A stretch of DNA of 54,641 nt from Ruminococcus sp. (GTDB taxonomy: Bacteria; Bacillota; Clostridia; Oscillospirales; Ruminococcaceae), in NCBI GenBank assembly GCA_017471405.1, contig JAFUTK010000010.1, positions 1 to 54,641 of the forward strand, read 5' to 3'. Of this stretch, positions 1 to 54,641 are shown piece after piece. The first letter of the stretch is position 1. Every line of letters starts with the position of its first letter. The position numbers and the translations under genes are program-made. The notes under the pieces are model-generated. The model saw nothing but the letters and a program-made list of their open reading frames with translations. It was not told where the DNA came from and did no database searches.

Positions 1-225
1 GCGGCGCATTTTCAGTTCTTCACACTAACAAAGGTCACAACCGCGGGTGCAAAAGTACGTCGCCCGCTCAATTGAAAGCGACGAAGGAGCGTAACGCGAA
101 TTCGCCCGCGGGGGCGTGCCCCGCAAATTCTGATTTATCTAATTAGCAGCAAAAATAAAATAAGACTAAATTATAATCACCAGTACATTATATCACAACT
201 TCGCAGGGATTTCAAGCATAAAAAA

Positions 226-247
226 TCTCCCGCCGGGGAACGGGAGA
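226..247 (-). terminator. Orphan intrinsic terminator-like hairpin, minus orientation
   Basis: Arms TCTCCCG and CGGGAGA are separated by an eight-base loop. Read on the minus strand the hairpin is followed at once by a run of six T. No minus-strand protein gene ends here, so it may close a short untranslated transcript started between about 250 and 550, or be a leftover structure. Confidence 0.45.
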
Positions 248-528
248 AATGCGGATATACGTGGTCTTAAACGTTTTCGTGAGGTCAGGATATCAAAAAT
301 CCGTTTGAAATAAAGATTTTTTCACAGCAGAAAAATATATGAAAATCCGACTTCTTAACTTTTTGAAAACAAAGAGTAAACTTTCAGATTTGAGGTCTTT
401 GGTCAATTTGACGATTATTGAGAGTCAAGGCAAAAATTGCTGTCCTGCACAATAATCTGCACAAATATCCCGGAGATGTGTTGGGCAAAGTGCACAAACG
501 TTGCGGAGGCGCAAAAAACCTTTTCCTA

Positions 529-536
529 AAACGTTT
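529..536. promoter_or_regulatory. LacI/CcpA-like operator candidate next to the -35 box
   Basis: The palindrome AAACGTTT lies nine bases upstream of the -35 hexamer of the transport-locus promoter. Related sites occur at about 270 (TAAACGTTTT) and 497 (CAAACGTTG). LacI-family regulators, including CcpA, bind palindromes with a central CG of this type. The fit to the CcpA cre consensus is imperfect, so the regulator is not identified. Confidence 0.35.
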
Positions 537-544
537 GCGCCGCC

Positions 545-573
545 TTGACAAAAACCTTTATAATTGGTATAAT
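545..573 (+). promoter_or_regulatory. Sigma-A-type promoter of the transport locus
   Basis: A perfect TTGACA -35 box (545-550) and a perfect TATAAT -10 box (568-573) are separated by exactly 17 bases, so transcription should start near 580. The next gene downstream is the ABC ATPase at 787, and no terminator is seen before 14495, so this promoter probably drives all or most of the ten-gene locus. Confidence 0.85.
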
Positions 574-664
574 TAAGATTAGCTAATTGAGTCCATTTGC
601 GGATTTGGTTATCTAAAATCACCAAAACAACGGGATTTATACGCCAGTTTTGGGCATTTTTACT

Positions 665-702
665 ACATATTGTGGCGGCCGGTCGGCTGCTGCACAATAT
701 GT
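665..702 (+). promoter_or_regulatory. Leader hairpin in the 5' untranslated region
   Basis: ACATATTGTG (665-674) and CACAATATGT (693-702) form a perfect ten-base stem, with further near-complementary GC-rich sequence inside it. A direct repeat of AAAATCAC(C/A)AAAAC flanks the hairpin at 615-628 and 719-732. The leader is long enough for RNA-level control, but it matches no riboswitch class I recognise. There is no immediate U-tract, so it is not a simple terminator. Confidence 0.5.
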
Positions 703-786
703 TTGGCTTTGATTTGTTAAAATCACAAAAACGGCTCCGAACGGACGGAATTTGTGTAATCTGCATCAAGCGAAGAGGTCAGGCTT

Positions 787-1464
787 ATGGGAGCAATAAT
801 CACCACAAGCGGTCTGTGCCGCGATTTCAAGATCGGCGACGGCAGCATCGTCTCCGCACTGAAAAACGTTAATATCGAGATCGAGCAGGGCAAGCTGACC
901 ATTCTGCGGGGACGCTCCGGAAGCGGTAAGACCACGCTGATAAACATTCTGGGAGCCCTCGACAAGCCCACCGCGGGAAGCGTTATGTTCGACGGGAGAG
1001 ACATTACAAAGCTCTCGGAGAAAAAGCGCGACGAGCTGCGGCGGTATGAGATGAGCTTTGTGTTCCAGTCGGTGGCGCTGATGAGCAGTATGAACGCCTA
1101 TGAAAACGTGGAGTTCGGGCTGCGGCTGTCGAAGTTCCCCTATGGGGAGCGGGACAAGCGAGTACGCGAGGTAATGCGCAGCGTGGGACTGGAGAAGAGA
1201 ATGTTCCACCGGCCCAGCGAGATGTCCGGAGGCGAGCAGCAGAGGGTGGCTATTGCGAGGGCGATAGCTCACGACCCGAAGGTGGTGTTCGCTGACGAGC
1301 CTACCGCCGAGCTGGATACGGCGACTGCACTGCACGTTGTGAAGCTCTTCAAGGAGCTGGTGGCGGAGCAGGGAATGACGATCATTATGACGACGCACGA
1401 CCCCAGTATGATAGACATAGCTGACAGGGTCTACACGCTTGAGGACGGTGAGATCGTTGAGTGA
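787..1464 (+). CDS. ABC transporter ATP-binding protein (LolD/MacB-like)
   Basis: This 225-residue protein is a single ABC nucleotide-binding domain. It shows Walker A GRSGSGKT (residues 42-49), the signature MSGGEQQR (about 146-153), Walker B VVFADEP with the catalytic Glu (about 166-172) and the H-loop THD (about 203). The sequence around Walker A and the short length resemble the LolD/MacB/FtsE-type group more than the longer MalK/MsmX ATPases that normally drive sugar importers. An AGAGG ribosome site lies eight bases before the ATG. It is the first gene of the locus and overlaps the next ATPase gene, so the two may form a heterodimer. Its partner permeases are inferred from context only. 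Confidence 0.85.
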   Translation: MGAIITTSGLCRDFKIGDGSIVSALKNVNIEIEQGKLTILRGRSGSGKTTLINILGALDKPTAGSVMFDGRDITKLSEKKRDELRRYEMSFVFQSVALMSSMNAYENVEFGLRLSKFPYGERDKRVREVMRSVGLEKRMFHRPSEMSGGEQQRVAIARAIAHDPKVVFADEPTAELDTATALHVVKLFKELVAEQGMTIIMTTHDPSMIDIADRVYTLEDGEIVE

Positions 1465-2458
1465 TGTTACTGAGAAGGTCGCTGCGGTGTACGACCCGAT
1501 AATCGAGGAGGAAAAGCCCTCCGATAATAAGAGTATAGCACCCGCAGATGATGAATATATGATACGCTGTGAGAATCTGGTGAAAATTTACAAGACTGAT
1601 GAGATAGAGGTCGTGGCGCTGCAGGGCTTGGACCTGGACGTGAAGCGCGGAGAGCTCATGGCGATAGTCGGAAACTCCGGAAGCGGAAAGTCAACGCTTT
1701 TGAATATGCTGGGAGGCCTTGACAAGCCCTCGGCGGGAAGCCTTACCGTTGACGGTAAAAACCTTCTGAAGTTTAACGACAAGGATTATATGGAGTACAA
1801 GCGGGATACGGTTGGGTTCGTGTGGCAGAACAATGCGAGGAATCTGGTGCCGTACCTATCGGCGGTGCAGAATGTTGAGCTGCCGATGCTGCTCAAGGGC
1901 AAAAAGCAAAGGCGCAAGCGGGCGCTGGAGCTGCTGGAAAAGGTGGGGCTCTCACACAGAGTCAATTCAAGGCTCGACCAGATGTCCGGAGGTGAGCAGC
2001 AGAGAGTGGCAATAGCCATTGCGCTGGCAAATGACCCCAAGCTGCTGCTGGCAGACGAGCCCACCGGCTCGGTGGATACAAAGACCTCGAATATGATACT
2101 TGACATATTCAAGGCGCTGAATGAATCGGAGGGGTTGACCATCGTTATCGTTACCCACGACGTAAAGCTATCGAAAAGGATAGACAGAGTTGTGGCGATA
2201 AGAGATGGGCGAACAAGCTCTGAGATAGTCAGAAAAAAGTCCTACGCTCAGGAGCTGGGCGAGATGGGAAGCATCATCGGCGGAGCCGGAGAGGACGAGG
2301 AGGACACCCACGAGGAGCTCGTGGTGCTGGACCGCTCGGGACGGCTGCAGCTGCCGAAGGACTATATGGAGTCGCTGGGAATTAAGGGCGGCGACAAGGT
2401 CAAGGTAGAGCTGGACGAGGAAACGGGAAAGATGTTCCTGTTCAAGTCCGGGGAATAA
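1457..2458 (+). CDS. ABC transporter ATP-binding protein with C-terminal AbrB-like domain
   Basis: A second LolD/MacB-like ATPase. A short acidic N-terminal extension (about 35 residues) precedes the domain. Walker A GNSGSGKS is at about 72-79, signature MSGGEQQR at about 176, Walker B LLLADEP at about 196, and the H-loop is VTHD. After the ATPase domain and an acidic linker, residues about 288-333 read LDRSGRLQLPKDYMESLGI and continue with GGDKVKVELDEETGK, which fits the SpoVT/AbrB swapped-hairpin pattern (D-x-x-G-R-x-x-[IL]-P-K-x(6)-[IL]-x-x-G-D). Such domains bind DNA or mediate dimerisation; on an ABC ATPase this is unusual. The start is uncertain: TTG at 1457 overlaps the upstream stop, and ATG at 1559 would still give the full ATPase domain. 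Confidence 0.8.
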   Translation: MSDVTEKVAAVYDPIIEEEKPSDNKSIAPADDEYMIRCENLVKIYKTDEIEVVALQGLDLDVKRGELMAIVGNSGSGKSTLLNMLGGLDKPSAGSLTVDGKNLLKFNDKDYMEYKRDTVGFVWQNNARNLVPYLSAVQNVELPMLLKGKKQRRKRALELLEKVGLSHRVNSRLDQMSGGEQQRVAIAIALANDPKLLLADEPTGSVDTKTSNMILDIFKALNESEGLTIVIVTHDVKLSKRIDRVVAIRDGRTSSEIVRKKSYAQELGEMGSIIGGAGEDEEDTHEELVVLDRSGRLQLPKDYMESLGIKGGDKVKVELDEETGKMFLFKSGE

Positions 2459-2592
2459 GGTCAATACCCGTGACACGCGGGATATATAGACGCCGGAGAA
2501 TAAAGGCTGACTTATACTATTATTAATGTAACAAAGGGAAGTCGGGCTTTGGGAGTTTCTAACGGCAAAATTTTACGAAAGGTGGAAGGAAC

Positions 2593-5490
2593 TTGAAAAG
2601 CACATTTTTGAAACGTGTTATTTCATCTGCACTTGCATTATCGCTGGCAGCTACCTGCGGCTTGTCGGCGTTTGCGGCAGAAAGCGACAGCGAAGCGCTT
2701 GACCTCTCGGCAGAGGTCATCGACGCCAGCAACCGCGAAAAGGCATACGCTAACTACATAAAGAAGTATGCCGACGCGGCAAGACCTGATAAAGAGGTCA
2801 CGATAAACGGCGCTGATTATGTTGACTTCGGCGGCGGAGCCGTGATAACTACCGAAACGGTAGACGGCGAGAGCAACGTTGCCAAGTGGGCAAATCAGGA
2901 GGGAACGCTCACCTATGAGGTGGACGTGCCCGAGACAGGCGTTTACAACATCGAGGCTATGTATGAGGCTCTTGCGGGAGGAACTACCAGCATTGAGTTT
3001 GCTCTCTTTATTGACGGAGAGTGCCCCTACACTACGGCTTCGAGAATAACGCTGCCCAAGAGATGGGTCAACAAGACCGATATCCAGCAGGATATCAGAG
3101 GAAACGATATTCGTCCCGGACAGGTCGAGGAGGTATGCTGGCAGGTAATGCCGCTGAAGGATACCGACGGTCTGACCAACGATCCTCTCGGCTTCTATTT
3201 TGAAAAGGGCAAGCACAAGCTCATGCTGCAGTCCACCAAGGCGCAGTTTGCCATTAAGTATTTCAAACTCTATCAGGAGAAGGCTCCTGAGGCTTACGTT
3301 CTTCCCAACGCATCGGCGATAGCAGGCTCGCACGCTGACAGGATCCTCCTGGAGGGCGAGACCGCCGATTACAAGACGGACAGAACTCTGTTCCCGACAG
3401 CAGACAGAAACTCCTACCTGACATCTTCGGTCAACGGTCAGAGCCCGACCAAGACCAGATATAACACCATCGGCAAGGACAACTGGAGCAAGGCTACGCA
3501 GGCTGCCACCTGGAAGTTTACCGTTACTACGGCAGGCTACTATAAGATAGGCATCCGCGCTAAGCAGGATTCTATGAGAGGAATGTACTCCAACAGACGT
3601 CTTTACATCGACGGAGTTGTTCCCAACAAGGAAAGCGCCCAGATCAAGTTCTATTACGATACCGACTGGAACCTTGTTGTTCCCTCTATTGGCGATGACC
3701 CGATGTTCTATTATCTCGACGCTGGCGAGCATACCCTCACCCTTGAGGCGGTTCCTGGAGAGATCGGCGAGATCATGGGAGATATCGACGAGATCGTTTA
3801 TACCGTAAATAAGTATTACCGCAAGATAAGAGCTATAACCGGTCCTAACCCTGACGAATACAACAACTACGATATCAAGGGAGCTATCCCTGAGATACTT
3901 ACTGTATTCCAGGAGAGCTCCGACAGCCTGAGAGAGCAGATGAAGAAGATCGAGAAGCTCTCCGGCTCCGGCGGAACCGAGGCGGTAACTCTTGACAAGC
4001 TGGCTATTGTGCTTGACAAGTGTATCGCTAAGACCGACAGAATACCCAACATGATGAGCCAGATCAAGGATAACGTTACCTCTGTTTCATCGTGGGTAAA
4101 CCAGTACAGAGAGCAGCCGCTGGAGATAGATATGATCGAGATCCTTACCGACGATCAGGAGTTCACCAGCGCTGACGAGAGCTTCTTCAAGTCGATATCC
4201 TTCGGTTTCAAGGCTTTCATAGGCTCCTTCTTCGAGGATTACAACTCTCTGGCAGAGGACGACAAGTCGGCTATGGTATGCTGGATAACCCTTGGACGTG
4301 ATAACGCCACCGCTATCCAGACCCTTATCTCCAACGAGTACAACCCCACTGCCAACACCAAGGTAAACCTTAAGCTGGTACAGGGCGGTATCATCGAGGC
4401 TACCTTTGCAGGAAAGGGCCCTGATATGGCGCTCTTCCTGGGCGGCGACTTCCCGATACAGCTGGCGGTACGAGATGTTCTCGTTGACCTGACGCAGTTT
4501 GACGACTTTGACGAGGTAATGAAGCGCTTCTCACCGCAGGCAGGCGTGCTCTACGAGTACAACGACGGCGTTTACGGTCTGCCCGTTTCGCAGACCTTCC
4601 CGATGCTGTTCTACCGCTCGGACGTTCTGAATGAGTACGGCATTGACCCGAAGACCGACCTGACTACCTGGGACGGACTGCTGAAGGTGCTGCCTACTAT
4701 CCAGAGAAACTATATGGAGATAGGTCTGATACTTCCCGCAGGAAGCGTCATCTCCCCTGTTACAGAGTCCGGAAACACCTTTGCGACAATGCTGCTGCAG
4801 AAGGGCGTCAACTACTATAACGAGGACCTGACCAAGACCAACTTCGACAAGCAGGAGGCTATCGACGCTTTCGACGCTTGGACCAAGTTCTATACTACCT
4901 ACAGCTTCGAGCAGACCTACGATGCATTCACCAGATTCAGACAGGGCGATATGCCTATTCTGATACAGAACTACACCTTCTTTAACCAGCTGACAGTTGC
5001 AGCACCTGAGATCAAGGGCTGCTGGAGCTTCCAGCCCGTTCCCGGAACTGTTCAGGCAGACGGAACTATCAATCACGCTTCCTGCTCCGCAGGTGCGGCG
5101 GCTGTTATCTTCGCAAGCCTGGATGAGGATAAGCAGAAGGATGCTTGGGAGTTCATCAAGTGGTTCACCTCTGCTGAGACTATGACCAGCTACGGCAACG
5201 ACATCGAGGCTATCGTTGGAACAATGGGACGCTTCGATACCGCAAACCTTGAGGCTCTGGAGCACCTCTCCTGGACTACCAGCGAGGTAGCACTTCTCAA
5301 GGAGCAGCTGCTCTCTCAGGTAGAGATACCCGTTATCCCTGCTTCCTACGGTGTAACGAGAGGCATTATGAACGCCTTCAGAGAGACTGTAAACAACTCT
5401 GAGAATGCAAGAGACACACTGTTCTGGTACAACAAGGACATCAACGATGAGATCACACGTAAGCGCGAGGATCTCGGACTTAATAAGTAA
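2593..5490 (+). CDS. Large secreted extracellular solute-binding protein with N-terminal carbohydrate-binding-like domains
   Basis: This 965-residue protein starts at a TTG preceded by GGTGGAAGG. A signal peptide covers about residues 1-29 (AFA/AES). No convincing lipobox is present, unlike most Gram-positive binding proteins. Two beta-rich segments follow (about 65-235 and 245-415), each with CBM6/35-like phrases (VDVPETGVYNIEAMYEA; FTVTTAGYYKIGIRAKQD). A helical stretch links them to a family-1 binding-protein domain (about 555-960; CWITLGRDNATAIQTLI, PDMALFLGGDFPIQLA, YGLPVSQTFPMLFYRSD). It is roughly twice the usual length. The next two genes encode sugar-type permeases, so it should capture a carbohydrate or glycan fragment; the substrate is unknown. 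Confidence 0.85.
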   Translation: MKSTFLKRVISSALALSLAATCGLSAFAAESDSEALDLSAEVIDASNREKAYANYIKKYADAARPDKEVTINGADYVDFGGGAVITTETVDGESNVAKWANQEGTLTYEVDVPETGVYNIEAMYEALAGGTTSIEFALFIDGECPYTTASRITLPKRWVNKTDIQQDIRGNDIRPGQVEEVCWQVMPLKDTDGLTNDPLGFYFEKGKHKLMLQSTKAQFAIKYFKLYQEKAPEAYVLPNASAIAGSHADRILLEGETADYKTDRTLFPTADRNSYLTSSVNGQSPTKTRYNTIGKDNWSKATQAATWKFTVTTAGYYKIGIRAKQDSMRGMYSNRRLYIDGVVPNKESAQIKFYYDTDWNLVVPSIGDDPMFYYLDAGEHTLTLEAVPGEIGEIMGDIDEIVYTVNKYYRKIRAITGPNPDEYNNYDIKGAIPEILTVFQESSDSLREQMKKIEKLSGSGGTEAVTLDKLAIVLDKCIAKTDRIPNMMSQIKDNVTSVSSWVNQYREQPLEIDMIEILTDDQEFTSADESFFKSISFGFKAFIGSFFEDYNSLAEDDKSAMVCWITLGRDNATAIQTLISNEYNPTANTKVNLKLVQGGIIEATFAGKGPDMALFLGGDFPIQLAVRDVLVDLTQFDDFDEVMKRFSPQAGVLYEYNDGVYGLPVSQTFPMLFYRSDVLNEYGIDPKTDLTTWDGLLKVLPTIQRNYMEIGLILPAGSVISPVTESGNTFATMLLQKGVNYYNEDLTKTNFDKQEAIDAFDAWTKFYTTYSFEQTYDAFTRFRQGDMPILIQNYTFFNQLTVAAPEIKGCWSFQPVPGTVQADGTINHASCSAGAAAVIFASLDEDKQKDAWEFIKWFTSAETMTSYGNDIEAIVGTMGRFDTANLEALEHLSWTTSEVALLKEQLLSQVEIPVIPASYGVTRGIMNAFRETVNNSENARDTLFWYNKDINDEITRKREDLGLNK

Positions 5491-5508
5491 GGAAGGAGGA
5501 GAGCTTCG

Positions 5509-6453
5509 ATGGCAAAGAGTAATTATGACCCCAATGCCCCTATTATAAAACAGGGCAGGCTGAGATACACATGGCACATGATGAAGGTCAATAAGGGCTG
5601 CTACGGACTTCTCGCTCCCTTTATGATACTGTTCACGGTGTTCACTGTTATCCCCGTTGTGATGTCCCTTCCTATGGGCTTTACGAACTTTAACATGATT
5701 CAGACCCCGAAGTGGGTAGGCTTCTCGAACTTCTATACGCTGTTCTTAAATGACGACGTATTCCTTATCGCAGTAAGAAACACTCTTATCTTTGCGATAT
5801 TCACGGGACCCTTCTCATATGTACTGAGCTTCTTCATTGCATGGCTCATCAACGAGATGCATCCCTTCCTGAAGACCTTCTTCACCTTCGTGTTCTACGC
5901 ACCCTCGATGACCACATCGGTTTATGTAACCTGGCAGCTGATTCTTTCGGGCGATAGCTACGGTTATCTGAACGCTATAATGATGGACATCGGACTGTTC
6001 ACCTCACCGAAGCAGTTCCTGACTGATACCAACTACATCTTACCTGTAGTTATCATCGTTCAGTTATGGATATCCATGGGCGCAGGCTTCCTTGCGATCC
6101 GTGCAGGCTTCCAGAACATCGACAAGTCGATGTACGAGGCGGGCGCTATCGAGGGCATCAAGAACCGCTGGCAGGAACTGTTCACCATCACAATTCCTTC
6201 AATGGGACCTCAGCTGCTGTTCGCGGCGGTAATGCAGATCTCCGCATCGTTTACTGTAGGTCAGGTAGGACAGATGCTCGTCGGACTTCCTTCGACGGAC
6301 TACGCGGCTCACACTATTATGAACCACGCTACCGACTACGGCTCGATACGTTACGAGATGGGCTACGCTTCGGCGATATGCTTTGTACTGTTCATGGCCA
6401 TGCTGCTCGCTAATAAGGGAGTTAACTGGCTGCTGGGCAAATATCTTGACTAA
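5509..6453 (+). CDS. Carbohydrate ABC transporter permease, MalF/LplB type (pair 1)
   Basis: A 314-residue inner-membrane permease with six predicted membrane segments. The cytoplasmic EAA loop that contacts the ATPase is readable as YEAGAIEGIKNRWQELFTI near residues 205-225. A GGAGGAG ribosome site precedes the ATG, which lies 18 bases after the binding-protein gene. With the next gene it forms the first MalF/MalG-type permease pair. The substrate cannot be read from the sequence. Confidence 0.9.
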   Translation: MAKSNYDPNAPIIKQGRLRYTWHMMKVNKGCYGLLAPFMILFTVFTVIPVVMSLPMGFTNFNMIQTPKWVGFSNFYTLFLNDDVFLIAVRNTLIFAIFTGPFSYVLSFFIAWLINEMHPFLKTFFTFVFYAPSMTTSVYVTWQLILSGDSYGYLNAIMMDIGLFTSPKQFLTDTNYILPVVIIVQLWISMGAGFLAIRAGFQNIDKSMYEAGAIEGIKNRWQELFTITIPSMGPQLLFAAVMQISASFTVGQVGQMLVGLPSTDYAAHTIMNHATDYGSIRYEMGYASAICFVLFMAMLLANKGVNWLLGKYLD

Positions 6454-6470
6454 AGGGGGGAGAACTGAAG

Positions 6471-7370
6471 ATGGCAAGAAAAAAGAAAAAGCAGGTCTCT
6501 ATCGACAAGCTCAAGGTCAAGGATAAAAAGAAGCGCGTTAACGGTTCTCTCGGCGGAGATATAGCGATCTTCATATTCCTGGCACTTCTGGGATTGTTCA
6601 TGATATTCCCGATCTACTATTCGTTCATTCAGTCGATAAAGCCTATTGAGGAGCTGTTCGTGTTCCCGCCTAAGCTTTACGTTCTGAACCCCACTACCAA
6701 GAGCTTCTCGGATATGTTCACCGTTGCAGCTTCACTGTGGGTTCCCCTTTCGAGATACATATTCAACAGCGTATTCATCACAGTTGTTATCTGTATCTGC
6801 AACCTGTTCGTTTGCTGCTGCGCAGGCTTCGCGCTTTCAAAGTGCAAGTTCCCCGGAGCAAACTTCTTCAACAAGCTGATCGTTACAGCGCTGCTGTTCG
6901 CATCGAACGCTACATGGATCATGCAGTTCATGGTTTACTCCAAGCTGCACATCATTGATACCTACTGGGTACTGATCCTGCCTTCCATCGCTACTCCTCT
7001 GGGACTGTTCCTGATGAGACAGTCGATGTCAACTATTCACGATTCGATGATTGAGGCTGCAAAGGTGGACGGTGCGGGACTGTTCAGGATCTGCTGGCAG
7101 ATCGTGGTTCCCAACTCCAAGCCTGCGCTGATGACGCTGATCATCTTCGCCTTCCAGGGTGCATGGAACCTGCAGGGTGGCTCGCTGATCTACTCCGAGG
7201 AGTTAAAGACTCTGCCTACCATCGTTCAGCAGATAGCTGCTGTCGGTCTGGCAAGACAGGGTGTAACCTTCGCCTCGGCTGTACTGCTTCTTATTCCGCC
7301 GCTGGTCGTATTCCTTATCGCACAGAGCAACGTCATGGAGACCATGGCTAACTCCGGTATCAAGGATTAA
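6471..7370 (+). CDS. Carbohydrate ABC transporter permease, MalG/LplC type (pair 1)
   Basis: A 299-residue permease with a lysine-rich cytoplasmic N-terminus (KKKKKQVSIDKLKVKDKKK) followed by six membrane segments. The EAA loop reads IEAAKVDGAGLFRICWQIVV near residues 196-215. GGGGGGAG precedes the ATG. It pairs with the upstream MalF-type permease; both should carry the substrate delivered by the large binding protein. Confidence 0.9.
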   Translation: MARKKKKQVSIDKLKVKDKKKRVNGSLGGDIAIFIFLALLGLFMIFPIYYSFIQSIKPIEELFVFPPKLYVLNPTTKSFSDMFTVAASLWVPLSRYIFNSVFITVVICICNLFVCCCAGFALSKCKFPGANFFNKLIVTALLFASNATWIMQFMVYSKLHIIDTYWVLILPSIATPLGLFLMRQSMSTIHDSMIEAAKVDGAGLFRICWQIVVPNSKPALMTLIIFAFQGAWNLQGGSLIYSEELKTLPTIVQQIAAVGLARQGVTFASAVLLLIPPLVVFLIAQSNVMETMANSGIKD

Positions 7371-7418
7371 TGACAAGCTGACCATTATAATAAACGGAAA
7401 GGAAACAGGTGATAAGCA

Positions 7419-9203
7419 TTGAAAAATCCATTAAGAAAAGCGCTCAGCCTGACGATGGCAGCTGTCACCGCTATGTCGATGTCGGTAACCGCCTTCGCAG
7501 ACGAGCCGTATAACTCATACAATTACGATACGTGGGATGACGCAGTTCCTTCACAGAGCGCCTATATGACAGTTACGACTATCACAGGCGAGCAGATGAA
7601 GCTGGAGAGGCTGAGAGACCCCTCCGATGAGCTTTATGTGAGCGAGAGCGCTCCTGTAACGCTGGCTGACTCCAGAGATATGTGCATTGACGACGCAAGA
7701 AAGCAGCTCTGGGTGGCAGACACCAAGAACAACCGTCTGTTGCAGCTGAACCTTGATACCTATGAGATCGAGGGAGTTTACACAGGAGTTTCCGACGGAG
7801 GCAGCGAGAGCTCCTTCGCAGGACCTCAGGGCGTGTTCGTTGCGGAGAGCGACGAGCTCGGCGGTCAGGCAATATACATTGCCGATACGGACAACTCCAG
7901 AGTTGTAAAGGCTAAGGTAAAGGACGGTAGAACTCTTGAGCTGGTGACAGAATACACCAAGCCTGAGGATCCGCTCTACACTGTTAATACCTTCAACCCC
8001 AAGAAGGTACTGGCAGACAAGGCTGAGAACGTTTATACCGTTGTAAACGCAGTAAACACCGGTTCGGTACTGTTCGCAAGAGGCGGAGACTTCAAGGGAT
8101 TCTACGGCGCTAACCGTGTTAACGTTACGGCGGCGGTAATCGCCCAGAGGATCTGGAGAGCTATCGCTTCCGAGGCTCAGTTGGAAGGTATGACCAGAAA
8201 CGTTCCTATCGAGTACGCAAACTTCGATATCGACCTGGACGGCTTTATTTACACCGTTACAGAGATCAATACCGATACTGACTCGGTAAAGAAGCTCAAC
8301 CCCGCAGGCTACAACATCTGGAATAATGCCAAGGGTAATGAGTACAAGTTCGGTGATATCACCGGACCTATGTGGGACCCCATCGCAAACAAGACTCACA
8401 ACATCAGACTGACTGACCTGGATATCAGCTCCACGGGACTGATAAACGTGCTCGACTTCGAGACCGGACGTGTGTTCCAGTACGACAAGGAGTGCAACCT
8501 GGTCTGCATCTTCGGAACAAAGACCTCCACCAACGACCAGAGAGGAGCTATGGCAAATCCCAACGCCGTTGAGACCTACGGCAATAAGGTATATGTCCTC
8601 GACGGTGCGAAGAGCGATATCACAGTGTTCCAGGAGACACAGTTCGGAAAGTACATTCACAACGCATTCGCTCTCTACGATGAGGGACGTTATGTTGACG
8701 CCAAGGACGACTGGAACGAGGTTATCAAGAGAGACGGCGGCTACACCTGGGCTTACATCGGTCTGGGCAAGGCGGCACTCAACCAGGAGCAGTACACCAA
8801 GGCGCTGAAGTACTTCAAGACCGCTTACGATCAGGACGATTACGATAAGGCTTATAAGTACGCAAGAGAGGCTTTCCTCCGCGATCACTTCACTGCCATC
8901 ATAGTTATCATTGTTCTTCTGATAGCTCTCATCATTGTGAGAAAGGTTATGAAGAAGAAGGGAATGAAGCTAATCAAGAGAAAGGCAAAGCCCATTCTCG
9001 CAACGGCTGGGCCCTCAATACCGCCTCCGGCAAATGACATAGAGGAGACTGTAGACGAGGCTGAGGCTGAGGTCAGCGAGACTGTGGAGGCTGTTGAAGA
9101 TACTGCTGATGCAGTAGAGGAAGAGGTTTCTGAGGCAGCGGAAGAGGTTACCGACGCTGCGGAGGAGCTCACCGAAGAGACTGAAGATAAGGAGGGAGAA
9201 TAA
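7419..9203 (+). CDS. Secreted, membrane-anchored NHL-repeat and TPR protein with acidic cytoplasmic tail
   Basis: A 594-residue protein starting at TTG after CAGGTGAT. A signal peptide covers about residues 1-27 (AFA/DEP). NHL-type beta-propeller blades follow (LADSRDMCIDDARKQLWVAD; GPQGVFVAE; IYIADTDNSRVV), then tetratricopeptide repeats near residues 410-485 (FALYDEGRYVDAKDDWNEVI; YIGLGKAALNQEQYTKALKY). A single membrane helix (about 490-508) is followed by basic residues and a cytoplasmic tail of about 60 residues made almost entirely of Glu, Ala, Val, Thr and Asp. NHL and TPR folds usually mediate binding, so an extracytoplasmic assembly or sensing role for the transporter is inferred. 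The tail resembles the N-terminus of the permease at 12252. Confidence 0.75.
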   Translation: MKNPLRKALSLTMAAVTAMSMSVTAFADEPYNSYNYDTWDDAVPSQSAYMTVTTITGEQMKLERLRDPSDELYVSESAPVTLADSRDMCIDDARKQLWVADTKNNRLLQLNLDTYEIEGVYTGVSDGGSESSFAGPQGVFVAESDELGGQAIYIADTDNSRVVKAKVKDGRTLELVTEYTKPEDPLYTVNTFNPKKVLADKAENVYTVVNAVNTGSVLFARGGDFKGFYGANRVNVTAAVIAQRIWRAIASEAQLEGMTRNVPIEYANFDIDLDGFIYTVTEINTDTDSVKKLNPAGYNIWNNAKGNEYKFGDITGPMWDPIANKTHNIRLTDLDISSTGLINVLDFETGRVFQYDKECNLVCIFGTKTSTNDQRGAMANPNAVETYGNKVYVLDGAKSDITVFQETQFGKYIHNAFALYDEGRYVDAKDDWNEVIKRDGGYTWAYIGLGKAALNQEQYTKALKYFKTAYDQDDYDKAYKYAREAFLRDHFTAIIVIIVLLIALIIVRKVMKKKGMKLIKRKAKPILATAGPSIPPPANDIEETVDEAEAEVSETVEAVEDTADAVEEEVSEAAEEVTDAAEELTEETEDKEGE

Positions 9204-9204
9204 G

Positions 9205-9834
9205 ATGTATGAATTTACACCTATGGGTTGGCTGAAGCATGTTATTTTCCACCCTGTTGAAGGCTTTGAGGACCTGAGATGGAAAAAGCAGGGCTCGATG
9301 AAGATCGCACTGATAATCGTCTTCCTGCTGTTTGTGGTAATGGTCGCTGACAGACAGCTGACAGGCTTCCAGTTCAACACCGCTTATGTAAAGGTATTCA
9401 ACGTTGTGCCTCTGCTGGTACAGTCGGTAGTTTACTTCTTTACATGGGTAATCGGAAACTGGGCGCTGTGTACGCTGTTCGACGGCGAAGGCACACTCAA
9501 GAAGATCTGCATCTACTCGGCATACGCTCTGGTACCTTACATCGTTTGCAGCGCAATATCCATCTTTATCTCGAACTTTATAGTTCAGGAGGAGCGCATC
9601 TGGATGACAGCTATCTACTATCTGGGACTTATCTGGTCGGTAGTGCTGATGATCCAGGCAATGAAGGCGGCGCATCAGTACAGCTTTACAAAGACTCTCG
9701 TGTCGATGTTCTTCACGCTGGTGGCAATGCTGCTGATACTCTTCCTTGCGATACTGCTGCTCTCGCTGTTCCAGCAGGTTTACGTTTTCGGTTATTCGAT
9801 ATACACAGAAATCGCTTATCGAATCAGAGGCTAA
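9205..9834 (+). CDS. YIP1-family membrane protein
   Basis: A 209-residue polytopic protein with about five hydrophobic segments. It starts one base after the stop of the NHL-TPR gene, so translation is probably coupled. The N-terminus (GWLKHVIFHPVEGFEDLRWKK) and the FYxW/NWALCTLFDGEGTLKKI region match the pattern of bacterial Yip1-domain proteins. In eukaryotes Yip1 proteins act in membrane traffic; the bacterial members have no settled function. The placement between the NHL-TPR and DUF5696 genes suggests a membrane partner of this transporter. Confidence 0.7.
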   Translation: MYEFTPMGWLKHVIFHPVEGFEDLRWKKQGSMKIALIIVFLLFVVMVADRQLTGFQFNTAYVKVFNVVPLLVQSVVYFFTWVIGNWALCTLFDGEGTLKKICIYSAYALVPYIVCSAISIFISNFIVQEERIWMTAIYYLGLIWSVVLMIQAMKAAHQYSFTKTLVSMFFTLVAMLLILFLAILLLSLFQQVYVFGYSIYTEIAYRIRG

Positions 9835-9852
9835 TTAAGAAACGGTGGTGTA

Positions 9853-12252
9853 ATGAAAATGGCTGACAGAAAATTAAAAAAGGCGATAGTCTTTGCCTTG
9901 GTTCTTACAATGCTGATGCCTCTGGGTTCGATGGCTGCGTCCTCTACCGAGGACGAGGCTGCTGCGGCAACTGCCGACAGCGCTGACGCTTCCGCCGACA
10001 GCGGAGATTCCGGTGACGATGACGGAGGAAAGACCTCCGAGCTCGCCGAGCGAATCACCGATGAGGACGCGATCGCTCTGGAAAGCTGCGAGGAGTACGA
10101 ATCCAACGATAAGTACATTCTCTACGGCGACCAGGATAACGACCGCTGGGGCGTTTACTCAAAGGCAACAGGAAACTTCACTTGGAGCTCCCCCATCAAC
10201 GTAATGGCAGAGGATACGATAGTTGATACTACCAAGAACTCGATGATGAAGGACGCCAAGAGAAAGCAGATAGCTTCAAGCTCCGCTATCAAGATCGGAG
10301 ACTTAAGGCAGGAAAAGAGAACTGAGTCGCCTGCACCTGTTTACTCGACCAAGTCTAAGGTTAAGTATTCCAAGGAAAACGGCGGCATCAAGATCAACTA
10401 CAAGTATTCCTCCTCCGGAGTTGAGTTTACCTCTCACGTTCAGCTGACCGATTATGGCGTTTACGTTTACGTTGACACCTCGGAGATCGTTGAGAAGAAC
10501 ACCTCCACTACGGACGGAAAGATACTTACCAAGCTGCAGCTTGCTCCCTCCTTCGGAGCGGTGGCAGCTGAGGACGGCGAGGGCAATCCCACTGAGGGCT
10601 ATATGATAGTTCCTGACGGAAGCGGCGCTGTCATCAAGTACAACAACGGCAAGCAGAGCTACGCTGAGTATTCTCAGCAGGTCTACGGCAGAGATTACAC
10701 TCCTGTGCCGATGATCGCTCCCAGAGTTACCGAGCAGGCTTACCTGCCGATGGTAGCTTCCGTAAACGGCAACAAGGGCTTTGTTGCTATCGTCAGTGAC
10801 GGTGACGCCAATGTTTACGCAAAGGCAAAGGTAAGCCGTCAGGACAATCAGGTATACAACATCGCATACTTCGAGTTCGAGACAAAGAGCAGTGACTCCT
10901 TCTACATGAGCGGTGATAACTCCAACAAGATCAACGTTTTCGAGAAGGGCGATATCAAGACCCCGCGCTTCGGCATCAGATACTATCTGGTAGAGCAGGA
11001 CGAGGATATCAACTACGCTGACTGCGCAGAGGTATACAGAAATTACCTCATCGAGCAGGGCCTCACTGCAAAGACCAAGGAGAACGACAGCAAGTTCTAT
11101 GTTGACTTCTTCGGCGGAGTTCTAAAGCAGACCTCCATTCTCGGACTTCCCTTCGACCTCAAGACTGAGATCACCGGCTTTGATCAGGCCGGAGAGATCT
11201 ACTCCAAGCTGAAGGAACTGGGCGTCGGAGAGACAGTTGCGAACTACAACGACTGGACGAACAAGTCCATCAAGAGAAAGGTATCCACAAGTGCGAGCGC
11301 ATCCGGCACGCTGGGCGGCAACGGAGACTTCAAGGATCTGATTGCTACCTCCGGACTGGACGTTTACGCTTCGATGAACAACTTCACTATGGAGTCCAGC
11401 TCCTGGGGCTACCTGACCTTCTCCAATACGGCGACGAGAATTTCTAACGCATATTCGAGACAGGTATCCTACAGCCCGGCCTTCGGAGTTGCTATCAACG
11501 GCGTTTCGCCTGCACTTATCGCTCCCTCCACCTACGTCAAGATCTTTGATGAGATGGTAGAGAGCTACAAGAAGAAGGACCTCACAAAGATAGGCTTCGG
11601 CGATCTTTCCACCAAGCTGGTAAGTGATTTCTCCACGAAGAATTCTTCCTCGAGAAACGACACCAAGAACACTATCGTTGAGGGCTTCAAGAAGGCTTCA
11701 TCAGAGGTCGGAGACATTCTCTGTGACGCCGCTAACTCATACGTTATCCCCTACGCTTCCGAGATCACGAACGTTCCGGTATACTCCAGCTCATTCAATC
11801 TGACAGACTATGATATCCCGTTCTATCAGATGGTGATACACGGATATGTACCTTATTCGACCAAGCCTATCAATGCAAGCGCCAACACTTCTGAGACCTT
11901 TATGCTGGCTCTGGCGGCAGGCTCCAACGTTCACTACGATATGGTCTATGAGGAGGCTGCGACCCTTAAGGACACCGATTACGACGATCTTTACTACTCC
12001 AACTACGAGGGCTGGATCGATATGGCGGCAGAGCAGTACAAGGTAGCTAACGAGCTGCTGGCTCCTGTTTCCGATATGACCATCTCCAAGTATGAGATCT
12101 CCGAGGACGGAAACGTTATTACAACGACCTACTCCAAGGACGGAAAGACCGACGTTGTTATCGAGGTCAACAAGGCGAACGCCACTGCCAAGATCGACGG
12201 CAAGACCATTGATCTGGCTAATGCATTAGAAGAAGGAGGTGTGGAAGGCTGA
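9853..12252 (+). CDS. Secreted DUF5696-type protein
   Basis: A 799-residue exported protein. A signal peptide (about 1-29, SMA/ASS) is followed by a low-complexity Ala/Asp/Ser segment and a long beta-rich region. The stretch EGYMIVPDGSGAVIKYNNGK and the following VYGRDYTPVPMIAP are what I recognise as DUF5696, a family usually found beside carbohydrate ABC transporters. Residues about 420-640 could form a glycosidase-like barrel (the phrase FYVDFFGGVLKQTSILGLPF is typical), but I cannot point to catalytic residues. ATG at 9853 and at 9859 are both possible starts. The stop overlaps the next gene's ATG. It may process the substrate or act as a second binding protein. Confidence 0.65.
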   Translation: MKMADRKLKKAIVFALVLTMLMPLGSMAASSTEDEAAAATADSADASADSGDSGDDDGGKTSELAERITDEDAIALESCEEYESNDKYILYGDQDNDRWGVYSKATGNFTWSSPINVMAEDTIVDTTKNSMMKDAKRKQIASSSAIKIGDLRQEKRTESPAPVYSTKSKVKYSKENGGIKINYKYSSSGVEFTSHVQLTDYGVYVYVDTSEIVEKNTSTTDGKILTKLQLAPSFGAVAAEDGEGNPTEGYMIVPDGSGAVIKYNNGKQSYAEYSQQVYGRDYTPVPMIAPRVTEQAYLPMVASVNGNKGFVAIVSDGDANVYAKAKVSRQDNQVYNIAYFEFETKSSDSFYMSGDNSNKINVFEKGDIKTPRFGIRYYLVEQDEDINYADCAEVYRNYLIEQGLTAKTKENDSKFYVDFFGGVLKQTSILGLPFDLKTEITGFDQAGEIYSKLKELGVGETVANYNDWTNKSIKRKVSTSASASGTLGGNGDFKDLIATSGLDVYASMNNFTMESSSWGYLTFSNTATRISNAYSRQVSYSPAFGVAINGVSPALIAPSTYVKIFDEMVESYKKKDLTKIGFGDLSTKLVSDFSTKNSSSRNDTKNTIVEGFKKASSEVGDILCDAANSYVIPYASEITNVPVYSSSFNLTDYDIPFYQMVIHGYVPYSTKPINASANTSETFMLALAAGSNVHYDMVYEEAATLKDTDYDDLYYSNYEGWIDMAAEQYKVANELLAPVSDMTISKYEISEDGNVITTTYSKDGKTDVVIEVNKANATAKIDGKTIDLANALEEGGVEG

Positions 12253-13424
12253 TGAGTGATTTTGAAAAGGATCTGTTAGAGCAGGCAGAGGACAAGGCTG
12301 CTGAGCTTGAGGCAGAGGCTGAAGAGGTCACAGAGGAGGTAAGCGAAGCGGCTGACGAGGCTGCTGAGGCTGCCGAGGGAGCCGCTGAGGAAGCTGCCGA
12401 TGAGGCAGAGCCCGCAGCTGAGGCTATCATCGACGAGACCGCTGAGGAGCTTTCCGAGGACACCGCCGAGGAAGCCGCAGAGACCTATGAGGAGCCGGTG
12501 GCAGTCAATGCAAAGAGTGCAAAGGCGCCCAAGCTCTCCTATGAAAGAAAGAAGCAGCTTTACGGCTACGGCTTCATCGCTCTGTGGATAGTCGGAACAC
12601 TTTACTTCTTCATCTACCCGCTGATAGTTTCGTTCATCTACTCGCTGCACACCACGCACGTTGAGACCGGAGGAATGGAATTCTCAAACAGAGGCTTTGA
12701 CAACTACGTCAATGCCTTCAGAAGAGACACCGAGTACACGAAGGCTCTCGTTGAGACGCTTTCCAACACGGCACTCAAGACACCTCTTATTCTGGTATTC
12801 TCCATATTCATCGCAGTAATACTCAACCAGAAGTTCAGAGGAAGGACCTTTGCAAGAGCTGTATTTTTCCTCCCTGTTATCATCGCAACCGGCCCTGTTA
12901 TCGACATCATCAACGGTAACATGAGCACCAGCGGTACCTCCGGCGGCGCAGAGCAGTTCTCGACAATGTTCGAGGCTAACCTGGTTGACCAGCTGCTGAA
13001 CTTCTTAGGCATCTACAACATCAGCGACAGGCTGACAGAAATCATAAACTCGCTGACATCCGATATCTTCAATCTGGTGTGGAACTCAGGTATTCAGATT
13101 CTGCTGTTCCTCTCGGCACTGCAGGGAATACCCTTCTCCGCAAAGGAAGCCGCACAGATGGAAGGTGCAACGGCTTGGGAATATTTCTGGAAGATCACTA
13201 TTCCCTACATAAGCCCGCAGATCCTTACCTGTCTGGTATATACGATCGTTGACTCCTTCGTAGACCCCGGCAACCAAGTAATGGAGATCGTTCTGAGCAA
13301 GGCAAGCAGCTGGGAGCACGGTTACTCGGCAGCTATGGCGTGGGCATACTTCCTCATCATAGCGGTTGTGCTTGCAATAGTCGTTGCGATAATCAACAAG
13401 TTTATTTACTATGAAGTAGAGTAA
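12252..13424 (+). CDS. Carbohydrate ABC transporter permease, MalF type (pair 2), with Glu/Ala-rich N-terminal extension
   Basis: A 390-residue permease. The first 80 or so residues are almost purely Glu, Ala, Asp, Val and Thr (EEVTEEVSEAADEAAEAAEG) and are predicted cytoplasmic, before a basic linker and the usual six membrane segments. The EAA loop reads AKEAAQMEGATAWEYFWKIT near residue 300. The start overlaps the stop of the DUF5696 gene (TGATG). MalF-type proteins may carry N-terminal additions, but a long acidic tail is uncommon and it echoes the C-terminal tail of the NHL-TPR protein. Confidence 0.88.
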   Translation: MSDFEKDLLEQAEDKAAELEAEAEEVTEEVSEAADEAAEAAEGAAEEAADEAEPAAEAIIDETAEELSEDTAEEAAETYEEPVAVNAKSAKAPKLSYERKKQLYGYGFIALWIVGTLYFFIYPLIVSFIYSLHTTHVETGGMEFSNRGFDNYVNAFRRDTEYTKALVETLSNTALKTPLILVFSIFIAVILNQKFRGRTFARAVFFLPVIIATGPVIDIINGNMSTSGTSGGAEQFSTMFEANLVDQLLNFLGIYNISDRLTEIINSLTSDIFNLVWNSGIQILLFLSALQGIPFSAKEAAQMEGATAWEYFWKITIPYISPQILTCLVYTIVDSFVDPGNQVMEIVLSKASSWEHGYSAAMAWAYFLIIAVVLAIVVAIINKFIYYEVE

Positions 13425-13437
13425 GGGGGGAGTAATA

Positions 13438-14487
13438 GTGGCAACCAAAAAAGAAGAAAAACAGTTTGAAAAAGAACGCAAGGCCGCTATGAAGGCCCGC
13501 CGTAAAAGGATGAAGGAGGAGGGGCTTGAAAAATACCTGACTCCCGAACAGATAAGATACAACAGGAACAAGGCTATTATCGGTTCTGTTTGGCCGATAT
13601 TCAGATTTCTGATCCTGTTCGGTCTCTGCTTCGTAATCCTTTACCCCCTGATCTTTATGATCTCCACAGCATTCAGACCCAACGAGCAGATGAACGACCC
13701 CTCGGTTGTTTGGCTGCCAAAGAGCTTCACGCTTGACAACATCAAGCAGACCTGGCAGGTAATGAAGTTCGACAAGACGGTGCTCAACACCATCAAGCTC
13801 AACCTGATAGCTTCTGTTATTCAGGTGGCTTCTACCGCCATCACAGGCTACGGCTTCGCAAGATTCCAGTTCAAGGGCAAGAAGCTGCTGTTCGCTATAG
13901 TAGTTCTGATGATCATTGTACCCCCTCAGATCACTACTATCCCGCTGTATATGCAGTTCAGATTCTTTAGACCCCAGTTCCTTGCAAAGCTCCTTACTCT
14001 CGGCGATACCTCGCTTATAAGCACAGGCTGGACGATGTACCTGCCTGCACTGTTTGCAAACGGTCTGAGAGCAGGTCTGTTCATCTTCATCTTCCGTCAG
14101 TTCTTCAGAGGACTGCCCAAGGAGCTTGAGGATGCGGCTTACCTCGACGGATGCGGTCCTCTTAAGACCTTCCTCGTCGTAATGGTGCCTAACGCAAAGA
14201 CCTCATTCCTGACAGTATTCCTGTTCTCGATAGTTTGGTATTGGAACGACTTCTATGTATCGAGCTCGTTCTTTACCCACAACGACACCGTTGCGCTGAT
14301 GCTCAAAAACCTCGGAGCACAGCTGCAGCAGGACCTCTTCAACGGCCAGTCGGTATCTCCCAGACAGCTTATCGTTTGGCTTGAAGCCGGATGCGTGCTT
14401 TCGATAACTCCTCTGCTGGTAATGTATGTTTTCCTCCAGAGATACTTCATCGAAGGTATCGAGCGTTCTGGTATCACCGGTATGTAA
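13438..14487 (+). CDS. Carbohydrate ABC transporter permease, MalG type (pair 2)
   Basis: A 349-residue permease starting at GTG after a GGGGGGAG ribosome site. The first 55 residues are highly charged and probably cytoplasmic. Six membrane segments follow, with the EAA loop LEDAAYLDGCGPLKTFLVVM near residues 240-260. It completes the second permease pair. The locus has two ATPases and two permease pairs but only one obvious solute-binding protein. A terminator follows the stop directly. Confidence 0.9.
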   Translation: MATKKEEKQFEKERKAAMKARRKRMKEEGLEKYLTPEQIRYNRNKAIIGSVWPIFRFLILFGLCFVILYPLIFMISTAFRPNEQMNDPSVVWLPKSFTLDNIKQTWQVMKFDKTVLNTIKLNLIASVIQVASTAITGYGFARFQFKGKKLLFAIVVLMIIVPPQITTIPLYMQFRFFRPQFLAKLLTLGDTSLISTGWTMYLPALFANGLRAGLFIFIFRQFFRGLPKELEDAAYLDGCGPLKTFLVVMVPNAKTSFLTVFLFSIVWYWNDFYVSSSFFTHNDTVALMLKNLGAQLQQDLFNGQSVSPRQLIVWLEAGCVLSITPLLVMYVFLQRYFIEGIERSGITGM

Positions 14488-14494
14488 TGACCAT

Positions 14495-14529
14495 AAAAAT
14501 ATCCCCACCGAAAGGCGGGGATATTTTTT
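14495..14529 (+). terminator. Intrinsic terminator of the transport locus
   Basis: AAAAATATCCCC and GGGGATATTTTT form a long stem closed by ACCGAAAGGC, starting eight bases after the last permease stop and ending in a T-run. The A-run on the left means it could act in both directions. Confidence 0.9.
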
Positions 14530-14537
14530 ATGCCCTC

Positions 14538-14811
14538 GGGGAGATGGAGTGAGGGCGGCAGCTTTCTCTGGGGAAAACCTTTCTGAAGAAAGGTTATTCC
14601 CCAGACCCCTTTCCAAAGACTTTTAATTTTTTTTGGCGAGGATACCTGCGGTTCTTGAAAACACAGAGAACTTATTAGTCTGATGTCTTTCCGGTAAATC
14701 GTAGGTATCCTCGCCAAAAAAGTCAGAAGTTTTAGGGAGGGGGTTTGGGGGAGGACCCTTTTTCAAAAGAGTCTCCCCCAAAAAAGGTCACCGCCCTCAC
14801 TCCATCTCCCC
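14538..14811. mobile_element. MITE-like element with 21-bp perfect terminal inverted repeats
   Basis: The ends 14538-14558 and 14791-14811 are perfect 21-base inverted repeats (outer part GGGGAGATGGAGTGAGG). Inside, a second inverted pair is found at about 14627-14650 and 14700-14721 (TTTTGGCGAGGATACCT and its complement), so almost the whole 274 bp can fold on itself. No protein is encoded. The size, perfect termini and lack of coding capacity fit a non-autonomous miniature element. Target-site duplication is not clear, and it could instead be a large fold-back repeat. Confidence 0.6.
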
Positions 14812-14850
14812 AAAGACACAAAAATATTTGATTTTTTTGCGCACAGGGGC

Positions 14851-14879
14851 TTTTCAAATGGGCTGAAATGTAGTATAAT
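14851..14879 (+). promoter_or_regulatory. Probable zapA promoter
   Basis: A TATAAT -10 box (14874-14879) is preceded by TTTTCA (14851-14856) with 17-base spacing. The predicted start lies about 35 bases before the zapA ATG. The -35 box is weak, matching four of six consensus bases. Confidence 0.5.
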
Positions 14880-14921
14880 AAAAATAATAATACCCATTTT
14901 TCAGACGAAAGGAAAATTGTT

Positions 14922-15383
14922 ATGAAACAGGAAGTAACAGTAAGGCTTTTCAACCGGGAGTACAGGCTTCTGACTGACGAGAGCAAGGAGTACACCGCCG
15001 AGCTGGCGGCGGCGCTCAATCACAGAATGGAGGACCTGATGAAGGGCAAATCCACTCTTTCTGCGGCTGATGGTGCGGCGCTCATTGCTCTGGAGGCCTG
15101 CGACGACCTTTACAAGACCAGAACAACTCTGGAGAATATTCGCTCTCAGATAAAGGTCTATTTTGATGACGCCACCAACGCCAAGGCGAGGGCAGAGGCT
15201 GCCGAGAAGGAGAACGCCGAGCTGAAGGCCAAGCTGGAGCAGCTGCAGAAGGAATTAAAGCTGCGCAACGGCTTCAAGCAGGAGGAGAACATCTCTGCTA
15301 AGGATATGATCGCTAAGGACATCTCCGATGCGCTGGACGGTCAGACCTCCATGTTCGGCTACAAGAAGAACAATAATGGCTGA
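14922..15383 (+). CDS. zapA: Cell division protein ZapA
   Basis: A 153-residue ZapA-family protein. The N-terminal globular part (VTVRLFNREYRLLTDESKEY) matches the ZapA fold, and it is followed by a long helix and a coiled coil (about residues 60-125, rich in Ala, Glu, Lys and Leu). ZapA binds FtsZ and promotes bundling of protofilaments at the division site. The protein is longer than the roughly 85-110 residues typical of ZapA because of its extended C-terminal tail. The gene overlaps the following U32 peptidase gene by eight bases, a pairing often seen in clostridia. Confidence 0.88.
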   Translation: MKQEVTVRLFNREYRLLTDESKEYTAELAAALNHRMEDLMKGKSTLSAADGAALIALEACDDLYKTRTTLENIRSQIKVYFDDATNAKARAEAAEKENAELKAKLEQLQKELKLRNGFKQEENISAKDMIAKDISDALDGQTSMFGYKKNNNG

Positions 15384-17427
15384 GATACTGGCACCCTGCG
15401 GGTCGCCGGAGGCGCTGGAGGCCGCACTTCGCACCGGCTGTGACGCCGTTTACCTCGGGGGAGAGGATTTCTCTGCGAGGGCCAATGCGGCGAACTTCTC
15501 CTATGAAGAGCTTAAAAAGGCTGTGGAGAGGTGCCATATCCGCGGGGTGAAGGTCTATCAGGCCATAAACACCGTCATCACCGACAGGGAGCTGGAAAAG
15601 TGTGCTGAGGCGGTGAGGGCGGCCTGCGAGCTGGGCGTAGACGGGCTCATCACGCAGGATCTGGCGCTGGTTTACATTGCGAGGGAGTGCTGCCCGGGAA
15701 TGGAGCTGCACGCTTCGACGCAGATGACCCTGCACACCGAAAAGGGAGTTATGCTGGCTAGGGAGCTGGGCTTTTCGAGAGCTGTCGTTTCAAGGGAGCT
15801 GCCGGCGGGCATAATAAGAGAGCTGTGCCGGCTGCCTATTGAGATAGAGGTGTTCGTTCACGGGGCGCTTTGTATGTCGGTGTCGGGGCAGTGCTTTATG
15901 TCGGCGGTCATCGGGTCGCGGAGCGCCAACAGGGGGCTTTGCGCACAGGCCTGCCGTTTGCCGGCGTCCTCCGTCAGAGATGACAGAGACAGCTGCGCGC
16001 TGTCGCTTAAGGATATGTCCCACGTGGGGCATCTGAGAGAACTGGAGGAGATGGGCGCCGCCTCCCTGAAAATAGAGGGAAGAATGAAGCGGCCGGAGTA
16101 CGTTGCGGCGGCGGTGGATGCCGTCAGGCGGGAGCTGGCGGGCGAGGAGCACGATATGGGTCTGCTCCGGGACGTTTTCTCGCGCTCCGGGTTTACTGAC
16201 GGGTACTACACCGGTAAGACCGGCAGGGATATGTTCGGCTACCGCCGGAAGGAGGACGTTGAAGCCTCGGCGGGGGCGCTTTCCGCGCTGCACGAGCTTT
16301 ACAGGCGGGAGTACAAGCGTTCAAAGGTGACGGCGTTAGTTAAAATGAAGCGGGGGGAGGCTGTGAGCCTGACCCTCACTGATGATAACGGCATTACGGC
16401 GTCTGTCAGCGGGGAAATGCCGCAGGAGGCGGTGAGCCGTCCGGCGGATAAGGTGTACCTCACCAAGCAGATAGGCAAGCTGGGGGATACTATCTACGAG
16501 CTCGGGGCGCTGGACTGCGAGCTTGACGATGGCGTGACCCTTCCGGCGGGAGCGCTGGGAGAGCTCAGGCGGGCTGCCTGCGCGGAGCTTGATAAGCAAA
16601 GATACGAACATTTTACTCGCCGTCCGGAATATATGAAAAAGAGCTTTGAATTCAAAGCTCCGAGGCGGGCGGAGAAGCAGGTCATCGACATCGGAATAAA
16701 CCGCGCCGATCAGCTGGATAATATAGATGTGAGCCGGGTTGGGAGAGTGTATGCTCCTCTAAAATTGGTGGAGCGGCTGCTGGAAAGCGGCTTTGACAGC
16801 GAAAAGCTCTGCGCCGTTATGCCGAGGTTCACCTTTGACGAGAAGAGAGATACCGAGCGCCTTGCCGGACTTAAGGCAAAGGGGCTAAAGGATATAGAGT
16901 GCACAAATTACGCTCACATTGCAATAGGCAGGGAGCTGGGAATGAAGCTCCACGGCGGGTTCGGGCTGAATGTTACCAATACCGCGGCGATGAAGCTGCT
17001 CCGGGAAATGGGACTTGAGGACTGCACCGTCTCCATAGAGCTTAAGGCGAGCGAGATAGCGGCGCTGGGGGACGAGTGCGGGATATCGGTGCTGGCATAT
17101 GGCAGGATACCGATGATGCTGACGGTCAACTGTCCTATAAGGGGGCAGAGGGGCTGCGGGAAATGCACGAAGGAGATATATGACCGCACCGGGCGAAGAA
17201 TGCCGGTGAGGTGTGAGAAGGCGCAGGGGTATGTGGAGATACTGAACTCCGATACGCTGTGCATATCGGATAAGCTGGGAGATTTCCCGACAGCTGAAAG
17301 GTTCAGGGTAGAGCTTTACGATGAGAGCCCGGAGAGGGCGGAGAAGATACTGACCGCCTTTGAACGGGGAGAGAAGCTGACGGGAGAGAGCCTGACGAAG
17401 GGGCTGTATTACAGAGGGGTAAAATAA
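15376..17427 (+). CDS. U32-family peptidase-like protein (RlhA/TrhP type)
   Basis: A 683-residue protein counted from the ATG at 15376, which overlaps the zapA stop. A longer in-frame start at 15328 would lie inside zapA and has no ribosome site. The U32 signature EVFVHGALCMSVSGQCFMS is near residues 155-175, followed by RGLCAQACRLP. A C-terminal cysteine set (NCPIRGQRGCGKC) lies near residue 580. U32 proteins are annotated as peptidases, but characterised members (TrhP, RlhA) are needed for RNA hydroxylation, and the cysteines may hold an iron-sulfur cluster. The full length is closer to RlhA-type than to short TrhP-type members. Confidence 0.85.
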   Translation: MAEILAPCGSPEALEAALRTGCDAVYLGGEDFSARANAANFSYEELKKAVERCHIRGVKVYQAINTVITDRELEKCAEAVRAACELGVDGLITQDLALVYIARECCPGMELHASTQMTLHTEKGVMLARELGFSRAVVSRELPAGIIRELCRLPIEIEVFVHGALCMSVSGQCFMSAVIGSRSANRGLCAQACRLPASSVRDDRDSCALSLKDMSHVGHLRELEEMGAASLKIEGRMKRPEYVAAAVDAVRRELAGEEHDMGLLRDVFSRSGFTDGYYTGKTGRDMFGYRRKEDVEASAGALSALHELYRREYKRSKVTALVKMKRGEAVSLTLTDDNGITASVSGEMPQEAVSRPADKVYLTKQIGKLGDTIYELGALDCELDDGVTLPAGALGELRRAACAELDKQRYEHFTRRPEYMKKSFEFKAPRRAEKQVIDIGINRADQLDNIDVSRVGRVYAPLKLVERLLESGFDSEKLCAVMPRFTFDEKRDTERLAGLKAKGLKDIECTNYAHIAIGRELGMKLHGGFGLNVTNTAAMKLLREMGLEDCTVSIELKASEIAALGDECGISVLAYGRIPMMLTVNCPIRGQRGCGKCTKEIYDRTGRRMPVRCEKAQGYVEILNSDTLCISDKLGDFPTAERFRVELYDESPERAEKILTAFERGEKLTGESLTKGLYYRGVK

Positions 17428-17444
17428 GGAAAGCACGCATAGAG

Positions 17445-17690
17445 TAGGGATAACGAACGCGGAGCGCGTTGCGCGGGTCCAGGGGGCGCGCTAGCCCCTG
17501 GCAGGTCAAGGGCAGCGCCCTTGCGGGGATATTTTATCCTCGACAAGCTCGGATAAAATGGGGCAAAGCCCCAGGTCGCGGCGCCGAAAAGCTGCAAATC
17601 TGCACTCGCAGGAAAAGAGGGAGCGTCAGCGACCAATTTTTCCGTATCTCGGCGCACGAAGTGAGGGGTCAGCGGCGTGTCCTACGAGAA
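17445..17690 (+). repeat. Dispersed repeat family A, copy 1
   Basis: Begins with GGGATAACGAACGCGGAGCGCG. Contains the ATTTTATCC...GGATAAAAT hairpin (17531-17559) and the GGAAAAGAGGG...TTTTTCC hairpin (17611-17643, GG/CC form). It is shorter than other copies and runs into a family C repeat. There is no credible coding. Confidence 0.85.
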
Positions 17691-17714
17691 TGAGCTTGAA
17701 AATGTGCTGCACAG

Positions 17715-17829
17715 CTCACTATGTGAAATGCGAGTACCAAAGACCATAGTACGGGCAGACTTCGGTCGCGGAATAGGGGTGACATGCCCGCAGGAGTGGC
17801 AGCGACCAAAGGGAGCGCAGCGCGACGCC
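17715..17829 (+). repeat. Dispersed repeat family C, copy 1
   Basis: A unit of about 115 bp running from CTCACTATGTGAAATGCGAG to GGAGCGCAGCGCGACGCC. It is clearly homologous to the inverted copies at 38772-38885 and 44669-44780 and to the tandem copies near 30818. It lies immediately upstream of the PH-domain gene's ribosome site. Confidence 0.85.
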
Positions 17830-17846
17830 AAAAAAGAGGTGAACCA

Positions 17847-19370
17847 GTGAAAAAGCCGAACATATCCAAGGAGGTTATAAGGGAGAAGAGAAGCTTTCTT
17901 CACGAGTTTCTGAGAAGGAGACAGCATCCCATAAAAATATTGGGGTATACCTCTAAGGTGTTGTGGCTGCTGCTGATACCGCTGGCGAAAAACTTTGTTG
18001 CTTCCAGCTTTGATATTCAAGGGTGGCTAAGGACATACTGGCTGGATCTGTTCACCATTCTCTTTATCGTGGGGTTTGCGGTGTTCAGGTGGCTGTTTGT
18101 GTTCTATAAGATAGAAGAGGACAGGATAACCACGCATACCGGCCCCTTCGGAATGATAAGAACGACCATCTATTTCAGCCAGATAACCGCTATGAGAGTA
18201 AGGCAGGGGTTTTTGTATAAGGCGGTGAATGCCGCTACTATGAACATCGAGACCTCAGCCGTTTCGCTTACCTCAAATGAGATGAAGCTGGTCATCTCGG
18301 AAAAAAGCATCGAGGAAATATATAAGATAGTCTCCTCCCGAAGCGAGGGGGAGCCAGCCTTTACAGTTATGCCGAAGAAAACGCAGATGCTCATATTCTC
18401 GCTGTTTTTTTCCTCCACCTTTTCGGGAATGATAATCTTCGCAACGGTGGTGTGGCAGGCCTACCGAATGGTGGGCAGAGAGATGGAGCAGCAGGTGGCT
18501 GACAAGGTCAACGGCGAGTTCACCAAGATAGATTCAATGACCCTGCGGCTCTCCGAGACGGTGCCCCAGGCGGTGCTTATAGTCGGGGGACTTATCGCGG
18601 GAAGCTGGCTCATATCCTTCACATCAAATCTGATGAGCAACTGGAATTTCAGGGCTATGCGCCGGGGCGGACAGATAATCACCGAATCCGGGGCGTTTCA
18701 GAGGACGAGGACTGTCCTCAACAGAGACAAGATAAACTACTTTGATATAAGACAATCGCTGACCATGAAGATAGCAAGGATAAGCTCGGTTCATATCCTA
18801 TGCGCAGGGTACAGTGAAAGGAAGAAGGATACCGCGGCGCTGATACCCATAACCGGGAACGATGATATGATGGCATCCCTGCGGCTGCTGGAGCCGGAGC
18901 TGGGCAAGCAGCGCTCACAGGTAGGGACAGGGCCGGGAGCGGTGGCTAGGTTTATTATCCCGCCCATCATTATGAGCCTTGTGCCGGTGGCCGGGGGGAC
19001 CGTTGCGAAGCTGCTGCTAAAGCGCTGGGAGACGGAGATAACCATATTTATGCTGGCGCTGACGGTGCCGCTGTTATGGCTGATAGTGGTACAGTTCTTT
19101 GCGGTGAGGTACACCACTGTGGGAATGACGAGGGACACTTGCACGCTTTCCTACTGCAAGCTTTACCAGTTTCACAGGATAGTGGTGCCGATGGAGAAGA
19201 TAACGAGAATGGACTTAAGCCAGAACCCGTTTCAGAGAATGAGCGGCACCTGCACGCTGACGGTATACACTGATTCGGAGAAGAGGAAGGCGCACAGGAT
19301 AGGCAGGCTGAGGCATACTGAGGTGAGCGAGATGCTGGCGCAGTATGTTGATGAGAGGTTTGCGGGGTAA
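17847..19370 (+). CDS. PH-domain (bPH2) membrane protein, YdbT-like
   Basis: A 507-residue protein from the GTG at 17847, which has GAGGTG eight bases upstream. An in-frame ATG at 17784 lies inside the family C repeat and is rejected. Several hydrophobic segments are interspersed with three bPH2-type domains (FYKIEEDRITTHTGPFGMIR; ITESGAFQRTRTVLNRDKIN; VRYTTVGMTRDTCTLSYCKL). This architecture matches the B. subtilis YdbS/YdbT group, which is linked to resistance to some bacteriocins. The local function is not evident, and the gene sits alone between repeat blocks. Confidence 0.75.
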   Translation: MKKPNISKEVIREKRSFLHEFLRRRQHPIKILGYTSKVLWLLLIPLAKNFVASSFDIQGWLRTYWLDLFTILFIVGFAVFRWLFVFYKIEEDRITTHTGPFGMIRTTIYFSQITAMRVRQGFLYKAVNAATMNIETSAVSLTSNEMKLVISEKSIEEIYKIVSSRSEGEPAFTVMPKKTQMLIFSLFFSSTFSGMIIFATVVWQAYRMVGREMEQQVADKVNGEFTKIDSMTLRLSETVPQAVLIVGGLIAGSWLISFTSNLMSNWNFRAMRRGGQIITESGAFQRTRTVLNRDKINYFDIRQSLTMKIARISSVHILCAGYSERKKDTAALIPITGNDDMMASLRLLEPELGKQRSQVGTGPGAVARFIIPPIIMSLVPVAGGTVAKLLLKRWETEITIFMLALTVPLLWLIVVQFFAVRYTTVGMTRDTCTLSYCKLYQFHRIVVPMEKITRMDLSQNPFQRMSGTCTLTVYTDSEKRKAHRIGRLRHTEVSEMLAQYVDERFAG

Positions 19371-19380
19371 TTCGGAAATT

Positions 19381-19880
19381 GTAGGGATAACGAACGCGGA
19401 GCGCGATAAAAAGCGCGCGGTCAAGCCTCGCGCCAGAGGCTTGCGGGTCAATTTTATCCTCGACAAGCTCGGATAAAATGGGGCAGAGCCCTTGCGGAGC
19501 TCGAGGCAGAGCCTCGTTTGCGGCGCCAGCCGCAACTCGGCGCTGCGCCAGTGTAGGAAAAGGCTCTACCTTTTTAAATCAAGTCAAGGTTTCAAGAACA
19601 AACATATTTCGCAGCGCCGAAATGTTACAAGTCTGCACTCACAGGAAACAGTGAGCGCAGCGAACGTTTTTCCGTACCTAGACGCACAATCTGCGGGTGC
19701 CCGTCTCCTCGCCGCTGACGCGGCTCGGGGGATTTCCGGAAAAGGATATTCTCTCCGCCTGCGGCGGAGAAATACCCTTTTCTGGCGAAATACAATGTTG
19801 AAACCGCGGGCGCAAAAGTGCATCGCCCGTATAACTGAAAGCGACGAAGGAGCGTAACGCGACTTCGGTGGTGCACCGCG
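19381..19880 (+). repeat. Dispersed repeat family A, copy 2 (longest)
   Basis: Fills the whole gap before cheA. In order it has the AACGAACGCGGAGCGCG start, the ATTTTATCC hairpin (19451-19479), the GCGGCGCC/GCGCTGCG block, the TTTCGCAGCGCCGAAA block, the GT/AC-form hairpin (19644-19673), a long CCGGAAAAGG...CCTTTTCTGG hairpin (19736-19785) and the GAAGGAGCGTAACGCG module (about 19802-19865). The cheA ribosome site AGGAGGG comes straight after. Confidence 0.88.
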
Positions 19881-19900
19881 TGCACATAGGAGGGATATAG

Positions 19901-22255
19901 ATGAGTAAGTTCGACGCTGGTATGGAGTCGATGCTGGATACCTTTGTCTTTGAGTCCACAGAGCTGCTGGAAAATCTCGACGAGATATTGATGCGTACCG
20001 AAAACAGCGAGCTCACTGCTGACGATATCGCGGAGATTTTCCGCGTGATGCATACCATAAAGGGCTCGGCGGCAATGATGGGCCTTAAGAATATGTCCGA
20101 GCTGGCTCACGCCGTTGAGGACATCTATTTCGTTGTGCGTGAGCACCCGGAGCTGGAGTTCGACCACGCGCCGCTCTATGAGTTCTCCTTCACCACCTCG
20201 GACAACTTAAAGACCGAGATAGAGAACCTCTCGGACGAGTCGATACCGCTGACGGATTTCTCTGATCTGGTGGGAAGGCTCCACGAGTATGCCGCCTACC
20301 TGACGGGGCTCTCCAAGGGGGAGGCTGTGGCGGCACCCTCGGCGGCGAAGCAGGAGATATTCGCAGATGACGAGCCTGAGGGCGTAAAGACCGTCCGGGT
20401 GAGGTTTACCGATAATTGCCTGATGCCCTCTATCAGGGCGATGGTGCTGTTAAATTCCATAGGCAGTGATGCGGAGGTGCTCTCCACTATCCCCAAGGAC
20501 CTTGAGGCGGAGAACGTGGACGAGGAGATAGCCGATCAGGGCTTTATAATCAAGCTAAACTGCGACGACCTCTCCATCGTTATGTCCATACTTAAGGACG
20601 GCGTTGACGTTGCTACGGTGGAGGAGGTCAAGAGACAGGCTCCTGCGGCGGCTAAGCCTGCCGAGACGGCAGCAAAGCCTGGGGGCTCTTCTGAACAGGG
20701 AGTTTCCACCTTCCTTGTAAAGTTTGAGGAGGGCTGCCTGATGCCCGCCATCAGGGCGATGGTGCTAAAAAATACAGTCAGCTCTATGGGAGAGGACTTA
20801 AAGACCGACCCTGCTGACCTTGAGAGCGACACTGCGGACGACGACATCGCCAAGAAGGGCTTCCGCATCGAGCTAAGGGCCAAGGACCCGGAGGCGGTGC
20901 TTGCTGCACTTAAGGACGGAGTAAACGTGTTGTCTGCGGAGAAGCTGGAGCCGGCGGCTCCCAAGCCTGCGGAGGAAAGTGCTGCGGCGCCTGCGGCAGC
21001 GGCTCCCGCGGCAAAGGCTCAGGCGGCTGCAAAGGCGGCGGACACCTCTCACAGCAGCATCATATCTGTAAGGCTCGACAAGCTGGACAGACTGCTTGAT
21101 CTTGTGGCGGAGATAGTTATAACCGAGTCGGGCGTTACCTCTAATCCTGACCTGAAAAACGTCACCGGCAGCCTTGACAGGTTCCAGAAGTCGGCGCGTG
21201 AGCTAAAAAAGCTCACCGACGAGCTGCAGGACGTGGTAATGTCAATACGAATGGTGCCGGTGCAGACGGCGTTCTCAAAGATGAGCCGAGTTGTCAGGGA
21301 TATGAACAAGACGCTGGGCAAGAATGTTGATCTGGTGTTCGTGGGAGCGGACACTGAGGCGGATAAATCCGTTGTAGATATTCTGGGCGACCCGCTGATG
21401 CATATTGTAAGAAACGCTGTTGACCACGGCATCGAGACCCCTGCGGAGCGTGCGGCGGCGGGCAAGACTGAAAAGCCTACCGTTACCCTCTCGGCGGGAT
21501 ATGAGAGCGGAGAGGTTGTTATCTCCTGCGAAGACAACGGCGCGGGAATGGACCCCAAAAAGCTGCTGGCAAAGGCCAAGAAGAACGGCATCCTCACCAA
21601 GCCGGAGAACGAGTACACCGACGCGGAGTGCTACGAGCTGATAATGACAGCGGGCTTCTCCACCAACGAGACCGTCACCGAGTACTCGGGGCGCGGCGTT
21701 GGAATGGACGTTGTAAGAAAGAACATAGAAAAGGTCGGCGGAAAAATGTCCATCGACTCGGAGCTGGGAAGAGGCTCCAAGTTCACCATAAGGATACCTC
21801 TTTCGCTGTCCATCATTGACGTATTGGGTGTCAGCGCAAACGGCACCGAGCTGTCCGTACCTGTCACCTCCGTAAAGGAGATATTCAGAGCGGAGAAGGA
21901 CATGCTCATAAAGGACCCGGACGGCACCGAGCTGGTAATGCTCAGAGACAAGTGTCTGCGGGTGGTAAGGCTCTCCGACGCCTTCGAGCTGGAGGGGGAG
22001 AGGATACCGCTGGAGGAGGGCATAATGCTCTATTGCAGCGAGCAGGACAGGGAGGCTGTGGTGTTTGCAGACGAGCTGACGGCAGACCAGCAGGTAGTTG
22101 TAAAGCCGCTTTCGCTGCTGCTGAACAAATACGACCTAAAAAGCAAGGGGCTTTCGGGCTACTCCATACTGGCGGACGGAAGCATCACACTGATAACCGA
22201 CATCAACGAGCTGTTCATACACAACGGTGTAAGGGCGGCGGAGCAGAGCAGATAA
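19901..22255 (+). CDS. cheA: Chemotaxis sensor histidine kinase CheA with duplicated P2-like domain
   Basis: A 784-residue kinase that phosphorylates CheY and CheB in response to receptor-CheW input. The Hpt (P1) domain has the phosphorylated His at residue 51 (VMHTIKGSAAMMG). Two homologous segments follow at about 161-245 and 267-350 (CLMPSIRAMVL and CLMPAIRAMVL, each ending LKDGV[DN]V). They have the size and position of P2 response-regulator docking domains and appear duplicated. A Pro/Ala linker leads to the dimerisation domain (from about 385), the ATPase domain with N-box LMHIVRNAVDHGIE and G1 EDNGAGMD, and a CheW-like P5 domain (about 640-775). CheW follows after 12 bases. No cheY lies in the window. 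Confidence 0.95.
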   Translation: MSKFDAGMESMLDTFVFESTELLENLDEILMRTENSELTADDIAEIFRVMHTIKGSAAMMGLKNMSELAHAVEDIYFVVREHPELEFDHAPLYEFSFTTSDNLKTEIENLSDESIPLTDFSDLVGRLHEYAAYLTGLSKGEAVAAPSAAKQEIFADDEPEGVKTVRVRFTDNCLMPSIRAMVLLNSIGSDAEVLSTIPKDLEAENVDEEIADQGFIIKLNCDDLSIVMSILKDGVDVATVEEVKRQAPAAAKPAETAAKPGGSSEQGVSTFLVKFEEGCLMPAIRAMVLKNTVSSMGEDLKTDPADLESDTADDDIAKKGFRIELRAKDPEAVLAALKDGVNVLSAEKLEPAAPKPAEESAAAPAAAAPAAKAQAAAKAADTSHSSIISVRLDKLDRLLDLVAEIVITESGVTSNPDLKNVTGSLDRFQKSARELKKLTDELQDVVMSIRMVPVQTAFSKMSRVVRDMNKTLGKNVDLVFVGADTEADKSVVDILGDPLMHIVRNAVDHGIETPAERAAAGKTEKPTVTLSAGYESGEVVISCEDNGAGMDPKKLLAKAKKNGILTKPENEYTDAECYELIMTAGFSTNETVTEYSGRGVGMDVVRKNIEKVGGKMSIDSELGRGSKFTIRIPLSLSIIDVLGVSANGTELSVPVTSVKEIFRAEKDMLIKDPDGTELVMLRDKCLRVVRLSDAFELEGERIPLEEGIMLYCSEQDREAVVFADELTADQQVVVKPLSLLLNKYDLKSKGLSGYSILADGSITLITDINELFIHNGVRAAEQSR

Positions 22256-22267
22256 GGAGGGGGAGCA

Positions 22268-22696
22268 ATGGACGAGTTGAATGTTAAGGCTGGACAGCTG
22301 CTCACCTTCGGCTGCAACGATCAGGTCTACGGGTTCGACATCACCTCGGTGACGGACATTATCGAGATACCAGAGATAACCATGCTGCCTATGGTAGCGG
22401 ACTACATTCCGGGGATAATGAATCTCAGAGGCAAGGTAGTGCCGGTGATGGATTTTGCCGGGAGAATGGGCTTTGAGAAGCCGGAGTACGACTCGCACAG
22501 CTGCATTGTAGTAGTTGACTGCGAGGGGTCGCTGTTGGGAGTGAGAGTACCGAAGGTAATAGATGCGGAGGAATACGAGGCGGAGAACATCAGTGATTCG
22601 CCGGTGGAGAACTCGTGCATTATCGGGTATATAGAGCTTCATGGCAGGAGAGTTACGGTCATTGACTGTATAAGGCTGTCGGAGAAGAACAGGTAG
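22268..22696 (+). CDS. cheW: Chemotaxis coupling protein CheW
   Basis: A 142-residue single CheW domain that links CheA to chemoreceptors. AAGGAGGGGG precedes the ATG. The family pattern is readable: LLTFGCNDQVYGFDITSVTDII at the N-terminus, then VADYIPGIMNLRGKVVPVMD, then VVVDCEGSLLGVRVPKV. A second, more divergent cheW lies at 25045. A repeat block separates this gene from cheR. Confidence 0.93.
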   Translation: MDELNVKAGQLLTFGCNDQVYGFDITSVTDIIEIPEITMLPMVADYIPGIMNLRGKVVPVMDFAGRMGFEKPEYDSHSCIVVVDCEGSLLGVRVPKVIDAEEYEAENISDSPVENSCIIGYIELHGRRVTVIDCIRLSEKNR

Positions 22697-22705
22697 CGCA
22701 CACAG

Positions 22706-23150
22706 TTGGGATAACGAACGCGGAGCGCGTTAAAAGTTTCGGTCGGCTCAAGGAACTTGAGCCTGCCTTTCTTCAAAGGCTTGCGGGTCAAGGGCAGAGC
22801 CCTTGCAGGGTCTGGGGCTGGCCCCAGGTCGCGGCGTCAGCCGCGAGACGGCGCTGCGCAAAGAAACGAAAAGGCATCGACTTTTCCTGCCATATCACCG
22901 ACGCAAGAACAAACAATTTCGCAGCGCCGAAATGTCACAGCTCTGCACTCACAGGAAACAGTGAGCGTCAGCGAACGTTTTTCCGTACCTAGGACAGCAA
23001 ACTGTGGGCGCCCGGTTCCTCGCCGCTGACGCGGCTGGGAGAAATTTCGGAAAAGGATATTATCTCCGCCTGCTTGGGGCGTGCGGAAAACGCGGCGGGG
23101 GCAAGCCACCGCCCTACAGGTCAGGTCGGAACCGCAGGCGCAGAAGTGAA
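22706..23150 (+). repeat. Dispersed repeat family A, copy 3
   Basis: Occupies most of the 500-base gap between cheW and cheR. Starts with GGGATAACGAACGCGG, lacks the ATTTTATCC hairpin, and keeps the GGCGTCAGCCGC/GCGCTGCG block, the TTTCGCAGCGCCGAAA block and the GT/AC-form hairpin (22954-22984). Only the left half of the CCGGAAAAGG module remains, and it is followed by a GGGGGCAAGCC segment shared with copy 4. Confidence 0.85.
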
Positions 23151-23196
23151 ATGTTGTACATAGGAGATAAAATAACAAATTTTAGGAGAAAAATGT

Positions 23197-24024
23197 ATGC
23201 AGCTGAGTAATGAGGATCATGTCAGACTGGCTAAGGTCATCAAGGCTAAATACGGACTCAACCTTACCGAGAAGAAGTATCTCATCGAGTCAAGGCTCAC
23301 TAACTATGTGCTTGACTGCGGATTTGATAACTTCACCGAGTATTTAGAGAGCGTCTATGCCGACAGAAGCGGCATAGAGATGACCAATATCATCAGCAGG
23401 CTGACAACGAATTATACCTATTTCATGCGGGAGAGCGAGCATTTCAGACACTTCACCGAGGTGTTTTTGAAGGAGGCCGAGAGCCGCATCGAGGATAAGG
23501 ACCTGCGCATATGGAGCGCGGGGTGCTCCTTCGGCAACGAGCCCTATAACCTCGCTATGTGCCTGCATGAGTATTTCGGCGACGACGCCGACAACTGGGA
23601 CAGCAGGATACTTGCTACCGATATCTCCTTCAATGCTCTTAGAATGGCGAAGCAGGGAGTGTTCGCGGAGCAGGCGCTGCAGGAGCTGCCCGAGAGCTGG
23701 ATAAGAAAATATTTCAACCGGCACGTCAACGGTACCTATCAGGTGAATGAGGAATTAAGAAACGATGTGGTGTTCAAGTACCATAACCTGATGGAGCCCA
23801 TCGGCTTTAAAAAGAAGTTCGACCTTATCGTTTGCCGGAACGTTATGATATACTTTGACGAGCAGACCAAGGAGGAGCTCATCAACCGGTTCTATGACGC
23901 CACCGAGCCGGGAGGCTACCTCTACATAGGCCACGCCGAGAGCGCGCCCAAGGAGATAAAGTACGAATATGTGCAGCCTGCGATATACCGCAAGCCGCTG
24001 AAGGGAGATGAAGAGAATGAGTGA
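23197..24024 (+). CDS. cheR: Chemotaxis protein methyltransferase CheR
   Basis: A 275-residue SAM-dependent methyltransferase that methylates glutamates on chemoreceptors. The N-terminal helical domain is at about 5-75 (LAKVIKAKYGLNLTEKKYLI). The SAM site is WSAGCSFGNEPYNLAMCL, where most CheR proteins read CSTGEEPYS, so an acidic residue is replaced by Asn. The later motifs LATDISFNALRMAKQG and DLIVCRNVMIYFD are intact. AGGAG lies nine bases before this ATG; the ATG at 23193 runs into an early stop. The end overlaps cheB. Confidence 0.93.
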   Translation: MQLSNEDHVRLAKVIKAKYGLNLTEKKYLIESRLTNYVLDCGFDNFTEYLESVYADRSGIEMTNIISRLTTNYTYFMRESEHFRHFTEVFLKEAESRIEDKDLRIWSAGCSFGNEPYNLAMCLHEYFGDDADNWDSRILATDISFNALRMAKQGVFAEQALQELPESWIRKYFNRHVNGTYQVNEELRNDVVFKYHNLMEPIGFKKKFDLIVCRNVMIYFDEQTKEELINRFYDATEPGGYLYIGHAESAPKEIKYEYVQPAIYRKPLKGDEENE

Positions 24025-25030
24025 TATCAAGGTGCTGATCGCTGACGATTCAATACTGTTTTCAAGGTTTCTGAAAAGCGTTGTGGACTCAGCAGAGGGC
24101 TTTGCCTGCTGCGCCTGCTGCTCCAACGTCTTTGAGGCAAGAGATGAGATAGAGAGGCTCAAGCCTGATATGCTCATACTCGATATCGAGATGCCCAAAA
24201 TGAACGGCATCGCGTTTTTAAGACAGCTGATACCGCAGTACACCGTGCCGGTCATCGTGTGCTCCTCCAGGAGAGACCTGGTGCTGCAGGCGATGCAGGC
24301 GGGCGCCGCCGATTATATCCCCAAGCCCGAGGAGGGCGGCTACGACGAGTTCAAGCAGAAGCTGCTCAAATCCCTCAAGGCCTCCGCCAACATCAAGAGA
24401 GTAAAGAGCGGATGCAAGTTCTATAACGTCAGGGCTGCCGCAGCAGCGGAGGTCATCTCGCGGAAGATAATCATCATCGGAGGGTCTGCGGGAAGCACCG
24501 AGGCGCTGCCGAAGATACTAACAAGCTTTGACAAGAACACTCCCCCCGCGGCGGTGGTACTGCATATGCCGGAGGGGTATACCTCGCTGTACGCCAAGCG
24601 AATGAATGCGGAGCATCCGCAGCTGACCATCGTGGAGGCGGAGCAGGGGCTCTACCTCAAAAACGGAATGGTGGTCATCGCCCAGGGCGACAAGCATATG
24701 AGACTGTTCAAGGACGCGAAAGGATATTTTGTCACCTGCGAAGCGGGGCCGAAGGTATCGGGACACTGTCCGTCGGTGGACGTGTTCTTTGAGTCGGCGG
24801 CGTACTGCGCCGGAGGCGAGGCCATCGGCGTCATACTCACCGGAATGGGCAAGGACGGCGCGAGGGGTCTTTCGCAGATGCATCACGCGGGAGCGTACAC
24901 CATAGGTCAGAGCGAAAAGAGCTCGGCGGTGTACGGTATGCCCAAGGCAGCCTTTGAGTTGGGCGCAGTTGACAAGCAGTGCGACCTTGAAAAGATAGGC
25001 GACGCCATAAAGGCGTGGTATCTGAAATAA
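24017..25030 (+). CDS. cheB: Chemotaxis response regulator methylesterase CheB
   Basis: A 337-residue two-domain protein. The receiver domain (about 1-120) has the acidic pair ADDS and the phospho-acceptor Asp in LILDIEMPKMNG. The C-terminal methylesterase domain has the catalytic Ser in IIIGGSAGSTEA, the His in LHMPEGYTS and the Asp in GMGKDGARGL. It removes methyl groups added by CheR and adjusts receptor sensitivity. Start chosen at ATG 24017, which has better spacing from AAGGGAG than ATG 24008. It overlaps the cheR stop. Confidence 0.93.
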   Translation: MSDIKVLIADDSILFSRFLKSVVDSAEGFACCACCSNVFEARDEIERLKPDMLILDIEMPKMNGIAFLRQLIPQYTVPVIVCSSRRDLVLQAMQAGAADYIPKPEEGGYDEFKQKLLKSLKASANIKRVKSGCKFYNVRAAAAAEVISRKIIIIGGSAGSTEALPKILTSFDKNTPPAAVVLHMPEGYTSLYAKRMNAEHPQLTIVEAEQGLYLKNGMVVIAQGDKHMRLFKDAKGYFVTCEAGPKVSGHCPSVDVFFESAAYCAGGEAIGVILTGMGKDGARGLSQMHHAGAYTIGQSEKSSAVYGMPKAAFELGAVDKQCDLEKIGDAIKAWYLK

Positions 25031-25044
25031 GAGGGTGACGGACT

Positions 25045-25521
25045 ATGGAGAACGGAACGATAAAATATCTGACCTTCCTCTCGGCAGGGAGGAAGTTTGC
25101 GATACCCTTCCACGACATCAGGACGGTGCTGGTGGCGGAGAACCTTCAGAAGATACCGGAGTTCCCGGCATATTTTGCGGGGACCTGCATCTGGGAGGAC
25201 AGGAGCGTGCCGGTCATTGATGCGAGGGCGCGGTTCGGATTTGAGAAAGGGGAATACAACAACCGCAGCTGTGTTATCATCTGCGAGGTAAAGATAGCGG
25301 CCACGGGCAAGACCGGGAATGTAGGCCTGCTGACAGACACCGTAGCGGAGATGGCGGAGATAGACCCGGAGAAGCTGCAGCCCTGTGAGGCGGTGAATGC
25401 GCAGGCGTATACGAGATATCTGAAAGGCGTGTTCATTGACAACGGAGAGAGCTGTTATATTGTAGATGCGGGATTGATGGTGAATGATGCGGATGCGGAG
25501 AGTGTGACGCAGGAGGGGTAA
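25045..25521 (+). CDS. Second CheW-like coupling protein
   Basis: A 158-residue CheW-domain protein (YLTFLSAGRKFAIPFHDIRTVL; PAYFAGTCIWEDRSVPVIDA; VGLLTDTVAEMAEID). It is more divergent than the cheW at 22268; for example the usual NLRG motif reads TCIW. It follows cheB by 14 bases and closes the chemotaxis cluster. A divergent second CheW may join a different receptor set or act as a competing adaptor, which is inference. Confidence 0.85.
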   Translation: MENGTIKYLTFLSAGRKFAIPFHDIRTVLVAENLQKIPEFPAYFAGTCIWEDRSVPVIDARARFGFEKGEYNNRSCVIICEVKIAATGKTGNVGLLTDTVAEMAEIDPEKLQPCEAVNAQAYTRYLKGVFIDNGESCYIVDAGLMVNDADAESVTQEG

Positions 25522-25535
25522 GAGCACAAAGCTGC

Positions 25536-25935
25536 AAAAAACGAACGCGAAGCGATTAAAAAGCGCGCGGTCAAGCCAGCCGCTGAGTCTCAAGTGCCTT
25601 GAGACCGAGGCTTGCGAGAAATTTTATCCTCGACAAGCTCGGATAAAATTGGGCAGCGCCCTGACCGAGGTTTGGGGCAGAGCCCCAATTGCGGCGCCAG
25701 CCGCAACCCGGCGCTGCGCTCGCGTCGGAAAAGGCGCAGGCTTTTGTTATTGCTCAAAAGCTGCAAGAACACACTATTCGCAGCGCCGGAACGTGATGGC
25801 TCTACACTCACAGGAAAAGAGGGAGCGTCAGCGACCAATTTTTCCGTACCTAGGCGAATAAAATGCGGGCGCCAATAACCACCTCCCCTTTCAAGGGGAC
25901 GGAGGGGTTCGCGGCGGGGGCAAGCCCCTGCCATA
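25536..25935 (+). repeat. Dispersed repeat family A, copy 4
   Basis: Starts with AACGAACGCGAAGCG and includes the ATTTTATCC hairpin (25621-25649), the GGCGCCAGCCGC/GCGCTGCG block and the GG/CC-form hairpin (25813-25845). It ends with CACCTCCCCTTTCAAGGGG and a GGGGGCAAGCCCCTGCC stem. The acetyltransferase pseudogene begins about 40 bases later. Confidence 0.85.
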
Positions 25936-25973
25936 CAGATGAGGTAAATTCGGCGGTGCGCACAGGAGAAAGT

Positions 25974-26265
25974 ATGATAAGAGAGATCGAGAGAGAGGAT
26001 ATCCCGGAGTGTGTGAGGGCAATAAGGGACAGCTTTGTTACAGTTGCCGATGAGCTGGGGTTTTGTGAAGAAAATGCCCCGAGGTTCACGGCGTTTGCTA
26101 TGTCGGCGGACAGGCTGGAATATCAGCTGTATAACGAGCAGAGGCATCGTGGAGGAAAACCGGGTGCTGCGGAAGTGGTACGAGGAGAACGGATTTGTCC
26201 ACACCGGCACAAAGAAGTTTGATTTCTTTCCTTTTACCTGCGGGTATATGGAAAGAGAAATATAA
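25974..26265 (+). pseudogene. GNAT N-acetyltransferase, internally deleted and frameshifted
   Basis: The first frame starts at ATG 25974 behind ACAGGAG and reads MIREIEREDIPECVRAIRDS to RLEYQLYNEQ (about 26135). The C-terminal end is in the +1 frame from about 26133 ([39 protein letters not shown]) and stops at 26265. Both halves match one known GNAT pattern of roughly 160 residues, so about 60-65 central codons, including the acetyl-CoA motif, are missing and the frame is broken at the join. Not functional. The ribosome site is intact, so the loss looks recent. Confidence 0.8.
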
Positions 26266-26282
26266 AAAAACAAGGAAATGTT

Positions 26283-28163
26283 ATGTACGAATTCAGTGAA
26301 AGCTATGATATTATTGTCGTGGGGGCGGGGCACGCCGGGTGCGAGGCGGCACTGGCGGGTGCAAGACTGGGTCTTAGGACCGCTATCTTCACCATCACCC
26401 TTGACGGCATTGCAAATATGCCCTGCAACCCCTCCATCGGGGGGACGGCAAAGGGACACCTTGTCCGGGAGATAGACGCGCTGGGCGGGGAGATGGGAAG
26501 AGCTGCCGACGCCACCTTCCTGCAAAGCAGGATACTCAACAGAGGCAAGGGGCCGGCTGTCCACAGCCTGCGGGTGCAGGCGGACAGGGTGAAATACCAC
26601 ACCTATATGAAGCAGGCGCTGGAAAAATGTCCGGGGCTGAGGATAAAGCAGGACGAGATAGCGGAGATCCTCTCTGATGAAGGGAGAGTCTGCGGAGTTA
26701 AGACGAGGCTGGGGACGATGTACGGCGCCAAGGCAGTCATCATTGCCAGCGGGACTTACTTGAATGGCAGGATACATGTGGGGTCGGTGAGCTATGAGAG
26801 CGGACCCGATTCGGTGCTGCCGGCGAAATTCCTCTCCGACTCGCTAAAGGGGCTTGGTGTAACTCTGCGGAGGTTCAAGACCGGCACTCCGGCGAGAGTT
26901 CACCGGCGCTCCATCAACTTTGACGTGCTGGAGAAGCAGGACGGCGACGAGGAGATTACCCCCTTCGCCTTTGATAATCATAAAAAGCTGGAAAACAAGG
27001 TGAGCTGCTATGTGGCCTACACCAACGCCGAGACACATAAGGTGATACTGGACAACATTCATCTCTCGCCCATGTATTCGGGGCAGATAGAGGGCGTGGG
27101 GCCGAGGTACTGTCCCTCCATTGAGGACAAGGTGAAGCGGTTCTCCGACAAGCCGAGGCATCAGCTGTTTATCGAGCCTATGGGGCTGGACACCGATGAG
27201 TATTATTTGCAGGGAATGTCATCGTCGCTGCCGGAGTGGGTGCAGCTGAAATTCCTGCGGACCATAAAGGGTCTGGAAAAGGTGGAGATAATGCGCAACG
27301 CCTACGCGATAGAATATGACTGCTGCGACCCTACGGAGCTTATGGCGACGCTGGAATTCAAGGACGTTCCGGGGCTTTACGGCGCGGGGCAGTTCAACGG
27401 CACCTCCGGCTACGAGGAGGCGGCGGCGCAGGGGCTGGTGGCAGGCATCAATGCGGCGCTGAAAATAAAGGGGCAGGAGCCGATGATACTGGATAGGGCG
27501 TCCTCCTATACAGGGACACTAATAGACGATCTGGTGACGAAGGGCTGCTCCGACCCCTACAGAATGATGACCTCCCGGAGCGAATACAGGCTGCTGCTGC
27601 GGCAGGACAATGCCGACCTGCGGCTGACGCCCATAGGGCACCGGGTGGGGCTGATCAGTGATGAGAGATTTGAAGCCCTCTGCGAAAAGCGGCGGCTGAT
27701 AGCCGCCGAGACAGACCGCCTCTCCCACATAAATCTAGGCCCCTCGGAGGAGCTCAACCGCTACCTTGAAAGCGTCGGCACCGAGCCTCTGACCACCGGC
27801 ATTAAGCTCTCGCAGCTGCTCAGGCGCCCGCAGGTGACCTATGAGGGGCTTAAGCCCTTTGACAAAAACCGTCCAGAGCTGGATAAGCAGGTCATCGAGC
27901 AGGTGGAGCTGGGGATAAAGTACGAGGGGTACATAAGGATACAGCAGGAGCAGGTGGAGGCTATGCGAAAGCTGGAAAGCAAGGCTCTGCCGGCGGACAC
28001 CGACTACACCCAGCTGCGGGGACTGCGCCTCGAGGCGGCGGAAAAGCTGAATAAAATACGTCCAGTAAACGTAGGGCAGGCCAGCAGGATATCGGGAGTA
28101 AATCCCGCGGACGTAAGCGTGTTGCTGATATGGCTGGCATCGCGCAGGGAGGATAAAAAATGA
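26283..28163 (+). CDS. mnmG: tRNA uridine-5-carboxymethylaminomethyl synthesis protein MnmG
   Basis: A 626-residue FAD protein that, with MnmE, modifies the wobble uridine of several tRNAs. The N-terminal dinucleotide fold reads [20 protein letters not shown], followed by the family motif [20 protein letters not shown]. The central [11 protein letters not shown] and the C-terminal [15 protein letters not shown] and [14 protein letters not shown] stretches are all conserved. Full length is normal. The stop overlaps the rsmG ATG. The MnmE gene is not in the window. Confidence 0.96.
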
Positions 28164-28879
28164 AGCTGACCGACAAGGGCTCCCTGCGGGAGCTGTTCTC
28201 ACAGGGCGGGATAGAGGTGGAGGATAAGCAGTATGACGAGCTTGCCCTCTACGCCGAGCTGCTCTGCGAGTGGAACGAAAAAATGAACCTCACCGCCATC
28301 ACCGACCCGGAGGGCATCGCCCTCAAGCACTTCTACGACAGCGTTTATCCCTTTTACAGGTGGGATATCCTGCCGGAGGGGGCAAGGCTCATAGATGTAG
28401 GCACCGGGGCGGGGTTCCCATCCTGTCCGCTGAAAATATTCAGGCGGGACATATCCCTGACGCTGCTGGACAGCCTGAATAAAAGGATAAACTTCCTGAC
28501 CTCGCTTTCAAAGAGGCTCTCCCTAGGAGCGAAATGCATCCACGGCAGAGCCGAGGAGCTGGGAAGAAAGGACGGATACCGCGAGGGCTTTGACGCCGCC
28601 TGCGCCAGAGCCGTTGCAGAGCTGACGACCCTTTGTGAGTACTGCCTGCCCTTTGTTAAGGTGGGAGGAACGTTCATCGCTTTGAAGGGCGCCGACGGCG
28701 AGGCGGAGCTGAAAAGGGCAGAGAATGCCGTCAAAACTCTGGGTGGCAGAGTGGAGAGGTACGAGAGGTACGCGCTCCCTAACGGGGACGGAAGAACGCT
28801 CATAGTTATCCGCAAGGAAAAGCCCACAGACAAAAAATTCCCCCGAAACAAGGGGCAGATGGTCAAGAGACCGTTATAA
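28160..28879 (+). CDS. rsmG: 16S rRNA (guanine-N7) methyltransferase RsmG
   Basis: A 239-residue SAM-dependent enzyme that methylates N7 of G527 in 16S rRNA. The family signature [19 protein letters not shown] is followed by the SAM site [17 protein letters not shown] and [13 protein letters not shown] overlaps the mnmG stop in an ATGA junction, the classical gidA-gidB coupling. RsmG mutants are known for low-level streptomycin resistance; nothing unusual is seen here. Confidence 0.95.
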
Positions 28880-28891
28880 GGAGGAAATACT

Positions 28892-29233
28892 ATGCCATTT
28901 ATCAATGTAAAAACTAACGTCAGGACTGCGGCAGAAACGGAGCAGTCCATCAAGAGCAAGCTGGGAAAGGCTATCACAGCTATTCCCGGGAAGAGCGAGG
29001 GCTGGCTGATGGTAGGCATCGAGCCGGAGTATAAGCTTTGGTTCAAGGGAGAGAGTGCTCCTGCGGCTATGGTGGAGGTTTCGGTATTCGGGAAGCCGTC
29101 GTCGGGGGCTATGAGTGAGCTGACCGGCAGGATAACGGACATCCTGGGAGAGGAGCTTTCCATACCGGCGGACAGGGTATATGTGAAGTATGAGTGTACT
29201 CCTGACTGGGGCTGGAACGGGTCCAATTTCTGA
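28892..29233 (+). CDS. MIF/phenylpyruvate tautomerase-family protein
   Basis: A 113-residue tautomerase-superfamily protein. The ATG is followed directly by the Pro that would become the N-terminal catalytic base (MPFINVKTNV). The overall length and the C-terminal DRVYVKYECTPDWGWNGSNF match macrophage migration inhibitory factor homologues, which form trimers and tautomerise phenylpyruvate-like substrates in vitro. AGGAGG precedes the start, 12 bases after rsmG. Its role in bacteria is unclear. Confidence 0.85.
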   Translation: MPFINVKTNVRTAAETEQSIKSKLGKAITAIPGKSEGWLMVGIEPEYKLWFKGESAPAAMVEVSVFGKPSSGAMSELTGRITDILGEELSIPADRVYVKYECTPDWGWNGSNF

Positions 29234-29250
29234 GGCGAGGGAATTCGGAA

Positions 29251-29640
29251 ATTGAGGGATAACGAACGCGGAGCGCATCGCCCCGGGTATATTTTATTCC
29301 TCGACAAGCTCGGAATAAAATCGGGGGGCGGGCTGTGCCCCAGGTCGCGGCGTCAGCCGCGAGACCGGCGCTGAGCAAAGAAAAAATAGAACAACAAAAG
29401 CCGTTCTCTCCACAAAATGTGGGGAGAACGGCTTTTTTCGCAGCGCCGAAAAGTTACAGCTCTGATGACACAGGAAAAGAGGGAGCGCCAGCGACCAATT
29501 TTTCCGTACCGAGGCGCACAAAGTGAGGGGCGCCCGGGGCTGACGCGCCACCTCCCCTTTCAGGGGAGGCAATGAAAATCCGGAAAAGGATATTATCTCC
29601 GCCTGCGGCAGAGAAAGACCCTTTTCCGGTGAAATGCTAT
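29251..29640 (+). repeat. Dispersed repeat family A, copy 5
   Basis: Begins GAGGGATAACGAACGCGG. The hairpin has a variant arm (ATTTTATTCC...GGAATAAAAT, 29291-29321) in which both strands change together. The GG/CC-form hairpin is at 29473-29505 and a perfect CCGGAAAAGG...CCTTTTCCGG hairpin at 29580-29629. A private insert with facing AGCCGTTCTC/GAGAACGGCT arms lies near 29399-29434. The copy stops about 20 bases before the end of spo0A. Confidence 0.85.
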
Positions 29641-29660
29641 TTCCCGCAAATGCGTACTTG

Positions 29661-30452
29661 TTAATTCGCTGATGCAACAGGCTCAATATTGTATTTCAGA
29701 CAGATCTTGTCGGTGATGAGAGCAATAAATTCGGAGTTGGTGGGCTTGCCCTTGTCGTTGTCGATGGTGTAGCCGAAGAAGCTGTTGAGGGTGTCAACAT
29801 CTCCGCGGTTCCAGGCGACCTCTATTGCGTGGCGGATAGCTCTTTCAACACGGGAGGGAGTGGTGGCGAATTGCTTTGCAACTGTGGGGTATAATATCTT
29901 TGTGATGCTCTCCAGCATCTGAGGGTCCCTTACTGCGCCCTTGATAGCCTCGCGCAGGTAGTGATAGCCCTTGATGTGGGCGGGAACGCCTATCTGGTGG
30001 ATCATATCGGTGACGATAATATCAAGATTTGGGGACTTGCCGGTATCGCGGGTTTTGGAGCCTAAGGAAAGGCCGCTGTCGATGTGCATCATCATTTTAA
30101 TGCGCTCGCCCAGAATGGTCGGGTCGAAGGGCTTGAGCATAAAGTAGGAGGCGCCGGCGGAGAGCACCTGCTCTGCGATGAAGGCGTTGTCTACGGGGCT
30201 GGTAACGATAAAGAAGGGCTTTTTGCCGTCCTGAGACATTGTCCTCTTTATCAGCTCGATGGCATCAAAGCCCGGGAGGATGGCGTCAACTACGACAACG
30301 TCCGGCTGTTCACTGCGGATAGCATCTAAAATTACAATAGCAGATTTCTGTCTGGTGAGCACATAAAATCCTTGGTCTCTCAAAGCGGAGGCACAGCTAA
30401 AACCTGCCTGAGCGGAGTCGTCTCCTATCAATATTTTAATCTTTTCGTCCAT
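29661..30452 (-). CDS. spo0A: Sporulation master response regulator Spo0A
   Basis: A 263-residue transcription factor controlling entry into sporulation. The receiver domain has the acidic pair GDDS and phospho-acceptor Asp in [13 protein letters not shown] hinge leads to the Spo0A C-terminal DNA-binding domain, with the conserved [20 protein letters not shown] and [23 protein letters not shown] at 30452 was chosen because AGGAGG lies eight bases upstream; the longer frame from 30476 would remove that ribosome site. Gene order spoIVB-spo0A is the classical Firmicute arrangement. Confidence 0.96.
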
Positions 30453-30525
30453 TAATATTTCCTCCTGTATTGTCAAGATAGCACACCGTTCGGGCGGCTT
30501 TTTTCTGCTGTTTCAGCTTAATATT

Positions 30526-30554
30526 ATTTTATCATACGCTAAAATAAAAAGCAA
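30526..30554 (-). promoter_or_regulatory. Candidate spo0A promoter overlapping an inverted repeat
   Basis: On the minus strand TTGCTT (30554-30549) and TAAAAT (30531-30526) are spaced 17 bases. A perfect ten-base inverted repeat, TACGCTAAAA (30535-30544) and TTTTAGCGTA (30559-30568), brackets the -35 region and could be an operator. A sequence resembling a 0A box (AGTCGAAAA on the minus strand near 30673-30681) lies further upstream. The promoter class is not certain. Confidence 0.45.
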
Positions 30555-30764
30555 CAGTTTTTAGCGTAAAATACCAATTTTTTGTTGACTTTATTGTACA
30601 AGACTTACAAAAATAATGTATAATTAGAACAAAAAATACGGCAATCGGCTTTTTGTAACAATTAACTTCATTTTTCGACTTATATGTTAATAATTTTATA
30701 TTACAATTGCAAAAAGGTGGAAAAGCAGGGAAGGCAAGCCCCTAGGATTTCATTGTGGGCGGAC

Positions 30765-31020
30765 CTCGACGGAGGCGGAGTTGTTCGTCTTGCAGTGTGA
30801 GATGTAACGCTAAAACGCATCTCACCCTGTGGAATGCGAGTACCTACGGTCACATTACGGAAGGGTTTCGGTCGCGGAGGCGACGTTGTTCGTTTTTGCA
30901 AGGTGCGGCGTGCCGTTAAAAAACATCTCACCCTGTGGAATGCGAGTACCTACGGTCACATTACGGAAGGGTTTCGGTCGCGGAGGCGCTGTTGTTCGTC
31001 ACAGAAAGGTGCGGCGTGAC
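30765..31020 (+). repeat. Dispersed repeat family C, tandem copies
   Basis: A 65-base block (30818-30882) is repeated perfectly at 30924-30988 with a 106-base period. Each block runs CTCACCCTGTGGAATGCGAG to GGTCGCGGAGGCG and is the left half of family C. A degenerate half unit precedes them. The right-hand unit overlaps the 3' end of spoIVB. Confidence 0.88.
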
Positions 31021-32205
31021 GTTAAAATACATATCGTCGGCGAAGATGGCGTAGCCGCCGGTGGGGTCGTCTACGAAAACGTGGGTAACGGCACCTATTA
31101 ACATTCCGTTCTGGATTATGGGACTGCCGCTCATGCCTTGAACTATTCCGCCGGCCTGCCGGAGCAGGCGCTCGTCGGTGACCCTTATCACCATATCGTG
31201 GGCGGCGTCGGGGGAGAGGTCGATGCTCTCGATGACGACGGAGTAGCGCTCGGGGGTGGTGCCGCTGACGGTGGCAAGTATCTCCGCTTCTCCGATGACC
31301 GCCTCCTGCTTGAAGCCCAGAGGAAGAAGCTCACCCTCTGCGGGGAAGGTGTCTATCATTCCGAAAACGCCGTCATCGGAGTTGGCGGTGATGGTTCCCG
31401 CCGGCTCGGAGGAGGTGAACTCGCCTATGAGCTGGCCGGGCTCGCCATGCTCGCTTTTGGCGCAGCCGGTTATCTTTACCTGCCCGATAACGCCGTGGGA
31501 GACGGGCATAGGCTCGTGGGTATCGGCGTCACAGATTGGGTGGCCGAGGCCGCCGAAGGCGCCTGTCTCGGGGTCATAGAAGGTGAGGGTGCCGATGCCG
31601 GCGGAGGAATCCCGCACCCACATACCCGCCTTATAGGTGCCGCCGCTGTATACGGGGGTGAGGGTGGCGGTGCGTTCCTTGCCGCTGCGGGAAAAGCTGA
31701 CGGAGCAGGGCTTGCCGCCGGAGCTGCTGATTATCTCGCTGATGCGCTGGTTCGTGGTGACGGTCTTGCCGTCGATCTCGGTGATGACGTCTCCCACGCG
31801 GATGCCGCAGTCGGAGGCGGGGCAGGAGCTGTCGATATCCTCAAGGCCGACTACCATAACGCCGTCGGTCATAAGCTTTATGCCGAAGGGCTGGCCGCTG
31901 GCGGCGAGGGTCGGGCGGGATATTTCTCCGGTCATAACGTTCTTTATAGGAAAGGTATCGAACAGCATAAGGGTCTTGGCTGAGAGGCGGGTCAGGTCGA
32001 GACGGAGGTTTTCCAAGGCTTGTCGCTCCTTTTGGGTGTCAGGTTCACGGGCTGTAACGGGGAATATGGAATTCACGCTGAGCGGGGAGCCCTCGGCAAA
32101 ATAAAACACATCGGGGAGGCTTCTGCTGTAGAAGCCGGTGAGCGTGACGACTGACAGGGCGGCAGCGCCTATGGCAGTTGCGGTTTTTTTCAATATTTTT
32201 CGCAT
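30961..32205 (-). CDS. spoIVB: SpoIVB sporulation peptidase (S55)
   Basis: A 414-residue secreted serine peptidase that, in the forespore, triggers cleavage of pro-sigma-K. One N-terminal membrane segment is followed by a PDZ domain (about 105-170, SDCGIRVGDVITEIDGKTV) and the S55 domain with catalytic Ser in QGMSGSPIIQNG, followed by GAVTHVFVDDPTGGYAIF. The ATG at 32205 has GTGAGG eight bases upstream; the upstream in-frame GTG is that ribosome site. The last 20 or so residues (from about VTPHLSVTNN to the stop) are encoded by repeat family C and extend past the normal family end. Confidence 0.92.
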   Translation of the reverse strand: MRKILKKTATAIGAAALSVVTLTGFYSRSLPDVFYFAEGSPLSVNSIFPVTAREPDTQKERQALENLRLDLTRLSAKTLMLFDTFPIKNVMTGEISRPTLAASGQPFGIKLMTDGVMVVGLEDIDSSCPASDCGIRVGDVITEIDGKTVTTNQRISEIISSSGGKPCSVSFSRSGKERTATLTPVYSGGTYKAGMWVRDSSAGIGTLTFYDPETGAFGGLGHPICDADTHEPMPVSHGVIGQVKITGCAKSEHGEPGQLIGEFTSSEPAGTITANSDDGVFGMIDTFPAEGELLPLGFKQEAVIGEAEILATVSGTTPERYSVVIESIDLSPDAAHDMVIRVTDERLLRQAGGIVQGMSGSPIIQNGMLIGAVTHVFVDDPTGGYAIFADDMYFNVTPHLSVTNNSASATETLP

Positions 32206-32404
32206 AGAAAACGACCTCACTTTTTAACTTCTTACTAAAGCGCCATTCGGCGCGGTATCTCACGCATATAGTTTTTACAGCAGCGGGACAATAATTCCGG
32301 CAGGCGGGCAAGTATTATTTGCATTGGATTTTTTGCTTCTAAAAATTTCTCGGGGCGCGGCGGCGGGGTTGGGAAAATTTTCTTTGAATTTCGCAGGAAT
32401 AGGA

Positions 32405-32752
32405 TATTCCCCCGAGCTGTGTCAGCGGCGAGGAGCCGGGCGCCCGCAGAATGTGCGCCGGGGGACGGAAAAACGTTCGCTGCGCTCACTGTTTCCTGTG
32501 TCATCAGAGCTGCTCATTTTCGGCGCTGCGAAATTGGTTTGTTCTTGCGGCTGTGCAGAGGGCTGAAAAGGTAGCGCCTTTTCGCTGCTGGGCGCAACGC
32601 CGGGTCGCGGCTGGAGCCGCAAACGAGGCTCTGCCTCGAGCTCCGATCAGGGCGCTGCCCAATTTTATCCGAGCTTGTCGAGGATAAAATATCCCCGCGA
32701 GCCTCTGGCGCGAGGCTCGATCGCGCGCTTTTTAACGCGCTTCGCGTCTGGA
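32405..32752 (-). repeat. Dispersed repeat family A, copy 6 (inverted)
   Basis: Inverted relative to the other copies. The GT/AC-form hairpin is at 32467-32496 and the ATTTTATCC hairpin at 32662-32690, and the AACGCGCTTCGCG end lies near 32735-32750. It fills most of the gap between the divergent spoIVB and membrane-protein genes. The other part of the gap (32206-32404) should hold the spoIVB promoter, but I could not assign one confidently. Confidence 0.85.
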
Positions 32753-32874
32753 TTTCCTGCTTTGTGCGGGTATGCCGCCGGGGGTTGCATTGTCTGCTGT
32801 TTTGTGCTATAATGTACGGGTACAGCGGTTTTCGTCGGCTGTATGTCTATTGTATCAATTCCGTGAGGTGTAAT

Positions 32875-33498
32875 ATGTCAAAAAAGGACAAGCTGAAAAA
32901 GCAAAGCCAAAAACAGCTCGAAGCCCGTAAACAGGCTCAGCGCGACGAGGCCTCAGAGCGCGCCTCAGCCGGCGAGAGCAAGGCCGCCAAAAAGCTCCGC
33001 CGTCAGGCAAAAAGGCTCAACTCCACCGTCACTACTGTCCTTAAAGTACTGATGTGTATCCCGTTCCTGTGGTCGGGACTGTATTACGGCGGCATCTTCA
33101 TCGTTGGCATCTCTATGGGCCAGATGACGGACGTCCCGGGACGCATCGCCGCTTTTCTTGCTATCGGCTCGGCGCTTTGTCTTGCAGGCATAGTTTTCGC
33201 TTTTCTGAGTAAGTATATCGTCCAGTTTATCCTCGTCGCTGCGGGAACGGCCTTCTTTATGAGTGGGGCATCCTACATAGTGAATAAGGCTCAGGAGCGT
33301 ATCACCGACGGCCGCGGCCTCACTGAGGAGCAGCAGGGGCTGGCGTCAAGGTGGCGCTGGGGATTATATCCGATTTTGGTGCTGACGGCCATTTCAGCGG
33401 TGCTGCTAGGGATAAATATCGTCAGACGGATCCTCAAAAAGAGGAGAAAGCAGCGGGAGCTTGACAATGCGCCCGTCAAGAGCATCGTGGAGGAATGA
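32875..33498 (+). CDS. Small membrane protein of unknown function
   Basis: A 207-residue protein from the ATG at 32875, which has GTGAGG upstream. The in-frame start at 32764 lies in repeat sequence. The first 55 residues are strongly basic and cytoplasmic (KKDKLKKQSQKQLEARKQAQ). Four hydrophobic segments follow (near 57-80, 92-115, 118-138 and 165-185), and the tail is basic. I do not recognise the family. It is followed by a terminator-like hairpin, so it is probably a single-gene unit. Confidence 0.7.
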   Translation: MSKKDKLKKQSQKQLEARKQAQRDEASERASAGESKAAKKLRRQAKRLNSTVTTVLKVLMCIPFLWSGLYYGGIFIVGISMGQMTDVPGRIAAFLAIGSALCLAGIVFAFLSKYIVQFILVAAGTAFFMSGASYIVNKAQERITDGRGLTEEQQGLASRWRWGLYPILVLTAISAVLLGINIVRRILKKRRKQRELDNAPVKSIVEE

Positions 33499-33537
33499 CC
33501 CCCGGAAGGGTAATAGGGAAAATTTTTACCCTCGTTA

Positions 33538-33604
33538 AAAAGCTGACGACCTCGCGCAAACTGCGGTTTTTCGCAGATTTGTTACGGGCCGTCGGCTTTT
33601 GTTT
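33538..33604 (+). terminator. Terminator after the small membrane protein gene
   Basis: AAAAGCTGACGAC (33538-33550) pairs with GCCGTCGGCTTTT (33588-33600), with one wobble and one mismatch, and encloses a second hairpin CTGCG...CGCAG. A T-rich stretch follows. Confidence 0.6.
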
Positions 33605-33618
33605 GTGCAAAACAACAG

Positions 33619-33695
33619 TTGACAAAGATTTAAGGTGGTGATATAATTAGTATGTTGCATTATAGGGATTTTTGTCGGCTGTTTTAGAAAACGTT
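33619..33695 (+). promoter_or_regulatory. Sigma-A promoter and operator-like palindrome for the acylation pair
   Basis: TTGACA (33619-33624) and TATAAT (33642-33647) are spaced by exactly 17 bases, with predicted transcription start near 33654. About 35 bases downstream GAAAACGTTTCC (near 33687-33698) contains the palindrome AAACGTTT, the same core as the sites before the transport locus at 787. A LacI-family repressor bound here could block elongation; this is inference. Confidence 0.75.
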
Positions 33696-33730
33696 TCCGC
33701 TGACTGAATGACTCAAAAGGGGTTTTTTGA

Positions 33731-35161
33731 TTGGTCTTTGCAGATCTGTTTTTCATATATTTCTTTATGCCTTTGTGCATCCTGCTTTATTTTATCGCAA
33801 GAAGCATAAAGGCAAGAAACATTGTGCTTCTTGCCTTTTCAATAGTATTTTACGCCTGGGGTGAGCCGGTTTGGGTGATACTGCTCCTGGCCTACTCGCT
33901 GCTGAATTTCATGACGGGTCTGACCATTGGTATGACCAAGCGCAAGAGCACCAAAAAGGCGGCGCTGCTTATGGCACTCATTGTGGACATCGGCGTGCTG
34001 GGAGTATTCAAGTACAGCGGGTTCATTGTTGAGAACATCAACGCCTTGCTGAATATCAGCATACCGCTGCCGAACATCAGGCTGCCTATAGGCATTTCAT
34101 TCTACACCTTCCAGACCCTTTCCTACTCTATCGACTGTTATTGGGGTAAGGTAAAGGTGCAGAAGAGCTTCCCGAAGTTCCTGCTTTATGTTTCGATGTT
34201 CCCTCAGCTGGTGGCGGGGCCTATTGTGCGGTATTCCACCATTGCGCAGGAGATAGACAGCAGGCGCACCACCCTTAAGGATATATCCGACGGCTTCACG
34301 CGGATAATTATGGGCATAGGCAAGAAGGTCATCATCGCCAACAGTCTGAACAATGTAGTCACCGGCTGCTTCGGTACTGCCGAGAAGGGCTTTGCCGGAG
34401 TGAGCAGTGTTTCTGTTCTGGGAGCCTGGGCTGGCGGAGCGATGGTAGCTGTTTGGTATTATTTCGATTTCTCGGGGTATTCGGATCTGGCTATCGGAAT
34501 GGGACGCATTTTCGGATTCCACTTTGATGAGAACTTCCGTTATCCCTTCGTATGCAGGAGCATTACAGAGTTCTGGCAGAGATGGCACATCTCGCTGGGC
34601 TCCTGGTTCCGCGATTATGTTTACATTCCATTGGGCGGCAACCGTTGCAGCAGGCTCAAGCATCTGCGCAATATTTCGGTTGTATGGCTGCTGACCGGTC
34701 TCTGGCATGGAGCCAGCTGGAACTTCGTGTTCTGGGGTGCGCTCAACGGCTTCTTCCTGATACTTGAAAAGCTGTTTTTACTCAAGTGGATAAAGAAGGT
34801 ACCACCGGCTGTGGGCATCATCTATTCAAAGATAGTGGTGGGCTTCGGCTTCGGAATATTCTACTTTGATGAGGGCGGAGCTCTTGTCAAGTACTTCAAG
34901 GCGCTGGTGGGAGCCAACGGAAACTCCTTCAGCTCGGGAATTACAAGGAACCTTTTCCTTTCAAACATCTTCCTGATACTGGCGGCTGCGGTGCTTTCGA
35001 CGCCGATAATTCCCTGGCTGCGCTCCAAGGCTGAGAAGGAGCAGGGGAGCTGGTACCTGTACAGGAGCGCCGGCATAGCGATGAACATTGTCATACTGAC
35101 AGTAAGCTCGCTGCTGCTGCTCAATTCCACAAACAATCCCTTCCTGTATTTCAGATTCTGA
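33731..35161 (+). CDS. MBOAT-family O-acyltransferase (AlgI-like)
   Basis: A 476-residue polytopic membrane protein starting at TTG behind AAAAGGGG. It matches the AlgI/DltB group: conserved LPIGISFYTFQTLSY, FWQRWHISLGSWFRDYVYIP and the His-containing TGLWHGASWNFVFWG that holds the catalytic His. Such proteins move acyl groups across the membrane to extracellular polymers, such as alginate, cellulose or teichoic acid. The next gene encodes its usual SGNH/DHHW-type partner. No polymer synthesis genes are nearby, so the target polymer is unknown. Confidence 0.92.
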   Translation: MVFADLFFIYFFMPLCILLYFIARSIKARNIVLLAFSIVFYAWGEPVWVILLLAYSLLNFMTGLTIGMTKRKSTKKAALLMALIVDIGVLGVFKYSGFIVENINALLNISIPLPNIRLPIGISFYTFQTLSYSIDCYWGKVKVQKSFPKFLLYVSMFPQLVAGPIVRYSTIAQEIDSRRTTLKDISDGFTRIIMGIGKKVIIANSLNNVVTGCFGTAEKGFAGVSSVSVLGAWAGGAMVAVWYYFDFSGYSDLAIGMGRIFGFHFDENFRYPFVCRSITEFWQRWHISLGSWFRDYVYIPLGGNRCSRLKHLRNISVVWLLTGLWHGASWNFVFWGALNGFFLILEKLFLLKWIKKVPPAVGIIYSKIVVGFGFGIFYFDEGGALVKYFKALVGANGNSFSSGITRNLFLSNIFLILAAAVLSTPIIPWLRSKAEKEQGSWYLYRSAGIAMNIVILTVSSLLLLNSTNNPFLYFRF

Positions 35162-35173
35162 CGGAGGAACAAA

Positions 35174-37168
35174 ATGTCCGATAACAGATTTCCCGACAAC
35201 GATAAGCTGCAAAAGGCTTACCTCGACAGCCTGCGGCGGCAGGAACGCCGCAATGCGGGGCTGGACGGGGAGGATAACGATCCCGTTGATGCTCACAAAT
35301 ACAGGGATCCGGAGGAAAAGGATCCCGAGGTTTACAATAAGATAGTCTCCGAGATAGAGCGCAAGAGGGCTGTGAGAAGCAGCAGCATCTGGAGCGACGA
35401 GCCGGTGATACCGGTGAAGGAGAGCATCTGGCTGAATAAGGAGAAGGCTGCTCCCAAGCAGGAGCCGGCTTATGAGAAGAAGCCCGCAAACAACCGCACC
35501 ACCTTTGAGTTAAAGCTCTCTGAGGAAATGAAGGAAAAGCTGGGCAGAGCAGGTGGAGCTGCGCAGACAGCGCGGGAGCCTCTTCGGGAGGAAAATGCTT
35601 CCCGCCCGCGGCAGCGTGCTGGCCAGACATCTAATACAAGAAAAAGACCTGAGGGACAGAGCTCCCGCACAAGGCCGCATCCCGATGTAAGGGAGCGTGA
35701 GCCTGTGGCTGAGACGGCTCCGGCAAGGGTGAGTACTTCGGCGGCAAAGCCCAAATTCAAGGACCACGAGACGGAGTTCAGCTTTATCAATGCGGTGCTG
35801 TGCATACTTATGGTATTTGGAGTAGGCATCTCGCTGGTGGTGATGAAGCGTGAAAGCGGTGTGCTGGAGTCGGAAAACCGTATGTATGCGGAGTTCCCTA
35901 AGTTCAGCGCTAAGAGCTATTTCTCCGGCGATTATGCTGACGGCATCGTAAATTTCTATACTGACACTATCCCAAACAGGGAGAAGTTCAAGTCCTTCTC
36001 CTCCACTTTTTCAAAGCTGTTTGGCATCAGCGATGATGAGTATTCGGTCATAGGCGAGGTGCACGAGGGCGAAAAGCAGCAGCTGGACGAGGAAAAGCTC
36101 AGGACTACCACCAAGGCTACCGTTTACACCGGAGGGTACACCACTACCACCTCTAACGGGGGCAAGACGCTGGACGAGTCTCAGGGAGAGCAGACGCAGA
36201 GCGTGACCGAGTCCACCAGACCTGTTGAGACTGTCAAGAAGGACGTCATCCCGGAGGAAGGCGAATGGGCCGGAAATATCGTTATGGTCAATATGGGGAC
36301 GCCTGAAGTAAGGGCGATGCCCATATTCTACGGGCTGTTCGAGAACGGAGAAAAATACGCCGGGGTGCTCAACGACTATAAGAAGATGGTGGGGCCCACT
36401 GTCAACGTATACAATATGCAGGTGCCGCTGGCTTCGGCATACTATCTGCCAAAGAAGATGCGCGAGCAGGGCGTAGGCACCGATCAGCACGACAGCATAC
36501 TCAACGTGAATGCGTCGCTGGACGGAGTTATCGGCATTGATTTGTACGGTGTGCTGGGGGCGCACGATGACGAGTACATCTACTCCCGCACCGACCACCA
36601 CTGGCAGCCTCTGGGAGCGTACTATGCGGCTCAGGAGTTTGCAAAGGAAGCGGGCGTGCCCTTTGCGGAGCTTTCCACCTATCAGAGGTGCGAGATTGAG
36701 GGCTTCTGCGGAACGCTTTACGGCTACAGCGAGAATAATCCTGAGCTGAAGCAGTACCCGGACACCTTCATCTACTACAAGCCCCGGAACAACTACACTA
36801 TTGACTACTATGATGAGTCCTTCTCCAATATCCTGGAGAACAGGGGACACAGCCTGTTCCTTGACTGGGTAACGGGAGTGAACTGCTACTCGGCTATTCT
36901 AGGCAGTGACCTTGGTATCCCGGCGATAAAGACCGATGTTCACAACGGCAGAAACCTGGTAGTGATAAAGAACAGCTACGGCAATGCGCTGATACCCTTC
37001 CTGACTGGAAGCTTTGAGAACATCTACGTTGTGGATTACCGGTATGCCACCATCAGTATGCAGGATTTCTTCAACAGGATACACGCGACGGACGTGCTGT
37101 TCGGGCTCTCCATTTCCGGAAGCTACACCGACACGCACATTCAAGCGATGCGCAACATTATGCAATAA
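35174..37168 (+). CDS. DHHW-family (AlgJ/AlgX-like) acylation partner protein
   Basis: A 664-residue protein. The first 200 or so residues are hydrophilic and charged, probably cytoplasmic and disordered. One membrane helix at about 205-225 (FINAVLCILMVFGVGISLVV) precedes the extracytoplasmic domain. The diagnostic DHHW motif occurs in YSRTDHHWQPLGAYYAAQEF, and VIKNSYGNALIPFL gives the later conserved Ser/Asn block. A Thr-rich linker lies near 310-355. It follows the MBOAT gene by 12 bases, a pairing known for exopolysaccharide acetylation. The long cytoplasmic N-terminus is unusual for the family. Confidence 0.88.
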   Translation: MSDNRFPDNDKLQKAYLDSLRRQERRNAGLDGEDNDPVDAHKYRDPEEKDPEVYNKIVSEIERKRAVRSSSIWSDEPVIPVKESIWLNKEKAAPKQEPAYEKKPANNRTTFELKLSEEMKEKLGRAGGAAQTAREPLREENASRPRQRAGQTSNTRKRPEGQSSRTRPHPDVREREPVAETAPARVSTSAAKPKFKDHETEFSFINAVLCILMVFGVGISLVVMKRESGVLESENRMYAEFPKFSAKSYFSGDYADGIVNFYTDTIPNREKFKSFSSTFSKLFGISDDEYSVIGEVHEGEKQQLDEEKLRTTTKATVYTGGYTTTTSNGGKTLDESQGEQTQSVTESTRPVETVKKDVIPEEGEWAGNIVMVNMGTPEVRAMPIFYGLFENGEKYAGVLNDYKKMVGPTVNVYNMQVPLASAYYLPKKMREQGVGTDQHDSILNVNASLDGVIGIDLYGVLGAHDDEYIYSRTDHHWQPLGAYYAAQEFAKEAGVPFAELSTYQRCEIEGFCGTLYGYSENNPELKQYPDTFIYYKPRNNYTIDYYDESFSNILENRGHSLFLDWVTGVNCYSAILGSDLGIPAIKTDVHNGRNLVVIKNSYGNALIPFLTGSFENIYVVDYRYATISMQDFFNRIHATDVLFGLSISGSYTDTHIQAMRNIMQ

Positions 37169-37172
37169 TAAA

Positions 37173-37316
37173 GGGGCTGTTGCAATCAGCCGAATATCTG
37201 CAAATAATATAATAGCGCCGCTGCTTTGCAGCGGCGCTAAGTGCGAAAAATGGTACCTCACCCCGAAGGGGGTGAGGTACCATTTTTCGCCTGAAGCTGT
37301 TCTTGCAACAGTCTCT
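37173..37316. repeat. Small palindromic element with GGCTGTTGCAA ends
   Basis: Near-perfect terminal inverted repeats (GGCTGTTGCAA at 37175-37185 and TTGCAACAGTC at 37303-37313) enclose two hairpins: AGCGCCGCTG...CAGCGGCGCT (37214-37238) and a 48-base perfect stem-loop (37243-37290) whose arms contain ATGGTACCTCACCCC. The second hairpin has A and T runs at its ends and could terminate in both directions between the converging DHHW and serS genes. It could be a MITE or a bidirectional terminator. Confidence 0.55.
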
Positions 37317-37355
37317 TTTGAGTTTGGCAGGCAGGAGAATGCTTTTGCGGCGGTG

Positions 37356-37391
37356 AAAAAAGGATATCCACCCTGTTTGGGGTGGATATCC
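37356..37391 (-). terminator. serS terminator
   Basis: GGATATCCACCC and GGGTGGATATCC form a perfect 12-base stem (37362-37391) ending in T6 on the minus strand, ten bases past the serS stop. Confidence 0.88.
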
Positions 37392-37401
37392 GGGTTATAG
37401 T

Positions 37402-38694
37402 TTATTTCTTAACAGGTACCTCGATGACTGACTTGCCGCCCATATACATTCTAAGCGGCTCGGGGATGCGGATGCTGCCGTCCTCATTGAGGTTGTTCTC
37501 CAGGAAGGCGATGAGCATTCTCGGGGGAGCAACGACGGTGTTGTTGAGGGTGTGGGCGAAGTAGTTGCCGTTCTCGCCCTTGATGCGGATGCCCAGTCTT
37601 CTTGCCTGAGCGTCGCCTAAGTTGGAGCAGGAGCCCACCTCGAAATACTTCTTCTGTCTGGGGCTCCAGGCCTCGACGTCACAGCTCTTGACCTTAAGGT
37701 CTGCCAGATCGCCGGAGCAGCACTCGAGAGTTCTTACGGGGATATCCAGAGTGCGGAAGAAATCGACGCTGTTCTGCCAGAGCTTATCGTACCAGGACTT
37801 GCTGTCCTCTGGCTTGCAGACAACGATCATTTCCTGCTTTTCAAACTGGTGGATGCGGTAAACTCCGCGCTCCTCGATGCCGTGAGCGCCCACCTCCTTG
37901 CGGAAGCAGGGGCTGTAGCTGGTGAGAGTCTGCGGGAGGTCAGCCTCGGGGGTGATGGTGTCGATGAACTTACCTATCATCGAGTGCTCGGAGGTACCGA
38001 TGAGGTAGAGGTCCTCGCCCTCGATCTTATACATCATATTTTCCATTTCAGCGAAGCTCATAACGCCGTTTACTACGTTGGAGCGGATCATAAAGGGAGG
38101 GATATAGTAGGTAAAGCCCCTATCTATCATAAAGTCTCTTGCATAGGAGAGGATAGCGGAATGGAGCCTTGCGATATCGCCCTTGAGGTAATAAAAGCCG
38201 TTGCCGCTGGTCTGTCTGGCGGAGTCGAGGTCTATGCCGTTGAGGTTTTCCATTATATCCACGTGGTAGGGCACCTCAAAGTCGGGAACGAAGGGGTCAC
38301 CGAACTTTTCGATCTCGACGTTCTCACTATCGTCCTTGCCGATTGGAACGGAGGGGTCGATGATATTAGGAATGACCATCATTCTCTTTTTGATTTCTTC
38401 CTCCAGCTCCACCTCGCGGGCCTCCAGCTTGGGGAGCTCTTCACCCAGCAGCTTAACCTCGGCCTTGACCTTTTCGGCCTCGTCCTTCTGGCCCTTAGCC
38501 ATAAGGCCGCCGATTTCCTTTGAGAGCTTATTTCTCTTGGCGCGGTACTCATCGCACTTAGTCTTAGTGGCGCGGTACTCCTTATCCATCTCCACTACCT
38601 CGTCAACGAGGGGGAGCTTTTCGTCCTGAAACTTTTTCCTGATGTTTTCCTTTATGAGCTCAGGCTCGGTTCTAAACAGCTTGATATCCAGCAT
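37402..38694 (-). CDS. serS: Seryl-tRNA synthetase
   Basis: A 430-residue class II synthetase charging tRNA-Ser. The N-terminal long antiparallel coiled-coil arm is at about 30-105. Motif 2 reads RKEVGAHGIEERGVYRIHQFEKQE. Motif 3 reads TLNNTVVAPPRMLIAFLE, in which the catalytic Arg is kept but the usual Gly before it is not. AAAGGAG precedes the ATG. Its promoter lies at 38735-38763, giving a leader of only about 30 nt, so no T-box is present. Confidence 0.95.
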   Translation of the reverse strand: MLDIKLFRTEPELIKENIRKKFQDEKLPLVDEVVEMDKEYRATKTKCDEYRAKRNKLSKEIGGLMAKGQKDEAEKVKAEVKLLGEELPKLEAREVELEEEIKKRMMVIPNIIDPSVPIGKDDSENVEIEKFGDPFVPDFEVPYHVDIMENLNGIDLDSARQTSGNGFYYLKGDIARLHSAILSYARDFMIDRGFTYYIPPFMIRSNVVNGVMSFAEMENMMYKIEGEDLYLIGTSEHSMIGKFIDTITPEADLPQTLTSYSPCFRKEVGAHGIEERGVYRIHQFEKQEMIVVCKPEDSKSWYDKLWQNSVDFFRTLDIPVRTLECCSGDLADLKVKSCDVEAWSPRQKKYFEVGSCSNLGDAQARRLGIRIKGENGNYFAHTLNNTVVAPPRMLIAFLENNLNEDGSIRIPEPLRMYMGGKSVIEVPVKK

Positions 38695-38734
38695 TTTATA
38701 TCTCTCCTTTAAGAGTTAAAATTATCACTTATCA

Positions 38735-38763
38735 ATTATATAACTATTTCCCGTCAAAGTCAA
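38735..38763 (-). promoter_or_regulatory. serS promoter
   Basis: On the minus strand TTGACT (38763-38758) and TATAAT (38740-38735) are separated by 17 bases; the start should be near 38728, about 30 bases before the ATG. Confidence 0.8.
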
Positions 38764-38771
38764 GTTTTTTA

Positions 38772-38885
38772 GCGTCGCGCTGCGCTCCCGTCGGTCGCTG
38801 TCACTCCTGCGGGCGTGTGTCCCGCGTTCCGCGACCGGGGTCTGCCTGCGCTGTAGCCGTAGGTACTCGCGTTCCATAGGGTGAG
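38772..38885 (-). repeat. Dispersed repeat family C, inverted copy
   Basis: Reads on the minus strand from CTCACCCTATGGAACGCGAG to GGAGCGCAGCGCGACGC. It carries the internal CCCGCAGGAGTGACAGCGAC segment also present at 17715-17829. It lies between serS and the exchanger gene. Confidence 0.85.
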
Positions 38886-38929
38886 GTGTGCAGGTGCGTT
38901 TTCGCGGTTTGGTTTTGCAGCTTGTGTGC

Positions 38930-39862
38930 TTATCTCATCGTGATGTAGATTATGTAGCCGGTGTAGGCCGCTGCCATCAGTGCGCCCTCCCAGCGGACAA
39001 GCTTCAGCTTGGTGGCGCAGAATATCATCGTCAGTATGGTCATCGCTATCAGCGCAATTGTATCAACAAGGTTGTTGAACAGGAAGCTTACCGGCGAGAT
39101 GGTCGCCGCAATTCCCAGTACAAACAGTATGTTGAATATGTTGGAGCCGATAACATTTCCCAGCGCCATATCCGTTTCGCCCTTCTTAGCGGCAACTATC
39201 GAGGTGAAAAGCTCCGGCAGGCTGGTGCCTAAGGCGACTATGGTGAGGCCTATCACGTTCTCCGAAATGCCGAAGGAACGGGCTATCTCCGAGGAGGAGT
39301 TGACTACGAACCGCCCTCCGAAGGCTATGGCTGCGCCGCCTAAAACAATGTAGAACCAGCACTTCCACATCTCCATTATCTTGCTATCGACCTCTTCCGT
39401 CAGGTCCGACTTGCGGGAGCGCTTGGCGGCAACGACGGTGTAGACAAGGAACAGCACAAACAGAATCAGCAGCACAGCGCCCTCCAGTCTGTTCACCTGA
39501 CTGCCCACAACTCCGAAGCAGAGCAGTGCCGCTGCGGCGATGAGAGAGAAGGGGAACTCTTTTTTAAGGGTGGAGCGCTTTATTGTCATAGGGGCGATGA
39601 TAGCGCACACTCCGCAGACTATCATCAGGTTGAACAGGTTAGACCCGACAGCGTTGCTTATGGAGAGGTCGTTCTTGCCGGCGATGGAGGCGCTGACCGA
39701 AACGGCGGTCTCCGGCAGGCTGGTGCCCATTGCCACTACGGTGAGGCCTATCACCATTGTAGGCACTTTAAGTCTTTTTGCAAGTCCCGAGCTTCCGTCA
39801 ACGAAGAAGTCGGCTCCCTTGATGAGCAGGATAAATCCGGCTATCAGGATAAGATATTGCAT
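38930..39862 (-). CDS. Calcium/sodium-cation antiporter, CaCA family (YrbG-like)
   Basis: A 310-residue polytopic membrane protein with about ten hydrophobic segments. The two alpha repeats that form the ion site are clear: VIGLTVVAMGTSLPETAVS and VIGLTIVALGTSLPELFTS, each followed by a conserved SNLFN/SNIFN. Such proteins exchange Ca2+ or K+ for Na+ or H+. Start chosen at ATG 39862, which has GGAG nine bases upstream; the in-frame ATG at 39871 lies too close to that site. Confidence 0.92.
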   Translation of the reverse strand: MQYLILIAGFILLIKGADFFVDGSSGLAKRLKVPTMVIGLTVVAMGTSLPETAVSVSASIAGKNDLSISNAVGSNLFNLMIVCGVCAIIAPMTIKRSTLKKEFPFSLIAAAALLCFGVVGSQVNRLEGAVLLILFVLFLVYTVVAAKRSRKSDLTEEVDSKIMEMWKCWFYIVLGGAAIAFGGRFVVNSSSEIARSFGISENVIGLTIVALGTSLPELFTSIVAAKKGETDMALGNVIGSNIFNILFVLGIAATISPVSFLFNNLVDTIALIAMTILTMIFCATKLKLVRWEGALMAAAYTGYIIYITMR

Positions 39863-39895
39863 TGAGGTCATCTCCAATCTAAATTAATTCGGAAT

Positions 39896-40123
39896 GCGGG
39901 GCACGCCCCCGCGGGCGAATTCGCGTTACGCTCCTTCGTCGCTTCCATATGTGCGGGCGGGGCTTACTTTTGAGCCCGCGGTTATAACTATTTCAGCTAT
40001 TTAAAGGATAGAATTCAATAATAGCGAAATGATTATAAAGGAAACAATCCATATGCCAACTTGCTGACATAATGGATACCGCAATTCCGAATTCCGCATT
40101 CCGAATTCCGAATTCCGAATTGG
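39896..40123 (-). repeat. Inverted GAAGGAGCGTAACGCG module and AATTCGGAATT cluster
   Basis: 39896-39982 is an inverted copy of the module at about 41-127. It ends with ACCGCGGGCTC on the minus strand. At 40083-40123 a heptad-like unit AATTCCG/CATTCCG is repeated about five times. Together they separate the exchanger and the lipoprotein genes; no gene is seen in the gap. Confidence 0.7.
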
Positions 40124-40125
40124 CA

Positions 40126-41595
40126 TCAGGGACCCATGGGGTGGGTGTCGTTGGCTAGGTTGACGGCGTATTCTACCTGCTTGCGGGAGGCGCTGATGGT
40201 GTCTCGCCACTGATAGGCTATGCCGTTTGCTACTGGGAATACGCCCTCGTACATTTGGCGCACCATTAAGGAGAATTCCGGGACGGTCATTCCGTCGGCG
40301 CAGCTCAGCACCGAACGGCTGCGGGCGAGAGAGCGGCAGGTAAGGAGCATATCCAGCATACTGTCGTCCCAGCCAGCGGAGCCCAGAGCCTTGAGGGTCT
40401 GCTCAAAGGTCACCTCTGCGGCGGCGCGCTCGCACTCGATAAATCTGGCGGCGCCTTCGGGATTGTGGGCTCCTGTGGGGATATGGTATCCAGAGAGTAC
40501 GGCGGGCATATACTGCTCCCCCACCGAAATGGAGGGAAGGGGTACTATGCCGATATCGCCTAAGGCGGCGGGGTCGTCCAGAAGCTCCGATGTCGATATG
40601 GGCAGGAACAGCCCGTCGCCGTCGCGGATAAGGGTCTTGCCCAGCTCGTCTCGGTAGGCTACGCGGGTCTTGCCGCCCAGCTCATAAAGCCGCTGCTGGA
40701 TCTTTTCCAGCTGAGGGCTGTCGAGATTTGAGATGACGCTGCCGTCTTGTGATGTCAGCAGCGGAGTGCCGCAGGCCTCTGAGAGGGCTGTGGGGAAGTC
40801 GATGCCGCAGAGGGCGGCTGTACCGCCAAACTCGGCGCACATATCCTCAAAGGCTGAAAGCTGCCACTCGCCGGCGGCAAAAAGCTCGGCAGGGTCGGGC
40901 AGGGCGCTCTTCTCCACGGCGCTGAGGCTGTAGACGCAGAGATACCGGGGCAGGATATCCGTAACGGCGGCATACCTGCTGCCGGCAAGGTCGAAGAAGC
41001 TGTCGGCTCTTTCGGTGCCACGCCAGAGGTCGGTCTCATAGTCGATAAAGCCGTTCACCGGCTGGAAAAGCTCTCTTGCGGCGCCGAAGGGGTAGGTGTC
41101 CATACTGTCCGTAGGGAACAGGTCGGGGGACTCACCCGAAAGGCACAGTGTTGCCAGAGTGTCAAAGCGTTCCTCCTGCGGGACGGAGACCCATTCCACC
41201 TGACCGCCGTACCTATACTCAAACAGCGAGAGGGAGGGGGCCTTACTGCCGTCGGCGGAGGGGGAGATATCCTTTACCGCCATTCTCCGAACCAGCTTGT
41301 TTTCAAGCTCATAGTCCGGCAGCAGGGCGCTGATATCTATCAGCCGCTGGCGCTGCAGCTCCTCCTCCGACGGGGGAGGGGGCTCCGGCTCGGTAACGGC
41401 GGGCTCGGTGTCCTTTGTTTCCGGGGGAGGGGGGATGGTCTGCGCTGTAGTGGTCGTTGTGGTGGTCGTTTCGGTCTGCGTCAGGGAAGAGGCGTCCTCC
41501 TCGTCTGATGAAGATGAGCTTTCCGTCAGAGCGCAGCCGCAGAGTGACAGCATAGCTGCGGCGCTTACCGCCCACAGCCGTCCGGTCAGTCGCAT
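40126..41595 (-). CDS. Solute-binding lipoprotein (ABC type), orphan
   Basis: A 489-residue protein with a lipobox LCGC (Cys 21), followed by a Ser/Asp/Glu stretch, a Thr run (TTTTTTTT) and a Pro-rich spacer to about residue 77. The remaining part resembles family-1 extracellular binding proteins (GIVPLPSISVGEQYMPAVLS; YHIPTGAHNPEGAARFIEC). GGAGG lies seven bases before the ATG. No permease or ATPase gene is adjacent, so it may use a transporter elsewhere or act as a receptor. Confidence 0.8.
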   Translation of the reverse strand: MRLTGRLWAVSAAAMLSLCGCALTESSSSSDEEDASSLTQTETTTTTTTTAQTIPPPPETKDTEPAVTEPEPPPPSEEELQRQRLIDISALLPDYELENKLVRRMAVKDISPSADGSKAPSLSLFEYRYGGQVEWVSVPQEERFDTLATLCLSGESPDLFPTDSMDTYPFGAARELFQPVNGFIDYETDLWRGTERADSFFDLAGSRYAAVTDILPRYLCVYSLSAVEKSALPDPAELFAAGEWQLSAFEDMCAEFGGTAALCGIDFPTALSEACGTPLLTSQDGSVISNLDSPQLEKIQQRLYELGGKTRVAYRDELGKTLIRDGDGLFLPISTSELLDDPAALGDIGIVPLPSISVGEQYMPAVLSGYHIPTGAHNPEGAARFIECERAAAEVTFEQTLKALGSAGWDDSMLDMLLTCRSLARSRSVLSCADGMTVPEFSLMVRQMYEGVFPVANGIAYQWRDTISASRKQVEYAVNLANDTHPMGP

Positions 41596-41608
41596 AAGCT
41601 ATCCTCCG

Positions 41609-42010
41609 TCAGCCGAAAACGAACTCGTTTATTTTGCCGTAGATCTCGGTGAGCTCACCCAGCAGGGCGAATACGCCGTCCAGCTGCTCCTTGGTAAGGC
41701 CAAGCTTTGCGGTGAAGCTCTCAAAGAAACGTTTCTCGCTCTCGTCGTACTCGTTATCGGCAAGCAGCAGGGAGGCGGTCTCCAGAAGGATTATTTTCAG
41801 ATCGGTGGGGGTGCTTATCTCTAAAAGCTTTTCGGCAGCCTCATCAACGGAGGCCTGCTCTTCAAAGCGGACGTCGATATGCATCTCATCGCAGTACTGC
41901 TCTATGGTCAGCTTTTCCTCATCGGCAAAATCGTCATTGGACTTGGAGGCGTGGAGGCAGATATCAAGGAAGAGCTCCTTTTGCTCGTTTGAAAGTCTGT
42001 TCAGAAACAT
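41609..42010 (-). CDS. TerB-like protein
   Basis: A 133-residue helical acidic protein. The pattern FLDICLHASKSNDDFADEEK, then LLETASLLLADNEYDESEKR, is like TerB/TerB-like domains, which were first noted in tellurite resistance operons and are thought to bind metal through acidic residues. No other ter gene is near. It lies 13 bases upstream of the lipoprotein gene and 4 bases after the next gene on the same strand, so all three are probably cotranscribed. Confidence 0.65.
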   Translation of the reverse strand: MFLNRLSNEQKELFLDICLHASKSNDDFADEEKLTIEQYCDEMHIDVRFEEQASVDEAAEKLLEISTPTDLKIILLETASLLLADNEYDESEKRFFESFTAKLGLTKEQLDGVFALLGELTEIYGKINEFVFG

Positions 42011-42014
42011 AAGA

Positions 42015-43082
42015 TCAATTCCTTTCCTTAATTATTAATTCGGCGTAGAAGGTGCTCTGGCCGTCGGGGGAGGGTACGCGCTGGGACTTGATGTCGATAT
42101 CCCTCAGCTTGTCGAGCACAGCTCTTGCGTGCATATGTGTTACGTCCTGGACTATGGAGACATTTGAGTCCATACGCAGCTTTTCGAGAATGGGGGCTGT
42201 CTGGTCGGAGGATATGGGCAGCATAGCTGCAAGCCTGTCCTCCAGACGGTAGCGGTAGCTGAAATAGCTCTTGGCATCTCCCCTGAGGATAACGTCGTAG
42301 GTCTCGCCGTGGTACTCAAAGCCCTTGTTGGAGCAGAGAGCCTTGGCCTTATCCATCAGTGCGCGGAGCTCCGTTTCGTTTATCCACTCGGTATCGGGCT
42401 TGTCCTTATCGGGGACGATAAGCTCGGCGGAGCAAAGCTCATAGAGCAGCACTGCCAGCTGAACGGTATTCTGGGTGGCGAACTTCTCGGTCTCGTTATA
42501 GAGGTTCCAGTCGGTCTTGCCGGTCTTTGCCTTGAACTGGTCCAGCACCTTAAGGTGCTTTTCATAGAGGTCCCTTACGTTCTCGACGCAGGCGGCGAAC
42601 TGCTCGGCGATATTCTGGAGCCTGTCGTAATACTTGAACTGGGAATAGATCTTCTCCTGAGCCTGCTCCATTTCCTCCCAGGCCTTGTCGGCGTCCTCGG
42701 AGATGGTGAGGGCTGCTTTGTTTTCCAGCAGGTAGCTGCCCTCGTCGTTGCGGCGGCTGCTTAAAAACCACTGGGGGTCCTCGGCGGCCTTGAGAAGCGT
42801 TTCCTCATCGAAGCCCTGGAGCTTAACGTTTGAGAAGCTGATATAATCCAGCTTTGGACAGTTGCTGATGGCTCTTGCTCTCTCGACGATGCCGGAGAGG
42901 GATGACAGCGCTTTGATTTTTTTCATTTCGAGGTCGTTGATAGCATCAGAGCAGTCGTTCTCCTTGATGCGCAGCTTTTCGAGGTTGCCGTTATGCCTCT
43001 TGACGGCCTCCTTTACCGAGCCCTTTTTGTTCTTGCCCCCTCTGATGGAAGCTAATCCGCCGATAAGAAAAGGTAATGGCAT
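42015..43082 (-). CDS. Hypothetical protein with coiled coil
   Basis: A 355-residue soluble protein; AGGAGGG precedes the ATG. The first 170 or so residues are strongly helical with coiled-coil tendency (NGNLEKLRIKENDCSDAIND; KAWEEMEQAQEKIYSQFKYY). The last about 85 residues (from YDVILRGDAKSYF to LDKLRDIDIKSQRV) have the alternating beta and alpha pattern seen in the ribosomal L7/L12 C-terminal-like fold, which is only a shape impression. I do not recognise the family. It is the first gene of a small operon with the TerB-like and lipoprotein genes. Confidence 0.6.
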   Translation of the reverse strand: MPLPFLIGGLASIRGGKNKKGSVKEAVKRHNGNLEKLRIKENDCSDAINDLEMKKIKALSSLSGIVERARAISNCPKLDYISFSNVKLQGFDEETLLKAAEDPQWFLSSRRNDEGSYLLENKAALTISEDADKAWEEMEQAQEKIYSQFKYYDRLQNIAEQFAACVENVRDLYEKHLKVLDQFKAKTGKTDWNLYNETEKFATQNTVQLAVLLYELCSAELIVPDKDKPDTEWINETELRALMDKAKALCSNKGFEYHGETYDVILRGDAKSYFSYRYRLEDRLAAMLPISSDQTAPILEKLRMDSNVSIVQDVTHMHARAVLDKLRDIDIKSQRVPSPDGQSTFYAELIIKERN

Positions 43083-43131
43083 TTTTATCCCTCCTAAATT
43101 ATTTAATTCGGAATTTAAAGAGCACAGCTCT

Positions 43132-43614
43132 TTATCTTACTTCGATATAATACGGGCAGATGTTCTCATAGTGCCCGTCCTTCATGCGGAAGCCCTTGGG
43201 GATAGTCCCCAGCTGCTTAAAGCCGAGACGCTCGTAGAGGTGTCTGGCGTGAATGTTCGATTCCACCACTGCGTTGAACTGAAGCACCCCGAAGCCTATC
43301 TCTCCGGCGGTCTTGATGCAGTGGCTCACAAGCTGCTCGCCGATGTGCCTTCCGCGCTGTTTGGAGTCTACGGCATAGCTGGCGTTGCAGATATGTCCGC
43401 ATCTGCCCACGTTATTGGGGTGGAGGATATAAAGTCCCACGACCTGCCCCTCCTCCTCGGCGACGCCGCAGAAGCTCTGTGAAGCAAAGAATTCTTTGCC
43501 TGACTGGGCGGTGAGGGTCTCCTCCTGAGGAAAGGCGATGCCCTCCTCGACCACCTCGTTCCATATCTCGATCATGCGAGGGAGGTCCTTATTCTCATAT
43601 TTTCTGACTGTCAT
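43132..43614 (-). CDS. GNAT-family N-acetyltransferase
   Basis: A 160-residue GNAT enzyme that transfers acetyl from acetyl-CoA to an unknown amine. The N-terminal RKYENKDLPRMIEIWNEVVE is typical. The acetyl-CoA loop reads DSKQRGRHIGEQLV (the R/Q-x-x-G-x-G/A pattern), and the late NIHARHLYERLGFKQLGTIP matches motif B. AAGGAG lies eight bases before ATG. It is intact, unlike the broken GNAT at 25974. Confidence 0.9.
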   Translation of the reverse strand: MTVRKYENKDLPRMIEIWNEVVEEGIAFPQEETLTAQSGKEFFASQSFCGVAEEEGQVVGLYILHPNNVGRCGHICNASYAVDSKQRGRHIGEQLVSHCIKTAGEIGFGVLQFNAVVESNIHARHLYERLGFKQLGTIPKGFRMKDGHYENICPYYIEVR

Positions 43615-43627
43615 TATAATGTCTCCT

Positions 43628-44611
43628 TTATGCCTTCAAGGGCAGCTTGCGCTTGCTCTCAGAAATAAGTATGAGGTCGAAGTTGGTGCGGTCGTAGTCT
43701 GTGAACTCTCCGCCGGTATATTTTTCCGGCTCGAACTTGGAGCTTGCCGCCAGCTTTGTGCGTCTGGGGGAGTGGAGGATTATGAATTTGAAGCTTTCCT
43801 CCTTGGGGCAGCGCTGGAACATATTCATTATCCTAAAGCGCAGCCGGAGGTAATCCTCCTTGGAAACTGCCGATGTGAGCTTTGAGAAATACTCCTGCTC
43901 CCGCTCTGTAAAGGGAATGAGCATTGTGAGGGCGGCGCGGCGCTCCTCGGCAGCGCGCTTGTCGGCCTCTATCTTATCTAGGCGCTGCTGTTTGAGCTGC
44001 AAAAAGCCCTCGCACTGGTAGATATCGGTGGTGCTGACGGCTCTCATAACCGTATGGAGCGCCAGAGCATCGGTGAGGGCGTTATGGAAGGTGCCTGTGG
44101 CGGGGACGAACCCGAAGGCGGAGGCCAGGTCCTTGATATTGATGGCCTGGGGGAGCTTCATACGTCTGATGGTCTCGCTCTGGATATCCCTTACCAGCTT
44201 GAGCACTGCACTGATATTTGAGGAGCTCCTACCGGCGCGGGCGTGCTGCTTTATATCGGAGGTGAGGCCGGGGCGGTCGAAGTTGCCCCAGACGCCTATC
44301 TCGGTAATGCCGAAGGAGCGCAGCAGAGCCGCAGCCTCCCGCATTACGTCGTTTGAGTCGGGGGAGGCGTCTATCTCCTCCTGAGTGAGCTTTGTAAGCT
44401 TGCGGCACTGCTTGGTGAGCTTTCGTCTGACACAAGGCCGGACAGTGCGGTAAAATGTAGCGAGGATATTGTACTCATCGTCGCAGATGACAAGTCCCAC
44501 CGAGAGCAGCTCGCTCATAGCGCGGTCGTCATAAAATCCACAGGTGAATTCAAAATCCGCATAGCAATAATTTTCATTTCCCAAAATATCCAAGTCCGCA
44601 CCGCCAATCAT
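43628..44611 (-). CDS. DnaQ-like 3'-5' exonuclease domain protein
   Basis: A 327-residue protein. The DEDD exonuclease motifs are readable: Exo I DFEFTCG (DxE) near residues 19-25, Exo II IGVWGNFDRPGL near 107, and Exo III HNALTDALAL (HxAxxD) near 178. The C-terminal 120 residues form a separate basic helical region of unknown function (QQRLDKIEADKRAAEERRAA). It could degrade DNA or RNA; the substrate is not evident. The ribosome site is weak, and the gene is followed 13 bases later by the GNAT gene. Confidence 0.78.
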   Translation of the reverse strand: MIGGADLDILGNENYCYADFEFTCGFYDDRAMSELLSVGLVICDDEYNILATFYRTVRPCVRRKLTKQCRKLTKLTQEEIDASPDSNDVMREAAALLRSFGITEIGVWGNFDRPGLTSDIKQHARAGRSSSNISAVLKLVRDIQSETIRRMKLPQAINIKDLASAFGFVPATGTFHNALTDALALHTVMRAVSTTDIYQCEGFLQLKQQRLDKIEADKRAAEERRAALTMLIPFTEREQEYFSKLTSAVSKEDYLRLRFRIMNMFQRCPKEESFKFIILHSPRRTKLAASSKFEPEKYTGGEFTDYDRTNFDLILISESKRKLPLKA

Positions 44612-44668
44612 AAAAACACTACTTTAACTATACCACAAATCCCTCAAATAATCAACCCTTTTTTTAAT

Positions 44669-44780
44669 GTCACGCTGCGCTCCCGTTGGTCGCTGTCACT
44701 CCTGCGGGAAGGTCGCCCCTGTTCCGCGACCGAAGTCTGCCCGCGCTGCGGCCGTAGGTACTCGCATTCCACAGGGTGAG
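44669..44780 (-). repeat. Dispersed repeat family C, inverted copy 2
   Basis: Reads on the minus strand CTCACCCTGTGGAATGCGAG to GGAGCGCAGCGTGAC. It fills about a third of the 323-base gap between the exonuclease and carboxypeptidase genes. The rest of the gap (44781-44894) holds no clear gene. Confidence 0.85.
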
Positions 44781-44894
44781 ATTCGCGGGCTCATTATCAA
44801 GTCTTGCCTCGTAGGGAGGGACTTACCCCCTCGCTGCGTTCTCTGCGCGCATTTGGTAGTTGCAGCGCTTTGAGGTCGTGTTTCTCCTCTCAGT

Positions 44895-44923
44895 AAAAAA
44901 GCCCCGCCTGTGCGGAGCTTTTT
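44895..44923 (-). terminator. Terminator after the D,D-carboxypeptidase operon
   Basis: On the minus strand AAAAGCTCCGC ACAG GCGGGGCTTTTTT forms a seven-pair GC-rich stem (one U-G wobble) followed by T6. It lies 12 bases past the stop. Confidence 0.85.
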
Positions 44924-44934
44924 GTCTGTAAGTA

Positions 44935-46002
44935 TCAGTTGAGGTAATTCTCATAGAGAGCGATGTTGTCCTCAATGGACCTCGAATCGCTGGTGGACTT
45001 GGCGGTGATGCAGATGTAGTTCTTGTCGTTCTTATCAAGGATAGTTTCGAGGCAGTAGCCGGCTTCATCGGTAAATCCGGTCTTTCCTCCGATGACATCG
45101 GCATCTCCCTTGCCGTCGCCGTCACAGTCTACCCAGTAGCCTATCATTCTGCTCTGGACGAGGCTGTAAAGGGTAAGGCCGTCGGGGTGGATATCGTTCT
45201 TTGCGGTGGTGAACTGGTCAGCGGTGAGAACGTCGCGGCAGAGCTTGTTCTTCATCGCATAGGAGAGGATAGTTGCCATATCCTTGCAGGTGGAGTAGTG
45301 ATCGTCATCGTGGAGGCCGCTGGAGTTCATAAAGTGGGTATTCTCCAGATGCAGCTCCTCAGCCTTCTTGTTCATCAGCTCGACAAAGGCTTCCTCGGAG
45401 CCTGCCACCAGCTTGGCGATGCCTAAGGTGCCGTCGGCGCCGCTGGGCAGGATCGCGGCATAGAGCAGGTCGGTGAAGGAGACGCTTTCGTCAGGCTCGA
45501 AGCCTGCGCGGGAGGCGTTCTCGTCCATAAGTGCGCTGATATCGTCGAGGGTGAACTTGTATTCCACTGCCCTGTCCTCGATGTTCTCGACAGCAACGAC
45601 GAGAGACATTACCTTTGTCAGCGAGGCGGGGAAGATGGGCTTATCGTAGTTCATTCCGGCGACTATCTCGTTTTTGTCAAGGTCAACGAGGATGCCATAC
45701 TTGGTAGAGAGGTTGTCCTCCTTGAAATCTATCTCCTTATAATCCTCGGCGGGCTCGGGAGCGGGGAATACATATTCCGGCTCGGGCTCGGGCTCCGGCT
45801 CGGAGGAGTCGTCCTCGCTGCTTTCGTCCTCAGCGCTGCTGGAGGAGTCGATGGGAGGAACGTAAGGAACGTCGCCTGCCTCCCTTATCTGTCCTCTTCC
45901 GGTAACGACCATTATAGCCGTTCCTGCGGCGATAAGGATTATCATTATCAGGACTGCGACAAGTGCTGCACCGCCTTTTTTCAGTAGTGCTGTTCTTTTC
46001 AT
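44935..46002 (-). CDS. D-alanyl-D-alanine carboxypeptidase (penicillin-binding type)
   Basis: A 355-residue peptidase that trims the terminal D-Ala of peptidoglycan pentapeptides. A single N-terminal membrane helix and an acidic Ser/Glu/Pro spacer (about 50-90) lead to the S11 domain: SxxK in PASLTKVMS, the second motif SGAD (family usually SGN) and KTG in GGKTGFTDEAGYC. ATG at 46002 has AAGGAG eight bases upstream; ATG at 46008 would be only two bases from it. It is followed by a terminator. Confidence 0.9.
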   Translation of the reverse strand: MKRTALLKKGGAALVAVLIMIILIAAGTAIMVVTGRGQIREAGDVPYVPPIDSSSSAEDESSEDDSSEPEPEPEPEYVFPAPEPAEDYKEIDFKEDNLSTKYGILVDLDKNEIVAGMNYDKPIFPASLTKVMSLVVAVENIEDRAVEYKFTLDDISALMDENASRAGFEPDESVSFTDLLYAAILPSGADGTLGIAKLVAGSEEAFVELMNKKAEELHLENTHFMNSSGLHDDDHYSTCKDMATILSYAMKNKLCRDVLTADQFTTAKNDIHPDGLTLYSLVQSRMIGYWVDCDGDGKGDADVIGGKTGFTDEAGYCLETILDKNDKNYICITAKSTSDSRSIEDNIALYENYLN

Positions 46003-46039
46003 TTTCATATCTCCTTTATGTTAGCTTCGGTGTTATCTG

Positions 46040-46453
46040 TCAGTCCTCCGCCTCGTTTATAGCGGAATGGCAGTACTGAAGGATATCGCTTCGGGTGACT
46101 ATGCCGATAAAGACCTTTCTGTCGTCGATGACCGGCACGAAGTTCTGGTTCATTGCCCTAAGCACCAGCGCCTCCACCGTTTCGGTGACGGACACCGCCT
46201 CTGAGCGTACTCTTCTGGGGATATCCGAGATGGCGTAGTGCTCTAAATCTCTCACATCGAAGATGTTGTTATCCAGCATAAAATAGAGGAAGTCGCCCTC
46301 TGCCAGGGTCTTGACATACTCTCCGCTGCGGTTGATGACGGGAATGGCGGTAAATCCGTGGGCGCGCATTTTCTCTATAGCCTGCCTTACTGTGCAGTCG
46401 TCGTAGACATAGTCGATGACTGCCTTGGGCTTTAATAGCTTGATGATATTCAT
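46040..46453 (-). CDS. CBS-domain pair protein
   Basis: A 137-residue protein made of two CBS motifs (TVRQAIEKMRAHGFTAIPVI, and VTETVEALVLRAMNQNFVPV followed by GIVTRSDIL), a fold that binds adenosine nucleotides and senses energy state. A GAGGA site precedes the ATG. It lies 12 bases after a lipoprotein gene and 37 bases before the carboxypeptidase gene, so it belongs to the same minus-strand run. No partner enzyme is evident. Confidence 0.88.
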   Translation of the reverse strand: MNIIKLLKPKAVIDYVYDDCTVRQAIEKMRAHGFTAIPVINRSGEYVKTLAEGDFLYFMLDNNIFDVRDLEHYAISDIPRRVRSEAVSVTETVEALVLRAMNQNFVPVIDDRKVFIGIVTRSDILQYCHSAINEAED

Positions 46454-46465
46454 TTTTATCTATCC

Positions 46466-47488
46466 TCATTCCGCAGAGGTGTCTGCGGTGTCACTTTCAT
46501 TTTCACTGTTATCGGGGACGCTCTCGGTGCTGTCATCGGAATTGCTTTCGGTGCTTTCGTCCGGAGCTTCATTGCTTTCGGGCTCAGGCTCGGAGGAGCT
46601 TTCCTCAAATGGGGTCTGGGAGGAGGTATCGTCGGCTGCTTCGTGGGGCTTTCCGTAGGTATATATCAGCCTGAAAAGGGTCTCGTAGTCGATGGTCTTA
46701 AGCTCTGAAGAGGAGATGCCCATATTAAAGAGCTCGTCAGTGGTGATGCCCCAGCTGGCGCACACTCCGCGGCAGAAGCCCAGCTTCTCGTCCTCACTCA
46801 AGGCGGAAAAGTCCACAAGGTCGTCGGTAAAATAGGCGTTGAACAGCGACTCGTCGGCGCCCTTTTCCAGCCTGTCCACCGTTCTGGTCTCTATGATATC
46901 GTCCTGACCCTCGACGGTATAGGTGGTGACGTATTTAACAAGATGCCCGTCGGTTTTGTCGAAATAGAAATCCATGACGGTGATATAGGTCTCACCGGTG
47001 TAGGTATACTGCTCGGTGTCATATTCCTCCGAGCTGCCGGAGCGGTTCTGAATGGGCTTTAAGTCCAGCCGGCGAATGGTGTCGATGATATTGAGCTCCG
47101 GCTCGGTCTCGGTCTGGCGGTACATTCCGCAGACGTAGTCAAAATCGTAGCTCTTGCCGCCGACGGTGACAAAGCCGTGGCTGCCCAGGTGCTCGGTTTG
47201 GAGCTGGTAGATATCACCGCCGCTGACGGCTCGTTTTATTTTCACAGTTCCCTCAAAGGCTGTGCTTGTGAGGGTGCACTCAAGGGTATAGCTGCCGCTG
47301 TCGTAGATATCGGCAACACGGCTGAGCTTTTCGCCCAGCGAGCCCTCGGAAACGGGGAGGGGCTGTGAGGAGGTCTGCTCTGTGACCGGCTTGCTGTCGC
47401 TTAACGATGAGCTGTCGGAGCCGGAGCAGCCGGCAAGGCTAAGGGCCATTAGTGCCGCCAATGCAGCACAGACTGTTCTTTTTTTCAC
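46466..47488 (-). CDS. Lipoprotein of unknown function
   Basis: A 340-residue predicted lipoprotein from a GTG start, with AAGGAG ten bases upstream. Signal peptide and lipobox: LSLAGC (Cys 21). After a Ser/Asp spacer, residues about 50-235 form a mixed beta domain reminiscent of lipoprotein sensor or LolA-like folds (DGHLVKYVTTYTVEGQDDII). A long acidic Ser/Glu/Asp tail of about 60 residues ends the protein. Family unknown. It has its own strong promoter with a palindrome at the start site. Confidence 0.7.
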   Translation of the reverse strand: MKKRTVCAALAALMALSLAGCSGSDSSSLSDSKPVTEQTSSQPLPVSEGSLGEKLSRVADIYDSGSYTLECTLTSTAFEGTVKIKRAVSGGDIYQLQTEHLGSHGFVTVGGKSYDFDYVCGMYRQTETEPELNIIDTIRRLDLKPIQNRSGSSEEYDTEQYTYTGETYITVMDFYFDKTDGHLVKYVTTYTVEGQDDIIETRTVDRLEKGADESLFNAYFTDDLVDFSALSEDEKLGFCRGVCASWGITTDELFNMGISSSELKTIDYETLFRLIYTYGKPHEAADDTSSQTPFEESSSEPEPESNEAPDESTESNSDDSTESVPDNSENESDTADTSAE

Positions 47489-47561
47489 TGACGGTCAGCT
47501 CCTTTACCCCTAATTGCTCCCCCAATTAAATTCTGAATTTTTCAGCTTATCATACCTCAAA

Positions 47562-47611
47562 ACGGTATTACCGTAAATTTCATTATACCACTGTTCAGGG
47601 GGGTGTGTCAA
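47562..47611 (-). promoter_or_regulatory. Lipoprotein promoter with palindrome at the start site
   Basis: On the minus strand TTGACA (47611-47606) and TATAAT (47587-47582) are spaced 18 bases. A perfect 13-base palindrome ACGGTATTACCGT (47562-47574) lies at the predicted transcription start and is a good operator candidate; I do not recognise the regulator. Confidence 0.75.
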
Positions 47612-47662
47612 GCATAATAATCTATAAATACAGAATATGGGGGGAGAAAATTTTAGTGTCTG

Positions 47663-48529
47663 TCACAATAGAAAAGAGCCTTTTGGGGCTGCAAGTGCCG
47701 CAATATCCGCCGGAAGAGGGGATATGACCGTATGGGTGACCCCGTCGGCGGGGGAGGTGAACACCAGGCGGGAGCAGTGCAGCGCCTGACGGTCTATATC
47801 CTCAGTGCTGCCGCCGTACATACTGTCCCCTGCCAAGGGGCAGGAGATAAATGAAAAATGCACCCTTATCTGGTGGGTGCGGCCTGTAACGGGGACTACG
47901 CTCAGGAGGGTATACCTCCCGTTTGAGGATATGACCTCATACTCTGTGAGGGCTTGCTTTCCGTCATCTCTGACGCAGCGGAGAATTACAGAGCCCTCGG
48001 CTCTTGCTATGGGTGCGGATATTATTCCCTTGTCCTTTTGGGGGCGTCCGCAGCAGACGGCGGTGTAGTGCTTCTCATATTTGCCTGAGAGGGCAGCGGC
48101 GGCATATCTGCTCTTGGCAGTAAGCACGCAGCCGGAGGTAAAGCGGTCGAGCCTGCTGACGGGGCGAAAGGTCTTGCCCGGATATGCGGCGGCAAAGAAG
48201 TTGCCCAAAGTGTCGCTTCGGTGGTCGTTGGAGGGGTGGACGGGCATACCTGCCGGCTTATCGAACACAATGACCTCGCTGTCCTCATACAGCACCGGCA
48301 CCAAAAGCTCCGGCGAGGGGGAGAGGGAGCTTTTATCCTCCTCCGGGACGGAGACGGTATCTCCCTGTCTGACCCTGTCTATCGTTCGTGCAGGGGAGCC
48401 GTTGACTGTTATGCCCTCTCCTATGCGCTTGGCGCGGGAAATGAGCCGGTGGGACAGCTCCCGGCGGCGGAATATCTCTTTGAGGGTCCTGCCGTCCTCC
48501 TCCGGGGTGACGGTGAAGCTAACGGACAT
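47663..48529 (-). CDS. RluA-family pseudouridine synthase
   Basis: A 288-residue enzyme converting uridine to pseudouridine in rRNA or tRNA. An S4 RNA-binding domain is at about 14-70 (LSHRLISRAKRIGEGITVNG). The catalytic Asp lies in the family motif SRLDRFTSGCVLTAKS (usual HRLDxxTSG), and GRTHQIRVHFSFISCPLAGD is the second conserved block. GGTGG lies seven bases before ATG. The start overlaps the end of the upstream membrane-protein gene. The target site cannot be told from sequence. Confidence 0.92.
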   Translation of the reverse strand: MSVSFTVTPEEDGRTLKEIFRRRELSHRLISRAKRIGEGITVNGSPARTIDRVRQGDTVSVPEEDKSSLSPSPELLVPVLYEDSEVIVFDKPAGMPVHPSNDHRSDTLGNFFAAAYPGKTFRPVSRLDRFTSGCVLTAKSRYAAAALSGKYEKHYTAVCCGRPQKDKGIISAPIARAEGSVILRCVRDDGKQALTEYEVISSNGRYTLLSVVPVTGRTHQIRVHFSFISCPLAGDSMYGGSTEDIDRQALHCSRLVFTSPADGVTHTVISPLPADIAALAAPKGSFLL

Positions 48530-49352
48530 ACTTGTTCCACCTCTTTATCATAGCGGGGTACTTATCCTGCCAGTAGGAGCCCATAACGTCCTCAGCGAAA
48601 ACCATGAATGACATTCTGAAATACGGCATAAGCATAAAGAGGGGATAGAAGGTGAGCAGCAGGGGGATATACTTAAAAAAGCTCAGCAGCAGGGAGAGGT
48701 ATCTTGTATGCTGGCCGTCCATAAGCCGCACAGAGAGGTCACAGGCGTCAAAGACGTTGGCGCGGGGGTTTAGGCACATAATATATTTAGTGAGGGAGAG
48801 TGAGATGGAATAATGGATAAGCACGCCTACCCACACCAGTGAAAAGCCGATGGAGAGCATAAAGATAAATAGGCTGGCGGTGGTGAGAGAGTCGCCGGCG
48901 CGATGAAAGCCCCAGTACCAGATGCCGTAGCAGCTTATCATCAGCGGGACGGCGGCAAAGAATTTCAGCATTATTATCAGCGCCGTCGCGGCAGCGGCCT
49001 TGGGTTGGACCTTTCTTGAATTATACTGCAAGAATCTTCTGGTCTCGATGAAGTTGCGGTTTTGGAAGAGGTCGAGGTAAAGTCTGCGGAGGATATAGTT
49101 TTCCGGTGAGAAGATGAACAGCAGGATAATGACGTGGACGACGGTGAGGAACCTGCCGGTATCGGAGCCCAAAAAGAAGGCCGGTGTAAAGCCGTACTCG
49201 ATGCCGAAGTCCTTGAACAGGAGGAAAATCAGCACATCTGCGCAGAGAAATGCTGAGACAAAGGCGACCTTAAAGACGGTCAGGGCGATGCAGGTGCCCC
49301 ACTTGCCGCCCAGGTGCTCCATAGCTTTTTGCTTTATCTGCTTGTTGGTCAC
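48519..49352 (-). CDS. Membrane protein, possibly DUF975-like
   Basis: A 277-residue polytopic protein with about six hydrophobic segments. It starts at GTG eight bases after AAGGAGG. The segment LTKYIMCLNPRANVFDACDL followed by SVRLMDGQHTRYLSLLLSFF resembles the DUF975 pattern (conserved LSxRLMxGHKxRxFxLxLSF). It may be a general membrane protein of Firmicutes with unknown function. It overlaps the pseudouridine synthase gene by 11 bases. Confidence 0.65.
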   Translation of the reverse strand: MTNKQIKQKAMEHLGGKWGTCIALTVFKVAFVSAFLCADVLIFLLFKDFGIEYGFTPAFFLGSDTGRFLTVVHVIILLFIFSPENYILRRLYLDLFQNRNFIETRRFLQYNSRKVQPKAAAATALIIMLKFFAAVPLMISCYGIWYWGFHRAGDSLTTASLFIFMLSIGFSLVWVGVLIHYSISLSLTKYIMCLNPRANVFDACDLSVRLMDGQHTRYLSLLLSFFKYIPLLLTFYPLFMLMPYFRMSFMVFAEDVMGSYWQDKYPAMIKRWNKYVR

Positions 49353-49391
49353 TGAGGGTTCCTCCTTTCGTTAAGAATATGTGTTTCGCGT

Positions 49392-50033
49392 TTAGTCCTC
49401 GTCCTCCGGGGTTTCTTCTCTGGTGTAGGGGAACCTGCCCAGCAGCTCGAATGCGCCGGAGCGCTGCCACATAGCGGCAGTTACCATTATCTCAAAGCCC
49501 TCACCGAAATCACATCGGTAATCGTTGGGCGTGAGCTTGGGCATACCGAAGCAGGAGAGCATATCCATGATGATGCCGCTGTGAGTGATGACTGCCGCAG
49601 AGGTAAAGCCCTCGTACATCATATCCGAAATGATGATGTTCAGCGCCTCATAGCAGCGGTTGACTACATCTCTTGCGGACTCACCATTGGGCGGAGGGTT
49701 GTCAAGCCCGCCCTCCAGCCATTTCTTATAGGCGGGGTCCCCTGCCAGCTGCTCGGGCTTTTTGTTCTCAAAGTCGCCGAAATTCATCTCCGCCAGCAGC
49801 CCCAGCTCGGCGGTGTAGGCGCCGTTGTGGAGGATATCCGCGGTTTGGGTGCAGCGCTTAAGCGGGGAGGTGTAGACCTTCTGCACCGGGGGATAGACAA
49901 GACGCTCCCGCTTGTCGTAGAGCTCCTTTATTCCCTCGGCAGAGAGGGGGATATCGGTAAGGCCGATGTATCTTCCGTCAGTATTGGCCTCGGTCATGCC
50001 GTGGCGGATAAGCTGTATTTTATAGCCCTTCAT
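49392..50033 (-). CDS. Histidine phosphatase family protein
   Basis: A 213-residue enzyme of the phosphoglycerate mutase-like superfamily. The catalytic RHG motif is LIRHGMTEANTDGRYIG near residues 8-24, and TSPLKRCTQTA and VITHSGIIMDML give the other active-site Arg and His. Start chosen at ATG 50033, with AAGGAG nine bases upstream; the longer frame to 50234 lies in AT-rich intergenic sequence. It could be a cobalamin or general phosphatase; no pathway neighbour is present. Confidence 0.88.
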   Translation of the reverse strand: MKGYKIQLIRHGMTEANTDGRYIGLTDIPLSAEGIKELYDKRERLVYPPVQKVYTSPLKRCTQTADILHNGAYTAELGLLAEMNFGDFENKKPEQLAGDPAYKKWLEGGLDNPPPNGESARDVVNRCYEALNIIISDMMYEGFTSAAVITHSGIIMDMLSCFGMPKLTPNDYRCDFGEGFEIMVTAAMWQRSGAFELLGRFPYTREETPEDED

Positions 50034-50117
50034 AGAGTTATTCTCCTTCTTGCGGACAGTTTGTAAAGCGGTCAGGGGCAGGGACCTCTGAATGTAATAA
50101 AATGTATATTTTGATAC

Positions 50118-50146
50118 TTTACAAAGCTGTTTTTTTGTGGTATAAT
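50118..50146 (+). promoter_or_regulatory. rnf operon promoter
   Basis: TTTACA (50118-50123) and TATAAT (50141-50146) with exactly 17 bases between them; transcription should start near 50153, about 128 bases before rnfC. Confidence 0.8.
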
Positions 50147-50208
50147 AATTGATACTGATGTAATATTGAAAAATGTTGAATATCGAGCTCGGAAAGCCCG
50201 ATATCATT

Positions 50209-50249
50209 ATATCACATCGCGGAAATATTTGCAAGTGCAGATGTGATAT
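50209..50249 (+). promoter_or_regulatory. Inverted repeat in the rnf leader
   Basis: A perfect inverted repeat ATATCACATC (50209-50218) and GATGTGATAT (50240-50249) lies in the predicted leader, about 30 bases before rnfC. It could be an operator or an RNA stem. It is not a classic Rex site (TTGTGAA-type), so the regulator is unknown. Confidence 0.5.
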
Positions 50250-50280
50250 CTGTTAAGCTGTTTAAGGAGCTAATGCTTTA

Positions 50281-51570
50281 ATGAGATTAAATGGGATACG
50301 TCTTGCTCACCGCAAGAACACCGAGGACTGCGAGACCGTTCTGCTGGATAGGCCCAAAAAGGTAGTGCTTTCTATGTGGCAGCACATCGGAGCCCCGGCG
50401 GTGCCGAGGGTCAAGGTGGGCGACGAGGTGAAGGTCGGGACGCTGGTGGGCGATGCGGACACGCATATGACTGTGCCGGTACATTCCAGCGTTTCGGGTA
50501 AGGTCACAGCCATAGGGGAGCTGCTGCTGCCTAACGGCAAGACCTGCGCCACCGTAGAGATAGAGCCGGACGGCAAAATGGAGCTCGACCCCGGGCTATC
50601 GCCCCCGGTGATGACGGATAAGAAGTCTCTGGCGGCAGGTGTCAGAGCCTCGGGCTGCTGCGGAATGGGCGGTGCGGGCTTCCCGACACACGTTAAGCTG
50701 GATTATTTTGAGGAAAAGGCCCACATCGACACGCTGATAGTCAATGCTGCCGAGTGCGAGCCATACATAACAAGCGATTACCGGGAGCTCATCGAGAACA
50801 CAGACAGGGTCATCGGCGGAATGAAGCTGATAAGGGAATGTCTGAAGATTGAGAGAGTGTGCATCGGCATCGAGGAAAACAAGCCCAAGGCTATAAAGCT
50901 CTTTAGGGAGCGGCTCAGAAACGAAAAGGGCTTTGAGGTGATGAAGCTGCGCTCAAGCTACCCTCAGGGGGCGGAAAAGGTCATTGCCTATTCGGCTACG
51001 GGAAGAGTGGTCGAGGAGGGGCATCTGACCGCAGAGTACGGAATGATAGTGCTCAACGCATCGACAGTGGGCTTCATCAGCGACTATGCCGATACCGGCA
51101 TACCCTTTGTGTCAAGGCGGGTGACCATAGACGGCGACGCCGTCGGCAAGCCCTGCAATCTGCGGGCGCCTATCGGTACACCCATATCCGAGCTGCTGGA
51201 GGCTGCGGACACCGACCTTGAAAGCGTCAGAAGGCTCATTGCCGGAGGGCCGATGATGGGCATCAGCATTTACGACACCTCGCTGCCGCTGCTGAAAACC
51301 AACAATGCTATCCTCGCCTTCAAGGAGGAGGAAAAGATATATGAGCCGTCTAACTGCATCCGCTGCGGCAGATGCATAGCCGCCTGCCCGCTGGGGCTAA
51401 TGCCCCGGGAGCTGGAACGCGCCTACGACCGGGCGGACAGAGATGAGCTCAACAGACTAAAGATAAACCTGTGTATGAACTGCGGCAGCTGCAGCTACGT
51501 CTGCCCCGCAAGGAGGTCTCTGGCAGAGAAAAATCAGCTGGCGAAGGGCCTCGCGCTCAGCAGGAAGTAA
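50281..51570 (+). CDS. rnfC: Rnf complex subunit RnfC
   Basis: A 429-residue peripheral subunit of the ferredoxin:NAD+ oxidoreductase that holds NADH-binding and iron-sulfur sites. The N-terminal barrel sandwich reads VPVHSSVSGKVTAIGE; the NAD/FMN-binding region has GCCGMGGAGFPTHVKL. Two [4Fe-4S] motifs are at the C-terminus: CIRCGRCIAACP and CMNCGSCSYVCP. Start ATG 50281 follows AAGGAG. It is the first gene of rnfCDGEAB. Confidence 0.96.
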   Translation: MRLNGIRLAHRKNTEDCETVLLDRPKKVVLSMWQHIGAPAVPRVKVGDEVKVGTLVGDADTHMTVPVHSSVSGKVTAIGELLLPNGKTCATVEIEPDGKMELDPGLSPPVMTDKKSLAAGVRASGCCGMGGAGFPTHVKLDYFEEKAHIDTLIVNAAECEPYITSDYRELIENTDRVIGGMKLIRECLKIERVCIGIEENKPKAIKLFRERLRNEKGFEVMKLRSSYPQGAEKVIAYSATGRVVEEGHLTAEYGMIVLNASTVGFISDYADTGIPFVSRRVTIDGDAVGKPCNLRAPIGTPISELLEAADTDLESVRRLIAGGPMMGISIYDTSLPLLKTNNAILAFKEEEKIYEPSNCIRCGRCIAACPLGLMPRELERAYDRADRDELNRLKINLCMNCGSCSYVCPARRSLAEKNQLAKGLALSRK

Positions 51571-51582
51571 GGAGAAGATCTT

Positions 51583-52509
51583 TTGAAGGAATATACAGTC
51601 AGCCCCTCGCCTCATATGCGGGGCAGCGTGACTACCCCGCGGATAATGCTGCACGTTATCATAGCGACGGTGCCTGCCATGATAGCCTCGGCGGTGTTCT
51701 TTGGCTGGCGTGCGCTGACGCTTATTGGCTTTTGCGCCGTTACGGCTATGGTATGGGAGCGGCTCTGCTGTCTTATTATGAAGCGTCCCGACAGCACAGA
51801 TGACCTTTCCGCACTGGTGACGGGCGTTCTGCTGGCATTCAACCTGCCGGTGAGCCTGCCGCTGTGGATAGCGGCAATAGGCACCTTTGTATCCATAGTA
51901 ATAGTCAAAATGCTCTTCGGAGGGCTGGGACAGAACTTTGCAAACCCTGCCATTGTGGGCAGGATAGTGCTGACCCTTTCCTTTACCGGCTATATGACCA
52001 GCTGGACTGTCCCCAAGGGGCTGGACGCGGTGACTACCGCCACCCCGCTGGTATCGGGGACGGCAAGCTATACCGACCTGTTTCTGGGCAGGTGCGGCGG
52101 CTGTCTTGGGGAGACCTCTGCGCTGGCGCTGCTGATAGGCGGGGCTTATCTGGTGATAACGGGAGTTATCACTCTGCATGCGCCTGTTTCATTCATTGTG
52201 ACTGTCTATATGTTCTCCGCCATAGTGGGGGAGGACCCTATCTATCAGATGCTTTCCGGCGGGCTTATGCTGGGAGCCATATTTATGGCGACGGATTACG
52301 TCACCACCCCCATAACCTCAAAGGGCAGGGTAGTGTTCGGCATCGGCTGCGGCGTCATCACCTGCGTGATACGCTTCTGGTGCAATGCTCCGGAGGGAGT
52401 TTCCTACTCCATACTTCTGATGAATATAGTAACGCCCTACATAGATATGTTTACCCGCAAGCGGGCGTTTGGCGGCATACGCCGCAAGGATAAGGAGGCG
52501 CTGCAATGA
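51583..52509 (+). CDS. rnfD: Rnf complex subunit RnfD
   Basis: A 308-residue membrane subunit with about eight to ten membrane helices, starting at TTG behind AGGAG. The covalent FMN attachment site appears as DAVTTATPLVSG, with the last Thr of the [ST]-x-A-T pattern as the attachment residue. QNFANPAIVGRI and DYVTTPITSKGR are conserved. Overlaps rnfG by four bases (ATGA). It carries electrons across the membrane and takes part in Na+ or H+ transport. Confidence 0.95.
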   Translation: MKEYTVSPSPHMRGSVTTPRIMLHVIIATVPAMIASAVFFGWRALTLIGFCAVTAMVWERLCCLIMKRPDSTDDLSALVTGVLLAFNLPVSLPLWIAAIGTFVSIVIVKMLFGGLGQNFANPAIVGRIVLTLSFTGYMTSWTVPKGLDAVTTATPLVSGTASYTDLFLGRCGGCLGETSALALLIGGAYLVITGVITLHAPVSFIVTVYMFSAIVGEDPIYQMLSGGLMLGAIFMATDYVTTPITSKGRVVFGIGCGVITCVIRFWCNAPEGVSYSILLMNIVTPYIDMFTRKRAFGGIRRKDKEALQ

Positions 52510-53063
52510 AGGAAGCAATAATGCCGCCTCTTGTCCTGACGCTGGTGTGCGTCATCGTATCGGCGCTGCTGGTGTTTGCTCACGACAAGACCTATGTTGA
52601 CACCACCGGAGTTATGACCGACAGGCTTGAAAGCTGCTGTGAGGAGATCTTCGGTGAGGGAGATTATCACATTCTGCTTGACAGCACTGCGGAAAAGAAA
52701 ACGCCCCTGACCTTCGGCACCGACGGAGTAAAGTCGGTGATAGTGGACGGGGAGAACTGCCTTATAGAGCTGGAGCAGGACGGCTACGCCAAGGACGGAC
52801 TGCATCTGCTGATAGGGATAGACCAGACCGGCAGGATAGCCGGCATCAGCTTTGTGGGCATCGGGGAGACCCCCGGCGTCGGCACAAAGGTACAGCAGGA
52901 CAGCTTTCTCTCCCAGCTCATAGGCTATGGGACTGATACAAATGACGCGGACATCGACTCCGTCACCGCCGCCACCTTCTCCTCAAAGGGAATGAAGCAG
53001 GCGTGCAGGAAGGCTGTGGAGCTCTATGCCGCAAATAAGGAGGCGATCTTCGGTGAAGGATAA
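52506..53063 (+). CDS. rnfG: Rnf complex subunit RnfG
   Basis: A 185-residue protein with an N-terminal membrane helix and an extracytoplasmic FMN-binding domain. The flavin attachment motif reads DSVTAATFSSKGM, where family members have SGATxTS; the Thr is kept. GETPGVGTKVQQDSFLSQL is also conserved. It transfers electrons between the outer flavins of RnfD and RnfG. Overlaps both neighbours. Confidence 0.94.
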   Translation: MKEAIMPPLVLTLVCVIVSALLVFAHDKTYVDTTGVMTDRLESCCEEIFGEGDYHILLDSTAEKKTPLTFGTDGVKSVIVDGENCLIELEQDGYAKDGLHLLIGIDQTGRIAGISFVGIGETPGVGTKVQQDSFLSQLIGYGTDTNDADIDSVTAATFSSKGMKQACRKAVELYAANKEAIFGEG

Positions 53064-53757
53064 TTCTACGCCTCTGAAAAACGAATTTCTAAAGGGACTG
53101 CTCAAGGAAAACCCGGTGCTGGTGATGCTGCTGGGAATGTGCCCCACCCTCGCCGTCACGACTATGGCTTCAAACGCCATCGGAATGGGGCTTGCCACCA
53201 CCTTCGTGCTGGTGTGCTCCAATCTGGTCATATCCCTGCTTAAGGGAGTTATACCCAAGGCGGTAAGGCTGCCCTGCTTTATTGTAATCATAGCGGGCTT
53301 TGTGACGCTTATCTCCTTTGTGCTGGAGAGGTATATCCCCTCGCTTTACGAATCTCTTGGAGTGTTCCTGACGCTGATTACGGTAAACTGCATTATCCTC
53401 GGCAGGGCGGAGGCCTTTGCCTCGAAGAACAAGGTGCTGCCCTCTGTACTGGATGGTCTGGGAATGGGTCTGGGCTTTACGCTGGCGCTGTTCGCTATGG
53501 GAAGTGTCAGGGAGATATTCGGCGCGGGCTCCTGGTTCGGCATGAAGCTGCCGGTGATATCCAAGGACCCGATGCTGATATTCATAATGCCGGCGGGCGG
53601 ATTTTTCGTGCTGGGCTGCATTATTGCTCTTGTGAACAAGATAGCAGACCGCAGGCCCCCGCAGGAGATAAGCTGCGAGAACTGCCCCTCGGCGGCCATC
53701 TGCGGCAAGGATAAGTCGGAGTGCGGAGCCTCGGCGGAAAGCGAGGCGGCACAATGA
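53053..53757 (+). CDS. rnfE: Rnf complex subunit RnfE
   Basis: A 234-residue six-helix membrane subunit. The start is GTG 53053, overlapping the end of rnfG, with AAGGAGG nine bases upstream; an in-frame start at 53026 lies inside rnfG and lacks a site. GMCPTLAVTTMASNAIGMGL and NCIILGRAEAFA are family signatures. A Cys-rich tail (CENCPSAAICGKDKSECG) ends the protein, which is longer than usual. Overlaps rnfA in ATGA. Confidence 0.93.
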   Translation: MKDNSTPLKNEFLKGLLKENPVLVMLLGMCPTLAVTTMASNAIGMGLATTFVLVCSNLVISLLKGVIPKAVRLPCFIVIIAGFVTLISFVLERYIPSLYESLGVFLTLITVNCIILGRAEAFASKNKVLPSVLDGLGMGLGFTLALFAMGSVREIFGAGSWFGMKLPVISKDPMLIFIMPAGGFFVLGCIIALVNKIADRRPPQEISCENCPSAAICGKDKSECGASAESEAAQ

Positions 53758-54329
53758 AGGAGCTTATCATAATCATCATTACTGCGGTGTTTGTAAACAA
53801 TGTGGTGCTTTCGCAGTTTATGGGCATCTGTGCTTTCTTAGGCGTCTCCAAGCAGCTGAAAAGCTCGCTGGGAATGGGAGGAGCGGTCATCTTCGTAATG
53901 GTCTGCGCCACTGCCTGCACCTATCCTGTATACCGGCTGCTGGAGAGGTATGAGATAACCTATCTGCGGACAGTCGCCTTCATACTGGTGATAGCGATGT
54001 TCGTGCAGCTTATCGAGATAGTGATGAAAAAGACGATGCCGCCCCTTTATAATGCGCTGGGCGTGTATCTGCCCCTCATCACCACCAACTGCGCGGTGCT
54101 GGGAGTTACCGTCGCCAACATCGACGAGGGCTACAGCTTTGCTCAGTCCATCGCCAACGCCTTCGGAACGGGAGTTGCTTTTTCACTGGCGCTGGTGCTG
54201 TTCTCGGGAGTGCGGGCAAGGATAGCCGAGTCGGATATCCCCGCGACCTTCAAGGGAGTGCCTGCGACGCTCATCGCCGCGGCGATAGTGTCTTTAAGCT
54301 TTATGGGCTTTGCGGGAATGTTTGCGTAG
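53754..54329 (+). CDS. rnfA: Rnf complex subunit RnfA
   Basis: A 191-residue six-helix membrane subunit paralogous to RnfE. Signature NNVVLSQFMGICAFLGVSK near the N-terminus and LPLITTNCAVLGV, with the Cys residues thought to ligate an intramembrane [2Fe-2S] cluster shared with RnfE. Start chosen at ATG 53754, which overlaps the rnfE stop. An AATTCGGAATT unit lies directly after the stop. Confidence 0.95.
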   Translation: MKELIIIIITAVFVNNVVLSQFMGICAFLGVSKQLKSSLGMGGAVIFVMVCATACTYPVYRLLERYEITYLRTVAFILVIAMFVQLIEIVMKKTMPPLYNALGVYLPLITTNCAVLGVTVANIDEGYSFAQSIANAFGTGVAFSLALVLFSGVRARIAESDIPATFKGVPATLIAAAIVSLSFMGFAGMFA

Positions 54330-54368
54330 CAAATTCGGAATTAAACTAAAGGGGAGTAGATACTCAAA

Positions 54369-54641
54369 ATGAGTTATTTGATACCTGTCGGGCTTTTTGC
54401 CGTGCTGGGAGTTGTCTCGGGGATACTGCTCACCGCAGCCTCGAAGCTCTTTGCGGTAAAGACCGACGAACGGCTGGACGCCGTTACCGAAGCGCTGCCC
54501 CAGGTCAACTGCGGAGCCTGCGGATATTCCGGCTGCGCCGACTATGCCAGAGCGGTGGTAGAGGGTGCGCCCTGCAACCTCTGCCGTCCCGGCGGAGAGA
54601 AGGCTGCCAAGGCGATTTCGGAGATAATGGGAGTGGATAGC
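54369..54641 (+). CDS. rnfB: Rnf complex subunit RnfB (5' part, cut by the window end)
   Basis: The first 91 codons of the ferredoxin-accepting subunit. One N-terminal membrane helix (about 5-25) is followed by the iron-sulfur motif CGACGYSGCADYARAV with a later CNLC. GGGGAG precedes the ATG. The gene continues beyond the window. Confidence 0.93.
   Translation, partial: MSYLIPVGLFAVLGVVSGILLTAASKLFAVKTDERLDAVTEALPQVNCGACGYSGCADYARAVVEGAPCNLCRPGGEKAAKAISEIMGVDS

Follow-up and report, generated by a model that had tools for sequence, protein, structure and literature searches.

The ten-gene operon described here very probably holds parts of two ABC systems: the core of a sugar-type importer powered by MsmX, and two ATPases, A1 and A2, that serve an FtsX-type permease and its adaptor (MFP-PERM). 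The window, that is, the whole stretch of DNA analysed, comprises 54,641 nucleotides from the genome of a rumen-type bacterium, Ruminococcus sp. A first-pass annotation had proposed one composite importer or envelope machine; the ten genes most likely look like parts of two machines, not one new transporter. The observations are the gene content and order, the co-occurrence of genes among genomes, the joint absence of A1/A2 and PERM from two groups, the coupling loops of the permeases MF1 and MG1 and a conserved promoter. They also carry a warning: tight grouping in one operon gave no clue to which ATPase goes with which permease, whereas phyletic co-occurrence appears to have done so.

Organization of the operon

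Ten open reading frames lie on the forward strand between 787 and 14487 in the ORF listing of the window, and Pfam agrees with the family labels first given to this ten-gene locus.

545..573, + strand: promoter TTGACA-17-TATAAT ahead of the operon (perfect consensus, 12/12 match)
665..702, + strand: leader inverted repeat, arms 665-674 and 693-702 (sequence; arm alignment of 10 genomes)
787..1464, + strand: A1, LolD/MacB-type ABC ATPase (domain searches; orthologues beside an FtsX permease)
1439..2458, + strand: A2, LolD/MacB-type ABC ATPase with a C-terminal MazE/AbrB-like tail (domain searches)
2593..5490, + strand: large solute-binding protein, 965 aa (Pfam)
5509..6453, + strand: MF1, MalF-type permease with EAA loop (distant model matches; loop alignment)
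6471..7370, + strand: MG1, MalG-type permease (Pfam, NCBIfam, EAA alignment)
7419..9203, + strand: NHL-TPR protein (Pfam NHL and TPR)
9205..9834, + strand: YIP1-domain membrane protein (Pfam Yip1)
9853..12252, + strand: DUF5696 protein (PF18952, 523 bits)
12252..13424, + strand: MF2, MalF-type permease (Pfam, NCBIfam, EAA alignment)
13438..14487, + strand: MG2, MalG-type permease (Pfam, NCBIfam, EAA alignment)
14495..14528, + strand: intrinsic terminator of the operon (hairpin with 15-nt arms and T tail)

The single promoter, single terminator and tight spacing noted at first reading were all confirmed, with successive gaps of -26, 134, 18, 17, 48, 1, 18, -1 and 13 bp. The terminator was absent from the list of a simple scan and was identified as an inverted repeat followed by a T tail. 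All 25 checked loci of the window's family have a 12/12 promoter site no more than 600 bp before the operon, with a spacer of 17 bp except in G459 and G342 (18 bp). Such a site precedes the solute-binding protein gene in 7 of 29 other loci checked, four of them being L168-L171; overlapping loci are counted twice in the comparison of promoter density. The leader inverted repeat is a candidate RNA hairpin or operator. When its arms are aligned across 10 genomes from the genus, 86 of the 100 cells are paired, with modest covariation; an Rfam scan of positions 1-16000 gave no match.

A conserved importer core

The analysis supports the view that the solute-binding protein (SBP), the two MalFG-type pairs and the NHL-TPR, YIP1 and DUF5696 proteins form one composite importer conserved across Bacillota, as judged from sequence comparison. 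The same order of core genes is seen again in distant genomes, which places their grouping beyond chance. Locus counts given here refer to fetched loci, not to all matches, and some loci share a genome.

The two sugar-type permease pairs and the one large binding protein named in the first-pass annotation were borne out by Pfam and NCBIfam models and by the EAA loops. The binding protein matches SBP_bac_8 (84.7 bits) and SBP_bac_1 in its C-terminal domain, and is an extracellular family-1 solute-binding protein of the kind found in CUT1 importers; its N-terminal part has a weak CBM35-like match below the cut-off. BPD_transp_1 matches three of the four permeases. MF1 has no Pfam match and is reached only by distant PotB/GlcT/UgpA models (~39 bits), but its EAA loop aligns in all 34 loci, and the core has the MalF/MalG-type permeases with EAA coupling loop that characterize CUT1 systems. 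The NHL-TPR protein has a putative signal-like N-terminus and a putative C-terminal membrane helix. It forms one ORF with YIP1 in 17 of 31 distant loci, where fusions were counted as single ORFs of at least 672 aa with both regions, the NHL profile itself containing YIP1 sequence. We know of no described CUT1 system with conserved NHL-TPR, YIP1 and DUF5696 proteins.

The DUF5696 protein matches PF18952 with 523.2 bits over positions 3-608 of 612 (gathering cut-off 25.6) and has a putative signal-like N-terminus. Of 197 genomes sampled from the order, 104 have a match above the cut-off; a minority of these matches are short or weak, and neighborhoods were fetched for part of the 104. Weak sub-cut-off matches to the profile, at positions 282-441, came from two proteins, L036 (DUF6259) and L074 (alpha-amylase domain). 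Among 61 diverse members, no Asp or Glu is at least 90% conserved in about this region by an estimated position mapping, the best being D592 (84%); D255 and D281, the two acids with the highest conservation, are located nearer the N-terminus. For these reasons the protein is not called an enzyme. A search of PDB sequences with the profile gave repeat-protein matches only, all on one short stretch.

The co-occurrence search proposed for all ten families gave a divided answer. The eight-gene core recurs and its members are conserved together, as the composite-machine proposal implied, but A1 and A2 stand outside this block, being absent from all 20 phylum-level loci (the upstream DNA of L042 is not visible). 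Annotated DUF5696 loci on plasmid pNP243 of Butyrivibrio fibrisolvens D1 and on a Paenibacillus cellulosilyticus plasmid show the same core order (eight genes, or seven if NHL-YIP1 is fused). Unlike the window, they have no adjoining A1/A2, and GH43 and SBP genes, or ugpC and SBP genes, lie nearby. Of the 20 phylum loci, 16 have a second binding protein close to the core, and none of 17 loci from the window's family does; the profile for this protein was built from 8 of the phylum loci. The genes beside the fetched copies point to no single substrate. GH26, GH30, GH43, GH95 and a putative glucoamylase were seen beside different copies of the core.

Co-occurrence of A1 and A2 with PERM

The statement that the ATPases do not resemble MalK/MsmX proved correct. 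Each contains ABC_tran, neither has a match to OB_MalK or TOBE domains, and neither is of the MalK type. The best NCBIfam model is LolD for both (212.7 and 233.3 bits, below the cut-off of 307.75), so that neither qualifies as a LolD equivalog; they are LolD/MacB-type ATPases, as a MacAB-like system has, at scores below that cut-off. Solved structures related to A2 include LolD and MacB chains, but neither is the top match. The true start of A2 may be internal, at ~1559, where the L155 and L157 homologues begin.

In an even sample of 100 family genomes, A1 orthologues were present in 16 at E 1e-60, and PERM was found in all 16 at E 1e-100. PERM occurred in two of the other 84, namely G310, whose contig starts inside A2, and G574, where a partial gene runs up to the end of a contig. 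In a chosen, non-random set of 41 genomes, PERM was present in 34/34 with A1/A2 versus 0/7 without, one of the seven (G312, 80% complete) being weak evidence. Five of the 16 lack a full-length DUF5696 gene; there A1 adjoins PERM and MFP, and A2 is also present where the contig reaches. In the 11 that have both, A1/A2 are linked to the importer core (11/11). It had been foreseen that the ATPases might prove to be conserved with an FtsX/MacB permease and not with the locus. The first half holds for PERM, but in many genomes they also accompany the locus.

The phylogeny of 34 importer loci is consistent with a single acquisition and two losses of A1/A2. Two groups appear to have lost them, G300+G305 (same genus as the window) and G509+G527+G592+G594; each has support of 1.0 and falls within the A1/A2 clade. 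Searches for PERM in both groups found none, and the importer is kept in each. An ancestral place of A1/A2 in the importer was rejected on the 20 phylum-level loci, which lack them (with the reservation for L042). The pair would be a later addition at the head of the core.

PERM (about 920-1000 aa) is a duplicated permease of the FtsX type, with two FtsX stretches in the own-genome copy and in L154, L155 and L158, and MFP is an HlyD/MacA-type adaptor (own-genome copy, HlyD_D23 33.3 bits, cut-off 30). They adjoin each other in 19/19 loci. In the window's own genome they lie on a contig other than that of the operon (G000:C77), with no A1/A2-type ATPase there. In genomes with the ten-gene operon, MFP-PERM had no adjoining A1/A2 orthologue in 19 of 19 fetched loci, two of which (G601 and G569) run into contig ends. 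Full-length PERM matches score 843-970 bits in importer genomes versus 1164-1594 in importer-less genomes; with a profile built from four genes of importer-less genomes, this indicates that PERM of importer genomes is divergent from those seeds. Two genomes, G549 and G569, have the ten-gene locus as the neighbor upstream of MFP-PERM, with a GH26 gene between them in G549.

A probable MsmX-type ATPase for the importer

The proposal that A1 and A2 drive the sugar permeases was left without support: the core occurs without them, they track PERM, and the MF1 and MG1 loops are unchanged in one of the two groups that lack them. In G300 and G305, the EAA loops of MF1 and MG1 show 100% identity (means 1.00) with the loops of congeners that carry A1/A2, compared with 79-88% for the whole proteins. 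For MF2 the loops agree to 98%, and for MG2 to 85 and 76%; the 76% of G305 compares with 86% within the A1/A2 group. For each of the four permeases, the similarity of the loop between congeners lacking A1/A2 and the A1/A2 group equals or exceeds that of the complete protein.

MsmX is kept in G300, G305 and G308, and is the only sugar-type ATPase seen fitting the importer in A1/A2-less genomes. BPD_transp_1 matches number 6, 8 and 7 in these three genomes; four belong to the importer locus in each (in G305, three among the matches listed), and the remaining listed matches are of the phosphate or amino-acid type. An OB_MalK ATPase is present in 16/16 genomes of the genus, including the window's own (G000:C47). 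The OB/TOBE domains and the UgpC model were demonstrated on the G308 orthologue, which exceeds the NCBIfam UgpC cut-off, and the genome has the MalK/MsmX/UgpC-type ATPase with OB/TOBE domain of CUT1 systems. Of 28 family genomes with DUF5696 above 400 bits, 26 have an MsmX/UgpC match at E 1e-120, with none found in G540 and G554 (70% and 75% complete); such a match also occurs in 48 of the 72 others and is not specific to importer genomes. In P. cellulosilyticus, the importer reads ugpC-SBP-MF-MG-NHL/YIP1-DUF5696-MF-MG, with ugpC in the A1/A2 position. Apart from it lies A1-MFP-PERM-A2-SBP, whose A1 and A2 are 49% and 61% identical to those of the window and whose last gene encodes a sugar-type binding protein. 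The available text of PMC7658222 and PMC12838199 reports that one orphan MsmX or MsmK can energise several sugar importers. We infer from the distribution, the EAA loops and the adjacent ugpC that MsmX/UgpC energises the importer permeases. A distant MsmX, named at first reading as a possible driver, is likely to be the one.

Proposed arrangement and alternatives

We infer the following arrangement, in its ATPase-permease pairing, substrates, heterodimer, transport direction and order of gain and loss. The large binding protein would deliver a glycan to the two MalFG-type pairs of a composite CUT1-type oligosaccharide importer, with NHL-YIP1 and DUF5696 as fixed membrane accessory parts and the stand-alone MsmX/UgpC ATPase (G000:C47) acting in trans. 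A1 and A2 would together, probably as a heterodimer, provide the nucleotide-binding subunits of a MacAB-like machine that also contains MFP and PERM. In an ancestor within the window's family, the pair would have come between the consensus promoter and the first importer gene, apart from MFP-PERM.

The promoter-like site ahead of MFP-PERM is weaker than that of the operon. Since A1/A2 stand under the importer promoter, they could exceed PERM in amount and have a second partner. The shared operon and the binding protein beside the Paenibacillus exporter may reflect functional coupling of both systems; the G549/G569 neighborhood and the same binding protein suggest a possible link between the exporter and sugar uptake. 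Taken further, the location of A1/A2 in the importer operon, MFP-PERM downstream of it and the Paenibacillus SBP gave rise to a tentative and rather unlikely proposal, in which A1-A2-MFP-PERM is a mechanical machine coupled to carbohydrate uptake by the DUF5696 importer. It would clear or present envelope glycans, or export a glycan-derived product, and A1/A2 would be kept under the importer promoter because of that coupling.

It is improbable that A1/A2 power PERM and also assist one MalFG pair or swap with MsmX. The contrast between the perfect promoter and the weaker site ahead of MFP, the presence of two different permease pairs, the somewhat divergent MG2 loop of G305 and the multitask ATPases among sugar importers (in the available text of PMC7658222) would fit such dual use, but the loop conservation in all four permeases of A1/A2-less congeners, with identity in MF1 and MG1, and the OB_MalK ATPase kept throughout the genus argue against it.

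Very improbable is a new importer in which A1/A2 form the ATPase dimer of both MalFG pairs. The common operon and promoter and the 11/11 linkage speak for it. Against it stand the 20 phylum loci and two nested groups with a core but no A1/A2, the identical MF1/MG1 loops of G300+G305, the ugpC inside the Paenibacillus operon, and the five genomes of the 100-genome family sample that lack full-length DUF5696 but have A1/A2 beside PERM.

It is hardly credible that the A2 tail, or the A1/A2 pair, controls importer transcription or assembly and powers no transporter: the MazE/AbrB-like tail (15/16 aligned A2 proteins, G601 lacking it), a MazE match above the cut-off in L006 (25.7 versus 24.7 bits) and the leader repeat are consistent with it, but the tail is also found on A2 of PERM operons without the importer, the Walker, signature and H-loop motifs are invariant in the A2 alignment, and the MazE match is below the cut-off in the window (24.3 bits), L008 and L009 and unreported for A2 of L002, L010 and Paenibacillus.

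Relation to known systems

With MsmX as its probable ATPase, the importer resembles the orphan-ATPase CUT1 importers AraNPQ of B. subtilis (with MsmX) and Athe_0595-0598 of A. bescii (with MsmK). The available portions of PMC7658222 and PMC12838199 describe the same EAA permeases and extracellular SBP, and a MalK-type gene that usually does not adjoin them, MsmX being encoded elsewhere in the genome. Unlike these, the present operon has two permease pairs, a 965-aa SBP and A1/A2 in front.

A1, A2, MFP and PERM resemble the MacAB-like pump Spr0693-0694-0695 of Streptococcus pneumoniae, also Gram-positive, which combines an adaptor, an FtsX/MacB-type permease and a LolD/MacB-type ATPase in the part of PMC5768738 available. 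Compared with that pump as described there, the present system would pair one duplicated permease (about 920-1000 aa) with two distinct ATPases, whose genes mostly lie apart from the permease gene in the window's family. From LolD/MacB ATPases in general, A1/A2 differ by scores below the LolD cut-off and A2 by its extra MazE/AbrB-like tail. An outer membrane is not expected in the window's organism.

The accessible part of a Ruminococcus albus transcriptome paper (PMC4300822) gave no tie to the locus. The importer operon is widespread; neither a description of it or its core nor a mention of DUF5696 was found in the literature searched. In the small genomes G300 and G305 (93% and 83% complete), the DUF5696 importer may be the main ABC route for glycan uptake, since no other ABC permease set of the sugar type was found there.

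The importer locus and its promoter

The host genome (2.04 Mb, 64% complete; the window is its contig C55) has as nearest named relatives Ruminococcus or uncultured Clostridia MAGs, several of rumen origin. The ten-gene locus with one promoter and one terminator, as described in the first-pass annotation, was present in full:

545-573: promoter, perfect consensus
787-14487, + strand: ten ORFs, in the order A1, A2, SBP, MF1, MG1, NHL-TPR, YIP1, DUF5696, MF2, MG2
14495-14528: intrinsic terminator

A1 and A2 are both LolD/MacB-type ATPases, SBP is a binding protein of 965 aa, and MF1-MG1 and MF2-MG2 are MalFG-type permease pairs. A 12-of-12 promoter lay within 600 bp upstream of the operon in all 25 family loci examined, two without A1/A2 included, and upstream of SBP in four more family loci without A1/A2 (L168-L171) and in 3 of 25 other loci scanned; the background was 78 such sites per 1,889,426 bases of fetched loci, with overlaps counted twice. 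The importer promoter is kept with or without A1/A2, and these genes therefore sit between it and the first importer gene. The importer operon may be constitutive. An inverted repeat in the leader (665-702, between promoter and A1) is conserved in 10 genus genomes, with conserved arms, a variable loop and modest covariation.

The eight-gene core across Bacillota

Matches to DUF5696 above the Pfam cut-off occurred at phylum level in 26 of 299 sampled genomes, at order level in 104 of 197 (some of these partial or weak) and within the genus in 15 of 16; in the genus genome without it, G307, A1 and one BPD_transp_1 permease share one short contig. NHL/YIP1, DUF5696, MF2 and MG2 were all found in 20/20 phylum-level loci (in L048, MF2-MG2 were seen upstream and the contig stops after DUF5696), preceded by SBP-MF1-MG1 in 14 of them. 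NHL and YIP1 form a single ORF in 17 of 31 distant loci, as counted from ORF length and position. Named carriers of the core are Butyrivibrio fibrisolvens D1 and Paenibacillus cellulosilyticus. A1/A2 orthologues were found in none of the 20 phylum-level loci, the upstream DNA of L042 lying beyond view. Being conserved phylum-wide without A1/A2, the core is therefore an old composite importer, which A1/A2 joined later; an importer of this composite type is so far undescribed.

G378 also bears a second DUF5696 module (L140, contig C161; 687-aa NHL ORF, DUF5696, MF2, MG2) on a contig other than that of its full ten-gene locus. In a distant DUF5696 locus (L054), the protein encoded downstream of MG2 (16920-18998; 693 aa) matches SpoIVB peptidase S55 at 27.1 bits, against a cut-off of 25.

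A1/A2 as probable ATPases of an exporter

In an even sample of 100 family genomes, A1 orthologues (threshold E 1e-60; 58-100% identity) occurred in 16, of which 11 had DUF5696 at >400 bits. In all 11, A1-A2 lay directly upstream of SBP (the gap in G541 holds a called 157-aa ORF, and the fetched stretch of G577 stops inside SBP). DUF5696 at this level was present in 28 of the 100 genomes, 17 of them without A1, counting G310 owing to a contig break. The remaining five A1 genomes were without full-length DUF5696, and there A1, with A2 where the contig extends, adjoins an HlyD-type adaptor (MFP) and a permease of 940-950 aa with FtsX domains (PERM). A PERM profile (E 1e-100) matched 18 of the same 100 genomes: all 16 with A1, G310, whose contig begins inside A2, and G574, whose PERM is partial and at a contig edge.

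It had been proposed that A1/A2 power both permease pairs within one composite machine. The composite importer stands, as the 20 phylum-level loci show, whereas the assignment of A1/A2 as its ATPases is not supported: across 41 selected genomes A1/A2 track PERM, found in 34/34 genomes with them and 0/7 without. Most likely, A1/A2 are the ATPases of a split MacAB-like system, housed in the importer operon. In the window's own genome MFP-PERM lies on contig C77 with no adjoining A1/A2 orthologue, and the same arrangement was seen in all 19 MFP-PERM loci fetched from genomes with the ten-gene operon (those of G601 and G569 reach contig ends). The promoter-like site of MFP-PERM is weaker than that of the importer (TAGAAA-17-TATAAT, 6/6 genus loci fetched).

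Seven importer proteins from each of 34 loci were concatenated for a tree, in which two groups of loci without A1/A2, G300+G305 and G509+G527+G592+G594, each had support 1.0. The topology fits a single gain of A1/A2, in the common ancestor of 29 of the loci, followed by losses in these two groups, with repeated gains as a formal alternative. A search for PERM in these six genomes did not find it, and the importer is kept. In a joint A1/A2 tree the importer-linked A1 rows formed one clade (97/97), resolution being on the A1 side and not the A2 side. MFP-PERM lies downstream of the importer, after MG2, in G549 (L163/L175; with a GH26-CBM35 gene between) and G569 (L164/L176); thus in at least two lineages exporter and importer are linked at both ends.

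The P. cellulosilyticus plasmid with the importer also bears the exporter separately (ATPase-adaptor-PERM-ATPase-binding protein), its ATPases showing 49% identity to A1 and 61% to A2 of the window. Thus the two systems occur apart, each having its own ATPase type. The gene behind the second exporter ATPase (L203, 8908-11351) encodes a sugar-type binding protein (SBP_bac_1, 86.7 bits); it counts against the exporter as a pure bystander and is one basis for a less probable reading in which the exporter works with sugar uptake.

A MazE/AbrB-like tail was found on A2 in 15 of 16 aligned proteins. Its Pfam MazE match is weak, near the cut-off of 24.7 (window 24.3 bits, L006 25.7 bits), and was unreported for A2 of L002 and L010. 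The second P. cellulosilyticus ATPase has a tail like that of A2, judged by eye, with no MazE match in the Pfam search. The tail might, as a guess, serve dimerisation or DNA binding.

The probable ATPase of the importer

Two papers describe orphan MsmX/MsmK as energising several sugar importers (PMC7658222, PMC12838199). An OB_MalK ATPase occurred in 16/16 genus genomes; in five it is a stand-alone 380-aa protein with no adjoining MalFG-type permease gene (L098, own genome; L100, L101, L102, L104), and G300 has the same protein with less flank visible. The G308 protein exceeds the NCBIfam UgpC cut-off (485 vs 432 bits). Of the 28 family genomes with DUF5696 >400 bits, 26 had an MsmX-type match at E 1e-120, and the two without one are 70% and 75% complete; such a match was also present in 48 of 72 other family genomes, so presence alone is not specific to importer genomes. 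In G300, G305 and G308, BPD_transp_1 permeases beyond the importer locus are of phosphate or amino-acid type; one of the eight G305 matches is unlisted and is probably its MF1.

Between G300/G305, which lack A1/A2, and A1/A2-bearing congeners, the EAA loops of MF1 and MG1 are 100% identical (whole proteins 79-88%). The figure is 98% for MF2, and for MG2 85% and 76%, against 86% inside the A1/A2 group. A UgpC-type scan of 84 loci gave three matches: ugpC 37 bp upstream of SBP in P. cellulosilyticus, a UgpC-type ATPase ~2 kb upstream of SBP in G600, and a stand-alone msmX ~10 kb upstream in G577.

A barrel fold is suggested for DUF5696 by a weak overlap, below the cut-off, with a protein of alpha-amylase type, but among 61 members no acidic residue was at least 90% conserved in about the region of overlap.

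Other features of the window

Just downstream of the terminator lies a long nested imperfect palindrome (14525-14824; 109-nt arms, 74% complementary) that looks like a MITE-type element. A 16-base core of its end was found in 0/203 fetched loci. Its ends are a perfect 21-bp inverted repeat (14538-14558 and 14791-14811), and folding of 14488-14800, which takes in the terminator, gave a z of -13.3. Chemotaxis-type genes occupy 19901-25027, with a CheA-like kinase (at 19901) followed by CheB (at 24008).
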